Of a DNA stretch of 64,000 nt, positions 1-64,000 are shown piece by piece. The stretch is from Pseudogemmobacter bohemicus. GTDB lineage: Bacteria; Pseudomonadota; Alphaproteobacteria; Rhodobacterales; Rhodobacteraceae. Below the pieces are notes generated by a model. The model was not told the origin of the DNA. It was given only the letters and a program-made list of their open reading frames with translations, and did not search any database. Where the stretch lies: assembly GCF_003290025.1 (NCBI RefSeq), contig NZ_QNHG01000002.1:508941-572940 (forward strand). Reading direction: 5' to 3'. The position numbers were made by a program, and so were the translations under genes. How positions within the stretch are numbered: the first letter of the stretch is position 1; each line of letters starts with the position of its first letter.

Positions 1-14
1 CTCGCGGTCTTGCG

Positions 15-926
15 TCAGAGGCGCATCCCCGCCCCGGCGCGGCCGCCCTCCTGCGCGCGGGCAGGGGTGACGCCGAAGGTGCGCTTGAAGGCGGTCGAGA
101 AATTCGCCGGGCTGGAATAGCCGGCGATAAAGGCGGCCTGGGCCACATTGGCGCTGCCCCGGCTCAGCGCGGCAAAGGCCGCCTCCAGCCGCTGCGCGCG
201 GATGAATTCGCCCGGGCTGCAATCGAGCTGCCGCCGGCAGAGCCGTTGCAAACTGCGCAGCCCGAGGCCGCAGGCGCGGGCCAGCGTCTCGGGACCCAGA
301 TCGGGATCGCCCAGATGGCCGGCAATATAGCCCGCCAGCACCGCGATTTTCGGATCCGGCCGCGCGCCCTCGGCCGGGCGCGGCGCGGCCAGTGCGGGCT
401 CCGCCGCCTCCAGCGCGGCGCGGTACAGCTCGATCCCGCGCGACATCAGCACCAGATTGCCATGGCCGGGCCGATGCGCGTAATAGCTGCCGCCCCGGTG
501 GTCATCGGCGATTGCCTGGGCCAGCGCCAGCATGGCCGCATCGGGGCGCCATTGCCGCCAGGAGATGCCGCCCGAGGGGCTGTGCCGCATCTCCGCCCCC
601 ATGCCGTTGACCTCACCCGCATGATCCAGCCAGTCGGGATCGGTGGTGATCGCCAGCTTGATCAGCGGCTGGCCATAGCTTTCCAGATATTGCAGTTCTG
701 CCTCGACCCCGATCCGCAGCAGAAGCGCCCTGGGGCCGGGATCGCCGGGGATCACAGTCGAGAGCAGGAACTCGGTCTCATTGACGCGAAAGCGCTGATG
801 GCCGTTCAGCATCAGAAGCAGCATCTGTTTGGGCGTGATCCTGGCCGGGCCAGGGTCTTCGACCCCGTTCACCGTTTCATGCATGACGCCGATCCTCAGA
901 TTGCCAGGATAGCGAAACACCGTCAT
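15..926 (-). CDS. AraC-family transcriptional regulator of the siderophore receptor operon
   Basis: This encodes a 303-residue regulator whose last ~100 residues form the double helix-turn-helix AraC domain (LARACGLGLRSLQRL, then GYSSPANFSTAFKRTFGVTP). The N-terminal ~190 residues are a ligand or effector domain without a motif I recognise. The frame stays open further upstream, but I chose the ATG at 926 because GGAGGA lies just before it and longer versions would run into the divergent receptor gene. It faces a TonB-dependent siderophore receptor across a ~190 bp gap. That is the usual arrangement for PchR-like activators that sense a ferri-siderophore. Activation of the receptor and esterase genes is inferred from position only. 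Confidence 0.88.
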   Translation of the reverse strand: MTVFRYPGNLRIGVMHETVNGVEDPGPARITPKQMLLLMLNGHQRFRVNETEFLLSTVIPGDPGPRALLLRIGVEAELQYLESYGQPLIKLAITTDPDWLDHAGEVNGMGAEMRHSPSGGISWRQWRPDAAMLALAQAIADDHRGGSYYAHRPGHGNLVLMSRGIELYRAALEAAEPALAAPRPAEGARPDPKIAVLAGYIAGHLGDPDLGPETLARACGLGLRSLQRLCRRQLDCSPGEFIRAQRLEAAFAALSRGSANVAQAAFIAGYSSPANFSTAFKRTFGVTPARAQEGGRAGAGMRL

Positions 927-1021
927 CTCTGTCCTCCGCGTCTGGCCGCGCCGCCATCCTGGCGCCCCGCCAAACAAGATTGTCGCCCGGTCAAAGCTCT
1001 GCCGCATGGAGCAGTGGCCCC

Positions 1022-1056
1022 GAGTTCTATAATAATCGTGTAAAATACTCAACAAC
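1022..1056 (+). promoter_or_regulatory. Probable promoter/control region of the TonB receptor
   Basis: This AT-rich island sits in an otherwise GC-rich divergent gap. It contains an exact TATAAT at 1028-1033 and an inverted GAGT/ACTC pair at its edges. No good -35 hexamer is visible, which would fit an AraC-activated promoter. The assignment is tentative. Confidence 0.35.
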
Positions 1057-1115
1057 TCTCCCCTCCGGCAAAACGGGGGCGGAGAAGATGTGCCGAAGGA
1101 CGAAAGGGACAGTTC

Positions 1116-3227
1116 ATGGCAGGCGGCAAGATGCTTCACCGCGCAATGGGAATTCTGCTGACGACCAGCGCACTGACCGTGCTGGCGCCGGTTGCGCAGG
1201 GGCAAACCACGGAAAATCTCGGGACGGTGGTGCTGGAGGCGACGGGCGGCTATGCGGCCGGAAAATCGCGCGCGGGCACCAAGACCGAGACGCCGCTTGA
1301 GGAAACGCCGGCCTCGGTCTCGGTGGTGACCGAAGAGCAGATCGCAGATCAGTCGTCGAAATCGGTGGCCCAGGCGCTGCGCTATACGGCGGGCGTCACT
1401 GCGGAATATCGCGGCGCCTCGAATATCAGTGACGAGGTCTATATGCGCGGCTTCGGCTATGTGCCGCGATATGTGGACGGGCTGTCCTTTGGCGGTTCGG
1501 GGCAGCAGATCGACACCTGGCTTCTGGAAAGCGTGACGGCGGTGAAAGGGCCGGCCTCGCTGCTTTACGGCCAGGCCAATCCGGGCGGGCTGATCGACAG
1601 CACCACCCGCAAGGCGAATGGCAGCACGATCAACCGGATCGGCTTCTCGACCGGATCCGGATCACGGGCCGAAGCGCGGTTCGACTTTGCGCGGCCGGTC
1701 GAGGGCACCGACTTTTCCTGGCGGCTGGTGGGGATCGCCGCCCAGGCCGATACCCAGGAAGAGGGGCTGCAGACCCGGCGCCTGTCGCTGGCGCCCTCGT
1801 TCCGCTGGACGCCGACCGATGCCACCTCGCTGACTGTCTTCGGCATGTATCAGCGCGAGCCCGATGCCGGTTACCGCAATTTCCGTGAATATGCCGGGAC
1901 GGTGGCACCGACCGCCTATGGCTTCATCCCCGCCGATTTCCTCGTTGGCGACCCGGATTTCGAACTCTCAAGCCGCACCTCTTATGCGCTTGGATTCGAG
2001 CTGGAACACAAGATCTCGCCCAATCTGACCCTGCGCAGCAAGGGCCGCGTCTCAAGCGGGGAATGGACGCAGCGCACCCTGGTCTGGGGCGCGCTGGCGG
2101 CGGATGGCCGCACGATCTCGCGCACGGTGACCGAGAGCTGGTCGGATACGCGCCAGGCCTCGCTTGACACCCAGGCCGAGCTGAAATTCACCACCGGCGC
2201 GGCAGAGCATCTGCTGCTTGCGGGCTTTGATATCCAGTATACGCGCGGTCATTCGACCAGCAGCTATGGCGCCGCAGTGGCCCCGATCGACTGGACTGAT
2301 CCCAGTTCCGGCGCGATCGGCACCATCGGTGCCCCGCGCGGCACCAGCGACACCCTCAGCCGGGTGCGCCAGCAGGGCCTTTACCTCCAGGACCAGATCA
2401 CCTGGGGCGGGCTGCATGTCCAGGCCGGGCTGCGCTATGACTGGGCCGAAAACAGCGCGGTCAACAATCTGGCCGGCGCCACCACCAGTTTCGATGCCGA
2501 AGCGCTGTCCGGTCGCCTTGGTGCGCTATACGAATGGGGCAATGGTTTCGCCACCTATGCCAGCTATTCTACCTCGTTCGAGCCGGTGACCCAGGTGCCG
2601 CTGGCCGGCGAGGATGCGTTCAAACCGACCGAGGGCGAACAGGTCGAGATCGGCCTGAAATGGGTCAACAGCGATGAGACGCTTTCGGTGACTGCGGCGC
2701 TTTACGATCTGCGCCAGCTTAATGTGCTGAAAGCGGTGCCGGGCACCTCGCCCAGCCGTTTCGAGCAGGTCGGCGAGGTCCGCAGCCGGGGGTTCGAGCT
2801 TGAGGCCCAGGGCCGCGTCAGCGACGCTTTCTCGCTGATCGGTGCCTATTCCTATAATGACTCGCGCATCCATAAATCCACCAATGCCAGCGAGATCGGG
2901 CTGCGCAATGACCGGGTTCCGGTGCATCAGGCCTCGCTCTGGGGCAAGTATGAATTCGACAATGGCTGGGATCTGGCGCTTGGCCTGCGCTATATCGGCA
3001 AGAGCTATGACCGCACCAATTCCTGGAATGCGCCCGGCGTGACGCTGATCGACCTGGCGGTGGGCTATGATGTCGGGCAGCTGGACAGCCGTTACGAGGG
3101 GCTGAGGGCGCAGCTGAACGTCTCGAACCTGGCGGATGAGTTCTATGCCGCCTCCTGCGCCGGTCGTTATGCCTGTTTCGTCGGCAACGAGCGGGTGGTG
3201 ACGCTGGGCCTTGATTACCAATGGTAA
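1116..3227 (+). CDS. TonB-dependent siderophore receptor
   Basis: This is a 703-residue outer-membrane receptor that imports a ferric siderophore using TonB energy. A signal peptide (about residues 1-29, ending PVAQGQ) is followed by a plug domain containing ETPASVSVVTEEQI and VKGPASLLYGQANPGGLI. The beta-barrel ends with the typical aromatic C-terminus (VVTLGLDYQW). The length is usual for the FhuA/FpvA-type family (TonB-siderophor class). The stop overlaps the start of the next gene, an esterase of the enterobactin-esterase type, so the two are probably cotranscribed. The likely ligand is a catecholate ester siderophore, inferred from that esterase. No FecR-interacting N-terminal extension is visible. 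Confidence 0.93.
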   Translation: MAGGKMLHRAMGILLTTSALTVLAPVAQGQTTENLGTVVLEATGGYAAGKSRAGTKTETPLEETPASVSVVTEEQIADQSSKSVAQALRYTAGVTAEYRGASNISDEVYMRGFGYVPRYVDGLSFGGSGQQIDTWLLESVTAVKGPASLLYGQANPGGLIDSTTRKANGSTINRIGFSTGSGSRAEARFDFARPVEGTDFSWRLVGIAAQADTQEEGLQTRRLSLAPSFRWTPTDATSLTVFGMYQREPDAGYRNFREYAGTVAPTAYGFIPADFLVGDPDFELSSRTSYALGFELEHKISPNLTLRSKGRVSSGEWTQRTLVWGALAADGRTISRTVTESWSDTRQASLDTQAELKFTTGAAEHLLLAGFDIQYTRGHSTSSYGAAVAPIDWTDPSSGAIGTIGAPRGTSDTLSRVRQQGLYLQDQITWGGLHVQAGLRYDWAENSAVNNLAGATTSFDAEALSGRLGALYEWGNGFATYASYSTSFEPVTQVPLAGEDAFKPTEGEQVEIGLKWVNSDETLSVTAALYDLRQLNVLKAVPGTSPSRFEQVGEVRSRGFELEAQGRVSDAFSLIGAYSYNDSRIHKSTNASEIGLRNDRVPVHQASLWGKYEFDNGWDLALGLRYIGKSYDRTNSWNAPGVTLIDLAVGYDVGQLDSRYEGLRAQLNVSNLADEFYAASCAGRYACFVGNERVVTLGLDYQW

Positions 3228-4828
3228 GCTGCGGGGTCAGAATGGGGCGGGGCCTGCTTGCCTCGTTCCTTATCGCCGTCACTGTCTTCGGCCCGGGAAA
3301 CACCCGGGCTGAAGACCTGTCCGGGCCGCTGCTGGAAACCGGAATTCCGGTGACCGCGCCGCTGGCGGGGGGGGCGGGCGTTTACCGTATCACCGCCAGC
3401 CCGGGCGATTATATCGCGGGCGAGATCCAGGGCAGTGGCGCCGCCCTGACCGCCGATCTTCTGTTCCCCGATGGCAGCCATTTCCGCCGCATCGCCGAGG
3501 CGGCGACCGGCAGGACGCGGTTTCAGATCGTCTCGGAAAGCGAGGGGCTTTTGCTGCGGATCAGCGGCAGCGGCACTGCCCGGGTGCAGATCGACGCCCG
3601 CGTGACGCCGGCGGACCAACAGCCGGCGCCTGCCGCCTATCTCAGCCCCCGCATCGAAGCGCTGGCCGATCATCTGGCCGCCGGAGGCTCTGCCGAGGCC
3701 TTCTGGCAGGAGGTCGCGGCCCAGGGCACGCCGCTGGTCGAGACCATTGACGGGCAGAGCGTGATGACCTTTCTTTGGCGCGGCGCCTCGCGCAATGTGC
3801 GGCTGCTGGGCGGGCCTGCCAATGACCATATCTGGCTTGCGCGTCTGGCGGAAAGCGATGTCTGGTTCGCCAGTTTCAAAGTGCCCCCGGCCACCCGCCT
3901 CGCCTATCAGCTGGCGCCGGATGTACCCGATATTCCCGGCACGCCCCGCACCCGGCGCGGCGCGCTGCTGGCGACGGCGCAGGTCGATCCGCTGAACCTG
4001 AACCCGGCGCCCGGCAATGCACCGGACCGTTTCGCGCTGGAATCGACCATTGCCCTTGCGGCCGCGCCCGAGCAGCCCGGGACGCCCCCGGCCCCGGATG
4101 CCGATCCGCTGATCACCAGCTTTACCTTTGCAAGCACGCAGCTGGGGAACAGCCGCGAGATCACCATCAGCCATCCGCGCGGGCTGGACCCCTCCGACCC
4201 GCAGGCGGTGCTTTTGTTCCTTTTTGACGGTGAAAAGGCGCTGAGCGAGATACAGGCGCCGCAGATGCTGGAGACGCTGACCCGCGAGGGGCGGTTGCCG
4301 CCGGTGGTGGCGGTGCTGATCCCCTCGATCGACACCGAAACCCGCTCGCGCGAATTGCCGGGGAATGACGCTTTCGCCGATGCCCTGGCACGCGAGCTCT
4401 TGCCCGAAGTGCTGACCCGCACCGGTCTGCGCCACGACCCCGCCCGCACCGTGCTGGCCGGAGCCAGCTATGGCGGCCTTGCCTCGGCCTGGGTGGCGAT
4501 GCGCCATCCCGAGGCTTTCGGCAATGTCCTTTCAATGTCGGGCTCGTTCTGGTGGGCGCCCGAAGGCGCAGATACCGACGGCACGCCCTTTGTGGCGGCC
4601 AGGATCGCCGCTGCCCCGCCGCTGCCGCTGCGGTTCTTCCTGTCGGCCGGGACATTCGAGACCGGGCGCGAGGCGACTGCCGGCATCCTGGAGACTTCTC
4701 GCATCTTGCGCGACACTTTGCGGATGAAGGGGAATACCGCGCTTTGGCGCGAATATGCCGGCGGCCATGATTATGTGATCTGGCGCGGCGCGCTGGCCGA
4801 TGGGCTGATCGCGCTGTTCGGGCAATAG
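3221..4828 (+). CDS. Exported enterochelin-esterase-like alpha/beta hydrolase
   Basis: This 535-residue protein has an N-terminal hydrophobic signal (MGRGLLASFLIAVTVFGPG, cleavage near TRAED), a Fes-like N-terminal beta domain and a C-terminal esterase-D-type alpha/beta hydrolase. The nucleophile motif is GASYGG with Ser near residue 416; a GGHDY motif near residue 515 probably supplies the catalytic His. The family hydrolyses ester siderophores such as enterobactin to release iron. The export signal suggests periplasmic action, like PfeE or IroE, rather than the cytoplasmic Fes. The gene overlaps the receptor stop by 7 bases. An internal ATG at 3242 would remove the overlap and leave a tidier signal peptide, so it may be the true start. 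Confidence 0.88.
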   Translation: MVSCGVRMGRGLLASFLIAVTVFGPGNTRAEDLSGPLLETGIPVTAPLAGGAGVYRITASPGDYIAGEIQGSGAALTADLLFPDGSHFRRIAEAATGRTRFQIVSESEGLLLRISGSGTARVQIDARVTPADQQPAPAAYLSPRIEALADHLAAGGSAEAFWQEVAAQGTPLVETIDGQSVMTFLWRGASRNVRLLGGPANDHIWLARLAESDVWFASFKVPPATRLAYQLAPDVPDIPGTPRTRRGALLATAQVDPLNLNPAPGNAPDRFALESTIALAAAPEQPGTPPAPDADPLITSFTFASTQLGNSREITISHPRGLDPSDPQAVLLFLFDGEKALSEIQAPQMLETLTREGRLPPVVAVLIPSIDTETRSRELPGNDAFADALARELLPEVLTRTGLRHDPARTVLAGASYGGLASAWVAMRHPEAFGNVLSMSGSFWWAPEGADTDGTPFVAARIAAAPPLPLRFFLSAGTFETGREATAGILETSRILRDTLRMKGNTALWREYAGGHDYVIWRGALADGLIALFGQ

Positions 4829-4835
4829 CGGCGCT

Positions 4836-5621
4836 TTATGCCGGCCCCCGGGCGGGCCGGTAATCCACCGCCTGTTCGGATCGCAACGCCACTGGCACCA
4901 GATCCGCCGCGGCCAGATCGACGATCAGCAGGGCCTCTCCTCTCGCGCCGGCACTGGCCAGCGGCTGACCGTCCGGCCCGGCAATCACCGACAGGCCGCC
5001 AAAGGTCAGATCCCCCTCGGGGCCGACAAGATTGGCATAGGCGACAGTGCAATTCCCTTCAGAGGCGCGGGCCGGCACCAGGATGCGCTGCACATGTTCG
5101 AACCCGGCCGGATTGGCGGTTGGAACAAGGATCAGCCCGACGCCCGCGCGCGCCAGCGCCCCGGCATGCTGTGGGAATTCAACATCATAGCAGATCAGCA
5201 TCGCCAGCCGCCGCCCCTCAAGGCTGAAGACCGGACAAAGCGTGTCACCGGGAAGAAACGAGCTCCGCTCCATCGGGCCGAAGAGCTGGATCTTGCGATA
5301 ATGCGCCAGCACAGCGCCATCGGGGCCGATGGTGGTGGCCGCATTATAGACCCTGTCACCGTCGCGCTCGGCCCAGCCGAAACAGAGACCGCAGCCCTGC
5401 CTGGCCGCCTCTGCGCGAAGCCTGGTGACCCAGTCTCCGTCCAGTGGCTGCGCGAGGCTTTGATGCAGATCGGGGCGGTTATAGCCCGGCAGGATCAGCT
5501 CTGGCACCAGCAAAAGCCGTGCCCCCGCCGCCGCAGCCGCCCGCAGCTGCGTACAAATCGCCGAAAAAACCGCCTCAATGTTTCCATTGCCAGGCGTCGC
5601 CTGCCAGAGTGCCAGCTTCAT
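4836..5621 (-). CDS. davA: 5-aminopentanamidase (delta-aminovaleramidase), nitrilase superfamily
   Basis: This 261-residue carbon-nitrogen hydrolase has the full catalytic triad of the family: Glu41 (VPELILPGY), Lys110 (YRKIQLFG) and Cys144 (LICYDVEFP). The surrounding text, such as ERSSFLPGD, LVPTAN and VYNAATTIGPDG, closely resembles Pseudomonas DavA. That enzyme hydrolyses 5-aminovaleramide to 5-aminovalerate and ammonia. The gene is divergent from a very clear lysine 2-monooxygenase gene, which makes the product of one the substrate of the other. The length matches the family (about 264 residues). The enzyme is cytoplasmic. A generic amidase role is the only realistic alternative. Confidence 0.88.
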   Translation of the reverse strand: MKLALWQATPGNGNIEAVFSAICTQLRAAAAAGARLLLVPELILPGYNRPDLHQSLAQPLDGDWVTRLRAEAARQGCGLCFGWAERDGDRVYNAATTIGPDGAVLAHYRKIQLFGPMERSSFLPGDTLCPVFSLEGRRLAMLICYDVEFPQHAGALARAGVGLILVPTANPAGFEHVQRILVPARASEGNCTVAYANLVGPEGDLTFGGLSVIAGPDGQPLASAGARGEALLIVDLAAADLVPVALRSEQAVDYRPARGPA

Positions 5622-5706
5622 CCGGGGCCTCCTGCCCGTTACTCTCGCCCAAGCCTGCCCCAGTTTGCTACACTCTGCAAATCATCAGCCAGAAAACCCG
5701 GTGACC

Positions 5707-7374
5707 ATGACCTCTGACAAGCCTGTAACCGCCTTTGGCCCGGATTTCCCCTTCGCCTATGATGACTGGCTGACCCATCCGGCCGGGCTGGGTGCCATCC
5801 CGGCGGCGCGGCTTGGCGAGAAGGTCGCTGTGATCGGGGCAGGGGCCGCGGGCATCATCGCGGGCTATGAGCTGATGAAGCTGGGCCTGCACCCCGAGAT
5901 CTACGAATCCGGCAAATTCGGCGGCCGGTTGCGGTCAGAGCTGTTCGAGGGCACCGATGATGTCATCGCCGAGCTGGGCGGCATGCGGTTCCCGGTCTCG
6001 TCGCGCGCCTTTTACCATTATGTCGATCTGCTGGGCGTCGAAAGCCGCCCCTTTCCGAACCCGCTGACCGAGGCCGCCGGCTCGACGGTGATTGATATCG
6101 AGGGCGAGACGCATTTCGCCCGCAGCCTCGACGATCTGCCGCAGCTTTACCATGAGGTCGCCGCCGCCTACCGCGCCGCGCTTGAGGAACATGCCGATTT
6201 CCAGGCTCTGACCGAGGCGGTCCGCAACCGCGATGTGGTACGGCTCAAGGCGCTGTGGGATCCGCTGGTCGCGAAATGGGATGAGCGGACATTCTACGAT
6301 TTCGTCACATCGTCCAGCGCGTTCCAGGCGCTTGGCTTCCGCCATCGCGAGGTCTTCGGCCAGGTCGGGTTCGGCACCGGCGGCTGGGACAGCGATTTCC
6401 CCAATTCGATGCTTGAGATCCTGCGCGTCAACCTGCTCGAACTGGATGACCATCAGCGCTATATCGTGGGGGGTGTCGAGGGGGTGCTGCACCGGCTCTG
6501 GCAACAACCCGCGAACCCGGCGCATTGGCCCGGGGGCACCACGCTGGCCGGGCTGAATGGCGGCGCGACGCTGGGGCGGGCTGTGCGGATCGCGCGCGGC
6601 GCCGGGGCTGGCTTCACCGTCACCGATCAATGGGGGGTGGCGCGCGAGTATCCGGCGGTTCTGGTCACCTGTCAGAGCCATTTGCTGACCACTTCGGTCG
6701 CGGTGGATGAGGCGCTGTTCGACCAGAAGCTCTGGATGGCGCTGGACCGCACCCGCTATATGCAGGCGGCAAAAACCTTTGTCATGGTTGACCGGCCCTT
6801 CTGGAAGGATGCGGGCCCCGACGGCCGCCCGCTTCTGTCGATGACGCTGACCGACCGCAACACGCGCGGCACCTATTTCTTCGACAATGGCTCCGACCGG
6901 CCGGCGGTGATCTGCCTGTCTTACAGCTGGATGACCGATGCGCTGAAAGTGCTGCCTTACGGGCCGGAAAAGCGGGTCGAACTGGCGCTTTCGGCGCTGG
7001 AGCGGATCTATCCCGGCGTCGATATCCGCAGCCATATCCGCGGCAATCCGATCTGCGTCAGCTGGGAGGCGGATGACAATTTCCTTGGCGCTTTCAAGGG
7101 CGCGCTTCCGGGGCATTACCGCTATAATCTGCGGATGTATGGCCATTTCATGCAGGCCGATATGCCGCAAGGCCAGCGCGGGATCTTCCTCGCGGGCGAT
7201 GGCATCAGCTGGACGCCGGCCTGGGTCGAGGGGGCGGTGCAGACGGCGCTGAACGCGGTCTGGGGGATTATGACCCATTTCGGTGGCAAATCGGACACCG
7301 CCAATCCCGGCCCGGGCGACCTTTGGGAGGTGCTTGGCCCGGTGGCGGCTGAAGAGCCACAGCGGCGGGGCTGA
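5707..7374 (+). CDS. davB: L-lysine 2-monooxygenase (FAD amine oxidase family)
   Basis: This 555-residue flavoprotein starts with MTSDKPVTAFGPDFPFAYDD and has the FAD-binding motif GAGAAG at residues 44-49. It carries diagnostic stretches of Pseudomonas DavB such as GGRLRSELF, ELGGMRFPVSS, FGTGGWDSDFPNSMLEI and GIFLAGDGISWTPAWVEGA. The enzyme oxidatively decarboxylates lysine to 5-aminovaleramide. Tryptophan and phenylalanine 2-monooxygenases are relatives, but the adjacent davA gene and the close wording favour lysine. The open frame extends back to 5578, which would overlap davA; the ATG at 5707 or the GTG at 5701 is more sensible. No davT or davD gene for later steps is present in the window. 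Confidence 0.92.
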   Translation: MTSDKPVTAFGPDFPFAYDDWLTHPAGLGAIPAARLGEKVAVIGAGAAGIIAGYELMKLGLHPEIYESGKFGGRLRSELFEGTDDVIAELGGMRFPVSSRAFYHYVDLLGVESRPFPNPLTEAAGSTVIDIEGETHFARSLDDLPQLYHEVAAAYRAALEEHADFQALTEAVRNRDVVRLKALWDPLVAKWDERTFYDFVTSSSAFQALGFRHREVFGQVGFGTGGWDSDFPNSMLEILRVNLLELDDHQRYIVGGVEGVLHRLWQQPANPAHWPGGTTLAGLNGGATLGRAVRIARGAGAGFTVTDQWGVAREYPAVLVTCQSHLLTTSVAVDEALFDQKLWMALDRTRYMQAAKTFVMVDRPFWKDAGPDGRPLLSMTLTDRNTRGTYFFDNGSDRPAVICLSYSWMTDALKVLPYGPEKRVELALSALERIYPGVDIRSHIRGNPICVSWEADDNFLGAFKGALPGHYRYNLRMYGHFMQADMPQGQRGIFLAGDGISWTPAWVEGAVQTALNAVWGIMTHFGGKSDTANPGPGDLWEVLGPVAAEEPQRRG

Positions 7375-7378
7375 GGGG

Positions 7379-8425
7379 TCAGGGCAAAGTCAGCTCGGCC
7401 TCGCCAAGCGGGGCGAGCAGTGCGGCGACCTCTTCCGCCGGCACCGCGCCCGGGGCGTGGCGCCAGACCGGGCGGCGATCCTTGTCGATCAGCTGGGCGC
7501 GGACGCCTTCGCCAAGATCGGTTGCCCCTGGATCGGCCGCGCGCCAGGTGAAACGGTATTCGTCGCGCAGGGCGGTCCGGATACCGGCCCCTGCCGGAAA
7601 GCCGCGCAAAAGCGCCAGCGATGCGGCCATCGACAAGGGCGAATTGCGCGCGATGGCCGCCGCCGCCTCATCCGCCCAGCCGGCGCCGGTCGCAAGCAAA
7701 GCGAGGCGGGCGGCTTCGGCATCCTGCCCCGACAGTGCCATGTCGATCTGATCCGCCTGGGCCGCAAGCGGGCTGTCAGAGGCGGGCAGGGCGGCCTCTG
7801 CAAGGATGCCGGGCGCCGCCCCGTCGCAAAGCGCCGCGATCAGCGCGGGCCATTCGGCCCCGGCGATCACATGATCGGCGAAACCGGCGTAAAGCGCATC
7901 ACCCGGCCCCATCCGCGTGGCGGTCAGCGCGAGAAAGGCGCCGAGATGCCCCGGCGCCCGCGACAACAGCAGGGTGCCGCCCACATCGGGGATCAGCCCG
8001 ATATTGCATTCGGGCATCGCCATCCGTGTCGAAAGGCCAATGATGCGCGCCCTGACATGGCAGCCAAGGCCGACACCGCCGCCCATGACAAAACCCTGCA
8101 TGAACGAGATGACCGGCTTCGGATAGTCTGCCAGCCGCGCATTCATCCGGTATTCATCGCGCCAGAAGCTGCGCCCCGCCTGCGCGTCTCCGGCCATGCC
8201 TGCGCGCCAGACGGCGGCCACATCGCCGCCAGCGCAGAAGGCGCGTGCCCCTGCGGCGTCGATCACGATCCGGGTGACGGCAGGGTCATCGGCCCAGGCG
8301 ATCAGGGCGGCGTCGATCACCTGCACCATCGCATGCGTCAGCGCGTTCAGCGCCTGCGGCCGGGTCAGCGTGATGCGGCCGGCACAACCCTCAATACGGC
8401 AATGGACATGGGGGCTGTCACTCAT
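7379..8425 (-). CDS. 3-hydroxyisobutyryl-CoA hydrolase-like crotonase-fold enzyme
   Basis: This 348-residue protein belongs to the ECH_2/HIBYL-CoA hydrolase group. The CoA oxyanion-hole segment is AFCAGGDV and the second is QGFVMGGGVGLGCHVR. The catalytic region reads MPECNIGLIPDVGG, as in 3-hydroxyisobutyryl-CoA hydrolases of valine breakdown; the length also fits them rather than plain enoyl-CoA hydratases (~260). The start at 8425 (MSDSPHVHC) begins the conserved domain; the frame upstream is open but unconserved. It is the last gene of the minus-strand BKACE operon, so its acyl-CoA substrate may be specific to that pathway rather than to valine. That role is inference. Confidence 0.82.
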   Translation of the reverse strand: MSDSPHVHCRIEGCAGRITLTRPQALNALTHAMVQVIDAALIAWADDPAVTRIVIDAAGARAFCAGGDVAAVWRAGMAGDAQAGRSFWRDEYRMNARLADYPKPVISFMQGFVMGGGVGLGCHVRARIIGLSTRMAMPECNIGLIPDVGGTLLLSRAPGHLGAFLALTATRMGPGDALYAGFADHVIAGAEWPALIAALCDGAAPGILAEAALPASDSPLAAQADQIDMALSGQDAEAARLALLATGAGWADEAAAAIARNSPLSMAASLALLRGFPAGAGIRTALRDEYRFTWRAADPGATDLGEGVRAQLIDKDRRPVWRHAPGAVPAEEVAALLAPLGEAELTLP

Positions 8426-8453
8426 CTTGCGGTCTTTCCAGGGTGGTTTTCCA

Positions 8454-9182
8454 TCAGGCACGGGACCAGGCGCCCTCGGGCACCAGCGAGAGAGGGTCGG
8501 CGGGGCGCTCACCCGGGGGCGGATCAAGCGCGGCCAGCGCCGTCACCTTTGCCGCCCATGCCTCAAGCAGCGCCGCTCGGTCTTCGGCGGAGATGCGGGG
8601 CACGCCATGGCTGACAAAGGGCGGCGCCACCTCGAAGCCCATATAGTCCAGCGCCAGCCGGCTGATCGGGCGCAGGATCGCGTCGATCGGGCCATAGACG
8701 CCATCGGGGGCGAAACGGGCCGGGGTGCCGCCGGTGGTGACGGAAAGCACCGCGCGGCGCCCGCGGAACAGGCCGGTGCCGAACCGGGCACCGTCGACAT
8801 AGGCAAAGCCGTAAGCCATCACCCGGTCGATCCAGCCTTTCAGGATGGCCGGCGGGCCGCCCCACCAGAGCGGGAATTGCAGGATCAGCAGATCCGCCGC
8901 CTCCAGCCGGGCCTGTTCGCGGGCGATCTCGGGGGCGAAGCCGGCATTCCGGCAGGCATTGGCCTGTTCGGACTGATAGTGAAACCGGTCGGGATCGGCG
9001 GCGGCGGTGAAATCATGCCAGCCCGCCGCCGGGTCAAACCCCTCGGCGCAAAGGTCGGACAACACGACCTGATGCCCCGCCGCCCGCAAAGCCGAAGCCG
9101 CGCGGGTGCTGAGCGCCTGGTTGAACGAGGCGGGTTCGGGATGGGCGGTGACGATCAGCACCGATTTGGCTGTGCCCCCCAT
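8454..9182 (-). CDS. NAD(P)H:quinone oxidoreductase, flavodoxin-like fold (NQO1/KefF family)
   Basis: This 242-residue protein starts with SVLIVTAHPEPASFNQAL, the phosphate-binding loop of the Flavodoxin_2 family. It also carries LILQFPLWWGGPPAILKGWIDRV, the FMN and NAD(P)H binding core, and SVTTGGTPARFAPDG. Such enzymes carry out two-electron reduction of quinones or other electrophiles. The start ATG overlaps the stop of the preceding BKACE gene as ATGA, so translation is probably coupled. In this operon it may detoxify or reduce an intermediate, but the substrate cannot be read from sequence. Confidence 0.85.
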   Translation of the reverse strand: MGGTAKSVLIVTAHPEPASFNQALSTRAASALRAAGHQVVLSDLCAEGFDPAAGWHDFTAAADPDRFHYQSEQANACRNAGFAPEIAREQARLEAADLLILQFPLWWGGPPAILKGWIDRVMAYGFAYVDGARFGTGLFRGRRAVLSVTTGGTPARFAPDGVYGPIDAILRPISRLALDYMGFEVAPPFVSHGVPRISAEDRAALLEAWAAKVTALAALDPPPGERPADPLSLVPEGAWSRA

Positions 9183-10117
9183 CAGAAACCCACCTGATCG
9201 CCGCCCTTCAGGCCCAGCATCGCGCGCGCCTCGGCGGGGGTGGCGATCTGCAGGCCCAGCCCCTCAAGGATCGCGCGCGCGCGGGTGACCTGTTCGGCAT
9301 TGCTTTCTGCCAGCCGCCCCGGCCCGGCCCAGAGCGAATCCTCCAGGCCCACACGGATATTGCCCCCCATGGCGGCGGCCATGGTGATGACCGGCAGCTG
9401 CGCCCGGCCCGCACCCAGCACCGACCAGTGATAATCGGTGCCGAACAGCCGCTCGGCGGTGCGGCGCATATGGGCGACATCCTCGGGATGGGTGCCGATG
9501 CCGCCCAGGATGCCGAATACCGATTGCACGAAGAAGGGCGGTTTGATCAGGCCCCGGTCGGCGAAATGCGCCAGTGTATAAAGATGCGCGGTGTCATAGC
9601 ATTCCACCTCGAAGCGGGTGCCGTTATCGGCGCCGATCTTCAGGATGGTCTCGATATCGGCAAAGGTGTTTTTGAACACCCGGTCGCGGGTCGATTCCAG
9701 ATAGGCCGGCTCCCAGTCGTGGCGGAAGTCTTTGAAGCGGCCCAGCATCGGATAGAGGCCGAAATTCATCGACCCCATATTCAGCGAGGCGACTTCGGGC
9801 GCGAACCTCGCCACCGGCTGCATCCGTTCCCCGACCGTCATGGTCGGAGCGCCGCCGGTCGTGAGGTTCAGCACCGCATCCGAGCGCTGGCGGATAACCC
9901 TGAGGAAGGGCTCGAACAAAGCCGGGCTCTGGTCAGGGCGCCCATCTTCGGGGTTGCGGGCATGGAGATGGATGATCGCCGCCCCCGCCTCGGCCGCGCC
10001 GATGGCGGCATCGGCGATCTCTTCCGCAGTGACCGGCAGATGCGGTGACATCGATGGCGTATGGATACCCCCCGTCACGGCACAGGTGATGATGACCTTC
10101 TTTGCAGGTGCCGCCAT
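9182..10117 (-). CDS. BKACE-family beta-keto acid cleavage enzyme (DUF849)
   Basis: This 311-residue TIM-barrel protein begins KKVIITCAVTGGIHTPSMSPHLPVT, the signature of 3-keto-5-aminohexanoate cleavage enzyme (Kce) and the BKACE family. His50 and His52 in IIHLHARNPEDG are the expected zinc ligands; NLTTGGAPTMT and NIRVGLEDSLW are further family blocks. Characterised members condense a beta-keto acid with acetyl-CoA to give acetoacetate and a new acyl-CoA. The substrate varies widely between members. Context (TRAP transporter, HpaI aldolase, DUF6282 hydrolase) suggests a beta-keto acid derived from an imported carboxylate. It overlaps the downstream quinone reductase by four bases. Confidence 0.92.
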   Translation of the reverse strand: MAAPAKKVIITCAVTGGIHTPSMSPHLPVTAEEIADAAIGAAEAGAAIIHLHARNPEDGRPDQSPALFEPFLRVIRQRSDAVLNLTTGGAPTMTVGERMQPVARFAPEVASLNMGSMNFGLYPMLGRFKDFRHDWEPAYLESTRDRVFKNTFADIETILKIGADNGTRFEVECYDTAHLYTLAHFADRGLIKPPFFVQSVFGILGGIGTHPEDVAHMRRTAERLFGTDYHWSVLGAGRAQLPVITMAAAMGGNIRVGLEDSLWAGPGRLAESNAEQVTRARAILEGLGLQIATPAEARAMLGLKGGDQVGF

Positions 10118-10120
10118 GGA

Positions 10121-11065
10121 TCAGACCCCCTTTGCCAGCAAAGCTTTGGCGGAACCGCCCACGACCTGGCGGATCACCGTATCCGGCACGCCGGCGTCGA
10201 TCAGATCCGAGACGATCATGCGGAACCCATCGACCGGCTTTGGCGCCTGGGTCAGGCCGAGATCGGATCCGAGAATGGTCATCTCCGGCCCTGCAAGGTC
10301 GATCAGATGCACCAGATCGGCGGTGATGTGCTGTCTTGCCCGGCTGGGAATGAACATGCAGATCGAATGTTCCATATAGACACCCATCGCGACCAGCGCA
10401 CGAATATCGTCATCCGAGCAGCCGATCAGATAGGTCGGATGGTTCACCATCATCTTCTGAACGCCGCGCTTTTTCGCCTCTTCGAACATCAGAAGCTGTT
10501 CGGTCACTGGCAAATGGCCGCCCGCAAGAATGATATTGCCGCCCGCGATCAGGTCGAGGCATTTCAGCAGATCATCGGTCAGCCTTCCATTGGCATCGAC
10601 CCCCGACAGCGGCACCGGCGGCATCATGGGGCGCGCGGTTTTCGGAAAGCTTTTGGCGGCATAGGCCTCGATATGGTTTTTCGCCGAGAAGGTCGGCATC
10701 CAGACGATCTGACCGCCAAGCGCCACGCAATGTTCGACCGCATAGGGGTTGATGCCGCCAAGCGCATTGTTCAGCGCGACGCCGGAGTAAAGCCTGATCT
10801 TTTTGTCGGGGAAAACATCGTTCAGCACCGCGACATGGTTCATGCCGGGATAATAGTGATCCTTGTAGAGCAGCACATCGAAGCCCGCCTCTTCGGCCGC
10901 TTGCATCGCCTCGGTATGGCCCAGGATGCGGGGCATGGCGGCGGGGCCGGAATGGCAATGCAGGTCAACCGCGCCTTGCAGCAGGCGGGCGACATGGGCG
11001 GTGCGCTCGGCCGTCATCTCGGGCAGCGCAACGATGGTGGGCAGGGGGGAAGTCACGTCGGCCAT
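10121..11065 (-). CDS. DUF6282-type metal-dependent hydrolase (amidohydrolase/PHP-like)
   Basis: This 314-residue protein has a likely metal-binding motif, DLHCHSG, near residue 34, followed by conserved blocks YKDHYYPGMNHVAVLND, GGINPYAVEH, GGHLPVTEQL, MMVNHPTYL and LGSDLGLTQAPKPVDGFR. The pattern of a D-x-H-x-H motif, a late His and an acidic GSDL resembles amidohydrolase-like TIM barrels; I recognise it as the group annotated DUF6282. The reaction is not established. It lies 3 bases upstream of the BKACE gene, so it probably opens or trims the compound that BKACE cleaves, perhaps a lactone or cyclic amide. That is inference from position. Confidence 0.75.
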   Translation of the reverse strand: MADVTSPLPTIVALPEMTAERTAHVARLLQGAVDLHCHSGPAAMPRILGHTEAMQAAEEAGFDVLLYKDHYYPGMNHVAVLNDVFPDKKIRLYSGVALNNALGGINPYAVEHCVALGGQIVWMPTFSAKNHIEAYAAKSFPKTARPMMPPVPLSGVDANGRLTDDLLKCLDLIAGGNIILAGGHLPVTEQLLMFEEAKKRGVQKMMVNHPTYLIGCSDDDIRALVAMGVYMEHSICMFIPSRARQHITADLVHLIDLAGPEMTILGSDLGLTQAPKPVDGFRMIVSDLIDAGVPDTVIRQVVGGSAKALLAKGV

Positions 11066-11076
11066 GATTGGTCCTT

Positions 11077-11847
11077 TCAGTTTGCGCCTTTGCGCACATC
11101 GGCAAGGGCCTTTGCCGCGCCCACGCGCAGAAAGCCCTGATCAGAGGAGGTGATAAAGACAGAGGCCCCCATTTCACGGTAACGGCCTGTGTCTTCGGTG
11201 CCGCCGGACATGATGGCAACGGGTTTGCCGTGCCGTTTGGCGGCTTCCATGATGCGGGTGCAGGCCTCGATGATCTCGGGCGCTTCCATGCCGCTGGCGC
11301 CCATGGCGACGGTCAGGTCGCCCCGGCCGATGAACGCGGCATCCAGCCCGGGGGTCGAAAGGATTCCGTCCAGATCGTCCAGCGCCCCGGGATCTTCGAT
11401 CATGGCGATGAAAACGGTTTCGGCATCGTGCTTTTCCACATGGTCCCACAGGCCGAGGCCACCAAAAGCGCCGGCGCGGGTGGTGTTGGAAAAGCCTCGT
11501 TTGCCGCCGCGATACCGGCAGGCGGCAGCCATTTCCCGCGCCTTTTCCGCCGAGGAGACATGCGGGACCAGCACTCCGGCCGCCCCGTCATCCAGCACCG
11601 ACAGGATACGCGAGGCCACCGGGTCCGAGACCCGCACGAGGCCCGCGATACCCGCAGCCCGCGCGCCCAGCAAGGCGGTGTCGATGGTCACCCGGTCCCA
11701 TGGCGCATGTTCCTCGTCCAGCACGACGAAGTCAAAACCCAGCCCGCCCAGAAGCTCCACCGCATGCGGGATCGGGAATTTGCAGAATGTGCCGATCAGG
11801 GGTTCGCCGGCCAGCAGGCGGCTGCGAAAAGCGGGGGTGTCGGTCAT
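11077..11847 (-). CDS. HpcH/HpaI-family aldolase
   Basis: This 256-residue protein belongs to the class II 2-keto-3-deoxy aldolase family (HpaI, GarL, RhmA). Visible blocks are GTFCKFPIPHAVELLGGLGFDFVVLDEEHAPWD, with the acid/base His in DEEH, GVLVPHVSS, the basic RGGKRG, and the metal-ligand segment MIEDPGALDDLD with GRGDLTVAMG. The family splits or joins pyruvate (or a similar 2-oxoacid) and an aldehyde. It lies in tandem with the TRAP transporter genes and the DUF6282 gene. The start at 11847 fits the family length. The aldehyde partner cannot be inferred. Confidence 0.87.
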   Translation of the reverse strand: MTDTPAFRSRLLAGEPLIGTFCKFPIPHAVELLGGLGFDFVVLDEEHAPWDRVTIDTALLGARAAGIAGLVRVSDPVASRILSVLDDGAAGVLVPHVSSAEKAREMAAACRYRGGKRGFSNTTRAGAFGGLGLWDHVEKHDAETVFIAMIEDPGALDDLDGILSTPGLDAAFIGRGDLTVAMGASGMEAPEIIEACTRIMEAAKRHGKPVAIMSGGTEDTGRYREMGASVFITSSDQGFLRVGAAKALADVRKGAN

Positions 11848-11866
11848 GTCTTGTCCTTTCTTCCCA

Positions 11867-13147
11867 TTACGGCGTGGGCATCATCAGCTGCGGCAGCGCC
11901 AGGGTAATCGGCGGGATCAGCGCGATGGCGGCGAGAAGTGCGAGGCAGATCAGGAACATCGGGAAGACCGCTTTTGATACCGCGCCCAGCGAGGCCCCCG
12001 AGATCGCGCAAACCACAAAGAGACAGACCCCGACCGGTGGCGTCACCATCCCGATCACCACATTCAGCGTCACCATCACGCCGAACTGCACCAGGTCCAT
12101 CTCGATCATCGTGGCGACCTTCAGCAGGATCGGCATGGTGATGATCATCACCGAGATCGGCTCAAGGAATTTGCCAAGGATCAGCAGCATGACATTGATC
12201 AGCAGCAGCACCACCAGCTTGTTGTCGGAAATCGACAGCAGGCTTTCGGCGAATTTGGTCGGAACCTGTTCGACCGTCAGGGCGAATGCGACGATCGAGG
12301 CCATGGCGAGGATAAACAGCAGGCCCGAGGTGGCGATCGAGGTGAAGACAAGCGCCTCCCAGATCTTCTTCATCGACAATTCGCGATGCAGCGCGCCGAC
12401 GATCAGCGCATAGGCGACAGCCACGGCGGCGGATTCCGTCATGGTGAAGATGCCGGATTTGACGCCGCCGACAATGATCACCGGCAGCATCAGCGCGGGC
12501 AGGGCGGCCACCAGCGCCTGGCCGCGCGCGGTCCAGTTGGCGCGCGGCATGGCGGGGTAATTATGGCGGTGGGCCTGCCAGGCGGCATAGACCAGCAGCG
12601 CGATGCCCAGCAGGACCCCCGGCACGATGCCCGCGATGAAAAGCTGCGCGATGGAAACACCCGACAGCACACCGAAGATGATCATGGTGATCGAGGGCGG
12701 GATCAGCGGGTCGATGACCGAAGACATCGCCACCAGCGCGCCGCCATAGGCTTTGGGAATGCCCTGCTTGTCCATCGCCGGGATCATCAGCGACCCGATG
12801 GCCGAGGCCTGGGCAATGGCGCTGCCGGAAATGCCGGCAAACAGGACAGAGGCCAGCACGGTGACCAGCGAAATACCGCCCTTGTAATGCCCGATCAGCG
12901 CATTGGCGAAACCGATCATCCGGCTCGACAGCCCGCCCAGATTCATCAGCGCTCCGGCCAGCAGAAACAGCGGAATGGTCAGCAGCACGAACTGATCGAC
13001 GCCCGCAAGCATCCGTTGCGGCATGGCCTGGACCAGCATCCAGTTATCGGTGAGCCAGAGATACAGGATCCCGCCCGCGCCAAGCGCCAGCGAAATCGGA
13101 ATCCCCAGCACCAGCAGAACGATGAAGATACCCAGAAAGCTGATCAT
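11867..13147 (-). CDS. dctM: TRAP transporter large permease (DctM)
   Basis: This 426-residue inner-membrane protein has about 12 hydrophobic segments and the DctM signature blocks GAGGILYLWLTDNW, TIPLFLLAGALMNLGGLSSRMI, GISGSAIAQASAIGSLMIPAM and MVTPPVGVCLFVVCAISGASL. It is the ion-coupled transport subunit of a tripartite carboxylate importer. Its start overlaps the stop of the dctQ gene as ATGA. The small permease and the periplasmic binding protein lie directly upstream, so a complete TRAP system is present. Confidence 0.95.
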   Translation of the reverse strand: MISFLGIFIVLLVLGIPISLALGAGGILYLWLTDNWMLVQAMPQRMLAGVDQFVLLTIPLFLLAGALMNLGGLSSRMIGFANALIGHYKGGISLVTVLASVLFAGISGSAIAQASAIGSLMIPAMDKQGIPKAYGGALVAMSSVIDPLIPPSITMIIFGVLSGVSIAQLFIAGIVPGVLLGIALLVYAAWQAHRHNYPAMPRANWTARGQALVAALPALMLPVIIVGGVKSGIFTMTESAAVAVAYALIVGALHRELSMKKIWEALVFTSIATSGLLFILAMASIVAFALTVEQVPTKFAESLLSISDNKLVVLLLINVMLLILGKFLEPISVMIITMPILLKVATMIEMDLVQFGVMVTLNVVIGMVTPPVGVCLFVVCAISGASLGAVSKAVFPMFLICLALLAAIALIPPITLALPQLMMPTP

Positions 13148-13770
13148 GGCTGTCCCTCTTCAGGATTGGCAGCGGAAAGGGGGGCAATCACGGATTTCGC
13201 ATGCGGGTCCGGCCTGCCGGTCGCAAAGGCCCAGAGATCATGGCCAAAGCTGCCGATGAGATGCACCAGCAAAAGCCCGCACCCGACCGGCACCGCGACA
13301 TAGACCCAGAAAACCGGCAGACTGGCCGGCTGGCCGGTAAGGCTTTGCCAGATGAAATCAACGGCGGGGATGCTTTGCCCGGTAAAGCGGCTGGCATAGG
13401 TCAGGCCATGGTCGACCATCAGCCACAGGAACAGCCAGACCGGCAGCGAGATCACCAGCCGCAACACAAGCAGCATGCCGCGTGACAGCCGGTGGCTCAG
13501 CAGATCCAGCGCCACCAGCTCGCCCTGGTGATATGCAAGGCCGATCAGCAGGAAGGTCTGCCAGATCAGGATATAGCGGCACAGCTCTTCGGCCCAGATG
13601 ATCGAGCCGCCAAAGAGATAGCGCGCCGCGACCTGGGCGACCATCACCACGACGACGACCAGCATCGAGACACCGGCAAAGACTTTCAGCGCCGTGACAT
13701 ACCCCGACCACAGCCGCAGGACTGCAGCTGCCGGGGCCCCGCCGGCGGGCGGCGAAGCAGAAGGGTTCAT
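13144..13770 (-). CDS. dctQ: TRAP transporter small permease (DctQ)
   Basis: This 208-residue protein has four predicted membrane helices and the typical DctQ core ARYLFGGSIIWAEELCRYILIWQTFLLIGLAYHQGE. It partners DctM in the membrane. The proline-, alanine- and glycine-rich first 15 residues and the polar tail are unremarkable. The gap of about 100 bases to dctP on one side and the ATGA overlap with dctM on the other place it in the same transcript. Confidence 0.92.
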   Translation of the reverse strand: MNPSASPPAGGAPAAAVLRLWSGYVTALKVFAGVSMLVVVVVMVAQVAARYLFGGSIIWAEELCRYILIWQTFLLIGLAYHQGELVALDLLSHRLSRGMLLVLRLVISLPVWLFLWLMVDHGLTYASRFTGQSIPAVDFIWQSLTGQPASLPVFWVYVAVPVGCGLLLVHLIGSFGHDLWAFATGRPDPHAKSVIAPLSAANPEEGQP

Positions 13771-13868
13771 GGGCAGTTTCCGATGGGTTCAGGGGATGCG
13801 GGCCACCCGGGCGGCCCGCAGTTCAGGAAGGGTGACAGCGATCGGGCTGATGCCGCGCGGCCAGGAAA

Positions 13869-14867
13869 TCAGGTCGTCGCCTGCGCGACCCTGATGAATT
13901 CCGCAATCAGCGGGGATTTGGCCGACCATTCGGACACGAGGGGCTCTACCAGCATGCGCATCTCTGCCAGATCGGTCAGCTCATGGATCTCGACCCCCTT
14001 GGCCCGCAGCGCATCGCGGCCTTCCAGGTCCTGCGTTTTGGCATAGAGCATGGTCGGCGGGATCGCATCGCGGCCGGCCTGGCGCATCGCCTGTTGCAGT
14101 TCAGCCGGCAGACCGTCGAAGACCGGCTTGTTCACCGCCATCACCGCATGCCAGGGGTAATGCCCGGTCAGGGTGAACTGCTTGCCCACCTCCCACAGGT
14201 TTTCACCAAGGATCGAAGAGACGTTGATCTCAAGCGCGTCCAGAACACCGGTCTCCAGCGCACCGTAAACCTCGCCGTAAGGCAGGCCGATGGGGGCGGT
14301 CCCCAGCTTCTCCCAGATTTCCTTATGCAGCGGCACCGGCACGATGCGGGTCTTGAGCCCGGTGAAATCGGCAAGGCTCAGCACCGGCTTTGTCGTCGAC
14401 AGGAAGTTGCGCTGCCCGATATCGACTGTGCCCAGCCCGACAATGCCGGTATCATCCAGATCCGCAAGGATCTGCGCGCCGATATCGCTGAGCGCCATTT
14501 TCTCCATATGATCGTAATCGCGCACCAGGAAAGGCAGCTGCCAGGCATTCAGCGCCGTCTTGCCCGTCACCATCGGGAACAGCACGCCGGAACAGGTGGA
14601 CAGCTGGATCGCGCCCGAGATGGTGGATTCCAGCAGCTGCTTGTCATCGCCGAGCTGGCGGTTGGGGAAAATCCGGATATTGAAGGCACCGGGCGCCAGC
14701 GTCTCCAGCGCCTTCTGGAATTCCAGCGCGAAGATGTGGTTGGGATGCAACTCGGCCGAAGCATGGGCCAGCATCATATCGACCTGCGCGGCGCGCAGGA
14801 TGGATGGTGCAGACATGGCAACGGCCATCGAGCCCGACATGGCGAGCATCTGGCGGCGGTTCAGCAT
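13869..14867 (-). CDS. dctP: TRAP transporter periplasmic substrate-binding protein (DctP)
   Basis: This 332-residue protein starts MLNRRQMLAMSGSMAVAMSAPSILRA, a signal sequence with a twin-arginine-like NRRQML motif. Mature DctP blocks follow: AHASAELHPNHIFALEF, IFPNRQLGDDKQLLE and GLPYGEVYGALETGVLDALE. The conserved Arg that clamps the carboxylate of the ligand is probably in TRIVPVPLHKEIWEKLG. It is the first gene of the eight-gene minus-strand operon and sets its uptake specificity. The ligand is expected to be an organic acid, but it cannot be named. Confidence 0.93.
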   Translation of the reverse strand: MLNRRQMLAMSGSMAVAMSAPSILRAAQVDMMLAHASAELHPNHIFALEFQKALETLAPGAFNIRIFPNRQLGDDKQLLESTISGAIQLSTCSGVLFPMVTGKTALNAWQLPFLVRDYDHMEKMALSDIGAQILADLDDTGIVGLGTVDIGQRNFLSTTKPVLSLADFTGLKTRIVPVPLHKEIWEKLGTAPIGLPYGEVYGALETGVLDALEINVSSILGENLWEVGKQFTLTGHYPWHAVMAVNKPVFDGLPAELQQAMRQAGRDAIPPTMLYAKTQDLEGRDALRAKGVEIHELTDLAEMRMLVEPLVSEWSAKSPLIAEFIRVAQATT

Positions 14868-15066
14868 AACTATCCTCCCGTTTCGTAGTGCAGAACACTT
14901 GATGCAAAAATAGATTATCTGTTCTGAAATATGTCAAGATAATTCTTTGTAGCGACTGAATCAGTCTATTTACACGGATTATCAGACAGATCGCGACTCA
15001 TTGCGCGGAGGATTGACATTTAATGAAGCATTCGTTCTGTTATACGAAACGTTAAGAGGCGCCAAA
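14868..15066. promoter_or_regulatory. Divergent control region with palindromic operator candidate
   Basis: This AT-rich gap separates the TRAP operon from the cupin gene. On the plus strand a TTGACA at 15013-15018 is followed by TTCGT at 15031-15035 and ACGAA at 15044-15048, an inverted repeat with an 8-base spacer near the expected -10. An outer CAGAAC/GTTCTG inverted pair lies near 14889-14923, close to the dctP start. The IclR-family gene two genes away is the obvious candidate to bind here. No binding is shown. Confidence 0.45.
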
Positions 15067-15975
15067 ATGTATGACACAACCGATCCGCGCAGCAAACTCA
15101 CCGGCAAACCGGCTGCAGCCGCGACGGCAGCGGGCGCCGGCTTTGCCGATGCCGATCTCGGCCTGTTCTGCGAGACTGCGCCGCAGATCGAAGCCCCGGG
15201 CACCAGAACCTGGATCACCCGGGGGCAGAATTTCCTCGTCGCCCATAGTGAGACACAGCCCGGCGCCGTGCTTGAGCGCAGCGCCCAGCCCGACGAATAT
15301 GCGCTGATCCTGTTCTCGCCCGACACGCCGGCGATCATCACCGCCGGGGGTGAACGGGCAGAGGTTCCGGGCCATTCGCTGGTCTTCATTCCGCCGGGCG
15401 ACAGCCGGGTCGGTCTGCCCGTGGGTGGCAAGGTTCAGCGGGTTTTCTCCTGCGTTCAGAATGACCTGTCGGCGCTTGCCTCGAATGCCGCATCCTTCGT
15501 GACCCGCAGGCCGCAGATCCCGGCCTGGCAGCCCTGGCCCGCGCCGAAAGACGGCTGGCGCATCCGCAGCTACAGCCTTGATGTGGCGCCGCAGCCGGGG
15601 CGGTTCGGGCGGATCTTTCGCTGCTCGACCCTGATGATCAATATCATCGACCCGCAGGTCGGGCCGCGCGACATCACCCGGCTTTCGCCGCATCACCATG
15701 ACGATTTCGAACAGGGCTCACTGGCGCTGGAGGGCAGCTTCGTCCATCACATGCGCTGGCCCTGGACGGTGAATATGAACGACTGGCGCGAAGACCGGCA
15801 TCCGCTGTGCCATGCGCCCTCGCTGACCGTGATTCCCGCCCCTGCGATCCATACATCGCGCGGGGTCGGTCAGGGCGTGAACCAGCTGATCGACATTTTC
15901 GCGCCACCGCGCGAGGATTTCTCGAATCAGCCCGGTTGGGTGCTGAATGCAGATGACTATCCGATGCCAACCTGA
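15067..15975 (+). CDS. Cupin-domain protein, function unknown
   Basis: This 302-residue protein looks like a bicupin. An N-terminal half contains QPDEYALILFSPDTPAIITAGG and PGHSLVFIPPGDSRV, and a C-terminal half has a histidine-rich metal site LSPHHHDDFEQGSLALEGSFVHHMRWPW. I cannot assign a reaction. The frame opens further upstream but MYDTTDPRSK at 15067 follows the promoter region and gives the sensible start. It is divergent from the TRAP/BKACE operon and followed by the IclR gene. A role in the same pathway, for example as an isomerase or dioxygenase, is inference. Confidence 0.72.
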   Translation: MYDTTDPRSKLTGKPAAAATAAGAGFADADLGLFCETAPQIEAPGTRTWITRGQNFLVAHSETQPGAVLERSAQPDEYALILFSPDTPAIITAGGERAEVPGHSLVFIPPGDSRVGLPVGGKVQRVFSCVQNDLSALASNAASFVTRRPQIPAWQPWPAPKDGWRIRSYSLDVAPQPGRFGRIFRCSTLMINIIDPQVGPRDITRLSPHHHDDFEQGSLALEGSFVHHMRWPWTVNMNDWREDRHPLCHAPSLTVIPAPAIHTSRGVGQGVNQLIDIFAPPREDFSNQPGWVLNADDYPMPT

Positions 15976-16027
15976 CAGGGGCCAACCTGACAGGGACGCG
16001 ACCGGGATCAGTGTAAGGGTGGCTAAG

Positions 16028-16858
16028 ATGCGCGACGGCAATGAGGACAGCGAGAAGGCAGGCCGCGATGGGGCAGCCAGCCGCGGCGGCACCATCCAGG
16101 CGGTCGAATTCGCGCTGCATATCCTGGAATTCATCGTCCAGGCTCAGGCCTCTGTCGGCGTGTCCGAGCTGGCCCGCCAGTTCGGCACCACCAAAAGCCG
16201 GATCTACCGGCATTTGCAGACCCTGGTATCGGCCGGCTATCTGCTGCGCGATGCCGATACCGAACGCTACGGTATCAGCGCGCGGCTGATGGCGCTTGGC
16301 CAGGCCGTGGGCGAGAACTTCGAACTGGCCTCGGCCGCGCGCTTCATCGCCCGCGACCTGCGCGACCAGCTGGGCCATGCGGTGACCGTCAGCCAGCGTG
16401 AGCCCGGCGGCATGCGGGTGCTGCTGCTGATCGCCAGCCGCTCGGATATCGAGATCAGCGTCAAGCCCGGCTCGCTGCTGAGCCTGCATGGCAGCGCCCA
16501 GGGCAAGGTCTGTCTGGCCTTTGGCGATCAGCTGCTCTTGCCCCGGATCTGCGATTCCGCGCTCGAGAAACACACCGCCTATACGATCCTCGACCCCGAA
16601 CAGCTGCGCGCCGAGATCGAGATGGTGCGCCGTCAGGGCTGGGCGGTGGCCCCGAATGAGACGATGGTGGGGCTGAACGCGCTGTCGGCGCCGATCTTCG
16701 ATGCGCTCGGCTCTTATGTGGGCGCGGTGACGATGGTTGATTCCATCCAGTTCCTCGGGCCAGCACCCGATCAGGAGCATATAGCCGGCATCAAGACGGC
16801 AGCGGCGCGGATCTCGGCCAATCTCGGTTATCGCGGCCAGCCCGGCGGCGCGCCGTAA
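16028..16858 (+). CDS. IclR-family transcriptional regulator
   Basis: This 276-residue regulator has an N-terminal winged helix-turn-helix (SVGVSELARQFGTTKSRIYRHLQTLVSAGYLLRD) and a C-terminal IclR effector domain (SLHGSAQGKVCLAFG; RRQGWAVAPNETMVGLNALSAPIFD). The start at 16028 (MRDGNEDSEK) follows an AAGGGTGG ribosome site; upstream in-frame codons overlap the cupin gene. It probably regulates the divergent cupin and TRAP/BKACE transcripts, because IclR proteins usually control adjacent catabolic genes and a palindrome lies between those transcripts. Confidence 0.88.
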   Translation: MRDGNEDSEKAGRDGAASRGGTIQAVEFALHILEFIVQAQASVGVSELARQFGTTKSRIYRHLQTLVSAGYLLRDADTERYGISARLMALGQAVGENFELASAARFIARDLRDQLGHAVTVSQREPGGMRVLLLIASRSDIEISVKPGSLLSLHGSAQGKVCLAFGDQLLLPRICDSALEKHTAYTILDPEQLRAEIEMVRRQGWAVAPNETMVGLNALSAPIFDALGSYVGAVTMVDSIQFLGPAPDQEHIAGIKTAAARISANLGYRGQPGGAP

Positions 16859-16944
16859 CCGCACGCGTCCCTTATCTGGCGGCTGCAGGATTCTGCTCCG
16901 GGGCGGAAAGCGGCGCGCCCACAGGATGCTCATTCCCGGGCGGA

Positions 16945-17466
16945 TCAGGCTCCGGTTGCGCGGCGTCCTGGGGGGGCAAGAGGGGGCGGATCGGGCGGCG
17001 CCAAAGGGTGAGCCTGAGACTCGGGCAACCGGGGTGATGCGGCGGGCGGTTCAGCGGGGGCGGTTGGGGCCGCCCCGGATCGGGCACCGGGAACAGACAA
17101 AAGCTGCAAAAAGACCAGCGCGAGACCTGCCAGCAATGTCAGATACCGCGCCAGCGCGCGATCAATCGGCCCGGGCTCCAGCGGCACCGGGTCATGGCCG
17201 ATCCGCCTTTCGATCATCAGCACCGGCCGCATCCCGCGATTGCCAGCCTCGACATAAAGACCCATGCCCTTATCCAGCTGCGTCAGGTCGATCAGCAGAT
17301 CCACCAGCAGCGGGCTGTCGCCGTCACACTGCGCCAGGCTGACCACGTCGAAAGGGTCGATCTGACCCTCAGGCGTGACCACATCGGCGCCGCCGGACAC
17401 ACGCCCGACAAAGCGGTATCTGCCGCCGGCCAGAAATGGTTCGCGCTGCTGATGGACGAAAGCCAT
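16945..17466 (-). CDS. Hypothetical protein with one membrane helix and a proline-rich tail
   Basis: This 173-residue protein is not recognised. It starts MAFVHQQREPFLAGGRYRF, preceded by an AGGA ribosome site. It has a compact N-terminal domain (RVSGGADVVTPEGQIDPFDVVSLAQ...), one clear hydrophobic helix near residues 109-128 (LARYLTLLAGLALVFLQLL) and a proline/alanine-rich C-terminus. The amino-acid composition is natural, unlike the strongly Arg/Gln-biased continuation of the same frame upstream, which I read as antisense noise. Its 5' end overlaps by ~15 bases the start of the decayed gene on the other strand. It may be membrane-anchored with a cytoplasmic N-terminus. Confidence 0.45.
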   Translation of the reverse strand: MAFVHQQREPFLAGGRYRFVGRVSGGADVVTPEGQIDPFDVVSLAQCDGDSPLLVDLLIDLTQLDKGMGLYVEAGNRGMRPVLMIERRIGHDPVPLEPGPIDRALARYLTLLAGLALVFLQLLSVPGARSGAAPTAPAEPPAASPRLPESQAHPLAPPDPPPLAPPGRRATGA

Positions 17467-18547
17467 GGAAATCCTGCGCACTTTGCTGCGCTTTTGCCGG
17501 CCTGGCGGGTGGCGGTGGATCAGACCGCGCCGGGCCTGAACAGCTGGCTCGACGCAGAGTTCCCTGGCCTCAGTGCGCAGTTCGACGCCTATTGTGGTGA
17601 TCTGGCGCAATAGTGCCGCGACCGCAGTGAAACCATCCCCGACCATGCCCTGACCGAAGGCAGCCCGACTTATCTTACGCAAATAGCCCTGCTGATGACC
17701 CGTGAGCGCGGGGGCTGTGATGACAGGCGGCAGCGGATCCTGCTGCGCGCCGCCGCCATTGATCCGGCGGGATTTATGGCAAAGTCGGCGCTGGCCGGGC
17801 TTCCCGACAAAGCGGTTTGCGCCGGGGAGGCGCCGGAGTGCCTGACCGTTCGACAGCATCTCGACACCTCGGACGAACTGGTCGCGACGCTTGATGACCA
17901 TTTCCCGCTGACAAAGGAAGCCTGGCACCATGCGACCGACGAGGACCTGGACTGGCTGCGGCAACGGGCGACCAGGGCAGGCTCGGCCACCGCGCGTTTC
18001 TGGAGCGCAAATACGCTGATCAACGGGCCGAAGCTGCCGAGTGAGATGAAGGATGCGGACGCCGAATTCGCCACCCGCGCCACCATCGGCTTTCTCCTGT
18101 CGAAAGCATCGGCCGCCACGGATATGGCGACCCGCTGCACCGCCGCGACCAGGCTGTCGGAACTGTCCTCGACGGATCGCTATCATGGTACGCTTGACAC
18201 CGATGCGCTGACCGATCTCGGGCTGTTGCTCCTCGCCTGTTGCGGCGGGTTTGAGTCGGAAAGGCCTGACCTGGTCCTTTGGTTCCATTATCAGGACGAA
18301 GCAGTCACCCGGGCGATCCAGCGCCGGCTGGGCGTCACCCCCTATGGCCGTTTCGGCGCGCTCAGCTGGCAGGCGGCCGATACCATGGGGGAGATCCTGT
18401 TCGGGCATGCCCAGGTCCCCGCCGCCGATGGCTCGGTTGTGGAAACCGTCTATGTCTCAACCGCTCCCGATAAGGTCCAGGGCCGCGCTGCGCGGCTGGA
18501 TGGTGGAAGAGGCGCTGGAAAGGGCGCGCACCGCTTTCGGAATGTAG
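17452..18547 (+). pseudogene. Unrecognised gene broken by an in-frame TAG and a frameshift
   Basis: The plus strand reads as one protein from MDESHGNPAHFAALLP. An amber codon at 17611-17613 interrupts it, after which the same frame continues (CRDRSETIPDHALTEG... to VSTAPDKVQ at ~18480). The natural-looking C-terminus then moves to the next frame (GWMVEEALERARTAFGM, stop at 18547), so about one base has been gained or lost near 18480-18500. Total length would be ~364 residues. Composition is that of a normal soluble protein rich in Ala, Leu and acidic residues; I do not recognise the family. It lies between the IclR gene and the SDR operon and is divergent from the unknown gene at 16945-17466. 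Sequencing error is an alternative to decay, but two lesions make decay more likely. Confidence 0.5.
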
Positions 18548-18569
18548 CGGCCCCTTCCGTCTGCCCTGA

Positions 18570-19325
18570 TCAGCTGAGAACGATCCCGCCATCGACATTC
18601 AGCGTCTGGCCGGTGACAAAAGCGCTGTCATCCGAGCAGAAGAACGCCACCGGCCCCGCCACATCCTCGGGTGCGCCGATGCGGGCCATGGCGGTTTTCG
18701 CCTTCCAGGCATTGCTGATCGCCGGATCGTCCAGGTTCACCCGCCCCATATCGGTCAGGATGATGCCGGGGCAAATGCAATTCGCGGTGATGCCAAGCGG
18801 TCCGACCTCTTGCGCCAGCACGCGGGTAAAGCCCATGACGGCGGCTTTCGAGGCCGAGTAATGCGCCTGTTCCGGCGCGCCATGTTTGCCACCGATGGAC
18901 GAGATGTTGCAGATCCGCCCGTAACCCTGCGCCTTCATCACCGGCAGCAGCGCCTGGATGACAAGGAAGGTGCCCTTGGCATTCACATCCATCACGGAAT
19001 CCCAGTAATCCTCGGGGCAGTGTTCGACATCGGACGCCCGCAGGATGCCCGCATTGTTGACCACCGCATGAACGGTGCCAAGCCGCGCCACGGCATCCGC
19101 CACCATCGCCTGGACCTGCGCCTTGTCCGAGACATCGGCGTAAAGCTCCTCGACCCGGCGGCCCATGGCGCGTGCCTCATCCGCCGTTTCCTTCAGAGCC
19201 GCTCCCTGCGCCTCGATATCATTCAGCGCCAGGTCAAAGCCGCGCGCTGCGAGGCCAAGCGCAATCGCCCGCCCGATGCCCCGACTGGCGCCGGTGACCA
19301 GCGCGATCCTGCCATTTCCGCTCAT
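18570..19325 (-). CDS. SDR-family oxidoreductase (acetoacetyl-CoA reductase/FabG-like)
   Basis: This 251-residue classical short-chain dehydrogenase has the cofactor motif TGASRGIG, NNAG, the catalytic Tyr-Lys in HYSASKAAV and the FabG-like ending GQTLNVDGG. The start at 19325 (MSGNGRIALVTGASRG) is the natural one; the long open frame upstream overlaps the next gene. In acetoin and polyol operons such enzymes oxidise or reduce hydroxyl groups with NAD(P)H. It is the last gene of the ABC/acetoin-dehydrogenase/kinase operon. Substrate is unknown; a secondary alcohol of the imported compound is inferred. Confidence 0.88.
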   Translation of the reverse strand: MSGNGRIALVTGASRGIGRAIALGLAARGFDLALNDIEAQGAALKETADEARAMGRRVEELYADVSDKAQVQAMVADAVARLGTVHAVVNNAGILRASDVEHCPEDYWDSVMDVNAKGTFLVIQALLPVMKAQGYGRICNISSIGGKHGAPEQAHYSASKAAVMGFTRVLAQEVGPLGITANCICPGIILTDMGRVNLDDPAISNAWKAKTAMARIGAPEDVAGPVAFFCSDDSAFVTGQTLNVDGGIVLS

Positions 19326-19339
19326 ATCAATCTTCCCTG

Positions 19340-20089
19340 TCAGAGTGCGGTATAGCCGCCGTCCACGGTCAGGACGGTGCCGGTGATGTAGCTGGCGGCG
19401 TCGGAGGCAAGGAACGCCACCGCCAGCGCGATCTCGCGCGGGGTCGCCAGACGGCCCATCGGAATCCCGGCCAGCCAGGTGTTGAACCATTCGGGTTTTG
19501 ACCGTCCCAGTAGCGTCAGCTCCGTCGCGGTATAGCCCGGCGCCACCGCATTGACGCGAACCTTGCCCGCCCATTCGACGGCCAGAGACTTGGTGATCAT
19601 ATTCACCCCGGCCTTGGCGGCGTTATAGGCGATCTGCGGCTGCGGATGGACGACGATCTCGGCGGCCATCGAGGAGGTGTTGACCACCGCCCCCTTACCC
19701 GCCGCCACCATATGGCGGCCAAAGGCACGGGCGGTGTAGAAGACACCGTTCAGATCGACGTCGATGACCCGCTGCCAGTCGGCAATGTCGATCTCCAGCG
19801 CCGGGCCGTTCTGCACGATGCCGGCATTGTTGACGAGGATCATCGCCGGGCCATGCTCTGCCGCAAGCCGCGCCGCTGCGGCCTCGGCCGCCTCCGGATC
19901 GGTCACGTCGAGCGCCAGCGGAATCGCATCCAGCTCACTCGCCAGCGCATGGGCGGCATCGGGGTTGCGGTCGGCGATGACCACTTTCGCGCCCGCCTCG
20001 GCCAGCACCTCGGAAATCGCCCGGCCAATCCCCGCCGCGCCGCCGGTGACCACAGCCAGCCGGCCCGAGAGATCGAATTCGCGGATCAT
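19340..20089 (-). CDS. SDR-family oxidoreductase (polyol dehydrogenase-like)
   Basis: This 249-residue classical SDR has TGGAAGIG, LVNNAGIVQNGPA, a Ser in NTSSMAAE, the Tyr-Lys in AYNAAKAGVNMITKSLAVEWA and a C-terminal TVDGGYTAL. The acidic residue after the second beta strand (VVIADRNPD) predicts NAD rather than NADP. The start ATG overlaps the kinase stop as ATGA, so translation is probably coupled. Two SDRs side by side with a sugar kinase suggest sequential oxidation of a polyol or deoxy-polyol before cleavage. That is inference. Confidence 0.88.
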   Translation of the reverse strand: MIREFDLSGRLAVVTGGAAGIGRAISEVLAEAGAKVVIADRNPDAAHALASELDAIPLALDVTDPEAAEAAAARLAAEHGPAMILVNNAGIVQNGPALEIDIADWQRVIDVDLNGVFYTARAFGRHMVAAGKGAVVNTSSMAAEIVVHPQPQIAYNAAKAGVNMITKSLAVEWAGKVRVNAVAPGYTATELTLLGRSKPEWFNTWLAGIPMGRLATPREIALAVAFLASDAASYITGTVLTVDGGYTAL

Positions 20090-21576
20090 GCGAGTGCCCC
20101 TTTCAGCGCCGGATAAAGCGCCAGGTAATGTTGATAAAGTTCCGCATAGCGGGCGGTGTTCTTCGGATCCGGCTCGATGCTTTGGCCCGGGCGCACCATG
20201 GCGGCGATCCCCTCGTCAATCGAGGCAAACCGCCCCGCGCCATGCGCCGCCAGCACCGCCGATCCGGTCGAAGGCGCATCGGGCGAGGCCGGGATCCGGA
20301 CCGGCAGCCCGGCAGTATCGGCATGGATCTGCATCCACAGGCGCGAGGCTGTCGCGCCGCCGCCCACGGTAATCTCGGTTGAATTATAGCCGCCCGCTTT
20401 GAACGCATCGAGAATGGCGCGGGTGCCGAACCCGATCCCCTCCATGATGGCGCGGAAGACGTGATGCGGCTCATGCGCCAGCGTCAGCCCCACAATCGCG
20501 CCGCGCGACAGCGGGTCGGTATAGGGGGTGCGGTTGCCCTGGAAATGGTCCTGGACGATCAGCCCGTCAGCGCCGGGCTCCAGCGCTGCCGCCTTCTGGT
20601 TCAGCTCGGTCAGATCGAGATTGCCACCGCAGAACCGCCTGAGCCAGTTGATCACCGACCCGGTCGAGGTCTGGCCGCCCTCGACGATCCAGCGCCCCGG
20701 ATAGACGATATCGGGATAGGCGCCCCAGACGCCCGGCGCATGCAGCGGCGCCTCGGTCACCCCGAATTGCAGATGCGACGACCCGGTGATCAGCGCCAGC
20801 TGACCCGGCTGCGCGACGCCAAGCCCGATCATCCCGATCAGCGCATCGGCGCCGCCCTGCACCACTTTCACCGAGGTTTTCAGCCCAAGTGCATTGGCCG
20901 CCGCCACTGTCAGCGTGCCGACGACCTCGCCCGGAGCCACCACCCGGGAGGGCCATTTCTGCGCCAGATCCTCAAGCCCCAGCGAGGCGAGGATTCCCGT
21001 CGCCCAACCGCCATTGCGGCTGGAATAGTGCCATCTGAGCCCCGCATTATCGAGGCTGGCACAACGCTCGCCGGTCAGGCGCAGCACGAGGAAATCCTGG
21101 TATTCGCAGATCGTCGTCGCGGCGTCATAGACCGCGGGTTCATTGCGCTTCAGCCAGAGCGATTTGGGGATCATCCATTCGGCCGAGACCGGCCCCTGAC
21201 CGGCCCCGTTGATCGCCAGAGCCGCGTCGCCGGTGGCGAGAACCGCATCCGCCTCGGCATGGGCGCGCACATCCATCCACATCAAAGCGGGGCGCAGTGC
21301 GCGGCCATCGCGGTCCAGCGCCACCACGGTGCAGCAGGTGGTGGCAAAGCACATCGCCTCGACCTCGGCGGCGTCGATCCCGGCCTCGGCAATGGCGCCC
21401 GCCGTGGCGGAAACCAGCGCCGCCCACCAGTCTTCCGGATTCTGCTCGGCCCTTGCGCCGGGGGCGAAACGGGTCTCGTAAGCCACCGCCTTCTGGCCGA
21501 GGCACTTGCCCGAAAGATCGTAGATCCGCGCCCTGAGGCTTTCGGTGCCGCCATCGGCGGTCAGGTAATAGCCCAT
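20086..21576 (-). CDS. FGGY-family carbohydrate kinase (ribulokinase/LsrK-like)
   Basis: This 496-residue kinase has the phosphate-1 motif of the sugar-kinase ASKHA fold at its N-terminus (GYYLTADGGTESLRARIYDLSG). It also carries QNPEDWWAAL, the conserved acidic site MWMDVRAHAEAD, GGADALIGMIGLGV and the C-terminal adenosine motif EITVGGGATASRLWMQIHAD. A strong GGGGAGGAAAG ribosome site precedes the ATG at 21576, so the six residues upstream in the frame are not needed. FGGY kinases phosphorylate pentuloses, polyols or, in LsrK, the autoinducer AI-2. The operon also has a ribose-type ABC transporter and a SorC regulator, as in lsr operons, but LsrF and LsrG are absent. Confidence 0.88.
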   Translation of the reverse strand: MGYYLTADGGTESLRARIYDLSGKCLGQKAVAYETRFAPGARAEQNPEDWWAALVSATAGAIAEAGIDAAEVEAMCFATTCCTVVALDRDGRALRPALMWMDVRAHAEADAVLATGDAALAINGAGQGPVSAEWMIPKSLWLKRNEPAVYDAATTICEYQDFLVLRLTGERCASLDNAGLRWHYSSRNGGWATGILASLGLEDLAQKWPSRVVAPGEVVGTLTVAAANALGLKTSVKVVQGGADALIGMIGLGVAQPGQLALITGSSHLQFGVTEAPLHAPGVWGAYPDIVYPGRWIVEGGQTSTGSVINWLRRFCGGNLDLTELNQKAAALEPGADGLIVQDHFQGNRTPYTDPLSRGAIVGLTLAHEPHHVFRAIMEGIGFGTRAILDAFKAGGYNSTEITVGGGATASRLWMQIHADTAGLPVRIPASPDAPSTGSAVLAAHGAGRFASIDEGIAAMVRPGQSIEPDPKNTARYAELYQHYLALYPALKGALA

Positions 21577-21615
21577 CTTTCCTCCCCTTCGCACCGCTCC
21601 CCCGGTGCAATTCCC

Positions 21616-21951
21616 TCAGCTCAGCGCACGAAACGCGTCAAGCGCTTTTGCCGCGTACATGATCGCCGGGCCACCGCCCATTTCGACCGCAACCTCCAGC
21701 GCTTCGACCAGGGCGGCCTCGTCAGCGCCATGCTTTCGCGCGGCATCAAGGTGGTAAAGGATGCAATCCTCGCAGCCTTTCGCCACGGCAACCGCCACCG
21801 CCATCAGCTCTTTCTGCGCCGCCGAGAACTGGCCCGGCGTGGTGGCCTGACGGCTGATCGCGCCGAAGCCCTGCATCAGCGCGGGCGCGGTTTTGGCGAA
21901 GGCCCCAAGCCGGGCCTTTGCCGCCGCGAGTTTCTCTTTCGTCTCAGCCAT
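21616..21951 (-). CDS. AhpD-like carboxymuconolactone decarboxylase-family protein
   Basis: This 111-residue helical protein has the CMD/AhpD signature: a CxxC pair followed by His in KGCEDCILYHLDAARKHGADEAALVEALEVA. Proteins with this pair act as peroxidase-linked thiol oxidoreductases. AhpD works with dihydrolipoamide-bearing E2 partners in mycobacteria. Here it directly follows a lipoyl-domain E2 gene, so an interaction with its lipoyl groups is a reasonable inference. Its start overlaps the end of the E2 gene by 8 bases. A hydrolase-independent role is equally possible. Confidence 0.85.
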   Translation of the reverse strand: MAETKEKLAAAKARLGAFAKTAPALMQGFGAISRQATTPGQFSAAQKELMAVAVAVAKGCEDCILYHLDAARKHGADEAALVEALEVAVEMGGGPAIMYAAKALDAFRALS

Positions 21952-23536
21952 CGCGGCCCCCTTTCAGGATCAGATCGGCCACCTCACGCGGGGCATCCCA
22001 TTGCGGCATATGGCCGGTGGGCAGGAAATGCGCCGCGACCCGGCCGGGCAGGTTCAACGCATCACTGGCGGCAACGATCCGGTCTTCGATACCAAAGACA
22101 GCCGTGACCGGGATTTCACCCGCAAGCTGCGCAAGCGGGCGCAGAATGTCGATCCGCTGCCGGCCCGAAACGGTCGCAAGGCCCTGTGCCAGAGCGATCA
22201 GCCTGCCCTTCGCCATCTCACCCGCCATCTGCGCCAGCACTGCCTCTGACAGCGCGCCGCCATTCGGACCAAGAAGCCGCAAAAGATGCGAGACCTCGCC
22301 CGCAGTTCCGGCCCCGGCCATACCATGCACGAATTCCGCACCGATTTCCGGCCCGCAGCCCGCCGGGGTCAGCAGCACCAGCCGCGCGACCTTTGCGCCA
22401 AGCCGGCCGGCAGCGATCACCGCGACGGCGGCACCAAGGCTGTGGCCCACAAGCGTCAGCCGCCCCGGCAGCGTTCCGGCCAGCCGCGTCACCGCATCGG
22501 CCAGCGCGCCGCTGTCAGGCGCGGCGAGCGTGGTGGCGCCATGACCCGGCAGGTCCGGCACCACGGCAATGTGCCCCGCCCGCGCAATCGCCGCCGTCAG
22601 CTGCGCCCATGCCGAGCGTTCGCCGGCAAAGCCGTGGATCAGCAGGAAGGTCTCGCCGCCCTGGCCGGTCACGCTGTAAACCAGCCGGCCGCCGGGCAGG
22701 TCCAGACCCGCCTCACCGGCGGTGACGGCAAGGGTGACGGTGCCCGCCCTTTCAACATCGGCCCGTTCGATCCGGCCCCGGCGACCGGTGCCGGTCAGAG
22801 CCTCCAGCGCCAGGCCTTTTTGCCGCGCGAGGCGGCGGGCCAGCGGCGTTGCGCGCAGTTTCTCGCCCTCGGCCCGGGTCGTGACGGCAACCACAGGCGC
22901 GGCGGCAACCGGGATGGGCGCGGGCGTTTCCCCGCCGACAAAAGGCTCGACCTCGCCCTCGACCTCGGCGATGGGGGCACCGACCGGAAGCTTCTCGCCC
23001 GGCTGTGCCAGAGCCCGCAGCAGGCGGCCATCGTAAAGCGCCGGCACTTCGGCCACGGTCTTGTCGGTCTCGATCTCAAGGATCGCGTCGCCCCGGGCGT
23101 AAGTGGCACCCTCGGCCACCATCCAGCCGACGATCACCCCCTCCTCCATCGTCTCGCCCAGACGCGGCATGCGAAGGATCGACGGGCCAGCCGTCGCAGC
23201 GGGGAGGGCCGGCACTGGCCCGGTTTCGGGCGCATCGCCCGACAGCTCGGCCCATTCCGCCGCCACTGCAACCGTCGCGCGGGCGATGGGGCTGCCGACC
23301 GCAATCCGGTCGCCCGGGCCTGCCAGCGTCTCGTCGATCACCCCATCGCCAAGCGCGGGGAATTCCACCACGGTCTTATCGGTCTCCAGCTCAAGGATCG
23401 GCTGGCCGCGCCTGAAACGCTCGCCAGGCGCCACCATCCAGCCGACGATCAGCCCCTCTTCCATCGTCTCGCCGAGACGGGGCATCGTGAGGGTCAGGCC
23501 CGTCTCACTGAGGCCCGTCTTACTGAGGCCAGTCAT
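21944..23536 (-). CDS. acoC: Acetoin dehydrogenase E2-type protein: two lipoyl domains, E3-binding domain, alpha/beta hydrolase
   Basis: This 530-residue protein has two lipoyl domains in tandem (lipoyl Lys near 54 in ELETDKTVVEF and near 159 in EIETDKTVAEV). A peripheral-subunit binding domain follows (ATPLARRLARQKGLALEALTGTGRRGRI). The C-terminal part is an alpha/beta hydrolase (LLIHGFAGERSAW; nucleophile VGHSLGAAV; His near TGHMPQWD). AcoC proteins have this fused hydrolase in place of the usual acyltransferase catalytic domain, but most carry one lipoyl domain. Translation is coupled to E1beta by ATGA. The first 17 residues are a tandem repeat (TGLS units) and the second Met (MPRLGETME) could be the ancestral start. 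No E3 gene is nearby, so the housekeeping lipoamide dehydrogenase is presumably used. Confidence 0.87.
   Translation of the reverse strand: MTGLSKTGLSETGLTLTMPRLGETMEEGLIVGWMVAPGERFRRGQPILELETDKTVVEFPALGDGVIDETLAGPGDRIAVGSPIARATVAVAAEWAELSGDAPETGPVPALPAATAGPSILRMPRLGETMEEGVIVGWMVAEGATYARGDAILEIETDKTVAEVPALYDGRLLRALAQPGEKLPVGAPIAEVEGEVEPFVGGETPAPIPVAAAPVVAVTTRAEGEKLRATPLARRLARQKGLALEALTGTGRRGRIERADVERAGTVTLAVTAGEAGLDLPGGRLVYSVTGQGGETFLLIHGFAGERSAWAQLTAAIARAGHIAVVPDLPGHGATTLAAPDSGALADAVTRLAGTLPGRLTLVGHSLGAAVAVIAAGRLGAKVARLVLLTPAGCGPEIGAEFVHGMAGAGTAGEVSHLLRLLGPNGGALSEAVLAQMAGEMAKGRLIALAQGLATVSGRQRIDILRPLAQLAGEIPVTAVFGIEDRIVAASDALNLPGRVAAHFLPTGHMPQWDAPREVADLILKGGRDG
23492..23533. repeat. Three-copy ~15-bp tandem repeat at the 5' end of acoC
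   Basis: The unit ACTGAGGCCCGTCTT (as read on the plus strand) occurs about three times with small changes. On the coding strand it gives the N-terminal residues TGLSKTGLSETGL. The repeat lies between the ATGA start and the conserved lipoyl-domain Met. It looks like recent slippage that lengthened the N-terminus. Confidence 0.7.
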
Positions 23537-24525
23537 GCCGGCACCTTCCCGAGCATTTTCAGCCCGGTCTCATAGATCAGCTGTGCGCCCGGCACCGAAC
23601 CGGTTTCCAGCGCGGTTGAGACGGAGATCGGGATATCCTCACCCGCGACCCGCACAACCGGGTCTTCGAGATAGTCGAAGCATTCCTCGGTGATCCGGGC
23701 CGACAACTCGGCGGCGACACCGGCGGTCATCACGCCTTCGGACACCACCATCGCGCGGCCGATGCGGCTGACCGCCTCGCGGATCGGGTCGAAGTCCAGC
23801 GGGTTCAGGGTGCGCAGGTCGATCACCGTCGCCTCGATCCCCTGAGCCGCCAGTTTCTTCGCGGCCTCCAGCGCATAGTGCAGCTGGCGAGAATAGGTGA
23901 CGATCACCAGATCCTTGCCCTCGCGCCGCACGGCCGAGGTGCCCCAGGGCAGGGCGGGGGCGTCCAGATCGACCGTCTCCTTCATCGTATAGAGCGCCTT
24001 GTGCTCGATGAAGACGACCGGATCGGGCTTGGTCAGCGCCTGGCGCAACAGGTGGTAGGCATCGGCCACGGTCGCGGGCATGGCCAGACGCAGGCCGGGG
24101 GTGTGCATCACATAGGCCTCAAGGCTCTGGCTGTGCTGGGCTCCAGCCGAGCGACCGGTGCCGCCCTGTGTGCGCAGAACCATCGGCACACCGATCTGGC
24201 CGCCGAACATATAGCGGATCTTCGCGGCCTGGTTGCCCAGCTGGTCCATCGTCATGCCGATGAAATCGACATACATCAGTTCCGCCACCGGGCGCAGACC
24301 GGCCATCGCGGCGCCAACGGCGGCCCCGATGATCGCGGGTTCGGAAATCGGGGTGTCGATCACCCGCTCGCCGCCGAATTCCTTGATCAGATCCTTGGTC
24401 ACGGCATAGGCGCCGCCGTAACGGCCGACCTCTTCGCCCATGATCACCACATCGGGGTTTTCGCGCATCGCGTCGATCAGCGCCTGGCGCAGGGCGTCGC
24501 GGTAGGTAAGTTCCTGGAGTGCCAT
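23533..24525 (-). CDS. acoB: Acetoin/2-oxoacid dehydrogenase E1 beta subunit
   Basis: This 330-residue protein starts LTYRDALRQALIDAMRENPDVVIMGEEVGRYGGAYAVTKDL, the classic transketolase-like E1beta opening. It continues with DTPISEPAIIGAAVGAAMAGLRPVAELMYVDF and TQGGTGRSAGAQHSQSLEAY. It pairs with the adjacent E1alpha to form the thiamine-diphosphate decarboxylase/dehydrogenase unit. Pyruvate dehydrogenase beta subunits look similar. The E2 partner with a fused alpha/beta hydrolase indicates the acetoin dehydrogenase branch, which cleaves an alpha-hydroxyketone to acetyl-CoA and an aldehyde. Confidence 0.9.
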   Translation of the reverse strand: MALQELTYRDALRQALIDAMRENPDVVIMGEEVGRYGGAYAVTKDLIKEFGGERVIDTPISEPAIIGAAVGAAMAGLRPVAELMYVDFIGMTMDQLGNQAAKIRYMFGGQIGVPMVLRTQGGTGRSAGAQHSQSLEAYVMHTPGLRLAMPATVADAYHLLRQALTKPDPVVFIEHKALYTMKETVDLDAPALPWGTSAVRREGKDLVIVTYSRQLHYALEAAKKLAAQGIEATVIDLRTLNPLDFDPIREAVSRIGRAMVVSEGVMTAGVAAELSARITEECFDYLEDPVVRVAGEDIPISVSTALETGSVPGAQLIYETGLKMLGKVPA

Positions 24526-24537
24526 CGTATATTCTCC

Positions 24538-25584
24538 TCAGTCCCGGGCCAGAACGCGGTCGATGCGGGTGCGCACCGGCTCGGGCTCGGGCTCTTCGGG
24601 GGCATAGACATCGCGGAACATGGTCGAGAGCGGCGGCTCTTTCTGCGCGATGGTGAAGTCGATGGTCGCATCCATCTCGGCGCCGACCTCGGTTTCCAGC
24701 GCGGTCAGCTCGGCCTCGGTCGCAAGGCCGCGTTCCAGGAGAGCGGCGCGGGCGAAGGCGACCGGGTCCTTCTGGCGACCCTGTTCCTCTTCCGCCGGGT
24801 CGCGGTAGGGGGATTTGTCTTTGCGGGCATGGCCGTAGAAGCGGTAGCAGTCGATCATCAGGAAGGCGGGTTTGCCCTGGCGGACGCCCGCGACCAGGCG
24901 GTCGGCGGCTTCGGAAACCGCCTCGACATCCAGCCCGTCCACCCGTTCGCCCACCAGCCCGAAGGCCCGGGCGCGTTCGTGGATCTCCGGGTTGGCGGTG
25001 GCCTGGTCGATCCTTGTGCCCATGCCATACTGGTTGTTGATGCAGACGAAGAGGCAGGGCAGGCTCCAGAGGGCCGCCATGTTCATGCTCTCATACAGGA
25101 TGCCCTGGCCGGTGGCGCCGTCGCCGAAGAACGCGGCCGAGATCTTGCCGCTGCCATGGTGCCGCGCCGCAAGCCCCGCGCCGACCACTGCCGGGATGCC
25201 GCCGCCGACAATGGCGTTCGCACCCAGATGCCCCAGCCCCATATCGGCGATATGCATCGAGCCGCCTTTACCGTGGCAGTAGCCCGCCTCTTTACCGCCG
25301 ATTTCCGCCATCATCCGGTTCGGATCGGCGCCGCGGGCGAGAAAGATGCCGTGGCCGCGGTGATGGGTGGTGAAAGTGTCGCCCTCGACCATCGCGGCGC
25401 AGACACCGGCGGCGGCGCTTTCCTCGCCGATCGAAAGGTGCAGCATCGAGCCTGCCGACTGGCCGCGCACAAAGAGCTCGCCCACCCGTTCCTCAAAGGT
25501 GCGGATGCGCAGCATCATGCGGTAATGGCTGGTCAGATCCGTATTCGGCCTGGGCGCCGGCGTGTGAGCCACGGGCTTGGTCAT
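24538..25584 (-). CDS. acoA: Acetoin/2-oxoacid dehydrogenase E1 alpha subunit
   Basis: This 348-residue protein has the thiamine-diphosphate motif GDGATGQGILYESMNMAALW followed by CINNQYGMGTRI, the GDG-x(~28)-NN pattern. It also has HHRGHGIFLARGADPNRMMAEI with the active-site His pair and YRFYGHARKD. Length and order match AcoA or PdhA. It lies 12 bases upstream of E1beta. Its own start is close behind the ABC permease gene, so uptake and cleavage are on one transcript. Which alpha-hydroxyketone or 2-oxoacid it uses cannot be told from sequence. Confidence 0.9.
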   Translation of the reverse strand: MTKPVAHTPAPRPNTDLTSHYRMMLRIRTFEERVGELFVRGQSAGSMLHLSIGEESAAAGVCAAMVEGDTFTTHHRGHGIFLARGADPNRMMAEIGGKEAGYCHGKGGSMHIADMGLGHLGANAIVGGGIPAVVGAGLAARHHGSGKISAAFFGDGATGQGILYESMNMAALWSLPCLFVCINNQYGMGTRIDQATANPEIHERARAFGLVGERVDGLDVEAVSEAADRLVAGVRQGKPAFLMIDCYRFYGHARKDKSPYRDPAEEEQGRQKDPVAFARAALLERGLATEAELTALETEVGAEMDATIDFTIAQKEPPLSTMFRDVYAPEEPEPEPVRTRIDRVLARD

Positions 25585-25600
25585 CGCCTTATTCCAATCT

Positions 25601-26587
25601 TTACAGGAGGTTGAGTTTCGTGCTGCGCGAGACGACCGCGACCGCGACGAGAATGATGGCGCCCTTCACGATGGACTGGATATAGGTGTCCATTCCCATC
25701 AGGTTGAGGCCGTTATTGATGATCCCGATGAAGAGCGCCCCGAAGAAGGTGCCCAGAACCGTGGCCGTACCCGGGCGCAGCATGGTCATGCCGATGAAGA
25801 CCGTGGCCAGACCATCCAGCAGGTAACGTTCACCCGCATTGGGCTGGCCCGATCCCAGCCGTGCCGCCAGCAGCATCCCCGCCACGACGGCGAAAAGCGA
25901 GCAGACGACCAGCGAGGCGGCGCGGTAGCGGCGCACCTGGACGCCCGAAAGTTCCGCCGCTTTCTGGTTGCCGCCGACGGCATAGATGTAGCGGCCAAAA
26001 ATGGTGCGCTCCATCACGAACCAGGCCACAGCCACCGCGCCCAGCATGAACCAGGCCAGCACCGGAATGCCCAGAAGCCGCCCCTGGCCCAGCCAGAGAT
26101 AGCTGTCGGGCAGCCCGCCATAGATCGCGCGCCCGCCGGTCATCAGGAAGTTGATCCCGAACAGGATCGAGCCCGCCGCCAGCGTCGCGATCAGAGACGG
26201 AATACCGATCACGGTGACGAAAAACGCATTGCAAAGCCCGACCAGAAGCCCCGCCCCAAGCCCCGCCAGCAGCGCAAGCGGCAAAGGCGTGCCGCCGACC
26301 AGCAACAGGGGCACCAGCACCCCCGCCAGCCCCACGGTAAAGCCCACCGAGAGATCCATCTCACGCGCGGCAAAGCCAAAGGTCAGCCCGGCGCCCACGA
26401 TGGTCAGCATGGAAATCTGCTGCGCGATGTTCATCACATTCTGCGAAGTCAGAAAGCGGCCAACAAACAGGCTGAAGCCCAGCACCATCAGAGCCAGCAC
26501 CACCAGGGTCGAATAACGCTGGATGTGATCCTTGCGGACAAGGCCGAAAACCCGGTCGATCTGCGGGGAGGTGGCGATCTCGCTCAT
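25601..26587 (-). CDS. Ribose-type ABC transporter permease (RbsC/BPD_transp_2 family)
   Basis: This 328-residue inner-membrane protein has ~9-10 hydrophobic segments and the family blocks GLTFGFAAREMDLSVGFTVGLAGV, GLCNAFFVTVIGIPSLIATLAAGSILFG and RYIYAVGGNQKAAELSGVQVRRYR. The last of these contains the EAA-like loop contacting the ATPase. Its start overlaps the ATPase stop as ATGA. One permease gene is present, so the channel is presumably a homodimer, as in RbsC systems. Confidence 0.93.
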   Translation of the reverse strand: MSEIATSPQIDRVFGLVRKDHIQRYSTLVVLALMVLGFSLFVGRFLTSQNVMNIAQQISMLTIVGAGLTFGFAAREMDLSVGFTVGLAGVLVPLLLVGGTPLPLALLAGLGAGLLVGLCNAFFVTVIGIPSLIATLAAGSILFGINFLMTGGRAIYGGLPDSYLWLGQGRLLGIPVLAWFMLGAVAVAWFVMERTIFGRYIYAVGGNQKAAELSGVQVRRYRAASLVVCSLFAVVAGMLLAARLGSGQPNAGERYLLDGLATVFIGMTMLRPGTATVLGTFFGALFIGIINNGLNLMGMDTYIQSIVKGAIILVAVAVVSRSTKLNLL

Positions 26588-28092
26588 GCTGCGGTTCCTG
26601 ACATGGCGGCGATGAAAATGGCCTCGGAGAACCGCTCCTGCGGGATTTCCGGGCCGGGCCGCTGATTGGCAAAGGGGATGACGCGATGCGCCACGGATTC
26701 GATTTCAAGAAGGTCGGAAGAGGCGATGATGATCCCGACCCCTGTGGCCGCAAGGCGGCGCATCTCGGCATAGATCTCGGTCTTGGCGCCGATATCGACG
26801 CCCTCGGTCGGCTCGATGAAGATCATCACCCGGTAGCGCTCACCCGCGCCATAAAGCCATTTCCCGATCGAGATCTTCTGTTTATTGCCGCCAGACAGCT
26901 CTTTCAGCAGCTGACCAGAGCTGTGGGCTTTGACATTCATCAGCCGCATGACGCGGCCCGCCTCTGCCTCTTCGCGCCGGGGCGACAGGATGCCGGCACC
27001 GATGCTGCCCTGTTCGGGATGCACCATTGCGAGGTTCTCGCGCAGCGTCCATTCGCCGATCAGCGCATATTCCATCCGGTGATCGGGGACGAGCGCCACC
27101 CCCGCCGCCTGCATCTGCGCCGGGCGCCCCGGAGCGATGGCCTTCCCCGCCACCTCCATCCGTGCAGCGCGGGCACCGGCCGAATTGTGCAGCGAGCGGG
27201 CAAAGCCGAAATGGCCGGCGCCGGTCAGCCCGATCAGCCCTACGATCTCACCGGCGCGCAGGGTGAAGTCCGGCACCTCGACCGCGCCGACATGCCAGCC
27301 TCGCAGCATCAGCACCACCGGACCCTGCGCCTCGCTCGCGGTGGTTTTGGCCTTGAGCGCGGCACCGCCGGTGCGGCGCAGCATCAGCTCGACCAGCTTT
27401 TCCTCGCTGAGGCTGGCGGCGGGTTCGGTGCAGATGTGGCGCCCGTCGCGCAACACGGTGATCGTGTCGGACAGGGCTTTGATTTCCGAGAGGAAATGGC
27501 TGATCAGCACCACACCGACACCGCGTTTCGGCAGGCTGCGGATGATCTGCCAGAGCTGTTCTTTCTCGCGCGCGGGCAGCGTCGCGGTCGGCTCGTCGAG
27601 GATGACGATTTTTGGGTTGCCGCGCAGCGCCCGCACGATCTCGATCACCTTGCGCTCGGCCATCGGCAGATCGCCCACCGGGCGCGACAGGTCGATGGAA
27701 ACGCGGGGAAACCATTCGCGCAGCAGATCCGCCGCCTGCCGGCGCAGTGCCCGGGTGCGGATCAGCGCACCGCCGAGGCGCGGCTCGTGACCCAGCAGGA
27801 TATTCTCGGCCCCGGTCAGGCCCGAGACCAGATTGCCCTCCTGACTGACATGGGCGATGCCATGGGTCAGCGCCCCATGCGGCGAGCCAAGCCGCACCGG
27901 CCGCCCGCCAATCACCACCTGGCCGGTCGTCGGCGTCAGGCTGCCGCCCAGCACATTCACCAGCGTCGATTTACCAGCGCCGTTCTCGCCGATCAGCCCA
28001 TGCACCTCGTCATCCCGGAAGGTGACACTGACGCCATCCAGCGCGCGGGTGCCGGGAAACTGCATCACGATATCGGTAAGCCGGATATCCAT
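26584..28092 (-). CDS. Ribose-type ABC transporter ATP-binding protein (two fused NBDs)
   Basis: This 502-residue ATPase has two nucleotide-binding domains like RbsA. The first has a Walker A GENGAGKSTLVNVLGG and a Walker B IVILDEPTATLP. The second has a degenerate Walker A (GLTGAGHFGFARSL), the signature LSGGNKQKISIGKWL and Walker B MIFIEPTEGVD, in which the usual Asp before Glu-Pro is Ile. A degenerate second half is normal in this family. It lies between the binding-protein gene, across a 140-base gap with a strong hairpin, and the permease gene. Confidence 0.93.
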   Translation of the reverse strand: MDIRLTDIVMQFPGTRALDGVSVTFRDDEVHGLIGENGAGKSTLVNVLGGSLTPTTGQVVIGGRPVRLGSPHGALTHGIAHVSQEGNLVSGLTGAENILLGHEPRLGGALIRTRALRRQAADLLREWFPRVSIDLSRPVGDLPMAERKVIEIVRALRGNPKIVILDEPTATLPAREKEQLWQIIRSLPKRGVGVVLISHFLSEIKALSDTITVLRDGRHICTEPAASLSEEKLVELMLRRTGGAALKAKTTASEAQGPVVLMLRGWHVGAVEVPDFTLRAGEIVGLIGLTGAGHFGFARSLHNSAGARAARMEVAGKAIAPGRPAQMQAAGVALVPDHRMEYALIGEWTLRENLAMVHPEQGSIGAGILSPRREEAEAGRVMRLMNVKAHSSGQLLKELSGGNKQKISIGKWLYGAGERYRVMIFIEPTEGVDIGAKTEIYAEMRRLAATGVGIIIASSDLLEIESVAHRVIPFANQRPGPEIPQERFSEAIFIAAMSGTAA

Positions 28093-28139
28093 TCGGTGAC
28101 CTTCGATGACAGGGGTTGCGGACGGGGAGAAAGCCGGAC

Positions 28140-28182
28140 GGGGCCGCGCGGGCGGAGGGGAGTGCCCCGCCCGCGCGGCCCC
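28140..28182. terminator. Perfect 15-bp stem-loop between binding-protein and ATPase genes
   Basis: The arms GGGGCCGCGCGGGCG (28140-28154) and its exact reverse complement (28168-28182) enclose a 13-base loop. There is no T-tract on either strand. In ABC operons a hairpin here usually protects the binding-protein mRNA and lowers downstream expression. It may therefore be an attenuating or stabilising structure rather than a full terminator. Confidence 0.65.
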
Positions 28183-28230
28183 GATACAGTCTCAGATCAG
28201 GGGATGACCCGGATCAGAGGAGGTTCGTGA

Positions 28231-29178
28231 TCACAGGAAGTCCTGGCAGTTCTTCTTGGTGATCAGCGGCGCGTCGAGATAGACGATTTCCGAAGGGATC
28301 ACCTCGGCAGCGGGCTTGCCTTCGACCACGATGGCGTCGATCCATGCCGCGACCTGGGCGCCCATCTCTTCAAAGGGCTGGGCCACGGTGGCAATCAGCT
28401 GGCTGTCGGGTTTGCAGACCTCGGCAATCGCTGCCGGGTGGCCGTCAATGCCGATCACCTTCACATCGGTCAGACCAGCCGCGTTCAGCGAGTTGACCAC
28501 CGCCTGGGCAGGTTCATCCCAGGGCGCCCAGACCGCGTCGATATCGGTGCCGAAGCGCGCCGCAAAGTCTTCCATCGTGCGGGCGGTATCCTCGAAGAAG
28601 GCGGTGTAGTTGATGTTATGCTCGGCCAGCACCTTCACGCCGGGATATTCCTTCAGCACCACCTCCATCACATCGCCGCGTTTGCGGGTGCCGTGATGCT
28701 CGGCCATGCGGAAGAATACCAGATTGCCTTCGCCCTTCAGCTGGTCGAGCAAATAGACCGAGACATCCGAAGACATCGCCCAGTTATTCGTCGTCACATC
28801 GACCACAACGCCGTCGACAAAACCGGAATCCACGGCGAAAACCGGGATATTGGCGGCTTTGGCAGCATCCAGCGCCGCGCGGCTGGCGCGCAGATCGGCC
28901 ATGGTCACCACGATGGCGTCAACGCCGCGATTGGCCGCGTCCTGGATATTGGTCGCCGTTGCCTCGCCCGAGCCGCCGCTGTCGAGATAGCTGACATTCC
29001 AGTCCGACTTGCCATTCTCGGCGATCCAGGCCTCGAACCCGGCTTTGGTGCGCTGATCCGACTGCGCGGCGGCGTTCGAATTCACCATCACGATGTCCAG
29101 CGCCTGCGCCGCAGTGGCACCGGCAAGCAACGCTGCGACAGAGCAAACGAATCCGATACCGGAAATCCGGTTTTTCAT
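28231..29178 (-). CDS. Ribose-type ABC transporter periplasmic sugar-binding protein
   Basis: This 315-residue protein begins with a signal peptide (MKNRISGIGFVCSVAALLAGATAAQA, cut before LDIVMVNSN). It has the periplasmic-binding-protein type 1 fold of RbsB: SNAAAQSDQRTKAGFEAWIAEN, DAANRGVDAIVVTMADLRASRAALDAAKAANIPVFAVDSG and the hinge WAPWDEPAQAVVNSLNAAGL. The start at 29178 sits behind a GGAGGATTTG site; the upstream frame is not needed. It is the first gene of the operon and binds the imported compound, probably a sugar or polyol. Two tail cysteines (EVCKPDS and KKNCQDFL) are present. Confidence 0.92.
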   Translation of the reverse strand: MKNRISGIGFVCSVAALLAGATAAQALDIVMVNSNAAAQSDQRTKAGFEAWIAENGKSDWNVSYLDSGGSGEATATNIQDAANRGVDAIVVTMADLRASRAALDAAKAANIPVFAVDSGFVDGVVVDVTTNNWAMSSDVSVYLLDQLKGEGNLVFFRMAEHHGTRKRGDVMEVVLKEYPGVKVLAEHNINYTAFFEDTARTMEDFAARFGTDIDAVWAPWDEPAQAVVNSLNAAGLTDVKVIGIDGHPAAIAEVCKPDSQLIATVAQPFEEMGAQVAAWIDAIVVEGKPAAEVIPSEIVYLDAPLITKKNCQDFL

Positions 29179-29282
29179 ATGCAAATCCTCCCTGAGCCAG
29201 ATAACCCGGGGCAACCTGGTGCCGGGCGGGTTTCTGGTTTTCCACGCCGGTCCTCTTCCGGCAGGTTAAGCCTGAGCCAGTC

Positions 29283-29315
29283 GATTACAGTTGTCAATAC
29301 GGATTACATTTGTCA
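29283..29315. promoter_or_regulatory. Tandem operator candidate for the SorC-family regulator
   Basis: GATTACAGTTGTCA (29283-29296) and GATTACATTTGTCA (29302-29315) form a 13/14 identical direct repeat with a 19-base period. The repeat lies in the 166-base gap between the binding-protein operon and the regulator gene. Read on the minus strand, the first copy contains a consensus TTGACA (29297-29292) suitable as a -35 for the operon. A direct repeat covering the -35 is a plausible regulator site. Confidence 0.5.
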
Positions 29316-29344
29316 CGATGCAAGAATGAGGCGGAGGAATGAGA

Positions 29345-30340
29345 ATGGCGGCTGCAATGGTGGAAACGCCGGAAGATGAAGTGCTTATGGCGCGGGCGGC
29401 CTGGCTTTATTACATCGGCGGCCTGAACCAGGAGGCGACGGCAAAGCGGCTGAACACCACCCGCGCCCGGGTCAACAAACTCTTGTCAGATGCCCGCGAC
29501 GCAGGCCTTGTGAGCATCACGATCAACCCGGCCAATGTCGGATTGCTGCCGGTGGAGGAGCTGATTCGCACCCGATACGGGCTGGATTTCTGCATCTGCA
29601 CCCCGGCGCTTGGCCCGGAAAAGGGCGATGAGACCGACCGCATCCTCGCGCCTTTCGCCTTCCGCGCAGTCGGTGCTGCCGCCGCCGCTCATCTGCGTCG
29701 CCACCTGGCCGAAGAGCCGCGGGCGGTGATCGGCACCGGCTGGGGGCGCACGCTGGAGCAGATGACGCTGCAAATGGCAGGCGTCACCGCGCCGGGTGCG
29801 CGCTTCATCAGCCTGATGGGCTCTCTGACCGCGAATTCGGCCTGGAACCCGTTCGAGGTGGTGCAGTCGCTGGCGCGCAGCACAAGGGGCGAGGGCTATT
29901 TCCTGCCCGTCCCCTTCATCGCCGACACGCCCGAAGCGCGTTCGGTGCTTGTCTCGCAGCAATCGGTGCAGGACGCGCTGGATCTGGGTCGTCGCGCGAC
30001 GATGGCCTATATTTCCCTTGGCGAGCTGCGCGAGGATTGTCTTTTGCGCCGCCAGGGCATGATCACCGGCGACGAACTGGCCGAGCTGCGCTCCAGGGGG
30101 GCGGTCGGCGACACCAATGGACTCTTCTTCGATGCGGCGGGACGGGGGGTGGACCATCCGCTCAATCACCGCACCATCGGGCTGGGGCTGGAAGATCTGC
30201 GCCAGATCCCGACCGTGGCCCTGGTGGCCGGACGCGCCAAACTCGAAGCCGCGCGGGGATTTCTGGCAAGCGGCATCGTCAGCGGCCTGATCATCGACGG
30301 CGACACCGCGCTGGAACTGGCCGGAAGCGCCCCCGCCTGA
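29345..30340 (+). CDS. SorC/DeoR-type sugar-responsive transcriptional regulator
   Basis: This 331-residue regulator has an N-terminal helix-turn-helix (GGLNQEATAKRLNTTRARVNKLLSDARDAGLV) and a long sugar-phosphate-binding domain of the SorC family (GTGWGRTLEQM; SLMGSLTANSAWNPFEVVQSLARST; FIADTPEARSVLVSQ; DTNGLFFDAAGRGVDHPLN). GGAGGA lies six bases before the ATG at 29345; the ATG at 29339 is too close to it. SorC regulators, including LsrR, usually sense the phosphorylated substrate made by the operon kinase. Here that would be the product of the FGGY kinase. It is divergent from the ABC/acetoin-dehydrogenase operon it probably controls. Confidence 0.88.
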   Translation: MAAAMVETPEDEVLMARAAWLYYIGGLNQEATAKRLNTTRARVNKLLSDARDAGLVSITINPANVGLLPVEELIRTRYGLDFCICTPALGPEKGDETDRILAPFAFRAVGAAAAAHLRRHLAEEPRAVIGTGWGRTLEQMTLQMAGVTAPGARFISLMGSLTANSAWNPFEVVQSLARSTRGEGYFLPVPFIADTPEARSVLVSQQSVQDALDLGRRATMAYISLGELREDCLLRRQGMITGDELAELRSRGAVGDTNGLFFDAAGRGVDHPLNHRTIGLGLEDLRQIPTVALVAGRAKLEAARGFLASGIVSGLIIDGDTALELAGSAPA

Positions 30341-30681
30341 GCCTTGGGCGGGCCACAGGGAAAGCCCCGGCACTGATCGCGACCTTCTTCCCGGATTGCC
30401 GATATTGGCGGTCTCCGTTTCGATCCCCTTCCGCTCCGGAGGGTCATGCCCGGTCAGGAAAGAGGCCCATGTCTTTTCCTGTCCCCGAAGGAGCATCCGG
30501 CGCCTGCCGGATCGCCCGGTTCAGATGTCCTGCGCCTGGCTCTTGTGTCAGAACGGGCCATGCGGGGCCGCCTGTTGGCGCCAGGGGCAAAGGTCATGGC
30601 GGTGACGGTCGTTTATCGCGCCCGCACCGGGATCACGGCCGGGGATGGCAGCCGTTCAGTCCCGGGATCCGGCGGGTCTCG
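30341..30681. other. 341-base gap without a convincing gene
   Basis: This gap lies between the convergent SorC-regulator and helicase genes. A short plus-strand stretch (LALVSERAMRGRLLAPGAKVMAVTVVYRARTG, ~30535-30630) has natural composition. It has no convincing start or family match and runs into the helicase gene antisense. It may be a gene fragment. No terminator hairpin with a T-tract was seen. Confidence 0.4.
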
Positions 30682-32361
30682 TCAGGCCTCCTGCCCGCCC
30701 TTCACGCGCAGGATATCCTCGGGCAGACCAATTACCCGCAGCAGAAGCGAAGGACGGCTCAGCGCGACATAGATCAGCTCATCCTCAAGCAGCTGGTCTA
30801 TATCGACCAATACCACGCATTTCGCCTCAAGCCCTTTGAAACGTCGCACCGTGTCGCACCAGATCCGGGTCTTGCCCCTGGGATCAGAGGCCGAAACCGG
30901 CACCGCCCCGCCGATCTGCGCCTGAGAAAAGAGGATGCATCTATCGCGGGCGCCGCCGGTCAGGATGGCGATATCCGAGGCCTGGAGCTGCGCCGTTTTT
31001 GTCAGATCGGCGACAAAGACACTGGCATTATTATAGGCCTGCTCTCTGGATCTGACTTCAATCCAGTCCACCGGCTGCCCCGCCGGCCCGGCCGAAAGCG
31101 CGCCCCGCGCATCATACCAGGGTTTGAGGCTGCGGTGAATGGCACGGGTGTTGCGCAGATTGCGGATCAGGCGGAATGACAGTTTCGGCAATTCATCGGC
31201 AAAACCCTGACCGCCGCCGTAAATCCGCTGATTATCATCATAAAAGACGTGGAATATGCTGGTATCCAGGTCTTTCAGTGACAGCCGCAGCGCATCATAC
31301 CAGGGGCGTTCAAAGTCCTGGCCCTCGTCGATGATGATCGCGTCAAAGGCCAGACCGGGGCGCTGCTGCATCGCCTGTTCAAGCGCTCCGGGCAGAACGC
31401 GGCTGTAAAACGCCGGGTCCTGAACATTGTCGAGCGGCACTTTCGCCAGATGCGCCACCTTGCCGCAAAACTCGTGAAACCCGGCAATGGTCAGGTTCTT
31501 CACCTCGCCCACCAGGCCCTTGAGATGGGCCGCCAGCGCGGTGTTGAAGCAGGTCAGCAGACTGCGCTGGCCGTCTCTGGTGCAGCGCATCGCTTTTTCC
31601 AGCGCCAGCAGGGTCTTGCCGGTGCCCGCGGCGCCCGCAATCGCCATTTGCGGATTGCCGGCCAGCGAGTCCAGCACATAGGCCTGTTCGGCGGTCAGGA
31701 ACCCGATCTTCTTCATGTCATGCGCCAGCGCGCTTGCCAGATGGGGGCGCAATTCGAATTCTGCCGCGATGATCTCATGCAGCGCCCGCATCCCCTCCGG
31801 GCCAGGCGCATCGCAGGCGGCCGCCCCGCGCGAAAGGGTCTCACGCACCCAATCGCCCAGCCGGCCCGCGCCGATCTCATTGCTAAAGGCGAACAGCTCC
31901 AGCGGGGCATCGGCCCCAAGCGGGCGTATGGGGCGGATATTGTCGGGCAAAACGACGCCATGGCAGAGGTTGAGCTGACGGCGCTCCAGGCCCGAGACCT
32001 TCTTCAGCCGGTTGCGCAGCTCATATTTGCCCTCCATCGCCTGGGTGATGGGGCTGCGTTTCAGGTTATAGGGCGTGCCGCTGTGGGACTCCGAAACCCA
32101 TTGGCCCTGATCGTCGCAAGAGACCGTGCCGCCCTTCACTTCCAGCGCCAGAATGCCCAGGGTCGGATGGGCGATGATGAAATCCACCTCGCCGTCGCGG
32201 CCGGTGCCATCGGGGCGGAAGCGATGCCAGGGGCGCGACCAGTAAACCGTAAAATCGCCCCCCAATTCCCGGTCAAGCGAGTCATAAACCTGCCGCTCGG
32301 CCTGGCGCTTTGGATCACTCACCAACAGATCCGGAATCGCGGATGGAACCATTTTAGCCAT
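30682..32361 (-). CDS. NERD-domain UvrD-like superfamily 1 helicase/ATPase
   Basis: This 559-residue protein has an N-terminal nuclease-related domain (NERD: DGEVDFIIAHPTLGILALEVKGG near residues 56-80, a restriction-endonuclease-like E-V-D...E-V-K pattern). A UvrD/Rep-type helicase core follows, with Walker A GAAGTGKTLLALEKA near 245, Walker B IIIDEGQDFERPWYDAL, motif RLIRNLRNTRAIH, motif V DTVRRFKGLEAKCVVLVD and motif VI LIYVALSRP. Its start overlaps by eight bases the stop of a DrmB-like reading frame, so the two formed an operon. DNA unwinding linked to defence is the likely role, inferred from that partner. The helicase frame itself appears intact. Confidence 0.87.
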   Translation of the reverse strand: MAKMVPSAIPDLLVSDPKRQAERQVYDSLDRELGGDFTVYWSRPWHRFRPDGTGRDGEVDFIIAHPTLGILALEVKGGTVSCDDQGQWVSESHSGTPYNLKRSPITQAMEGKYELRNRLKKVSGLERRQLNLCHGVVLPDNIRPIRPLGADAPLELFAFSNEIGAGRLGDWVRETLSRGAAACDAPGPEGMRALHEIIAAEFELRPHLASALAHDMKKIGFLTAEQAYVLDSLAGNPQMAIAGAAGTGKTLLALEKAMRCTRDGQRSLLTCFNTALAAHLKGLVGEVKNLTIAGFHEFCGKVAHLAKVPLDNVQDPAFYSRVLPGALEQAMQQRPGLAFDAIIIDEGQDFERPWYDALRLSLKDLDTSIFHVFYDDNQRIYGGGQGFADELPKLSFRLIRNLRNTRAIHRSLKPWYDARGALSAGPAGQPVDWIEVRSREQAYNNASVFVADLTKTAQLQASDIAILTGGARDRCILFSQAQIGGAVPVSASDPRGKTRIWCDTVRRFKGLEAKCVVLVDIDQLLEDELIYVALSRPSLLLRVIGLPEDILRVKGGQEA

Positions 32362-33565
32362 TTATTTCAGGTCCTGCAGGAAAGAAGGCAAGGGATTGCG
32401 CGGTGCCCTGACCTTCGGTCAGGTCTTCGGGCCTGCCGGTCACAAATGCACGGTCGAGATATTGGTTGAAATGTTCGCAAGCGGTTTCGGGCAGGAAGGC
32501 GCAGGCATGGCATGCCGCGTGATTGCCGCTGTCGAACAGCGCGGCAAGCCCGTCAGAACAGAGCGGGTCCGAGGAACACCAGCGCGTATCGGCCACCGCT
32601 TTGCGCAGGGTCGCGCCAAAGCGGTCAGACCGGCCCTCGCGCGACAGGCCCCCAAGCGTGCCATCCGCCCCGGGCGCCGAGGTATAGATCAGGAATCCCG
32701 CCATGTCGCTGCCCTCTGCCCCGGCATAAAGCCGTTCGCGCACCGAGGAACCGGAATAACCGCAATCAAGGGCCAGCCGGTCGATCACCGCATGGCAAAG
32801 CGTATGGATCAGCACAAAGCGCGCGCTGAGCGGCCAGGGCGGAACCGGCGTGCCTCCCCCTTTGCGCCGCTGCATGGGCCAGCTGAGCGTTCAGCTCCTG
32901 CACCCGCTCCCGCACCGGCGTACGCGTCTCCCATTCGCGTAGGCGGGCAAGGTCCAGCGCCACGAAAATCCCCTCGCCAAAGACCTCAACCGCCGGCAGC
33001 CAGTTCTTCCTGGCGGCGGAAAGCTTTGCCGGTTCGCGGGCCTGCGTCTCCTGGCCCCGGGCGGATAGCCTGGTGAACCCGGTCAGAACCCGCACCTCGC
33101 GCAGACGTTCGACCCGGACCAGATGGCCCAGAAATCCCTCCAGCCCCGGGGGGAGCGTCTCGCATTCGATCCTGAAATTGCGATCCGTTACGCCCTGACC
33201 CGGCGGCGTTACCAGACGGCCATATTCCTCGGCGCGCAGATCGGTCCCTTCGCCCTGCTGGTTGCGCTCCAGAATGCGCCGGATCTGCGCCTCCATCTCA
33301 CGCCGCGTCATCGGCGGGCCGGTCCATTCCTCATCAAGCCCGGTATCTTCGATCACGCCGCGGATATAGGCCGGATCGCTGACCGCCCTGAAAGCCTTCC
33401 AATACTGTTCCTGCCGGATGAAATGGCTGAATTCCTCGCTGAAGGGCGGAATATCAATGGCGCTTTCAACGATGGGAAACCAGGCATTGGAGGCGCCGCG
33501 CTGGATGACGGCCGCCGGGTGGGTGCAGGCCTCACGATGGGCATTGGGCAGCCAAGGGATCTGCA
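32354..33565 (-). pseudogene. drmB: DrmB-like (DUF1998) protein, 5'-truncated and frameshifted
   Basis: Two overlapping minus-strand frames join into the C-terminal ~400 residues of a DrmB-family protein. The first covers 33565 to ~32860 (NAHREACTHPAAVIQRGASNAWFPIVESAIDIPP... ELNAQLAHAAAQRG). The second runs from there to 32354 (LSARFVLIHTLCHAVIDRLALDCGYSGSSVRERLYAG...). The latter includes the family cysteine cluster WCSSDPLC and ACHACAFLPETACEHFN. The switch lies at a run of five G/C bases (32860-32868); removing one base restores a single frame. The usual N-terminal ~250 residues are missing, replaced near 33565 by unrelated DNA. DrmB is a core DISARM component. Loss of the 5' end is decay; the frameshift could also be sequencing error. 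Confidence 0.8.
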
Positions 33566-33857
33566 AACTGTAATCAAAGCCTGGACCAGCCGCAAACGGG
33601 TGATCGAAGCCGAAGGCGAGCTCCTTGCCCGGGTCTTTCGCAACCGGGCAGGGGCACGGGCCAGGGTCGAGAACCAGAGTATGGCCGCCGCGCAACGGGG
33701 TCTTGTAGAGGCCGATGAGCGGCGCGCGACACTGGCGCTTCTGATGGCCAAAGCGCGGATTGAATGCACGACAGAGCTGATTGCCAAAGCCATCCAGCCG
33801 CAAGCGCCCAAATTTCTGCATGCCTGTTTGCACTTCGTCGCACCGGAAAACAGCTGA
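33556..33857 (+). pseudogene. Fragment of an unrecognised gene abutting the DrmB break
   Basis: The plus strand here reads with natural composition to a proper stop (VIKAWTSRKRVIEAEGELLARVFRN..., ending FLHACLHFVAPENS). The upstream part of the same frame is antisense to DrmB and shows no coding character. The fragment therefore begins where DrmB homology ends. It looks like the 3' end of a helical, charged protein brought in by a rearrangement that removed the DrmB 5' end. I do not recognise the family. Confidence 0.35.
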
Positions 33858-34238
33858 GAAGCAAACAAATCGCGTCGCAGCCAGGCGTTGCTCTGGCCTC
33901 TGCACACCGCATTCCCTGCTTGCCGCGCGCGCCCTGCCGAACCGAAAGGCCGCAAGACAGATCCAATGCGGAGATTTCCGGGTGGAAATCTGCATCGGCT
34001 CATCTGTGGATATGCCGCAGGGAAATCGGGGCCGAAGGGGTCCTCGTCCGGCCTGAAAACGGCCTTCGGTCCCGAGACCGCAGGGGATTTTTGACCGGCG
34101 CGGGCAAGGGCCTTGTCGGTCAGATCGGGGCTCAGGTGTTCTGATGCCGCGCTCGATGGGGTCGAGGACAAAGGGCCCAGGGAAGGGTGGGGCTGTTGCT
34201 GAGATGGGACATGGCAGACCCCTCTGCCCATCTCTGCT
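33858..34238. other. 381-base gap without a recognisable gene
   Basis: Open frames exist on both strands, but all have the Ser/Arg- or Pro-rich composition of non-coding GC-rich DNA. No family motif, RNA gene or repeat was seen. It is probably junk from the rearrangement that truncated the DrmB-like gene. Confidence 0.5.
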
Positions 34239-35231
34239 TCAGGCCGCATCAGGCCCGGCTGCGAGGCGTGAAATCGTTCTGATCTTGGCAATCTTGCGAT
34301 ATTCGCGCGGCGTCATGCCGGTTTCCTGCCGGAAGGTGCGGTTGAAATTCGACAGGTTGGAAAACCCCGCCTCAAAGCCGGCATCGGTGATCGCGATATC
34401 TGTCTCAGCCAGAAGGCTGCAGACGCGGGAAATTCGTACCGCGCGCTGATAGTCCGTGAAGGTCATTCCCGTCAGCGCCCGGAAACTGCGCGAGAAGGCC
34501 GAGGGCGCCGCCCGGACACTCCTTGCCGCCTCATACATGGTGATGGCGGGGTTTGACTGCAGCAACTGGATGGCATCATTGACGCGGGCGTGGCGGCCGC
34601 TGGCATGCGGCGCATAGCCCGAGACAAAGCCAGGACTGGCCAGCAGCCTGATATTCTCTGCCCGGGCAAAAAGCGCCAGAATCCCGACAAAGAGGCCCAG
34701 CCCCTGGGCGGGCGGCGCCTGCTCCAGCGCAATCATCAGCGCGCCTGCCTCAGCGGCCTCTTCTCCACGCAATTCGATGCCCCGTTCTGCCAGCGGCAGA
34801 AGCGTCTGAAGCGGGCGCAGTTCCGCGAGGCGCGGCCCGGCATCCAGAAGATGCCCGGCATTGAATTGCAGCACATAGTCACGGCCAGGCGCGACAAGCC
34901 CGGGGGACACCCAGTTATGCGGCAGATTGCTGCCGCAAAGCGCGATATGACCGGGTTCAAAACTGCCGATATGGTCACCGACATAGACGAAACCGCGGGC
35001 TTCGGGGATGAAATGGATCTCCCATTCGGGATGGTAGTTCCAGGTACAAAGCGGGTGCGGGTAGTCATCGCGCCGTATCAGATAGGAACGCTCCTCGGGA
35101 ATGCGGATGCTTTCGCGCGTAGCCTCGGTGGGGCGGAGCGCCAGCGGCAGAGGCGAATCGCTGTCTTCCGACAGATCGACCAGGCGGTGCCGCTGCAGCC
35201 TTGTTTGCGCCAAAGGTGGTGATTTCTGCAT
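34239..35231 (-). CDS. AraC-family transcriptional regulator
   Basis: This 330-residue regulator has an N-terminal cupin-like sensing domain (RDDYPHPLCTWNYHPEWEIHFIPEARGFVYVGDHIGSFEPGHIALCGSNLPHNW). A C-terminal AraC DNA-binding domain follows (ITMYEAARSVRAAPSAFSRSFRALTGMTFTDYQR, then DAGFEAGFSNLSNFNRTFRQETGMTPREYR). The start is taken as the ATG at 35231; a TTG two codons upstream is also in frame. It is divergent from a carbohydrate ABC transporter operon with a xylitol-dehydrogenase-like gene. It probably activates that operon in response to the sugar or polyol. Confidence 0.9.
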   Translation of the reverse strand: MQKSPPLAQTRLQRHRLVDLSEDSDSPLPLALRPTEATRESIRIPEERSYLIRRDDYPHPLCTWNYHPEWEIHFIPEARGFVYVGDHIGSFEPGHIALCGSNLPHNWVSPGLVAPGRDYVLQFNAGHLLDAGPRLAELRPLQTLLPLAERGIELRGEEAAEAGALMIALEQAPPAQGLGLFVGILALFARAENIRLLASPGFVSGYAPHASGRHARVNDAIQLLQSNPAITMYEAARSVRAAPSAFSRSFRALTGMTFTDYQRAVRISRVCSLLAETDIAITDAGFEAGFSNLSNFNRTFRQETGMTPREYRKIAKIRTISRLAAGPDAA

Positions 35232-35371
35232 CTGCAAACGCTGTTTTCTGGTAGATTACTGCATAATAGTATCAGAAATGCGCAAGTGAAAAGCTAGTGA
35301 CAACGACGCTTTCAGGAAACTCTTAAGGAGCACATTCGGGGAAAACCCCGGGCTCTTGGGAGGAGACCACT

Positions 35372-36619
35372 GTGAAACGGACATTTGCATCCGCCAGCAT
35401 CCTGGCGGTTCTTTTTAGCACTGCCGCCTGGGCGGAACCTATCTGCAACAATGACTTGCGCATTCTGGCGCAGCCCCGGGACGGGCTGACCCTGCTGGAG
35501 GAATATGTCGATGAATTCGAAGAGCTTTCCGGAGCGGGCTTTGAGATCGACTATCTGAACGAGAATGACCGTCGCGCGAAATCACAGGCCGATGCCTCGA
35601 CCGTCGGCAGCTACGATGTGTATTATGTTGATGAGGCCAACCTGCCGCTCTTTGCCTCTTCGGGCTGGATCGTGCCGCTGGACGGCTATTACCCTTCTGA
35701 ATACGATTATGAAGATTTCGACGCCGGGATGCGCACGGTCGCCAGCTATGAGGGCAAGCAATGGTTTGCCCCGATCCAGGGCGGCGGCGATCTGCTGGTC
35801 TGGCGCACCGACCTGCTGGAGGCGGCCGGAATCGCGCCGCCCACGACCTGGGAAGAATACACCGCCGCCGTGGCCGCGCTGCATGATCCCTCGAAGGGGA
35901 TCTACGGCGTCGCCCTGCGCGGCCAGCGTGGATCTGGCGCGAATGTCTGGCGCTGGCTGCCGCTGTTTGCAGCCAATGGTGGCAAATGGGTCGATGAGAG
36001 CGGCGCCTTCGCCTTCAACTCGGAGGCCGCAGTCAAGGCGACCGAAGAGTATCTGGCTTTGTTCAAATATTCCGCGCCCGGCACCCAGACCGGATCGTTC
36101 GATGAATCGACCGGGGCTTTCCGCTCCGGCAAGGTTGCGCTGATCATCGAATCCGCACCGCTCGGCGCGATGTCGAAAGACCCGTCGCAAAGCCAGGTCG
36201 TGGATGTGGTGGCTTTCGCGCCCCCGCCCACACCGCTGCCGGGCTCGGGCTATGCCCATGGTTTCGCGATTGCCAGCAAGGCGAACCCGGATGATGCGGA
36301 GAAGGCCTGCGCCGGCCTGTTTGTGGCCTGGTCCACCTCGAAAGAGCAGGAGGCACGTCGTCTGGCCAAGGGGCAGCCAGGCGAGCTGACCCGCAAGAGC
36401 ACTTATGAAAGCCCGGAATATGTGGCGACCTTTGGCGAGAACCTCTCGGTCGCCATGGCCGCAACGGGCGCGAAGACCGAGGTGCTGTTCTGGCAGGATC
36501 CGCGCTGGCAGGAGCTGGGCAATGCCTGGGGTATCTTGCTGGAAGAGCTGATCACCGGCTCGCGCACCGATGTGAAGGGCGCGCTGAACGAGCTCGATAC
36601 CTTCGCCAAATCTCTCTGA
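35372..36619 (+). CDS. Carbohydrate ABC transporter substrate-binding protein (family 1)
   Basis: This 415-residue periplasmic protein starts at a GTG behind GGGAGGAGACC. The signal peptide is MKRTFASASILAVLFSTAAWA, cut before EPICNN. Mature blocks are those of the MalE/UgpB-type family: DVYYVDEANLPLFASSGWIVPLD, GVALRGQRGSGANVWRWLP, GKVALIIESAPLGAM and YAHGFAIASKANPDDAEKA. It is the first gene of a five-gene plus-strand operon. The adjacent xylitol-dehydrogenase-like enzyme suggests a polyol ligand, but the sequence does not prove it. Confidence 0.92.
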   Translation: MKRTFASASILAVLFSTAAWAEPICNNDLRILAQPRDGLTLLEEYVDEFEELSGAGFEIDYLNENDRRAKSQADASTVGSYDVYYVDEANLPLFASSGWIVPLDGYYPSEYDYEDFDAGMRTVASYEGKQWFAPIQGGGDLLVWRTDLLEAAGIAPPTTWEEYTAAVAALHDPSKGIYGVALRGQRGSGANVWRWLPLFAANGGKWVDESGAFAFNSEAAVKATEEYLALFKYSAPGTQTGSFDESTGAFRSGKVALIIESAPLGAMSKDPSQSQVVDVVAFAPPPTPLPGSGYAHGFAIASKANPDDAEKACAGLFVAWSTSKEQEARRLAKGQPGELTRKSTYESPEYVATFGENLSVAMAATGAKTEVLFWQDPRWQELGNAWGILLEELITGSRTDVKGALNELDTFAKSL

Positions 36620-36685
36620 GTGCAGTGACGCGTGCGGGGCACCTTTCCAGGGTGCCCCCTATTCCCGACTTCCGGGGGGAATCCG

Positions 36686-37549
36686 ATGAGACAAAGAACA
36701 GCCCTTCCCTATCTCTTCCTTGGCCCCGCGCTGGTGGTGCTGGTCATCCTGGCCGCAGTTCCAACCATCTATGCGGTCAATATCTCGCTGCAAAACCGCA
36801 CCCTCAGCGCGCCGGATGCCGATTACGTCTGGTTCGCCAATTATCTGCGTCTTTTCTCGGATGACCGCTTTCTGAACGCGCTCTGGGTCTCGCTGAAATG
36901 GGAACTGCTGACGGTCTCGGCCACGATGGTGGTGGGGATTGGCCTCGCACTTGCGATGTTCGAGGCGGCGAACGCGCGCTGGCGGGCGATCCTGTGCCTG
37001 CTTTTCATCATCCCGGTTTTGCTGCCGCGGGTCTGTGCCGCTTTCGTGTGGAAATTCTCATTCCATCCGCTTTACGGCGCCACGACCTGGCCGGTGCGGG
37101 CGCTGACCGGCGAAACGCCTGATCTTCTTGCGACACCCTGGGGCGCGATGTTGGCCGTGGCCTTTGTCGATGTCTGGCAATGGGGGCTGTTTTTCGCTGT
37201 CATCATCCTGAAACTTCTGGAATCCCTGCCGCCGCAACCGATCGAGGCCGCAAGGATCGACCGCGCTAAGGGCTGGGAAATCCACAGCTTCATCACGCTT
37301 CCGATGCTGAAATTGCCGCTGATATCCCTGGTGCTGGTCAAGGCAATCGAGTCGCTGCGCTCTTTCGATCTCGTCTATGTGATGACGCGGGGCGGGCCAG
37401 GAATTTCGACAGAAACCCTTGATATGTATGCCTATTCCCAGGGCTTCATCGAGGCCGGCAATATCTCATATGCCTCATCTATGGCGGTGATTATGATGGT
37501 GCTGACCGTGGTTATGTTCACCACGATCTGGAAGCGGGTGCAGAAATGA
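36686..37549 (+). CDS. Carbohydrate ABC transporter permease (MalF-like)
   Basis: This 287-residue inner-membrane permease has six hydrophobic segments (first LPYLFLGPALVVLVILAAVPTIYAV) and the EAA loop PIEAARIDRAKGWEIHSFITLPMLKLPL that contacts the ATPase. The ATG at 36686 is preceded by GGGGGAA; the open frame upstream is not needed. It overlaps the next permease by four bases (ATGA). Together they form a heterodimeric channel of the MalFG type. Confidence 0.93.
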   Translation: MRQRTALPYLFLGPALVVLVILAAVPTIYAVNISLQNRTLSAPDADYVWFANYLRLFSDDRFLNALWVSLKWELLTVSATMVVGIGLALAMFEAANARWRAILCLLFIIPVLLPRVCAAFVWKFSFHPLYGATTWPVRALTGETPDLLATPWGAMLAVAFVDVWQWGLFFAVIILKLLESLPPQPIEAARIDRAKGWEIHSFITLPMLKLPLISLVLVKAIESLRSFDLVYVMTRGGPGISTETLDMYAYSQGFIEAGNISYASSMAVIMMVLTVVMFTTIWKRVQK

Positions 37550-38364
37550 AGCTTTCAACCCTTCTTCTGCGCCTCTTGCTGATATTGGCCGGGCTGCTCG
37601 TTGTGCTGCCGCTTTTGTGGACGCTGCTCAATGCCTTCAAGACCAATGCCGATCTGCTGGTCTCGACGCCGAAACTGTTCTTCACGCCGGTGTGGGACAA
37701 TATGGATTATGTGCTGAACCGCCGTTCAGTGGCGCGGGCGCTGGTCAATTCGCTGATCATCTGTTCCTCGGCGGTGGCGCTTGGTGCGCTGCTTGGCGTG
37801 CCGGCAGCCTATGTGATCGCGCGGTACAAAAACCGGGTCACGCGTGAGGCCCAGTTCTTCGCCCTGTCGCTGCGCTTCCTTCCGCCGGTCGCGGTGGCGA
37901 TCCCGATGATGGTGATCTGGCTGGGCCTTGGCCTTTATGACAGCCGCCTGTCGCTGATCGTGACCTATATGACGATCACGGTCTCGATCACGATCTGGCT
38001 GTCAATCCCGGCCTTCGAGCGGGTGCCGATGGCCGTCGAAGAGGCTGCCCGCGTCGACCGTCTTGGCCCCTACGCCACCTTCTTCCTGATCGCATTGCCG
38101 ATTGCGCGGCTCCAGATCCTCTCAGCCATCGCGTTTTCCTTCATCCTGGTCTGGAACGAGTTCCTGCTGGCGATGATGCTGACCACCTCGCGGGCCAAGA
38201 CACTGCCGATCATAGCCTCCGAGATGTCGCAGCTTGGCATGAATGTGCCCTGGGGCATCCTGAATGCCGCCGTGGTGCTCTTGTCGCTGCCGCCTCTGAT
38301 CCTGCTTGCGCTGATCGGCGCCGGGATGAACTCCGCTTTTTCCAGAAAATCCGCTCAGGACTGA
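37546..38364 (+). CDS. Carbohydrate ABC transporter permease (MalG-like)
   Basis: This 272-residue permease has six membrane segments (first LLLRLLLILAGLLVVLPLLWTLLNAFK) and the EAA loop PMAVEEAARVDRLGPYATFFLIALPIARLQ. It ends six bases before the dehydrogenase gene. The ATGA overlap with the MalF-like gene indicates coupled translation and equal amounts of the two channel halves. Confidence 0.93.
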   Translation: MKLSTLLLRLLLILAGLLVVLPLLWTLLNAFKTNADLLVSTPKLFFTPVWDNMDYVLNRRSVARALVNSLIICSSAVALGALLGVPAAYVIARYKNRVTREAQFFALSLRFLPPVAVAIPMMVIWLGLGLYDSRLSLIVTYMTITVSITIWLSIPAFERVPMAVEEAARVDRLGPYATFFLIALPIARLQILSAIAFSFILVWNEFLLAMMLTTSRAKTLPIIASEMSQLGMNVPWGILNAAVVLLSLPPLILLALIGAGMNSAFSRKSAQD

Positions 38365-38370
38365 CAAAAA

Positions 38371-39423
38371 ATGAAAGCTCTCGTTCTTGAACGTGTCGGC
38401 GAACTCGCCCTGCGCGATATCGACCTGCCGACCCGGATGGGCCCCGATGATGTGCGCATCCGCCTGCATACGGTGGGAATCTGTGGCTCGGATGTGCATT
38501 ACTATACCCATGGCCGGATCGGTGATTTCGTGGTGAACGCGCCGATGGTGCTGGGGCATGAGGCTTCGGGCACGGTGATCGGGGTTGGCGCGAATGTCCG
38601 CCACCTGGCTGTCGGAGACAGGGTCTGTATGGAGCCGGGCATTCCCGATCCGACCTCGCGTGCCACGAAGCTCGGGATCTACAATGTTGATCCGGCAGTG
38701 ACATTCTGGGCGACGCCGCCGGTGCATGGCGTTCTGGTGCCGGAAACCGTGCATCCGGCCGCCTTCACCTACCGCCTGCCCGACACTGTCTCCTTTGCCG
38801 AAGGCGCGATGGTCGAGCCTTTCGCCGTCGGCATGCAAGCCGCCAAACGCGCGCGGATCGAGCCGGGTGATACCGCCGTGGTGATCGGCGCGGGCACGAT
38901 CGGCATCATGGTGGCGCTGGCAGCCCTTGCCGGAGGCTGCGCGCGGGTGCTGATCTCGGACCTGTCCGCAACAAAGCTTGCCATTGCGGCCGGTTATAAG
39001 GGGATCACCGGCATCAATATCCGCGAGATGTCGCTGCCCGAAGTCGTCGCGCGCGAAACCGAAGGCTGGGGCACCGATATCGTTTTTGAATGTTCGGGCG
39101 CCGCCCCGGCGATGAAGGATCTGTTCCGCATCCTGCGCCCGGGCGGCACGGTGGTTTTCGTCGGCCTGCCACCGGATCCGGTGGCGCTGGACATTTCAGG
39201 CGCCACGGCCCGCGAATGCCGGATGGAGACGGTGTTCCGCTATGCCAATGTCTATGATCGCGCGCTGGCCCTGATCGGCGCCGGCAAGGTGGATCTGAAA
39301 CCGCTGATCTCGGCCACCTTTCCGTTCGAGGACAGCATTGCCGCCTTTGAACGCGCGGCCGAGGCGCGGCCCGAAGATGTGAAACTCCAGATCCTGGTCA
39401 ATCCGGCAAGCGAGGCTGAGTGA
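38371..39423 (+). CDS. Xylitol dehydrogenase-like zinc-dependent MDR enzyme
   Basis: This 350-residue medium-chain dehydrogenase has the catalytic-zinc Cys in [20 protein letters not shown] with its His-Glu pair, and the Rossmann motif [19 protein letters not shown]. The structural-zinc loop is replaced by [35 protein letters not shown], a form I know from bacterial xylitol dehydrogenases that lack the second zinc. It oxidises a polyol with NAD. Its place inside the ABC operon, between permease and ATPase genes, indicates that the imported compound is its substrate: xylitol, sorbitol or a similar polyol. Confidence 0.87.
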
Positions 39424-39424
39424 G

Positions 39425-40483
39425 ATGGCACATGTAGAATGCCGCAATATCCGCAAATCCTATGGCGGGCATGAGGTTATCCGCGATTTCAACCTCTCGG
39501 TTTCCGACCATGAATTCGTGGCTTTTCTTGGCCCTTCGGGCTGCGGGAAATCGACGATCCTGCGCATGGTGGCAGGGCTGGAGGAAATCTCCGGCGGCGA
39601 TCTGATGATCGGGGGGGCGCGGATGAATGATCGCGACCCAGGGGATCGCGGCATCGCCATGGTGTTCCAGAATTACGCGCTTTATCCGCATATGTCGGTG
39701 CGCGGCAACATCACGTTCGCGCTTGAACGCGCGGGCGTGGCAAAAGATGAGATCGCGCGCCGCCTTGGCGCGGTGGTCGAGACGCTGGGGCTGGGGGCCT
39801 ATCTTGAGCGCAAGCCGACCGAATTGTCGGGCGGTCAGCAGCAACGCGTCGCCATCGCCCGCGCGATGATCAAGACACCCGAGGTCTTTCTGTTCGATGA
39901 ACCGCTCTCCAACCTTGATGCGCGGCTGCGCGGGCATTTGCGGGTCGAAATCGCAAAGCTGCACCGTGCGCTGAAAACCACCTCGATCTATGTCACCCAT
40001 GACCAGCTGGAAGCGATGACTCTGGCGGACCGGATCGTTCTGATGAACCAGGGCCGGATCGAACAGATGGGTACGCCGGAAGAGATCTATACCCGTCCCG
40101 CCACACTGTTCGCGGCGGGGTTCATCGGCACGCCGAACATGAATTTCCTCGAATTAGAGGCCGCCGAAGGCCGGCTTCGCGATGGGGTGCTGGACCTTGC
40201 GGCTCCTTTCGCACTGGCTCCGGGAAAAGTGACGCTGGGGATCCGGCCGGGGGCGGTTAAGCTGGTCGCCGAAGGAGACCCCGGCGCCTTCCCGGTCCTG
40301 GCCGAGCGGGACGAATTCCACGGTGAAACCCGGCTTCTGGCGCTCAGAAGCGGGTCGCAGAGTTTGCTCGCAGCGATTCCTGCCACAGTAAGAATTGCCG
40401 AGGGCGAGCGTCTGTGGGCCAGAGTTGAGGAAGCGGCAATGCATGTTTTCGATACAGGCAGCGGCATGCGCCTCGCCGCATGA
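39425..40483 (+). CDS. Carbohydrate ABC transporter ATP-binding protein (MalK/UgpC-like)
   Basis: This 352-residue ATPase has Walker A GPSGCGKSTILRMV, signature LSGGQQQRVAIARAM, Walker B VFLFDEPLSNLDARLR and the switch His in THDQLEAM. A C-terminal TOBE-type regulatory domain (~240-352) includes LGIRPGAVKLV. It energises the MalFG-like permeases upstream. The gene starts one base after the dehydrogenase stop. It is the last gene of the operon; degraded insertion-sequence DNA follows. Confidence 0.94.
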   Translation: MAHVECRNIRKSYGGHEVIRDFNLSVSDHEFVAFLGPSGCGKSTILRMVAGLEEISGGDLMIGGARMNDRDPGDRGIAMVFQNYALYPHMSVRGNITFALERAGVAKDEIARRLGAVVETLGLGAYLERKPTELSGGQQQRVAIARAMIKTPEVFLFDEPLSNLDARLRGHLRVEIAKLHRALKTTSIYVTHDQLEAMTLADRIVLMNQGRIEQMGTPEEIYTRPATLFAAGFIGTPNMNFLELEAAEGRLRDGVLDLAAPFALAPGKVTLGIRPGAVKLVAEGDPGAFPVLAERDEFHGETRLLALRSGSQSLLAAIPATVRIAEGERLWARVEEAAMHVFDTGSGMRLAA

Positions 40484-40496
40484 CCGGCGGCTTCCG

Positions 40497-41150
40497 AAGG
40501 CTTACACCAAGGCATCTGCCCGGCACGTCCGGCAGCAAAGGGCAGCTGGTGTTGCACACCTGGCTGGTGATGGCGGTTTGATTGCAGATCTCCGCGCCGG
40601 CGGAGAGGTTCAGTGCCAAATCACCCTGCAGCGCGCGCCGCTGCCGGAACCGGCCCGCACGGGAGGCCAGCATCCAGGGGATGGCCCAGGGCGGTCTGAT
40701 CAGCTCTTCGCCTGCCTGGCAGACACAGACCTCGCGTTTCGGATCACGGGCGAAACCGGTCTTCACACAGATGCCCCTGGCAGCATTACCGTGATGGCCG
40801 GGCGCAGCACGGTGGTGGTGATGCCCGTGAATAACCCTTGTCGGCAATGGCGTGCAGGTCGTCGCGGTGGCGGCCTCTTTGGCTGCGATCCCCATCGGGC
40901 TGAGCTGGTCGCGGTCAAACCCTGACCGGAGACCTCATGCACGACGATGATGGGGCTCCCGACAACAATGGCGCGTTGAACAGTATAGCCGGCCATGCTG
41001 CTGTTTCGGGCGCTCGTCGCCATTGCGCGGGCGTCCGGATCGGTGAGGGAGAACTGCCGGTCCGGGGCATCGGCCAGGGCTTTGCCTGTCGCCTGCAGTC
41101 GCACTATTGCCTGCCGGATGCAGCCGTAGCGGCGGGTCAGGAGCATGGCG
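40497..41150 (-). mobile_element. Relic of an IS1182-family transposase gene
   Basis: Minus-strand frames carry broken transposase text. FSLTDPDARAMATSARNSSMAGYTVQ and IIVVHEVSGQGL lie in one frame (~41060-40910). FTGITTTVLRPAITVMLPG is the remnant of the DKGYF-type block. GICVKTGFARDPKREVCVCQAGEEL (~40790-40690), the cysteine-bearing CPAGE block, is in another. These are typical of IS1182-family DDE transposases. Several frameshifts separate the pieces and no terminal repeats were found, so the element is dead. Confidence 0.62.
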
Positions 41151-41414
41151 GGCTACCGCCATGCAGGCACGCCCAGGCCGGCGATTTCCGCACGGCACGT
41201 TGATCTGCTGCGAGATTCGGGGCGCGTCGGTTCCTCCCGCTGCAGGTCTGCCGCTGCCCGCGCGTGGCCAGAACATGCCAAACGGTCTGGTCGTCGATGG
41301 CCCCAAGGGCTGGCTGCAACCGGCCACCACCGGCTTCCTTGCCTGTGTTTCGACCATCAAAGGGCAGAGATCGCGCGCCGTAACAGGAAGATGACGTGTC
41401 GGGCATAAAAATTA
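41151..41414. other. Gap upstream of the preA-like gene, no gene recognised
   Basis: Open frames here are Arg/Pro-rich and match nothing I know. The stretch may hold the degraded 5' part of the IS1182 relic. It ends in the AT-rich promoter region of the preA-like gene. Confidence 0.4.
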
Positions 41415-41430
41415 TTGACTGATTGGTAAA
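41415..41430. promoter_or_regulatory. RutR-like operator candidate upstream of the preA-like gene
   Basis: The sequence TTGACTGATTGGTAAA matches 11 of 14 defined positions of the RutR consensus TTGACCAnnTGGTCAA. RutR is a TetR-family regulator of pyrimidine breakdown in proteobacteria, and the next gene resembles a pyrimidine-catabolic enzyme. A TATAAG that could serve as a -10 lies at 41443-41448. The match is by eye. Confidence 0.4.
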
Positions 41431-41468
41431 AATAACCGGTGCTATAAGTCAGGAACCCGGAGTGCGCC

Positions 41469-42566
41469 ATGCCCTATGAGCTTGCTACAAACTTCACAGG
41501 TCTTCAGTTCGTAAACCCCTTCGTTCTGGCCTCTGCGCCGCCGACCGAAAGCAAAGCCAAAATCCTCAGGGCATTCGAGGCGGGCTGGGGAGGGGTCGTC
41601 ACCAAGACCATCGGCATGCACCCGGTTGAAAACGTGGCCGGTCCGAAAACCATCTATCAGCGCGCCAGCGACACCAAACCCTATGTCTCGCGCTACAAGC
41701 GGCCTGACACCGTGTCCCATTCATCCTGGAACTGGGAACTGATCTCGGACCAGCCGCTGGATCTGTGGCTGCCGGATCTGGAAGAGATCAAGACCACTTA
41801 TCCGGACCGTATGCTCATCGGCTCGATCATGGCCGGCGCCGGCGGTGAAGAGGAAATGGAACACTGGCGCAAGCTCGCCCGGTCTGTCGTGGCAGCCGGA
41901 TGCGATGCGATCGAGCTGAACATGTCCTGCCCCCATATGGACCGCAAGGATATGGGCGCGCATATCGCCAATGATGAGACGATCATCCGACAGGTGCTGA
42001 GGGCCGTGAAAGAGGCGGTTTCCGTTCCGATCTGGGTCAAGCTGACGCCGTCCTCCTCGTCGCTGATTGACGGCGCGCGCGCGGCCTATGACGCCGGTGC
42101 GGCCTCGATTTCACTGTGCAACACCTTCCCCTCATTGCCACTGATGGACCCCGAGACCCTGAAATTCGAGGTCGAGGTAGACGGGTTCGTCACCTCCGGC
42201 GGCCTCGGCGGGCTGGCCATCCTGCATCAGGCGCTCCAGCGGGTTTCCGATATCGCGCGCGCCTGTCCCGACAAGGCGATTTCCGGCATAGGCGGGATCC
42301 GTGGGTTTCGCGAAGCCTTCAACTTCATTGTCCATGGGGCCGGAAACCTGCAGGTCTGCACCGCAGCGATGGAGGACAAGGGCAGCGGCGGCGTCGGCAC
42401 CAATCTCATCAAAGAGCTGACGGGCGATCTTGGCGACTACATGGAGCGCAAGGGATATGCCTCGATTGAAGAGTTTCGCGGGATTGCCTGCGAAAGGGTC
42501 GTCGAACATTCCCGGATCCGCCGCAAAAGCGAGGCCTATAACGGCGGCTACGAGCAATCCGCTTAG
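41469..42566 (+). CDS. preA: PreA-like dihydropyrimidine dehydrogenase subunit lacking the Fe-S domain
   Basis: This 365-residue FMN-binding TIM barrel starts LATNFTGLQFVNPFVLASAPPTESKAKILRAFEAGWGGVVTKTIG. It has the active-site Cys in ELNMSCPHMDRKDMG, followed by WVKLTPSSSS, SGIGGIRGFREAFNFIVHGA and LQVCTAAMEDKGSG. These are the blocks of the catalytic subunit of NAD-dependent dihydropyrimidine dehydrogenase, which reduces uracil and thymine. Typical PreA is ~410-440 residues and ends with a ferredoxin-like domain holding two 4Fe-4S clusters. This protein ends at SEAYNGGYEQSA, before that domain. No preT or hydantoinase gene is nearby. It may be 3'-truncated and replaced, or a variant with another electron donor. 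Confidence 0.83.
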   Translation: MPYELATNFTGLQFVNPFVLASAPPTESKAKILRAFEAGWGGVVTKTIGMHPVENVAGPKTIYQRASDTKPYVSRYKRPDTVSHSSWNWELISDQPLDLWLPDLEEIKTTYPDRMLIGSIMAGAGGEEEMEHWRKLARSVVAAGCDAIELNMSCPHMDRKDMGAHIANDETIIRQVLRAVKEAVSVPIWVKLTPSSSSLIDGARAAYDAGAASISLCNTFPSLPLMDPETLKFEVEVDGFVTSGGLGGLAILHQALQRVSDIARACPDKAISGIGGIRGFREAFNFIVHGAGNLQVCTAAMEDKGSGGVGTNLIKELTGDLGDYMERKGYASIEEFRGIACERVVEHSRIRRKSEAYNGGYEQSA

Positions 42567-42961
42567 CCGCGCCCCGTATTGTACGCCGCTGGAACTGCGC
42601 GCATCCCACCGGTTGCGCCCGGTGCAGGGGGGTGGTGGGACACAGCGCCCGTCAGGCTCTGCGTTCCCCGGACCGCAGATCAGGAGAACCCGGAGGAAAC
42701 CTCAGGACGGACCCAGACCATCGCATCCGGTCCACGCGGGTCGACAGAATAAAATTCCGGCCGGACGCGAAGATTGCCGCAGATCCTGACCTGGGTATCC
42801 GGTTCGCGCGCCCCCTGGCGCCCGGGATGCTGGTGTCGGCGATCAGGGCAAAGATCTCTCGGCAACAGTCGTGTTTCGTAATCGTTTCCTGGCTCCCAGC
42901 TTCCGGCTCTCATCGTGATGGGTTCTTTGGACCCTGGTGCTTGTTGGAATAGATTTTCTCC
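42567..42961. other. 395-base gap without a recognisable gene
   Basis: The gap lies between the preA-like gene and the IS66 relic. Short open frames exist on both strands but none has a family motif. The missing 3' end of preA is not detectable here. The left end of the IS66 element is expected near 42900 but no clear terminal repeat is seen. Confidence 0.45.
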
Positions 42962-43768
42962 ATGGAGACTACATTGGAGGTTCTCCCGTTTGGCGGTCGT
43001 GGCCGTCGGAACCGGAAGTGGCCTGATGAGGTGATGGACCGCGTTGTGCCGTGGGCGCTGTGGAGCGGCCCGAGATCATCGCGGGCGCGGTGGCGATCCG
43101 TTTGGAAACCGGAGCCTCGGCGGAGCGGATTGCGTCGGTCGTGCGCGCCCTGGCTGCCAGCCCATGATGTTCCCCTTGAACCGGGTGCGGATCATGGTCG
43201 CGACGAAGCCGGTCGATTTCCGGAAGGGGCATGACGGCCTGGCTGCACTGGTGTCGTCGGTGCGGCGCAAGGATCCGTTCACGGGCACGGTGTTTATGTT
43301 CCGCTCGCGCCGGGCTGACAGGCTGAAGCTGCTTTAGTGGGATGGCACGGGTCTGGTGATGGCCTGCAAGCAACTGGAGGAGGCGCAGCGCGCGGCGGTT
43401 CAGGCGTTGCTGGAAGAGGTGGCGGCCCTCAAGGATATCACCAGACGCCAGGAACATCTGATCGCCGAGCTGAACCATGCGCAGCATGGCAAGCGGTCGG
43501 AAAAGCTGACCGAGGCTGAGCGGCAGCTGGCGTTCGAGGACTTGTCCATCGCGCTGGCTGAGGCGGAGGCGGAGAAGGAAGAGCGGGCCGCCCAGGCGGG
43601 TGACGGAGCAACAAGGCCTGCCCCCAACGGCATAGAGCCCTTCGCCTGTCTCAAGGCCACCCTCACTGCGATCGCCAAAGGCCATCCGCAAAGCGACATC
43701 GACGATCCCCTGCCATGGAACTTCAAGCCGTAAAGCTAAGCCGCCGGTCGGGGCCAGCGAACGCTTAC
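42962..43768 (+). mobile_element. Internally deleted IS66-family element
   Basis: Remnants of all three IS66 genes lie in order. tnpA: METTLEVLPFGGRGRRNRKWPDEV at 42962, then in another frame ERPEIIAGAVAIRLETGASAERI, so its centre is lost. tnpB: MMFPLNRVRIMVATKPVDFRKGHDGLAAL from 43164, cut by an in-frame TAG at 43335-43337. tnpC: only the N-terminal coiled coil (ALLEEVAALKDITRRQEHLIAEL) fused to the C-terminal LKATLTAIAKGHPQSDIDDPLPWNFKP, ending at 43733. The DDE catalytic core is missing, so the element cannot transpose by itself. GCCAGCGAACGCTTAC at 43753-43768 resembles the right terminal repeat. The left repeat was not found. Confidence 0.82.
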
Positions 43769-44441
43769 AGCCGTTCCTGACCAGGGCGAGCCATTATGCG
43801 CCTGGTTCAGGAGCAATGGCGGGCGGCCCTGCCGCACGCCCCGAAAGTGTCGGGAATCAAGCCCTGGAACGCCCTTGGTTCGAGTGACCAGGCCAGGGTC
43901 CACAGACCAGCGCCAGAGCGGCACCGGCCTGTGACTGCTGCGCCCGCTTGCGGCAAGGGGACAGGTCAGATGGACGGTATCGGAAAATAAGGTGATGCTC
44001 CGGGCCAGCGAATCCGTCGATATCGACTGGCCGGCCAAAGCCTCCGCCGCGCAATCCTTTGGCCGGCCGCAGGGCCGTCTTTCGGGGTGCTTGATGCGCG
44101 CTGCCGCACATCTTCCTGACGCTGGCGGCGGGAACTTTCTACGGGTTGGCCAGTCTGTCATTCCTGACGGCGGCCAATCCCGGCCATGTCCAGCGAAAGA
44201 CGGAAAGGCGATGGCAGAGCGGAAGCGTACACCTTCCGGCGGCAGATGCCTTCAGAATACAATTGCCAAAGGGCATCGGGAAGGCAGACGCGTCCGGTGC
44301 CACCTTCTCTTCACCAAAATTACATCTGTCCTGCCGCAACGAGAAAAATGCCCTACCTCTGCGGCAGCAAGGGTAGGGCCGCCCGCCCGATAAGCTGTCT
44401 CTGATCGCATTTCACAAGTGCGGGCAGAAACAGACCAGGCT
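43769..44441. other. 673-base stretch without a recognisable gene
   Basis: This lies between the IS66 relic and the YjbE-like gene. Open frames on both strands are short and biased. One hydrophobic stretch (LPHIFLTLAAGTFYGLASLSFLTAANPG, ~44103-44185) could be a membrane-protein fragment. No RNA gene, terminal repeat or promoter could be supported. It looks like decayed DNA at the edge of the polysaccharide locus. Confidence 0.45.
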
Positions 44442-44771
44442 TTACTGAGTATCCGGCGTGCTGCCGCCGCCGCCCGCAGCAACGGCAAGACCAACAGCCG
44501 CCGCTGCCGCCGCCGCTGCACCACCGCCAAGACCGACAGCGCCCGCAGCGAGCGGAGCGAAGCCCGTTGCTTCTCCGCAACGCACAATTATCCGGTTACT
44601 GGTTTCGCTTTCGTAGGACGCTTCCGTGACAGCCTTATCCGCCCCGCAGCTTCCAAGTTCAGTTGCATAGGCGACCAGCTCCTCCGTGGACATGCGGCCC
44701 TGGCTGGCCGCGACAAGAGGAGTGAAAACGAAACCGAAGGTTACAAATACAGCCGGAACAAAAGGTCTCAT
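44442..44771 (-). CDS. YjbE/GfcA-like small secreted Ala/Gly-rich protein
   Basis: This 109-residue protein has a signal peptide (MRPFVPAVFVTFGFVFTPLVAASQG), a short central domain with two cysteines (ELGSCGADKAVTEASYESETSNRIIVRCGEA), and a low-complexity Ala/Gly tail (GLGGGAAAAAAAAVGLAVA) ending GGGGSTPDTQ. GGAGGC precedes the ATG at 44771. Small Ala/Gly/Thr-rich exported proteins (YjbE, GfcA) accompany YjbF/YjbH/Wza genes, as here. The function of these proteins is unknown. It is on the opposite strand to the export genes and has its own promoter by necessity. The central domain is not one I know. Confidence 0.68.
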   Translation of the reverse strand: MRPFVPAVFVTFGFVFTPLVAASQGRMSTEELVAYATELGSCGADKAVTEASYESETSNRIIVRCGEATGFAPLAAGAVGLGGGAAAAAAAAVGLAVAAGGGGSTPDTQ

Positions 44772-45047
44772 GGATGCCTCCTTCAATAGATAGATGAGAC
44801 TGCTATCACAGAACACGCCGGGCGCCTAGTCACTGTGCGAGACCAGGTGAACTGAACAGGCTGCACCCGCATCGCCGCCAATCTGCCCAGAGCAGGGCCC
44901 GGGCACTTATAGTGGACCCGGGAGCGTCGCGAACCACCTTTGGATATGGCGAACGGCGTTCCCGACAGTTTTAATCGAAAGCCAGAAGTTTTGTAGTCAG
45001 CCATTCATCGCGGCTCTGAAATGTCGGAATTGCGATTCCCGGATTGA
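44772..45047. other. Intergenic stretch before the broken glycosyltransferase gene
   Basis: This 276-base gap holds the promoter of the minus-strand YjbE-like gene and should hold the start of the glycosyltransferase pseudogene, whose start codon is missing. GGGCCCGGGCACTTATAGTG... and GACCCGGGAG include a small CCCGGG pair, but no convincing terminator was found. Confidence 0.4.
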
Positions 45048-46080
45048 AGTGTTCGCCGCTGTTCCGAGGCGATTAAGAGCTATCTGTCCCAAGGTGTTTT
45101 TGCGCTGTCTGCAAGTTTCATCGCCGCTATCCTCATCATCCTTACCAGACGCCTGCATGGCCGGTTCTCGCTGGACAGTGATCCAGGCGTGCAGAATCTG
45201 CATAAGATCCCGACCCCGGGAATCGGCGGTGTAGCCCTTCTGGCAGGCGCCGTCGCCGGTGGTCTTGCCCAGCCAGCGGAATCGGCAACCCTCTGGTGGC
45301 TGGTCTGCCTTGCCACTTTACCGGCGTTCATTTCCGGTCTTGCCGAAGACATCACCAAACGGGTCGGGGTGAGGGAACGGCTCGCGGCCACGATTATCGC
45401 CGGCCTGATCTTTTGACTGCTGACCGGCTTCCAGATCCGCGCAACCGGGATTCCGGGGCTGGACCAGGTTCTCGCTTTCGGGGTTCCATCGCTCTTGTTC
45501 ACCGCCTTTGCCATCGGAGGCATCGCCAATGCCTTCAGTCTTATCGACGGGATGAACGGCCTCGCCTCTGGCACGGCGATCATGATTCTCATCGGCTTTG
45601 CGCTGATCAGCTGGCAACAGGGCGATACCGCGATGATGGGCGTTTGCCTGGCGGCGATCGCAGTCATGCTGCCGGCGCGAAATCCCGAGCTGTCGCCGCT
45701 TATGCCACTGCTGGCTTTGGCCTGTCCGGTGATTGAAACGCTGGTCTCGATCCATCGCCGCCTTGTGCGCGAGGGCGGCCATCCGGGCCGGCCGGACCGG
45801 TTGCATCTGCCCAGCCTTGTTTAGCGCAGCGTAGCGCGCGATCTGGCCCAGACTCTTGGGGGCGCCGCAACTGCGCAACCGCCTTACATCTGTTCCTATC
45901 TGGGCATTGCCGCTGCTGACCTCGGCACTGAGCGTCCTCTGTGCGACCAGCAGTTCAATGGTCCTGGCAAGCCTGCTGATCGTCATGCTGTTCTATCTGA
46001 GCGCCTGTCGCCGCGTCGCGCTGATCCGCAAAGGGCCGGTGCGGCGCGGGCTATGGCTGCGCTTGTTCGCGCTTGACTGA
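45048..46080 (+). pseudogene. Broken WecA/WbpL-type polyprenyl-phosphate sugar-1-phosphate transferase
   Basis: The frame reads FALSASFIAAILIILTRRLHGRFSLDSDPG..., then HKIPTPGIGGVALLAGAVAGG, LPAFISGLAEDITKRVGVRERL and FTAFAIGGIANAFSLIDGMNGLASGTA. These are the hallmark segments of the GT4 membrane transferases that start polysaccharide repeat units. Lesions are many: no start codon in frame, a TGA at 45414-45416 (probably an old Trp), a deletion that removed the catalytic FLGDGG segment before LPARNPELSP, a TAG at 45822-45824, and a frameshift before the last hydrophobic part (45856-46080). The gene is certainly dead. It sits just upstream of wza-wzb-wzc, where an initiating transferase belongs. 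Confidence 0.85.
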
Positions 46081-46397
46081 AGGATTGCCGAAAACGGCGC
46101 CTGCGACAGCCGACAATACGCCAAGGCTGTGACCTGCTTTTGCCGGCCCCTCACCGCAAAGGCCAGCGCAGGCTTCGGAACCGGCGCCGGATCGCGTTTG
46201 CCGTAACATTCAGGCTTCCGGATTGCCGCAGCCGGTGCCGGGTTTTCCTGTGGGTGGATTGGATTCGGGCATTGGCATCAGGTGGCTCTTCCCCTATCCA
46301 GACAGGAGTTAGTCAGGAGCCTGGTCATTGGGTCAATGACCGTCCTATTGCCTGTTGACCCGATGTTTCCATCGAAAACTAATTTGTCGGAGCTGGA
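46081..46397. promoter_or_regulatory. Upstream region of the exopolysaccharide export operon, with palindrome
   Basis: A perfect 8-bp inverted repeat, GGTCATTG (46323-46330) and CAATGACC (46334-46341), lies ~60 bases before wza. It could be an operator or a small hairpin. TTGACC (46355-46360) with a 17-base spacer to ACTAAT (46378-46383) is a possible sigma-70 promoter, though it would leave a very short leader. No gene is visible in the rest. Confidence 0.4.
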
Positions 46398-47477
46398 ATG
46401 AAAATCTGGATTGCCGTCCTCCTTGCTTTGGTGTCGCTTGCGGCCTGTGATGTGACCCGCACGGATTTTCCCGTCCGCACCGAGGCTGTGCGGACCGAGG
46501 TGGAAGAGCTCGCGACCAATGTCGCCATCGTCAAGCTCTCGGCGGATAATATCGAGGCCTTCAACAAGCCGCGCAACCTTGGTGGCTCACGGACAACGAT
46601 GCCCTCGGGTGATGGCTGGGATTATAAGGTCGGTGTCGGCGACGTGCTCGACATCGTGGTCTGGGACTATCCCGAACTGACGATGCCGGCCGGCGAAGGG
46701 CGCACGCCGCAGGAATCGGGTCTGCGCGTGCAGGCAGATGGCACCTTCTTTTACCCGCATGTCGGCCAGATCCAGGCGCGTGGCCGCAACCCGGAACAGA
46801 TCCGCAGCGATCTGACGCGACGGCTGGGCGAATTCATTCCCAATCCGCAGATCGAAGTGCGGGTCGTCAGCTATAAATCCCAGGCGATCTCGGTGACCGG
46901 CGAGGTCAGCAAACCAAGCCGCCAGGCGCTGACCGATGTGGCACTGACCCTTCTCGATGCGATTGACGCGGCCGGCGGCCTGACCGCCGAGGCCGATGCC
47001 AGGGCCGTGCTTGTGCGCCGCCAGGGCCGCAGCTTTACCGTCGATCTGGAGGCCTTCCTTGAAAACGGCGTGGGCGCCAACAATCCGACGCTGCGCGCGG
47101 GTGATGTCGTCTCGGTGCCGCGCCGCGGCCTGCAGGAGGCCTATCTGCTGGGGCAGATCGTCAAACCCTCGACCGTCGATCTGACGCGCGAGAATGTCAC
47201 CCTGACCCAGGCACTGACCCGGGTGGGCGGCCTGCGCGAGGAAAGCGCCGATGCACGCGGCATCTTTGTCTTCCGTGACACCCCGATGGGGATCACCGTC
47301 TACCAGCTCGATGCCTCGAATCCGGCGGCCTATCTGATCGGCACAAGGTTCATCCTGCATCCGCAGGATGTGATCTACGTTACCTCTGCGCCGCTCCATC
47401 GCTGGAACCGCGTCATTTCCAGCCTCCTGCCGACCCTTGCCACCGTGCGGGCGGCAGATAGTATCAGTACGAATTGA
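46398..47477 (+). CDS. wza: Outer-membrane polysaccharide export lipoprotein (Wza/GfcE family)
   Basis: This 359-residue protein has a lipoprotein signal (MKIWIAVLLALVSLAAC, acylated Cys ~17), then the Poly_export domain (YKVGVGDVLDIVVWDYPELT; ESGLRVQADGTFFYPHVGQIQARGRNPEQIRSDL). Two SLBB-type repeats follow (VTGEVSKPSRQALTDVALTLLDAIDAAGGL; YLLGQIVKPSTVDLTRENVTLTQALTRVGGL), and the C-terminus IYVTSAPLHRWNRVISSLLP is predicted to insert in the outer membrane. It forms the octameric channel through which polysaccharide leaves the cell. It is the first intact gene of the export operon. Confidence 0.93.
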   Translation: MKIWIAVLLALVSLAACDVTRTDFPVRTEAVRTEVEELATNVAIVKLSADNIEAFNKPRNLGGSRTTMPSGDGWDYKVGVGDVLDIVVWDYPELTMPAGEGRTPQESGLRVQADGTFFYPHVGQIQARGRNPEQIRSDLTRRLGEFIPNPQIEVRVVSYKSQAISVTGEVSKPSRQALTDVALTLLDAIDAAGGLTAEADARAVLVRRQGRSFTVDLEAFLENGVGANNPTLRAGDVVSVPRRGLQEAYLLGQIVKPSTVDLTRENVTLTQALTRVGGLREESADARGIFVFRDTPMGITVYQLDASNPAAYLIGTRFILHPQDVIYVTSAPLHRWNRVISSLLPTLATVRAADSISTN

Positions 47478-47486
47478 GGGCAGGAG

Positions 47487-47921
47487 ATGTTCGGCCCGGT
47501 TCTTATTGTGTGCGTTGGAAACATCTGCCGTTCACCTCTGGGCGAGCGGGTTCTGGCGGCGGCGCTGCCCCAACACCCCATCACATCGGCCGGGCTGGCG
47601 GCTGTGGTCGGCCACGGCGCCGATGAAACGGCGGCCATGGTGGCGGCCGAATCCGGGATCAGCCTGGCGGACCATGTCGCCCGACAGCTGACCGCAGAGA
47701 TCGGCGCCGCGCATGACCTGATCCTGGTGATGGAGCCCGGGCACCGCGGTGAAATCGGGCGCCGTTTCCCGCAGCTTGCCGGCCGCACGATGCTGTTCGA
47801 CCACTGGACCGGTGCGATAGGGATCGCCGATCCCTATCGCAAACCCGCAGATTTCCACCGTGAGACGCGCGATCTCATCCTCGCCGCCGGGGCCGCATGG
47901 GCCACCCGGCTGAAATCCTGA
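47487..47921 (+). CDS. wzb: Low-molecular-weight protein tyrosine phosphatase (Wzb/Etp)
   Basis: This 144-residue phosphatase has the P-loop VCVGNICRSP (nucleophile Cys9, Arg15) at its N-terminus and the general-acid Asp in IADPYRKP near residue 113. It dephosphorylates the tyrosine cluster of the adjacent Wzc kinase, the cycle that controls chain length and export. It lies between wza and wzc, nine bases after wza. Length and motif are normal for the family. Confidence 0.93.
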   Translation: MFGPVLIVCVGNICRSPLGERVLAAALPQHPITSAGLAAVVGHGADETAAMVAAESGISLADHVARQLTAEIGAAHDLILVMEPGHRGEIGRRFPQLAGRTMLFDHWTGAIGIADPYRKPADFHRETRDLILAAGAAWATRLKS

Positions 47922-47938
47922 AAGAGGAAAGAGCCGCC

Positions 47939-50146
47939 ATGCCAATGACTGACCCGCTTTCGGGAAACCTCAGCAGCAATGACCGCGATCCGGAGCTTTT
48001 CGAGATCCTCGGCCATCTCTGGTCCGGCAAATATCTTATCGCGGCGGTGACCATTCTGGCGCTGGCGGTCGGTGCGTTTCTCTCCTTGCGGGCAAACTCG
48101 GTCTATCAGGCCAGTGCGCTGATGCAGCTGGAGACGCGGTCCGGCGCGCTTGCACTGCCCGAGGGGATGCAGGAACTCCTCGGCGGTGACAGCAAAAGCG
48201 GTGTCGCGACCGAGACCGAATCCGAGATTATCCGCTCGCGCATGGTCATCAGCGCAGCGGTCAGCGAACTGGATCTGCAAAAGCAGATCACGCCGCTGCC
48301 CCTGCCGATCCTGGGCCAGCTGCCGCGCAGGCTGAGCCTGCCCGATACCGGGATCGCCCTGCTGGCGCCCTATCAATGGGGCAATGAGCGTCTGACCGCA
48401 GACCTCTTCACGGTTCCCGATCGCTGGCTCGGGCAGAGTTTCACCGTCACGGTCACCGGGGCGGACAGCTACAGCCTTGTCCTGCCGGATGGCAGCAGGC
48501 ATGACGGCCGCCTGCGCGCGGAACTGGTCCTCGCGGAAAGTGGCGTGCGGCTCGGGATTGACGATATCAATGCGCCGGTCGGGCGGCGGTTCATCCTGAA
48601 GCGCCTGTCGCTGGAACAGGCCGTGCGCGAGGTTCAGCGCGAATTCACCGTCACTTCGACCTCGCGCAACTCGTCGATCCTGCGGCTGCGCTTCAATGAC
48701 CCGGATCCCCGCCAGGCCGAGCGGGTTCTGGATGCCATCGCCCGCGCCTATGTTGCGCAAAACATCTCGCGCAGCGCCGCCGAGGCAGAGAACAGCCTTT
48801 CCTTCATCGAGACCCAGCTGCCTTTGGCCCGAACCGAGGTCGAACGCGCCGAGCAGGCGCTGAACACCTATCGCCAGGAGCAGAACTCGATTGATGTCGA
48901 TTACGAGACGCGCAGCCTGCTGGAACGGGCGACCCGGATCGAAGGCGAGCTGAACGCACTGACACTGCAGGAAGAGGAACTGCGCAAGCGCTATACGATC
49001 AACCACCCGACCTACCAGCTGCTCATGGAGAACCGCAGCGGGCTGGAACGCGAACTGGAGCAGGTCCGCAAAGAAACCGCAGGGCTTCCGGAAACGCAGA
49101 AAGAAATCTTCAACCTGACCCGCGATCTCGATGTCGCCCAGCAGGTTTATTTCCAGCTGCTGAACCGCGCCCAGGAGCTGCGGGTGGTGCGGGCCTCGAC
49201 CGTCGGCTCGGTCCGGATCATCGACACCGCCTATGCCGATGGCAGCCGGGTCAGCCCCCGCACCGGACTTTATCTTGCCGTGGCCGGCGGCCTCGGTCTG
49301 GTTCTGGGCGCGGCAATCGTGCTCTTACGGCGGATGTTGCGGCGCGGGATCCGTGGCAGCGAAGAAATCGAAAAGCTTGGCCTGCCCGTTTTCGGCACGG
49401 TCAGCTATGCCCCCGGCGCCTCCGATCACCGGCGCCAGCGCGGCGACCTTCCGATCCATGCGCTGGAACATCCCGAGGATCTGGTGGTCGAGGCCATGCG
49501 CTCTCTGCGCACCGCACTGCGCTTTGGCATGCTTGATACCGGGTCGAAAGCGGTGCTGCTGACCTCGGCCGCGCCTGGTGCGGGCAAAAGCTTTACCGCG
49601 ATCAATCTCGCTGTGGTAACGGCTCAGGCCGGGCAGCGGGTCTGCGTGATCGACGCCGATCTGCGGCGCGGCTATTTGCGGCGCTACCTGAAACAGCCGA
49701 AAAATACCCCCGGGCTTGCCGAATATCTCTCCGGTGAAAAACAGCTGCAAGAGGTGCTGCATGAAGGGCCTGTTCCCGGCGTTTCCTACATCCTGACCGG
49801 GCGCTACCCGCCCAACCCTTCCGAACTGCTGATGCGCGACGGGTTCCGGACCTTGCTTGACGAGATCAACCCCCATTACGACCTGATCATCGTCGACAGC
49901 CCGCCGGCCCTCGCCGTGACAGATCCGGTGGTGCTGGGGCGCTATGTCGGCGCGACGATCCTCATCACCCGCCATCTTGAGACTATGGCCGGCGAAATCG
50001 AAGCGGTGCGGCGCAGTTTCGAGACCGCTGGCTCCAGGCTGGCAGGAGCCGTGCTGAATGGGTATAAACAGGAAGAGGGTAGCCGCTACGGCGGACATTA
50101 TCAGTATTACAATTACCGCTATTCCTATCGCAGCGAACGCGAATGA
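47939..50146 (+). CDS. wzc: Polysaccharide co-polymerase and bacterial tyrosine kinase (Wzc/Etk)
   Basis: This 735-residue inner-membrane protein has a Wzz domain between two membrane helices (about 32-50 and 441-463) with a long periplasmic coiled coil (EAENSLSFIETQLPLARTEVERAEQALNTY...). A cytoplasmic BY-kinase follows: Walker A SAAPGAGKSFTAINLA near 545, Walker A' VCVIDADLRRGYLRRYL and Walker B LIIVDSPP. The last 20 residues hold seven tyrosines (YGGHYQYYNYRYSY), the autophosphorylation cluster. The start at 47939 follows GAGGAAAG; the frame upstream overlaps wzb. With Wza and Wzb it forms the trans-envelope export machine. Confidence 0.94.
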   Translation: MPMTDPLSGNLSSNDRDPELFEILGHLWSGKYLIAAVTILALAVGAFLSLRANSVYQASALMQLETRSGALALPEGMQELLGGDSKSGVATETESEIIRSRMVISAAVSELDLQKQITPLPLPILGQLPRRLSLPDTGIALLAPYQWGNERLTADLFTVPDRWLGQSFTVTVTGADSYSLVLPDGSRHDGRLRAELVLAESGVRLGIDDINAPVGRRFILKRLSLEQAVREVQREFTVTSTSRNSSILRLRFNDPDPRQAERVLDAIARAYVAQNISRSAAEAENSLSFIETQLPLARTEVERAEQALNTYRQEQNSIDVDYETRSLLERATRIEGELNALTLQEEELRKRYTINHPTYQLLMENRSGLERELEQVRKETAGLPETQKEIFNLTRDLDVAQQVYFQLLNRAQELRVVRASTVGSVRIIDTAYADGSRVSPRTGLYLAVAGGLGLVLGAAIVLLRRMLRRGIRGSEEIEKLGLPVFGTVSYAPGASDHRRQRGDLPIHALEHPEDLVVEAMRSLRTALRFGMLDTGSKAVLLTSAAPGAGKSFTAINLAVVTAQAGQRVCVIDADLRRGYLRRYLKQPKNTPGLAEYLSGEKQLQEVLHEGPVPGVSYILTGRYPPNPSELLMRDGFRTLLDEINPHYDLIIVDSPPALAVTDPVVLGRYVGATILITRHLETMAGEIEAVRRSFETAGSRLAGAVLNGYKQEEGSRYGGHYQYYNYRYSYRSERE

Positions 50147-50178
50147 TTTTCGCCGGCTACCCGCATTAAGGAAAACCA

Positions 50179-52323
50179 ATGACGGATCTCAGGCTGCCCC
50201 GCCGGATGCCCTGCTGCGCGACCCTGACCGGCGCCCTGCTTCTCGCCATGGTGGCCGGTGTGGCAAAGGCCGAGGCGCCGTCTCAGATCCTGTCCTGGGG
50301 CTATAACAGCTTTGGCTCCCCCGGGCTGATCGACATGCCCACGGCGCAAAGCCGCGAGGATGGCGAATTCGGCCTGACCCTGAGTTATTTCAGCAACCAG
50401 ACCCGCGCCACGCTGACCTTCCAGGTGTCGGACCGGCTCTCGGCCTCGTTCCGCTACTCCAATATCGAGAACCTGCGCCCCAATCTTGCCTTGCCGTGGA
50501 AGATCGAAGACCGGATCGACCGCAGCTTCTCGGTCCATTACCGCTTTATGGATGAGGGGATCTGGCTCCCGGCTATGGCGGTCGGCATCAATGACCTCGT
50601 GGGCTCGGGGATCTATGGCGGTGAGTATGTCGTAGCCACCAAAACCATCAATCCAAGGCTGCGCGCAAGCATCGGTCTCGGCTGGGGCCGGCTTGGCAGC
50701 TATGGCGGCTTTTCCAACACGCTGGGCGTGGTCAGCAGCAGCATGAAGACGAGGCCGAACCATTCCGACGGTCTGGGCGGGACCTTCGAGCCGGAACTGT
50801 GGTTTCGTGGCGATGCCGCGCTTTTCGGCGGCATCGAATGGCAGGTGAATGACCGGCTGCGGCTGATCGCCGAATATTCCTCGGACGCCTACGAGCGCGA
50901 GGACGGGCTGGCTTTCGACCATAAATCGCCGGTCAATCTCGGCGTTGAATGGCGTTACAGTGATCGGCTGAACATCTCGGCCAATTACCTTTACGGGTCT
51001 GAAATCGGCATCGGGCTGAACTGGGCCTTCAACCCCAAACGGTCGCGCCATGGCAGCGGACGTGAGGCTGCGCCACCGCCGGTGCTGCCGGCCTCTGCGG
51101 CTGCGGCAAAGAGCTGGGGCGATATCAGCCAGATCGGCTTCGAGGGCCGGCTGAGCCGGGACCTCGGCCGCGAAGGCCTGGATCTGGAGGGGCTGGAGGC
51201 GCGGGGCACTCTTTTGCGCGTCAATATCCGCAACAACCGCTATGCCATCGCCGCGCAGGCCGTGGGTCGGGCGGCCCGGGTGATGAGCCGCATCGCCCCC
51301 GCCGAGGTCAGCCGGTTCGAGATCATCCTGTCGCAAAACGGCATGCCGGTCACGTCGGTTACGGTTCAGCGCAGCGATCTGGAGGAGCTGGAGTTCCACA
51401 CCGTCGCCCCTGATCTGCTTCGGGTCAACACGGTGATCACCGATACGCGCGATCCGCTGAACCGCCCGGGCGGCATTTACCCGCGCTTCAGCTATGGGCT
51501 CGCCCCCTATCTGACGCCCAGCTTCTTTGACCCCGATGATCCGCTGCGCCTTGATGTCGGGGTGGCGCTGAATGGCCGGTTCGAGCCGCTGCCGGGCATC
51601 GTCTTCTCGGGCCAGATCCGCCAGAAGATCATCGGCAATCTCGACAAGGGGGACCGCGCCTCGACCTCGGTGCTGCCCCGGGTGCGCTCGGAATCCTATC
51701 TCTATTACAAAGGCGGCGACACCACGCTGCAGGATTTGACCGGCGCCTGGTATTTCCGCCCTGCTCCGGATTTCTTTGGCCGTGTCACCCTGGGCTATCT
51801 CGAAAGCATGTTCGGTGGCGTCTCGACAGAAATCCTGTGGAAGCCGCAAAACAGCGCGCTCGCCCTTGGTGTCGAGATCAACTATGTGCGCCAGCGCGAT
51901 TTCGACCAGATGTTCGGTTTTCAGGATTACGCGGTCACCACCGGCCATGTCTCGGCCTATTACGAGATGGCCGGCGGCTATCAGGCACAGCTGGATGTCG
52001 GCCGCTACCTCGCCGGTGATTTCGGCGCCACGCTGACGCTTTCGCGGGAATTCGACAATGGCTGGAAGGTCGGGCTTTTCGCCACCAAGACCGATGTTTC
52101 CGCCGAGGATTTCGGCGAGGGCTCTTTCGACAAGGGCGTCTTGCTGACCATCCCGCTTGACTGGGTCACCGGACGCGCCACGCAGGAAAGGATCAGCCAG
52201 ACCATCCGCCCGGTGCAGCGTGACGGCGGCGCCAGGCTGATCGTGCCGGGCCGTCTTTACGAAGGGGTGCGCAATCTGCAGGCCACCGAGCTTGATCCGA
52301 CATGGGGGCGGTTCTGGAAATGA
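50179..52323 (+). CDS. yjbH: YjbH/GfcD-family outer-membrane beta-barrel protein
   Basis: This 714-residue protein has a signal peptide (CATLTGALLLAMVAGVAKAEA) and the YjbH opening SWGYNSFGSPGLIDMPTAQSREDGEFGLTLSYFSNQTRATLTFQVSDRLSASFRY. Strand-rich text typical of a barrel follows, with a conserved linker (DLEGLEARGTLLRVNIRNNRYAIAAQAVGRAARVM) and a second barrel-like region. YjbH/GfcD proteins belong to group-4 capsule and Yjb exopolysaccharide loci and are thought to help export or modification. It overlaps the next gene, a YjbF lipoprotein, as ATGA, like the gfc and yjb operons of enterics. Confidence 0.9.
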   Translation: MTDLRLPRRMPCCATLTGALLLAMVAGVAKAEAPSQILSWGYNSFGSPGLIDMPTAQSREDGEFGLTLSYFSNQTRATLTFQVSDRLSASFRYSNIENLRPNLALPWKIEDRIDRSFSVHYRFMDEGIWLPAMAVGINDLVGSGIYGGEYVVATKTINPRLRASIGLGWGRLGSYGGFSNTLGVVSSSMKTRPNHSDGLGGTFEPELWFRGDAALFGGIEWQVNDRLRLIAEYSSDAYEREDGLAFDHKSPVNLGVEWRYSDRLNISANYLYGSEIGIGLNWAFNPKRSRHGSGREAAPPPVLPASAAAAKSWGDISQIGFEGRLSRDLGREGLDLEGLEARGTLLRVNIRNNRYAIAAQAVGRAARVMSRIAPAEVSRFEIILSQNGMPVTSVTVQRSDLEELEFHTVAPDLLRVNTVITDTRDPLNRPGGIYPRFSYGLAPYLTPSFFDPDDPLRLDVGVALNGRFEPLPGIVFSGQIRQKIIGNLDKGDRASTSVLPRVRSESYLYYKGGDTTLQDLTGAWYFRPAPDFFGRVTLGYLESMFGGVSTEILWKPQNSALALGVEINYVRQRDFDQMFGFQDYAVTTGHVSAYYEMAGGYQAQLDVGRYLAGDFGATLTLSREFDNGWKVGLFATKTDVSAEDFGEGSFDKGVLLTIPLDWVTGRATQERISQTIRPVQRDGGARLIVPGRLYEGVRNLQATELDPTWGRFWK

Positions 52324-52886
52324 TGATGCGTGCTGTCGCCGGATTCTGCCTGACGCTTCTCCTTGCGGCCTGCCTGCCCGGCCAGGGCTCTGCACCGCCG
52401 CCGCAGAACCTGCGCTTTACCCCCGGCGAGACCGCGATGCGCCTGGGACTTCCGGCGCATGGGGTTGAAATCAACATGAAGCATGCCGGCGATAACGGGC
52501 CGGTTCGGAACTGGCTGAGCGCGGACAATTATACCGTGTCAGAGCATAAGGGCGTCGTCGTCGCCACGCGCGGCTTCGGCTTTGACCTGATGGCAGCCGA
52601 TCCCGGGCCGACATTGTCGGCAATCGCTTCGGGATCGAACGAGATCTATTCCCGCCGCATGCGTTATCTGACCGCTGATAATCACTCGACCTGGTTGCAG
52701 GCCGGTTGCAAAATGACGGAAGCAGGCTCTGACAAGGGCCTGCGGCGCTTTGACGAATCCTGCGAGGCGCGCGGCAATAAATTCACCAACAGCTATTGGG
52801 TCGGCCCCGAGGGCACGATCCGCAGCACAAGGCAATGGATCTCCACCGGCACCGGCACAATGGTTCTGAGCTGGATCCGCATGTAA
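52320..52886 (+). CDS. yjbF: YjbF/GfcB-family lipoprotein
   Basis: This 188-residue lipoprotein has signal MMMRAVAGFCLTLLLAAC with lipid-carrying Cys18 and the YjbF blocks NWLSADNYTVSEHKGVVVATRGFGFDLMAADP, GSNEIYSRRMRYLTADNHSTW and FTNSYWVGPEGTIRSTRQWIS. Two cysteines in the mature part (QAGCKMTE and DESCEARG) may pair. It starts within the yjbH stop (ATGA). In gfc operons the equivalent GfcB is needed for capsule formation. No GfcC/YjbG gene is present in this window. Confidence 0.87.
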   Translation: MMMRAVAGFCLTLLLAACLPGQGSAPPPQNLRFTPGETAMRLGLPAHGVEINMKHAGDNGPVRNWLSADNYTVSEHKGVVVATRGFGFDLMAADPGPTLSAIASGSNEIYSRRMRYLTADNHSTWLQAGCKMTEAGSDKGLRRFDESCEARGNKFTNSYWVGPEGTIRSTRQWISTGTGTMVLSWIRM

Positions 52887-52890
52887 GCTG

Positions 52891-52922
52891 AGGAAAATCT
52901 TCTCCAGGCAGAAGATTTTCCT
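52891..52922. terminator. Stem-loop after yjbF
   Basis: AGGAAAATCTTCT (52891-52903) and its exact complement AGAAGATTTTCCT (52910-52922) form a 13-bp stem with a six-base loop just past the yjbF stop. There is no strong T-tract. Its place at the end of the wza-yjbF operon supports a terminator or mRNA 3' end structure. Confidence 0.65.
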
Positions 52923-53005
52923 ACTCAGTCAGGCTCCAGGGTATAATACTGCTGTTCAGGAGCCGGTTTCGCCGGACCCCTTCTCATTACTGAGGGAATG
53001 GCAGC

Positions 53006-53755
53006 ATGATTTATCTCCATATCGGGGTGCATAAGACCGGCACGACGACCCTTCAGGCCTTTCTGGAACAGCGCGGCGACCGCCTGCGCGACCAGGGGCT
53101 GCATCTATTCCAGGGCAGCATTATCGCCTCGAACCATATCGAACTCTATCTCTCCTGCCTCGATGAGGGCCGGGATTCCCTTGCGCTGCAATCGCTGAAG
53201 ATCGGCTCGCTGGAGGCGCTGCAACAGCGCACCCTTCCCCTGGTCGCGGATCATATCCGCAAGGCGCATGATGCGGGCGATCATGCCCTTTTCACCTCGG
53301 AGGGGCTGTCCCTTTTGCGCAGCCCGGCCGAGCTGGCCAGGCTGCGCGTGATGCTCGGCGGTGGCGCCGTCCCGATAACGGTCATCTGCGCGCTGCGCGA
53401 TCGCGAGGATTATCTTGAAGCCTATCGCAAGCAGATCCTGAAAGTGCCGGGCCGCAAACCCTCTGCTGACCCGAAAAGTTCGCTCTATGTCGAGCCGGAC
53501 AGCTGGCTGGCAGATTTCCAGGCCCTGTTGCGCATCTATGGCGAAACCTTCGGGCGCGAAGCGATCCGTGTCGTCGATTACGATGCCGAAACGGCCCGCA
53601 GCGGCGATGTCTTGCAGGCGCTCCTCAGGGCGATGGACCTGCCCGAGACCCTGATCCCGGCGCCGAACACGATTCGGCGCCAGAACACCAGCTCATGGTG
53701 GAACCGGATACGCCAGAGCGGCGTCCGCCTCGCCCATAATGTCGGCCTGCGTTAA
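53006..53755 (+). CDS. Sulfotransferase-like P-loop protein
   Basis: This 249-residue protein begins MIYLHIGVHKTGTTTLQAFLEQR, the PAPS-binding loop (HxGxHKTGTT) of sulfotransferase-like enzymes. It continues with LRDREDYLEAYRKQIL and FGREAIRVVDYDAE. The C-terminus is basic and unremarkable. Proteins of this type often occur in polysaccharide clusters. A role in sulfating the exopolysaccharide is inferred from position, and some members of the group may not act on PAPS. It follows the stem-loop after yjbF and precedes a structured gap, so it may be its own transcript. Confidence 0.75.
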   Translation: MIYLHIGVHKTGTTTLQAFLEQRGDRLRDQGLHLFQGSIIASNHIELYLSCLDEGRDSLALQSLKIGSLEALQQRTLPLVADHIRKAHDAGDHALFTSEGLSLLRSPAELARLRVMLGGGAVPITVICALRDREDYLEAYRKQILKVPGRKPSADPKSSLYVEPDSWLADFQALLRIYGETFGREAIRVVDYDAETARSGDVLQALLRAMDLPETLIPAPNTIRRQNTSSWWNRIRQSGVRLAHNVGLR

Positions 53756-53854
53756 GACGCATATCGCATTAAGAATTTCCGGATCGGGAATTCCGACTTC
53801 CGATACAGAGCAAAATGCTCTAACAGCGGCGGTGCGGCAGCTGTTAACGAGGGG

Positions 53855-53896
53855 CCGCCCGGGGGCAGCGGATTAAAGATATCCGTGCCCGGGCGG
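53855..53896. terminator. Long GC-rich hairpin after the sulfotransferase-like gene
   Basis: CCGCCCGGG (53855-53863) pairs with CCCGGGCGG (53888-53896), and inner GGAT/ATCC bases extend the stem. An AAGAAGTATTTT tract follows on the plus strand. A smaller TAACAGC/GCTGTTA pair lies at 53821-53846. The set looks like a terminator region between the sulfotransferase-like gene and the glycosyltransferase gene. Confidence 0.5.
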
Positions 53897-54044
53897 GAAA
53901 GAAGTATTTTAGTCACCCGGCTGCCTTGCCCATCGATTCTGCTCTTATCGAGCACCCGAAATTAACATGACCATCAGCGAGCCCGGACCATATGCCATCA
54001 AAACGGGAAGAACCGCCTCGCGCCAGGGGCGGAACGGCTGAGTG

Positions 54045-55175
54045 ATGCATGTTCTGATGTCGGTCAATGCGGCCTGGAATATTCGCAACTTCCGTATGCC
54101 GGTGCTGCAGCATCTGCTGGATGAGGGGCACCGCGTCACCATTCTCGCACCGCGCGATGAATCGGTGCCGGAGCTGGAAGCGCTTGGCTGTCGTTTCATC
54201 GCGCTGGAGATGGATGCCAAGGGGCTCAATCCTCTGAAAGGCCTCGCATTGCGGAGACGGCTGGCGCGCATCTTCGCGTCCGAGAAACCCGATGTGATCC
54301 TGTCCTACACGATCAAGAACAATATCTTCGGCGCGCTGGCGGTGCGGCGCAGCGGCATCCCTTTCGTGCCGAATGTCTCGGGGCTGGGCACCGCCTTCCT
54401 GTCGGGCGGGCTGCTGCAACGGGTGGCCGAAGGGCTGTACCGCCGCGCTTTCCGCCGGCTTGATACGGTCTTCTTCCAGAATGACGAGGATCGCGACCTC
54501 TTCCTCGCGCGCCGCCTGGTGCGCCAGGATCAGGCACAGCTTTTGCCGGGCTCGGGGATCGACCTCGACCATTTTCCGGCCACCGCAATGCCCGAGCCCG
54601 CCCGCCCGCCGGTCTTTCTGATGATCGCCCGGCTGCTGCGCGACAAGGGCGTGATGGAATATGTCGGGGCCGCCCGCCTGATCCGCGCCCGCCATCCCGG
54701 CGCGCGGTTCCAGCTGCTTGGGGCGACCGGCAGCGAGAACCGCACCGCCATCGGTCCCGAAACGGTTGCCGCCTGGGAGGCCGAGGGCGTGATCGAATAT
54801 CTCGGCACCACCCGCGATGTGCGCCCCTTCATCGCCGCTGCCGATTGTGTTGTGCTGCCCTCTTACCGGGAAGGCGCGCCGCGCACCCTGATCGAAGCCG
54901 GTGCCATGGCCCGCCCGGTGATCACCACCGATGTGCCGGGATGCCGGTCGGTGGTGGCTGTGGGCGAGACGGGCCTGCTCTGTAACCCGCGCGACGCCGA
55001 AAGCCTGGCGCAGAGCTGCCTTGGTTTTCTGGCGCTTTCACCGGATGACAGGCGGAAGATGGGCCTGGCCGGACGGCAGCGGATGGAGCGTCTTTATGAC
55101 CAGCAGATCGTGGTCGACGCCTATAAGACTGCGATAGGCGAGGCCGTTACCCGCAGGCAGAAGGAGCAGGCATGA
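54045..55175 (+). CDS. Glycosyltransferase family 4 (GT-B fold)
   Basis: This 376-residue enzyme starts MHVLMSVNAAWNIRNFRMPVLQHLLDEGHRVTILAP, the N-terminal Rossmann domain of EpsD/WbpH-like transferases. A C-terminal GT1-type domain has RLLRDKGVMEYVGAARLIRARHPGARFQLLG and the donor-binding EX7E motif in PSYREGAPRTLIEAGAMARPVI. A GTG one codon upstream could also start it. It adds a sugar, probably a HexNAc, to the lipid-linked repeat unit. It overlaps the deacetylase gene as ATGA, so the two act in one pathway. Confidence 0.9.
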   Translation: MHVLMSVNAAWNIRNFRMPVLQHLLDEGHRVTILAPRDESVPELEALGCRFIALEMDAKGLNPLKGLALRRRLARIFASEKPDVILSYTIKNNIFGALAVRRSGIPFVPNVSGLGTAFLSGGLLQRVAEGLYRRAFRRLDTVFFQNDEDRDLFLARRLVRQDQAQLLPGSGIDLDHFPATAMPEPARPPVFLMIARLLRDKGVMEYVGAARLIRARHPGARFQLLGATGSENRTAIGPETVAAWEAEGVIEYLGTTRDVRPFIAAADCVVLPSYREGAPRTLIEAGAMARPVITTDVPGCRSVVAVGETGLLCNPRDAESLAQSCLGFLALSPDDRRKMGLAGRQRMERLYDQQIVVDAYKTAIGEAVTRRQKEQA

Positions 55176-56146
55176 CCGGAAGCCTTGTCATTTCCCTTGA
55201 TTTTGAGCTGCTCTGGGGGGTGCGGGATCACGCCACACGCGGCAGCTATGGCGCCAATATTCTTGGCGGGCGCAAGGCCATTCCCCGGATGCTTGATCTC
55301 TTTGCCCGTCACGGGATCCGGGCGACCTGGGCGACTGTCGGCTTTGTGTTCTGCGAAAGCCGCGAAGAGCTTTTCGACGCGCTGCCGCCCGAAGAGTTGC
55401 GCCCGCGTTATGACAATCCGGCACTCTCGAATTACCGCTATCTTGATGAGGTCGGTAAAGACGAGGCCGCCGATCCATGGTATTTCGGAAAATCGCTGGT
55501 CCGGAAGATCGCGGACACGCCTGGCCAGGAGATCGGCACCCATACGCTTTCGCATTGCTATTGTCTTGAAAGCGGCTTCACGCCCGAGGCATTCGACGCC
55601 GATCTGAGCGGGGCAAAGAAGCTGGCCTCGCGCCAGGGCATAGATCTGCAATCTGTCGTTTTCCCGCGCAACCAATATGCGGATGCTTATCTGGATGTCT
55701 GCCGCCGCCAGGGGCTGAAAACCTTTCGCGGTAATCCGCAATCCTGGGCGTATCGCCCGACGGGAGGCAGCGGCCAGACCCGGCTTCGCCGCGCCCTGCG
55801 CCTTGCGGATGCCTATAGCGGTGTGCTGGGATCACATATTGCCCGGACCAGCAGCGAAAACGGCCTGACCAATGTTCCGGCGAGCCGCTTCCTGCGCCCC
55901 TGCGCCGGAAAGCTGGCGCCGCTTCACCCACTGCATATCAGGACAATCTGCCGCGGCATGACCAGAGCCGCCCGCAGCGGCTCGGTTTATCATCTCTGGT
56001 GGCACCCGCATAATTTCGGAAAATCAACAGAAGAAAATATTACGGCGCTACAACAGATCTGTATGCATTTTGAAAGACTAAGGTCAGATTACAATATGTG
56101 CTCTCTCCCCATTAATTCATTCATGGAGAACGCCGATGACGCCTGA
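55172..56146 (+). CDS. Polysaccharide deacetylase-family protein
   Basis: This 324-residue protein has an NodB-like fold. The catalytic Asp region is SLVISLDFELLWGVRDH and the metal His pair is in EIGTHTLSHCYCLESG. VVFPRNQYADAYLDVCRRQGLKTFRGN and YHLWWHPHNFGKS supply later motifs. There is no signal peptide, so it is cytoplasmic and may remove N- or O-acetyl groups from a sugar precursor. It overlaps the glycosyltransferase by four bases and the GNAT gene by eleven bases. Confidence 0.88.
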   Translation: MTGSLVISLDFELLWGVRDHATRGSYGANILGGRKAIPRMLDLFARHGIRATWATVGFVFCESREELFDALPPEELRPRYDNPALSNYRYLDEVGKDEAADPWYFGKSLVRKIADTPGQEIGTHTLSHCYCLESGFTPEAFDADLSGAKKLASRQGIDLQSVVFPRNQYADAYLDVCRRQGLKTFRGNPQSWAYRPTGGSGQTRLRRALRLADAYSGVLGSHIARTSSENGLTNVPASRFLRPCAGKLAPLHPLHIRTICRGMTRAARSGSVYHLWWHPHNFGKSTEENITALQQICMHFERLRSDYNMCSLPINSFMENADDA

Positions 56147-57209
56147 AGCTGGCGAAAATTATATCTTCCGAGAGGCCTCTCTGCAGCGAGAAGGTTTCGC
56201 ACTTTACGAAAAAATTTTCGCCAATAATGAAATGCCTCGCAAGGATAATTTTCTGGAGTGGAGATACCAGAAAAATCCTGGCCATACGACAAGTGCGATT
56301 AATATAGCATTCCATACGAGTACAGGTGACCCTGCTGCGGTCTATGCAGTTATGGGAGTGAATTTTTGCATAGATGGCACGCGGGTTCCCGGGGCTCAGT
56401 CTCTCGATACCCTGACCGACAGGAATCACCGAGGGCAGGGCCTCTTCCCGAAACTCGCCCGGCTTACTTTTGAGGACGTAGAGAAAAAGGGGAGCGGCCT
56501 GATATACGGATTCCCCAATCATAATTCCTGCGGAACATTCCAAAAACATCTGAACTGGAACATATATGGTGCCGTCGATTTTCTGATCTGCCCAATCAGA
56601 CCGGGATATTTCCTGCAACGCGCACTGAAGCTACCCTCTGCTATCCGATCTCTTCCCGGCCTGAGACTTCCGGTTCGCGCTGCGACCGTAAAAGGAATTA
56701 CGCTGCACGAGGTTACATCTTTCAGTGACGACCATACTTATATTTGGGAACAGCGGTCGAAAAAAATAGGTATCGCAGTCGATCGATCTTCAGATTATCT
56801 GAACTGGCGCATTTTCCAGCGGCCTGATGGGAAAAAGTACAAAATTATCGAGGCCCGCGCCGAAGAGACTGTCCTCGGATATGTCATCTGGTGCATCGAG
56901 GACAAGCACGGGGGACGTGCAGGATATCTTATGGAGTGCCTTACCCTGGAAGGGAATGACACCATTTCAGCCATGCTCATTCGTCACGCATTGCGAGCGA
57001 TGTCGGCGGAAAAGGCAGACTTCGTCCTTGCGTGGAGTCTGCCTCACCTTCAGGAACGCCTGAACCTGACACGCAGCGGTTTTCACAGCCTTCCTGTGCG
57101 CTTCCGTCCGACCCAGCTTTATTGGGGCATGCGAAGCAACGGTGGCCGTCCATCGGAATACAAGTCTTCTGACTGGTATATCAGCTATCTCGATAGCGAT
57201 ACCGTATGA
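56136..57209 (+). CDS. GNAT-fold acyltransferase, AT-rich
   Basis: This 357-residue protein has a central GNAT-like region (GAQSLDTLTDRNHRGQGLFPKLARLTFEDVEKKG, with the acetyl-CoA loop RNHRGQGLF), and a second, C-terminal half (VLGYVIWCIEDKHGGRAGYLMECLTLEG) that may be a second GNAT-like fold. It probably acylates a sugar or amino-sugar of the polysaccharide. It is much richer in A and T than all neighbours, especially at the 5' end. That suggests recent transfer of this gene into the cluster. It overlaps the deacetylase stop, so it was built into the operon. A deacetylase followed by an acyltransferase could exchange one acyl group for another. Confidence 0.75.
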   Translation: MTPEAGENYIFREASLQREGFALYEKIFANNEMPRKDNFLEWRYQKNPGHTTSAINIAFHTSTGDPAAVYAVMGVNFCIDGTRVPGAQSLDTLTDRNHRGQGLFPKLARLTFEDVEKKGSGLIYGFPNHNSCGTFQKHLNWNIYGAVDFLICPIRPGYFLQRALKLPSAIRSLPGLRLPVRAATVKGITLHEVTSFSDDHTYIWEQRSKKIGIAVDRSSDYLNWRIFQRPDGKKYKIIEARAEETVLGYVIWCIEDKHGGRAGYLMECLTLEGNDTISAMLIRHALRAMSAEKADFVLAWSLPHLQERLNLTRSGFHSLPVRFRPTQLYWGMRSNGGRPSEYKSSDWYISYLDSDTV

Positions 57210-57227
57210 AACATAAGTGAGCTCAGA

Positions 57228-58253
57228 ATGCCTTCACGTCAAAATCACGTCCTCATCACCGGAACGGCTGGTTTTATCGGCTTCCACCTCGCGAAACTGC
57301 TGTTGGCCGAAGGGTTCCGCGTTCACGGCTATGACGGGATGACGGATTACTATGATGTCCGCCTCAAGCAACGCCGCCACGCGATGCTGCTCCAGGATGG
57401 AGCATTCTCGGCCACCGAAGGGATGCTGGAAGACCAGAAGCTCTTTGACCAGGTTGCCGATGAATTCCGCCCCGATGTGATCGTCCATCTCGCCGCCCAG
57501 GCCGGCGTGCGCTACAGCCTGGAGAACCCGCGCGCCTATATCGACGCGAATATCATCGGCACTTTCAACGTGATGGAGGCCGCGCGGCGGCTGGAGGTGC
57601 AGCATCTGCTGATGGCCTCGACCTCTTCCGTTTATGGCGCGAATGAGGAAATGCCCTTCATCGAGACCGAGAAGGCCGATACCCAGCTGACCATCTATGC
57701 CGCCACCAAGAAGGCGACCGAGAGCATGGGCCATTCCTATGCCCATCTGTGGAACCTGCCGGTGACGATGTTCCGCTTTTTCACGGTCTATGGCACCTGG
57801 GGCCGCCCCGACCTGGCGCTTTACAAATTTGTTGACGCAATCCTCGATGATCGCCCGATAGACATCTACAACCATGGCGACATGTATCGCGATTTCACCT
57901 ATGTGGACGACCTCGTGCGGGGCATTCGTCTGTTGATTGACGCCGTGCCTGTCAGGCCCGCCTCGAAAGAGGAAATCCGCGAAGGCGACAGCCTCTCGCC
58001 CGCCGCGCCCTATCGTGTTGTCAATATCGGCAATTCCGACAAGGTGCGTCTTCTTGATTTTGTCGATGCGATTGAGGAGTGCCTCGGGAAAAAGGCGATC
58101 CGCAATTACATGGAAATGCAAAAAGGCGATGTGCCCGCCACCTGGGCCAATGCCGATCTGCTTCAGCATCTGACCGGATACCGCCCGCAAACAGATTTTC
58201 GCGACGGGATAAAACGCTTTGTCGATTGGTTCAGGGAGTATTATGAAAAATGA
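57228..58253 (+). CDS. NAD-dependent UDP-glucuronate 4-epimerase-like enzyme
   Basis: This 341-residue extended SDR has the cofactor motif GTAGFIGFHLAKLLL, HLAAQAGVRYSLENP, catalytic Thr-Ser in ASTSSVYG and Tyr-x3-Lys in IYAATKKATE. FTVYGTWGRPDLALYKF and YRDFTYVDDLV complete the pattern. The wording matches LpsL/CapI-type enzymes that convert UDP-glucuronate to UDP-galacturonate. A UDP-N-acetylglucosaminuronate epimerase role is possible because of the neighbouring dehydrogenase. It lies 18 bases after the GNAT gene and supplies an activated sugar for the polymer. Confidence 0.9.
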   Translation: MPSRQNHVLITGTAGFIGFHLAKLLLAEGFRVHGYDGMTDYYDVRLKQRRHAMLLQDGAFSATEGMLEDQKLFDQVADEFRPDVIVHLAAQAGVRYSLENPRAYIDANIIGTFNVMEAARRLEVQHLLMASTSSVYGANEEMPFIETEKADTQLTIYAATKKATESMGHSYAHLWNLPVTMFRFFTVYGTWGRPDLALYKFVDAILDDRPIDIYNHGDMYRDFTYVDDLVRGIRLLIDAVPVRPASKEEIREGDSLSPAAPYRVVNIGNSDKVRLLDFVDAIEECLGKKAIRNYMEMQKGDVPATWANADLLQHLTGYRPQTDFRDGIKRFVDWFREYYEK

Positions 58254-58631
58254 ACAGGCCACGGCAGAAAGCCGGTATGTCTGCTGCGAGGGTCATTATT
58301 CATCGCCTGTTCCCGTTTCCCCTGTTCAACACTCTCACAGCCCGCATTTTTCAACCCTTCCACAGCCCCTCCGCGCATGACGGAGAGGTCTCGATGCCCG
58401 GCAGTCGTAACAGGTTGATATCCGGCCTGGAATGCTGGCACGGGCGCCAGACATGTCCGCAGTCGGGCAAATATTCGATGATCCGGGATACCAGATTTGC
58501 AAGTGGAGGTTACAGCGTTTTGACCATATTGCTACGGCAAAGTGCGAAAGAAAAGCGCTGTTTATTGCCAGAAACCCTGAGAAATCACGGGCAATTGGGC
58601 GGTCGGTCACTTTACCTTCGGAGCGCGCTGC
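58254..58631. other. 378-base gap, no gene recognised
   Basis: The gap lies between two same-strand nucleotide-sugar genes. No long or natural frame fills it, so the dehydrogenase probably has its own promoter. TTTTGACCATATTG (~58518-58531) in an AT-richer patch is a possible promoter element without a clear -10. The 5' end of the gap is rich in pyrimidines (CCCGTTTCCCCTGTTC). Confidence 0.45.
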
Positions 58632-59807
58632 ATGACTAAAGATACACCCGTCGCCGTGATCGGCCTTGGCTATGTCGGCCTGCCTCTGGCGGTCGAGTTT
58701 GGAAAATCCCGGCCGGTCATCGGCTTTGATATCAACGAGGCCCGGATTGGCGAGCTGACTTCGGGGCGCGACCATACGCTTGAGGTCACGCCCGAAGAAC
58801 TGGCAGAAGCGAAACATCTGCGTTTCAGCTCGGATATCACCGATCTGGCCGAAGCGCGGATTTTCATCGTCACCGTCCCGACCCCGATCGACGCGCATAA
58901 GCGCCCCGATCTGACACCGCTGATCCGCGCCTCGGAAACCATCGGCAAGGTGCTCAAACGCGGCGATATCGTGATTTACGAATCCACCGTCTATCCCGGC
59001 GCGACCGAGGAAGACTGTGTGCCGGTGCTCGAACGTGTCTCGGGCCTCAGGTTCAACACCGACTTCTTTGCCGGCTACAGCCCGGAACGCATCAATCCGG
59101 GCGACAAGGCGCATCGGCTGACCACGATCCGCAAGGTCACCTCGGGTTCCACCCCGGAAGTGGCCGAGGTGGTCGACGCCCTTTATGCCTCGATCATCAC
59201 AGCAGGCACCTGGAAAGCGGCCTCGATCCGGGTGGCCGAGGCCGCCAAGGTGATCGAGAACACGCAGCGCGACCTCAATATCGCGCTGATCAACGAACTC
59301 GCGCTGATTTTCAGCCGCATGGGGCTGGATACCGAAGCGGTGCTGGAGGCAGCGGGCACGAAATGGAATTTCCTGCCCTTCCGTCCCGGTCTGGTGGGCG
59401 GCCATTGCATCGGGGTCGATCCCTATTACCTGACCCACAAGGCCGAGGCGCTCGGCTATCACCCCGAGGTGATCCTGGCCGGACGGCGGATCAATGACGG
59501 GATGGGGGCATGGGTCGCGGGCCAGATGGTCAAGGCGATGCTGCGGCGCCGCATCCATGTCGAGGGCGCGAAGGTGCTGATCCTTGGGCTGACCTTCAAG
59601 GAAAACTGCCCGGATCTGCGCAATACCCGTGTGGTCGATGTCTGGCGGGAGCTGCGCGAATATGGCGTCGAGGTCGATCTGCATGACCCGCTGGCCGACC
59701 CTGACGAGGCAAAGGCGGAATATGGCATCGACCTGGTCGCCACTCCGGAAAACCGGGCCTATGACGGTATCATTCTCGCGGTCTCGCATGAAGAATACCG
59801 GGTATAA
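58632..59807 (+). CDS. Nucleotide-sugar dehydrogenase (WbpO/TviB-like), 3'-truncated
   Basis: This 391-residue protein has the N-terminal NAD motif [60 protein letters not shown], the active-site Cys in [21 protein letters not shown], and a C-terminal UDP-binding domain ([26 protein letters not shown]). It oxidises a UDP-HexNAc, typically UDP-GlcNAc or UDP-GalNAc, to the uronic acid. Family members have ~425 residues and end with a further strand and helix after AVSHxE. Here the frame stops at AVSHEEYRV, exactly where formate dehydrogenase text begins. About 30 residues are missing, so activity is uncertain. Confidence 0.88.
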
Positions 59808-60190
59808 CGGCCAGGTCAACGGCTATATCGCGCAAGGGTTCAACCCGCTGGCCGCGATGCCGGATAAGAACAAGACCTCCAAAGCGCTGGCGAACCTCAA
59901 GTTTCTGGTGATCATCGACCCGCTGGCGACCGAGACCTCGAATTTCTGGCGCAACGAAGGCCGGTTCAATGATGTCCCCACCGGGGAGATTATGACCGAA
60001 GTGTTCCGTCTGCCCTCGAACTGTTTCGCGGAAGAGGACGGCGCGATTGTGAATTCGGGCCGCTGGCTGCAATGGCACTTTGCCGGGCAGGAGCCTCCGG
60101 GTGAGGCGCGGCACGATCCGGCGATCCTTGGCGGCATTATGATGGAGCTGCGGCGCCTTTATGAGGTCGAAGGCGGCGCCTGGCCCAGGC
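59796..60190 (+). pseudogene. Internal fragment of formate dehydrogenase alpha subunit (FdnG/FdoG)
   Basis: About 130 residues read [59 protein letters not shown]. They go on through TEVFRLPSNCFAEEDGAIVNSGRWLQWHFAGQEPPGEARHDPAIL to EVEGGAWP. This is the middle of the molybdopterin domain of respiratory formate dehydrogenase, corresponding to roughly residues 580-710 of the E. coli enzyme. The Sec/Cys and Fe-S regions and the C-terminus are absent. The fragment is fused at its 5' side to the sugar dehydrogenase and at its 3' side to an FdhE fragment. Confidence 0.87.
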
Positions 60191-60200
60191 TGCGCGGGCG

Positions 60201-60593
60201 GTGGCTTTGCCGCCGAAGACCGATGAGGAAACGACATATTGCCCGATCTGCGGATCGCATCCGGTGGCCAGCCATATCCATAGCGGTGACCGCCAGGGGA
60301 TGCGATACCTTCATTGCGCGCTTTGTGAGAGCGAATGGCATATGGTGCGGGCGAAATGCTCGTGCTGCGGCGATGCGGGGCAGCTGGATTACCTCAGCTT
60401 TGACACGCCCGAGGCGGCGATCCGGGCCGAGGCCTGCAATGCCTGCGGCGGCTATCTCAAGGTGATCAGCGCTGAGCGCGATCCCGATATCGAGACGGTG
60501 GCCGATGATCTGGCCAGCCTCGTGCTGGATGACGTGGCGGTGGCCGGGGGCTATGGCCGCACCGGGTTCAACCCTTTCGCGCTGCCGGGCTGA
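60201..60593 (+). pseudogene. fdhE: C-terminal fragment of formate dehydrogenase accessory protein FdhE
   Basis: About 130 residues read [47 protein letters not shown] and [36 protein letters not shown], ending GFNPFALPG. All four CxxC metal-binding pairs of FdhE are intact, but the N-terminal half (~170 residues) is missing. FdhE normally helps mature formate dehydrogenase. A GTG at 60201 could start a short rubredoxin-like product, but no ribosome site is evident, so I treat it as a remnant. In intact loci fdnG, fdnH, fdnI and fdhE follow one another; the genes between have been deleted. Confidence 0.85.
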
Positions 60594-60700
60594 GCGCGGC
60601 CCTGAGCGTCCCTGAATGGTTCGGTGATTTCACCGCAATGGCTTTTCCCCAATGCGGGCACAGGGGATAAGTCTGGATCCGGGATCGGATCGGTGGAGCC

Positions 60701-62314
60701 ATGGCCACGTTTGACTATATCATCATCGGGGCGGGCTCGGCCGGCGCGGTTCTGGCCGACCGGCTGAGCGCCTCGGGCCGCCTTTCCGTCTTGCTGCTTG
60801 AGGCGGGCGGCAGTGACCGGCGGTTTATGATCCGGATGCCGGCGGGCTATGGCCACAGCTTTTACAATCCGAACGTGAACTGGTGTTTCTGGACCGGCCC
60901 GCAAGAAGCGCTGGCAGGGCGACAATCCTACTGGCCGCGCGGCAAGGTGCTGGGTGGGTCGTCCTCGATCAATGCCATGGTCTGGGTGCGCGGCCAGAGC
61001 GGCGATTTCGACGACTGGCAGGCGCATGGCAATCCGGGCTGGGGATGGGATGATGTGCTGCCGCATTTCCGCGCCATCGAGAGCTGGGAAGGCGGCGAGG
61101 ATGCCTTTCGCGGCGGCTCGGGCGGGGTCAGGGTCAGCAGCATGGCAGGATCGGTGCATCCCCTCAGCCACAGCTGGCTGGCGGCGGCGAAAAGCGCGGG
61201 TTTCGCGGAAAGCCCGGATTATAACGGCGCCACGGCAGAGGGCGTTTCGATCTACCAGATCAGCGCGGCAAAGGGGCTGCGGTCTTCCTCGGCGACGGCT
61301 TTCCTGCATCCGGCGATGCGGCGGGCCAATCTGCGGGTGGAAACCGGCGCGCTGGTCCATCGGGTGGTGACCCGGGACGGGCGGGCCACGGGGGTCGAAT
61401 ACGCGCAAAACGGCCAGATCCTGACCGCAACGGCGCGGGCCGAGGTGATCCTTTCGGCGGGGGCGGTGCTCTCGCCGGTGATCCTGCAACGCTCGGGGCT
61501 GGGGCCGGGGGCTTTGCTGCAGGAAAAGGGCGTTGCGGTGATCCGCGACTTGCCAGCGATTGGCGCTAACCTCCAGGATCATCTGGGGATCGACTATCTG
61601 TTCCGCTCGCGCGTTCCGACGCTGAACAGCCAGCTCAGGCCGTGGTTGGGCCGGGTCATGCTGGGGCTGCGTTATATGCTGATGCGCGACGGGCCGCTGG
61701 CGATTTCGGTCAACCAGGCGGGGGGGTTTGTGCGCTCGCGCCCCGGGCTCGACCGGGTGGATCAGCAGCTGTATTTCTCGCCGGCCAGCTATTCGAAACC
61801 GACGCCGGGGCGGCGGCGGCTGACGCTGCCCGACCCGTTTCCGGGGTTTTTCATCGGCATCCAGCCCTGCCGGCCGGAAAGCCGGGGGCGGATCAGCCTG
61901 GCCTCGGCAGACCCGCATGATGCGCCGCTGATCGAGCCGAATTACCTTTCCGCGCCCGGAGATATGGCGCAGATGATCGACGGTGTAAGGCTGATCCGGC
62001 GCATTGCGGAACGGCCCGAGATTGCCCGCTATATCGAGGCCGAAATGCAGCCCGGCCCGGATATCAGCGATGAAGAGGCGCTGATCGAAGATATCCGCGC
62101 GCGTTCGGGCAGCGTGTTCCATGCCTGCGGCACCTGCCGGATGGGGCCGGATGACGGCAGCAACGCCGTCGATGCGCAGCTGCGGCTTTACGGGGTGGAT
62201 GGACTGAGAGTGGTCGATGCCTCGGCCTTTCCGAATGTGACCTCCGGCAATATCAACGCGCCGGTGATCATGCTGGCCGACCGGGCGGCCTCGCTGATCC
62301 TGGCGGGGAACTGA
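60701..62314 (+). CDS. GMC-family FAD oxidoreductase (choline/alcohol dehydrogenase-like)
   Basis: This 537-residue flavoprotein has the FAD motif YIIIGAGSAGAVLADRLSASG with LLLEAGG, the GMC signature 1 WPRGKVLGGSSSINAMVWVRG, signature 2 AGAVLSPVILQRSGLGP, and the C-terminal catalytic His region in VFHACGTCRMG with VVDASAFPNVTSGNINAPVIMLADRAA. It oxidises an alcohol with FAD; choline, polyethylene glycol or aryl alcohols are typical substrates of relatives. GGTGGAGCC precedes the ATG. It is convergent with, and overlaps at its 3' end, the MocR-type regulator gene. No electron acceptor gene is nearby. Confidence 0.92.
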   Translation: MATFDYIIIGAGSAGAVLADRLSASGRLSVLLLEAGGSDRRFMIRMPAGYGHSFYNPNVNWCFWTGPQEALAGRQSYWPRGKVLGGSSSINAMVWVRGQSGDFDDWQAHGNPGWGWDDVLPHFRAIESWEGGEDAFRGGSGGVRVSSMAGSVHPLSHSWLAAAKSAGFAESPDYNGATAEGVSIYQISAAKGLRSSSATAFLHPAMRRANLRVETGALVHRVVTRDGRATGVEYAQNGQILTATARAEVILSAGAVLSPVILQRSGLGPGALLQEKGVAVIRDLPAIGANLQDHLGIDYLFRSRVPTLNSQLRPWLGRVMLGLRYMLMRDGPLAISVNQAGGFVRSRPGLDRVDQQLYFSPASYSKPTPGRRRLTLPDPFPGFFIGIQPCRPESRGRISLASADPHDAPLIEPNYLSAPGDMAQMIDGVRLIRRIAERPEIARYIEAEMQPGPDISDEEALIEDIRARSGSVFHACGTCRMGPDDGSNAVDAQLRLYGVDGLRVVDASAFPNVTSGNINAPVIMLADRAASLILAGN

Positions 62315-63818
62315 TCTGGCCGCTGATTTGCGCCTCAAGGACTGAAGCCAGTACATCAACCCCGCGCTGGATCGCGCGGGGAGGGATGGCGGTGACGCCC
62401 AGCACGAGGCCCGCAGGGCAGGGGTCGGGGCCAAAGCGAAAGCGGTCCAGCCCCGAGACCACCAGCCCCGCCGCCTCGCAGCCCGGGACCACGCCGGTCT
62501 CGGTCAAAGCGGGATGGGCGAAGGTGGCGATCCGGTGGAACCCCGCCACCGGGCGCGAGGGCAGCGCCATCAACCCGGTCAGCCGGGCGGCGGCGGCATC
62601 GGTAAAGGCGTTGTGGCGGGCGGCATAGATCTCGCGCATCCGGCGCAGATGGGTGGCGAAATGACCCTCTGCGATAAAGCGGGCCAGCACGGCCTGGCTG
62701 TCCAGCGACACGCCTTGCAGGAAGGCGCGCGAGAGATGCGAAAAGACATCAACCAGCGGCGGCGGCGCGATGTAGAACCCCAGTCGCAGCGCAGGAAACA
62801 GGTTCTTGGAAAAGGTGCCGACATAGATCACCCGATCGGCGCGGTCGGCGCTTTTCAGGGTCGGCAGCGGGCGGCCATCATAGCGGAATTCACCGTCGTA
62901 ATCATCCTCGACGATCCAGCCGTCGCAGTCATAGGCGGCGCGCAAGAGCGCCGCGCGGCGGGCAAGGCTCATCTCGGCCCCGGTCGGATGCTGATGCGAG
63001 GGCGTGACAAAGGCCAGCCGGAACGCGGGCGCGCGGGCAAGGCCCTCCCCGACATCCAGCCCTTCGTGATCCACCGGCACCGGCACCAGATCGGCGCCGC
63101 AGGCGATCAGGCTGTTCCTCGCCCCGATGGCGCCGGGGTTCTCGAACCAGACCGGGTCGCCGGGGTTCAGCAGCACCCGGCCGATCAGGTCAAAGGCCTG
63201 CTGCGCGCCGGCGGTGATGAACACTTGTTCAGGGTCGCAGGAAACGCCGCGATTGGCGCGCAGGTGATCGGCAATGGCGCGGCGCAGATCCGGGTCGCCC
63301 TCGGGTTCGGTATAGCCGAGGATGCGGCCGCGGGTCGATCTCCAGTGGCTTGCCGTCAGCCTGGCCCAGATCGCCAGCGGGAAACTGTCGAAATCCGGCA
63401 GGCCGGTGACAAAGGCGCGCGGTTGATGCGGATGCGGCAGGCGCTGGCGAAAGCGCTGCGAGGCGGCGCCGATGGTGGTTGAAAGCCGGGTGGTGAGGGT
63501 CTCGGGCGGTGGCTCGACGCCGATTATCTCTTGCGGCAGATCCGTGCCGGCCTGGGCCGAGACATAAGAGCCCGAGCCGGTCCTCGCCTCGATCAGCCCT
63601 TCGGACAGCAGGCGGTCATAGACCGCGACGGCAGTGGTGCGCGAGATGTCGAGATCCAGCGCGAGGCTGCGGCTGGACGGCAGCCGCCGCCCGGCGGGCA
63701 GGTCTCCGGCAAGGATCAGCCCGCGCAGGGCGGCATAGACCTGCAACGTGACGGAGGCAGGCAGGCTGCGGTCGATGCGCAGATCGAAAAGCAGCTCTCC
63801 TGACGAGCGTTTCACCAA
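62268..63818 (-). CDS. MocR/PdxR-type GntR regulator with aminotransferase domain
   Basis: This 516-residue protein joins an N-terminal GntR winged helix (QVYAALRGLILAGDLPAGRRLPSSRSLALDLDISRTTAVAVYDRLLSEGLIEARTGSGSYV) to a PLP-binding aminotransferase-I domain. The latter includes ITAGAQQAFDLIGRVLLNPGDPVWFENPG, SHQHPTGAEMS, EDDYDGEFRY and the PLP-lysine in YVGTFSKNLFPALRLGF. MocR proteins sense PLP adducts of amines or amino acids. It is divergent from the enolase-superfamily gene at the window edge, which it may control. Its last ~16 codons overlap the 3' end of the GMC gene. Confidence 0.92.
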   Translation of the reverse strand: MVKRSSGELLFDLRIDRSLPASVTLQVYAALRGLILAGDLPAGRRLPSSRSLALDLDISRTTAVAVYDRLLSEGLIEARTGSGSYVSAQAGTDLPQEIIGVEPPPETLTTRLSTTIGAASQRFRQRLPHPHQPRAFVTGLPDFDSFPLAIWARLTASHWRSTRGRILGYTEPEGDPDLRRAIADHLRANRGVSCDPEQVFITAGAQQAFDLIGRVLLNPGDPVWFENPGAIGARNSLIACGADLVPVPVDHEGLDVGEGLARAPAFRLAFVTPSHQHPTGAEMSLARRAALLRAAYDCDGWIVEDDYDGEFRYDGRPLPTLKSADRADRVIYVGTFSKNLFPALRLGFYIAPPPLVDVFSHLSRAFLQGVSLDSQAVLARFIAEGHFATHLRRMREIYAARHNAFTDAAAARLTGLMALPSRPVAGFHRIATFAHPALTETGVVPGCEAAGLVVSGLDRFRFGPDPCPAGLVLGVTAIPPRAIQRGVDVLASVLEAQISGQISSPPGSARPPGRPA

Positions 63819-63947
63819 TCCTGTAACCCTCCCCGCGCGGCCCCAGGCTGCAACCGGTTTCCGATAATTTCGAAAGTGGACCTTATCCCCCCTGTCCGGG
63901 CCGGGGCAATCTCCTGCTGACAGGCAACCCGACGCGAGGAGAAAGCC

Positions 63948-64000
63948 GTGAAGATCACCCGTATCGAGACCTTTTCCTCCCGCTATATCGGATTCGTGCG
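63948..64000 (+). CDS. Enolase-superfamily (mandelate racemase/muconate lactonizing) enzyme, partial
   Basis: The last 53 bases begin a gene at a GTG behind CGAGGAGAAAGCC. It reads MKITRIETFSSRYIGFV, the characteristic N-terminal capping-domain strand of mandelate-racemase-type acid-sugar dehydratases and racemases. Only 17 codons are visible, so subgroup and substrate cannot be judged. It is divergent from the MocR-type regulator. Confidence 0.6.
   Translation, partial: MKITRIETFSSRYIGFV

Follow-up and report, generated by a model that had tools for sequence, protein, structure and literature searches.

A SorC-linked operon joining an acetoin dehydrogenase-like complex to a ribose-type importer and an FGGY kinase, with a possible role in the catabolism of 1-deoxy sugars

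The acetoin (aco) operons, such as that of Paracoccus pantotrophus, code for E1alpha, E1beta, an AcoC-type E2, an SDR, and a CMD protein together, a combination shared by the Pseudogemmobacter bohemicus operon described here; acoX, AcoR (sigma-54), and butanediol dehydrogenase are found in the aco operon only, whereas the ABC transporter, kinase, and SorC regulator are found only in ours. An NAD-kinase-like acoX and a sigma-54 regulator are present in L149 (P. pantotrophus), L153, and L165, and neither is in the P. bohemicus operon. Other SorC-linked E1/E2 operons, exemplified by S. meliloti Rm41 pRM41A (L159), contain DXR-II, a deoxyxylulose-phosphate reductoisomerase, or a DXR-II-like gene; they share with our operon SorC, E1alpha, E1beta, a lipoyl E2, a basic loop residue in E1alpha, and, in several, the word ACAAATGT upstream, but DXR-II replaces the SDRs, PTS or CUT1 transport genes are nearby, and Lpd and LipA are present in L159. 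Unlike our operon, the DXR-II-linked stretches examined lack an FGGY kinase, except for the Priestia cluster, which has one alongside DXR-II-like, E1, E2, E3, and SorC genes (DXR-II-like here denotes 40 to 57% identity, with uncharacterized DLO families outside that comparison). The lsr operon has a SorC-type regulator, CUT2 importer, and FGGY kinase in common with ours, which differs in scoring higher with other subfamilies, in the absence of LsrF/LsrG, and in having one permease. The DHAP shunt (MtnK-MtnA-Ald2) also handles methyl-ended C5 sugars and is found within or close to certain related operons; the available text of PMC10986504 describes aldolase cleavage to DHAP plus acetaldehyde or methylthioacetaldehyde, without a TPP complex. 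We tentatively propose, at what we judge to be a little under an even chance, that the P. bohemicus operon serves catabolism of a C5 sugar or polyol ending in a methyl group (1-deoxy) through import, oxidation, phosphorylation, and TPP/lipoyl cleavage.

The operon lies in a 64,000-nucleotide stretch of contig NZ_QNHG01000002.1 (the window), in which ten genes occupy the minus strand from 18570 to 29178 and the SorC gene is divergent on the plus strand (29339 to 30340). From the SorC side, the genes code for an RbsB-type binding protein, an ATPase, a permease, E1alpha, E1beta, E2, a CMD protein, a kinase, SDR1, and SDR2, with Pfam matches to Peripla_BP_4, ABC_tran, BPD_transp_2, E1_dh, Transket_pyr/C, Biotin_lipoyl plus E3_binding plus alpha/beta hydrolase, FGGY_N/C, and two adh_short; the regulator matches Sugar-bind. 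All of the genes named in the original prediction are thus found, as a minus-strand operon with a divergent SorC regulator, although its list omitted the CMD-family gene. The listed open reading frame starts appear too long in several genes, and 19325 (SDR2), 21576 (kinase), and 29178 (binding protein) are likelier, based on annotated orthologues and the signal peptide. No E3 gene is present within the operon, and two lipoamide dehydrogenases score above cut-off elsewhere in the genome. A pattern search of viral contigs gave no match, and searches of an open-access library, judged by titles and abstract openings, gave no account of this operon or of DXR-II adjoining E1/E2.

The importer has the hallmarks of the CUT2 ribose type, namely an RbsB fold, a fused double ATPase, and a BPD_transp_2 permease. 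The binding protein (28231 to 29178, minus strand, as are all operon features below; PF13407) has a signal peptide, and its structural model (pLDDT 85.9) is matched best in Foldseek by 3l49 and 4wt7, both ribose-binding proteins; by their titles, its neighbors bind ribose, 5-methylthioribose, arabinose, glucose/galactose, fructose, or myo-inositol, and the structure therefore names no ligand. The binding-protein alignment (A3) uses 20 of 22 loci, leaving out L104 (stop near the match start) and L038. The ATPase (26584 to 28092) matches PF00005 in two stretches and is scored best among NCBIfam models by AraG (369 bits, under cut-off), and the permease (25601 to 26587; PF02653) reaches 205.8 bits with the ribose permease model, also under cut-off, as are all scores with sugar-transporter equivalogs, including ribose. 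The FGGY carbohydrate kinase (20086 to 21576; PF00370/PF02782) scores 299.8 bits with XylB, under the cut-off of 380, and is 42.8% identical over 495 amino acids to the Priestia kinase encoded next to the DXR-II-like gene. Since the kinase and binding protein are below every kinase and transporter equivalog cut-off, NCBIfam recognizes no known ribitol or xylitol system. SDR1 (19340 to 20089) and SDR2 (18570 to 19325, with its start corrected from the lengths of annotated orthologues) both match PF13561. The CMD/AhpD-like protein (21616 to 21951; PF02627, 69 bits) has the motif E-x11-C-x2-C-x3-H in all 54 CMD matches of at least 40% identity; this corresponds to the AhpD relay motif, with the spacing of M. 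tuberculosis AhpD, and a likely role for the protein is that of an AhpD-like thiol redox partner to the lipoyl arm.

E1alpha (24538 to 25584; PF00676, 226 bits), a thiamine-diphosphate dehydrogenase, and E1beta (23533 to 24525; PF02779/PF02780) are followed by an AcoC-type E2 (21944 to 23536) with two lipoyl domains, an E3-binding domain, and an alpha/beta-hydrolase domain by Pfam, which passes the cut-off of AcoC model NF011457 (372.9 bits against 307); its ETDK lipoyl sites start at residues 51 and 156, and it has a GHSLG motif. E1alpha scores 321.1 with the PDH model TIGR03182, under its cut-off of 393.85, and is 41% identical to the PDH E1alpha of its own genome. In a tree of 54 of the 107 extracted E1alpha sequences (that of L161, cut by the locus edge, is not placed, and L163 duplicates L154), the clade of the window is separate (100/100) from the PDH, aco, and DXR-II-linked rows; the PDH rows are set apart at 100/100, and the five aco rows form a supported branch of their own (99/97) that does not include the window sequence. 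The grouping of E1 with housekeeping PDHs, which the original prediction had named as counting against itself, did not occur for E1alpha, and on this separation a housekeeping PDH is rejected. The sisterhood of the window and DXR-II-linked clades is unreliable (79/56, with long branches) and counts against our reading. The residue following the loop Asp of E1alpha favors our reading, being K in all 90 window-type rows, R in all six DXR-II-linked rows, and non-basic in the five aco and two PDH rows; we note, as a point against, that a C. difficile SorC-linked E1alpha has Ala there.

The gene order is kept across many alphaproteobacteria, and the arrangement is not due to chance. Related loci were chosen by E1alpha and number 87, with 7 on plasmids (of 9 records) and 80 on genome contigs; one search for relatives covered the best 80 of 422. 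Some regions were entered twice (e.g., L024/L037 and L029/L112, and L024 to L029 also repeat loci fetched by name), so the counts are not independent. Among the matches listed, the 76 loci with at least 5.2 kb downstream have E1beta nearby in 76, E2 in 76, and a kinase of at least 50% identity in 74, and the 53 complete window-type loci have SorC in 53, CMD in 47, SDR1 in 44, and SDR2 in 50. Transporter, SDR, and epimerase modules are exchanged within the E1alpha clade around a near-constant E1-E2-kinase core, the upstream module being an SDR pair, a C3-epimerase (nearby in 16 of the 87 loci, among the matches listed), or others. On the E1alpha tree, 5 changes are required for label A and 4 for label B, with at least 3 each by the starred branches (label B for L107 comes from the neighboring stretch L115). 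Because the core is near-constant while the modules swap, the kinase product is probably the substrate of the complex. Type B loci also hold DhaK/DhaL and an aldo/keto reductase, which are outside the proposed scheme and count against it.

For the deoxy-sugar pathway, we infer a substrate, an order of steps, and products as follows. The CUT2 system would take up a methyl-terminated C5 sugar or polyol, which one or both SDRs would oxidize, and perhaps epimerize, to a 1-deoxy-pentulose, and the FGGY kinase would convert this to 1-deoxy-pentulose 5-phosphate (DXP or a stereoisomer). Thiamine diphosphate in E1alpha/E1beta would then attack the C2 ketone and C2-C3 would be cut, with the acetyl unit passing via the lipoyl arm of E2 to acetyl-CoA, glyceraldehyde-3-phosphate as the second product, and the arm reoxidized by a housekeeping E3. 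The overall chemistry would be the oxidative reverse of DXS and a sugar-phosphate counterpart of acetoin dehydrogenase; DXS, proposed to be alike as a thiamine enzyme acting on C2-C3 of 1-deoxy-pentulose 5-phosphate, differs as a single biosynthetic protein using pyruvate, whereas the window codes for E1alpha and E1beta as separate proteins alongside a lipoyl E2, which would act in the catabolic direction. The AcoC-type E2 and non-PDH E1alpha lend indirect support to the original idea of a deoxy-ketose or polyol passing through SDR, kinase, and TPP complex to acetyl-CoA, but not to its free aldose product; with a kinase in the core that probably acts before cleavage, the product would be a sugar phosphate. 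More doubtfully, SorC-linked E1/E2 systems may form an unrecognized sugar-phosphate dehydrogenase class draining 1-deoxy-pentulose 5-phosphates to acetyl-CoA and glyceraldehyde-3-phosphate, fed in the window operon from deoxy-sugars or polyols via the kinase and in others from methylerythritol phosphate via reversed DXR-II; the latter would account for the second reductoisomerase kept by certain bacteria whose MEP pathway is already complete. If true, this would be a new bacterial route for feeding on deoxy-sugars, with acetoin dehydrogenase-type complexes repurposed for sugar-phosphate cleavage in many alphaproteobacteria, a possible catabolic role for DXR-II alongside biosynthetic DXR, and a carbon-catabolic fate for 1-deoxy-xylulose-type sugars, methylerythritol, and 5-deoxypentoses, which originate from plants, isoprene chemistry, and SAM enzymes.

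Clues from outside the window, read by analogy, point to 1-deoxy-pentulose phosphates as the substrate class. The DXR-II or DXR-II-like genes of other SorC-linked operons, the related kinase of the Priestia cluster, the co-occurrence of MtnA with the core, and a 2,3-butanediol/acetoin operon that combines SDR, CMD, and E1/E2 genes count in favor, and DXP formation by E. coli PDH E1 mutants is a precedent for the chemistry in the available text of PMC3424233. Counting against it, DXR-II is absent from the window-type loci and the P. bohemicus genome, and among 385 genomes sampled from the class just 2 contain it. It is also conceivable, though unlikely, that 5-deoxypentoses from SAM by-products are the source, with imported 5-deoxyribose or its polyol leading to 1-deoxy-pentulose 5-phosphate and the same cleavage, and nearby DHAP-shunt genes acting as a parallel branch. 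MtnA (5-deoxypentose salvage) is present in 8 of 10 core-positive genomes against 62 of the 282 that are core-negative (P = 2.3e-4, with the genomes being related) and lies near the operon in relatives (within 50 kb, a limit set after inspection of the data); MtnK or MtnA matches are inside stretches L046, L055, L101, and L110 and past the edges of L053 and L063. The available part of PMC4958253 describes a Rhodospirillum rubrum RuBisCO-like protein that converts methylthioribulose-1-phosphate to 1-methylthioxylulose-5-phosphate, en route to DXP, and P. bohemicus has an MtnW-like RuBisCO-like protein near mtnKA. Arguing against this source, the window operon has no mtn gene, the mtn cluster of the same genome has no operator (no match in L169 with up to 2 mismatches), the L055 piece ends at a contig end without a Pfam match, and, on stereochemical reasoning, reduced 5-deoxyribose would yield an L-series ketose; the missing operator and a separate transketolase-like enzyme in the P. 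bohemicus mtn cluster also count against the deoxy-sugar pathway.

An ordinary ketose is a rather unlikely substrate, for which the kinase would make, for example, a pentulose 5-phosphate and E1/E2 would yield glycolyl-CoA and glyceraldehyde-3-phosphate; the reaction would be that of phosphoketolase in an oxidative, CoA-linked form. The top-scoring kinase models (XylB/ribulokinase) and the resemblance of the binding protein to ribose binders fit this, and CH3 and CH2OH at C1 are indistinguishable from sequence, but the AcoC-type E2 and the butanediol-operon analogy indicate acetyl transfer, and the neighboring genes concern deoxypentoses (MtnK/MtnA) or, for other SorC-linked systems, DXP. We regard as improbable a simple dehydrogenase complex for acetoin or 2,3-butanediol, or a redundant PDH, that sits by chance or convenience in an operon turning a sugar into pyruvate: E1beta exceeds the PRK09212 PDH-beta subfamily cut-off (351.4 against 321) and the best E1alpha model is a PDH one, under cut-off, but the separate E1alpha clade, the kinase linkage in 74 of 76 loci (among the matches listed) despite changing transporters, and the lack of acoX, AcoR, and E3 in the operon all speak against it. 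Least probable by far is uptake and degradation of AI-2 (DPD) with a TPP complex in place of LsrF/LsrG, a resemblance raised in the original prediction from the SorC, CUT2, and FGGY layout. Type B binding proteins do score with RhaS/LsrB models, under cut-off, but the window kinase scores 170.3 with LsrK (cut-off 528) against 299.8 bits with XylB, its regulator 103.3 with LsrR against 161.3 bits with DeoR(Bac), its binding protein has no LsrB match at E ≤ 0.001, and there is a single permease instead of two; on these family scores the lsr reading is rejected for the window.

The regulator (PF04198, 184 bits; best NCBIfam model DeoR(Bac), under the cut-off of 420) belongs to the SorC family of sugar-phosphate sensing regulators, and its effector would be a phosphorylated intermediate of the deoxy-sugar pathway, with control of the operon through ACAAATGT operators. 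Two putative operators, TGACAAATGTAATC (29302 to 29315) with the conserved core ACAAATGT and TGACAACTGTAATC (29283 to 29296), found by the same motif searches, are the only sites genome-wide within 1 mismatch of the pattern. The operator-like ACAAATGT core is conserved, being present in 60 of 64 SorC-SBP divergent regions against a background of 0.059 per kb, and B-type loci have it in only 2 of 16; a different recurrent word, CAATGCAC, is present in 15 of these 16. The motif is common to SorC proteins only 25 to 30% identical, and it may therefore be a trait of a SorC subfamily.

The operon is carried on the minus strand (29178 to 18570), divergent from a SorC gene at 29339-30340, and codes in order for an RbsB-type binding protein, a CUT2 ATPase, a CUT2 permease, E1alpha, E1beta, E2, a CMD-family protein, an FGGY kinase, and two SDRs (SDR1 and SDR2). 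Most of the genes overlap or lie a few tens of bases apart, with a 138-base gap behind the binding-protein gene. The original prediction named the other gene types of the operon but missed the CMD gene (21616-21951, minus strand; PF02627). E2 has two lipoyl domains, one E3-binding domain and one alpha/beta-hydrolase domain, and the whole protein scores above the AcoC cut-off (372.9 versus 307 bits); one stretch of it scored 298.7 in the genome search, below that cut-off. We regard the complex as a variant of the known acetoin dehydrogenase type. There is no E3 gene within the operon, and two lipoamide dehydrogenases above cut-off are coded outside it, elsewhere in the same genome, whose 16 contigs total 5.6 Mb. 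A structure model of the binding protein (pLDDT 85.9) confirms the ribose-binding-protein fold without singling out a ligand. We note that a protein with nuclease-related (NERD) and UvrD-like helicase domains is encoded next to the operon (30682-32361).

The operon is real and widely conserved, and its proposed function is coherent; no description of it was found among the papers listed in open-access searches. Nine plasmid records match E1alpha at 60 to 80% identity, and the remaining 308 records of a wider plasmid search are below 60%, the best being 48.7% among the matches listed (60 of 317). Seven of these regions were retrieved and share the gene order of the window operon, with exceptions in L019 (far operon end missing at the record end), L018 (a single SDR plus an IS element) and L021. 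The last of these comes from S. meliloti Ak57, whose annotation splits the E2 gene into two pieces (13985-15303), and this operon may therefore be inactive. E1alpha is present at E <= 1e-100 in 10 of 292 genomes sampled from the order, the genome carrying the window included. Together with the best 80 of 422 relatives from a scan of a species-genome collection, the seven plasmid regions make up 87 loci chosen by E1alpha. All 76 loci with at least 5.2 kb downstream have E1beta and E2 nearby and 74 have the kinase (at least 50% identity), the exceptions being L074, with a 43% piece, and L100, in which none was found. Among 53 complete loci with the window layout (type A), SorC and the ATPase are present in all 53, the kinase in 52, SDR2 in 50, CMD in 47, and SDR1 in 44.

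Several modules are exchanged around the E1-E2-kinase core. In type B loci (epimerase near E1alpha in 16 of 87), the SDRs are replaced by a D-tagatose/psicose 3-epimerase-like protein, which in L053 (9124-9975) is very close to the D-tagatose 3-epimerase solved as PDB 7dz2/7dz5 (E = 4e-143), and the transporter has a binding protein matching RhaS and LsrB models at scores under the cut-off. The L053 operon context hints that the natural substrate of this epimerase may be a deoxy-ketose. A structural study of D-tagatose 3-epimerase with deoxy sugars is listed by title among the references of PMC8167858. DhaK is near in 17 of 87 loci. Among other loci, the kinase gene is placed first in L030-L032, a beta-hydroxyacid dehydrogenase is present in L028 and in L029/L112 (these two being one contig), and an aminotransferase-type protein in L069 and L100; L099 retains E1-E2-CMD-kinase-SDRs at 45 to 80% identity with a transporter only 36 to 44% identical. 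On the E1alpha tree the type labels are interspersed within a single 38-row clade (100/100), with A needing five changes and B four (at least three each by starred branches). From this interspersion and the module swaps, we infer that varying uptake and oxidation modules feed one shared kinase and E1/E2 reaction.

Within that tree, PDH (2 rows), aco-type (5) and DXR-II-linked (6) proteins form separate supported branches, all outside the window clade, with some branches long and the deep order between the groups not settled. The 2,3-butanediol/acetoin operon of Paracoccus pantotrophus (L149) contains acoX, E1alpha, E1beta, AcoC, an SDR, CMD and butanediol dehydrogenase, and the window operon therefore resembles a butanediol operon to which a sugar importer, a kinase and SorC have been joined. 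The CMD/AhpD-like gene within L149 (8436-8765; 44% identity) suggests that CMD proteins are linked with lipoyl E2 complexes. The motif E-x11-C-x2-C-x3-H is kept in all 54 CMD hits, with the spacing of Mycobacterium tuberculosis AhpD, which is reduced through a lipoyl E2; by analogy, an AhpD-like role is plausible here. In the E1alpha loop with the PDH phosphorylation site, the residue after a conserved Asp is Lys in 90/90 window-type rows, Arg in 6/6 DXR-II-linked rows, non-basic in 5/5 aco and 2/2 PDH rows, and Ala in a SorC-linked Clostridioides difficile protein. The basic residue could bind the substrate phosphate. The C. difficile protein is coded by a plasmid (L155:3489-9409) with SorC-E1alpha-E1beta-E2-LpdA adjoining genes for a GH43 protein and a transporter of the MFS type; its long branch in the tree falls with the DXR-II-linked rows (95/84).

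We infer the substrate, the products, and the kinase-before-complex order of the window operon, in which E1/E2 would act on a 1-deoxy sugar phosphate. Five observations point to such a substrate: DXR-II or DXR-II-like genes beside other E1/E2 genes, the kinase of a Priestia plasmid, the basic loop residue, the association with MtnA, and precedents from known chemistry. The chemistry first proposed was close to this, except that the phosphate had to be added, and a comparison with lsr (AI-2) operons has been set aside. Cleavage of an ordinary ketose phosphate to glycolyl-CoA is compatible with the sequence, but we consider it unlikely. The DhaK/DhaL of type B loci, often accompanied by an aldo/keto reductase, are not accounted for by the proposed deoxy-sugar scheme. 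That SorC-linked E1/E2 complexes in general act as the oxidative reverse of DXP synthase (DXS) is a bolder suggestion, and on balance less likely than not.

E1/E2 genes and a SorC gene follow a gene for DXR-II (a second deoxyxylulose-phosphate reductoisomerase) or a DXR-II-like protein in rhizobia, Terrarubrum and Pseudoroseomonas; Aminobacter has DXR-II-E1-E2, with SorC absent from the stretch seen. The Rhizobium K15/93 protein matches 3upl/3upy ('Oxidoreductase'), which we take to be Brucella DXR-II, at E = 6e-216, and PF21135 (DRL_cat) at 229 bits. Its relatives in Terrarubrum and Pseudoroseomonas (55 to 57%), Priestia (44%) and Listeria (40%) are called DXR-II-like by identity and may be either DXR-II or members of the uncharacterised DLO families. 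The DXR-II product is MEP; pyruvate dehydrogenase, acetoin, genomic context and catabolism all went unmentioned in a term search through the text of the DXR-II paper. In L150, L154/L163, L159, L160 and L162 the DXR-II or DXR-II-like gene immediately precedes E1/E2, often accompanied by SorC and twice by a glucitol-type PTS, and these loci are candidate methylerythritol catabolic operons. DXR-II is absent from the genome carrying the window and present in 2 of 385 genomes sampled from the class. A Priestia plasmid codes for E1alpha-E1beta-E2-LpdA (E1alpha annotated as PDH and outside the tree rows), SorC, MFS, SorC, a DXR-II-like protein and an FGGY kinase; the window kinase is 42.8% identical to the latter over 495 aa (410 bits, blastp), and scores 190.8 bits (phmmer) to the best solved kinase.

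A putative SorC operator, ACAAATGT, is present in 60 of 64 type A SorC/binding-protein divergent regions, with 96 sites there and a background across all loci of 0.059 per kb. Where SorC faces a divergent E1alpha or kinase gene, 8 of 13 intervening regions have it, as do 2 of 16 regions of type B; these counts come from related loci, a few fetched twice. The two operator-like sites in the window are the sole matches in its genome to TGACAANTGTAATC at up to one mismatch. In L150, L159, L161, L163 and L164, ACAAATGT also precedes the DXR-II or DXR-II-like gene, and L114 has it in its divergent promoter at mtnK; it was not found in the scanned stretches of L157, L158, L160, L162 and L168. It may characterise a SorC subfamily instead of marking a shared regulon. 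L164 is a Listeria plasmid record (6790-11602) with SorC, a DXR-II-like SAF protein (40% identical to Rhizobium DXR-II), GutM and a glucitol-type PTS; the sites lie upstream, and E1/E2 are absent from the stretch seen.

MtnA, of 5-deoxypentose salvage, is coded by 8 of 10 core-positive genomes, G154 and G287 being the two in which it was not found, versus 62 of 282 core-negative genomes (Fisher p = 2.3e-4; genomes related). It is within 50 kb of the core in four of the eight (binomial 1.6e-5, with related genomes and a limit picked after the data were seen). MtnK or MtnA matches lie at differing places within L046 (above both cut-offs), L055 (124 aa, cut off by the contig end and matching no Pfam family), L101 and L110, and past the edges of L053 and L063. 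Two papers describe DXP production in vivo by a mutant E. coli PDH E1 (PMC3424233) and a Rhodospirillum rubrum RuBisCO-like protein route through 1-methylthioxylulose-5-P to DXP (PMC4958253). About 5 to 18 kb beyond the window end, a further cluster (L169:6157-18599) contains mtnK-mtnA together with genes for a CUT2 importer, a SorC protein, an aldolase/SDR fusion and an MtnW-like RuBisCO-like protein. It also has a transketolase split in two, of which the second half matches DXS at a score under the cut-off, and is possibly a second deoxypentose route. Among the 10 core-positive genomes, the set in which it was counted, 5 code for this RuBisCO-like protein.
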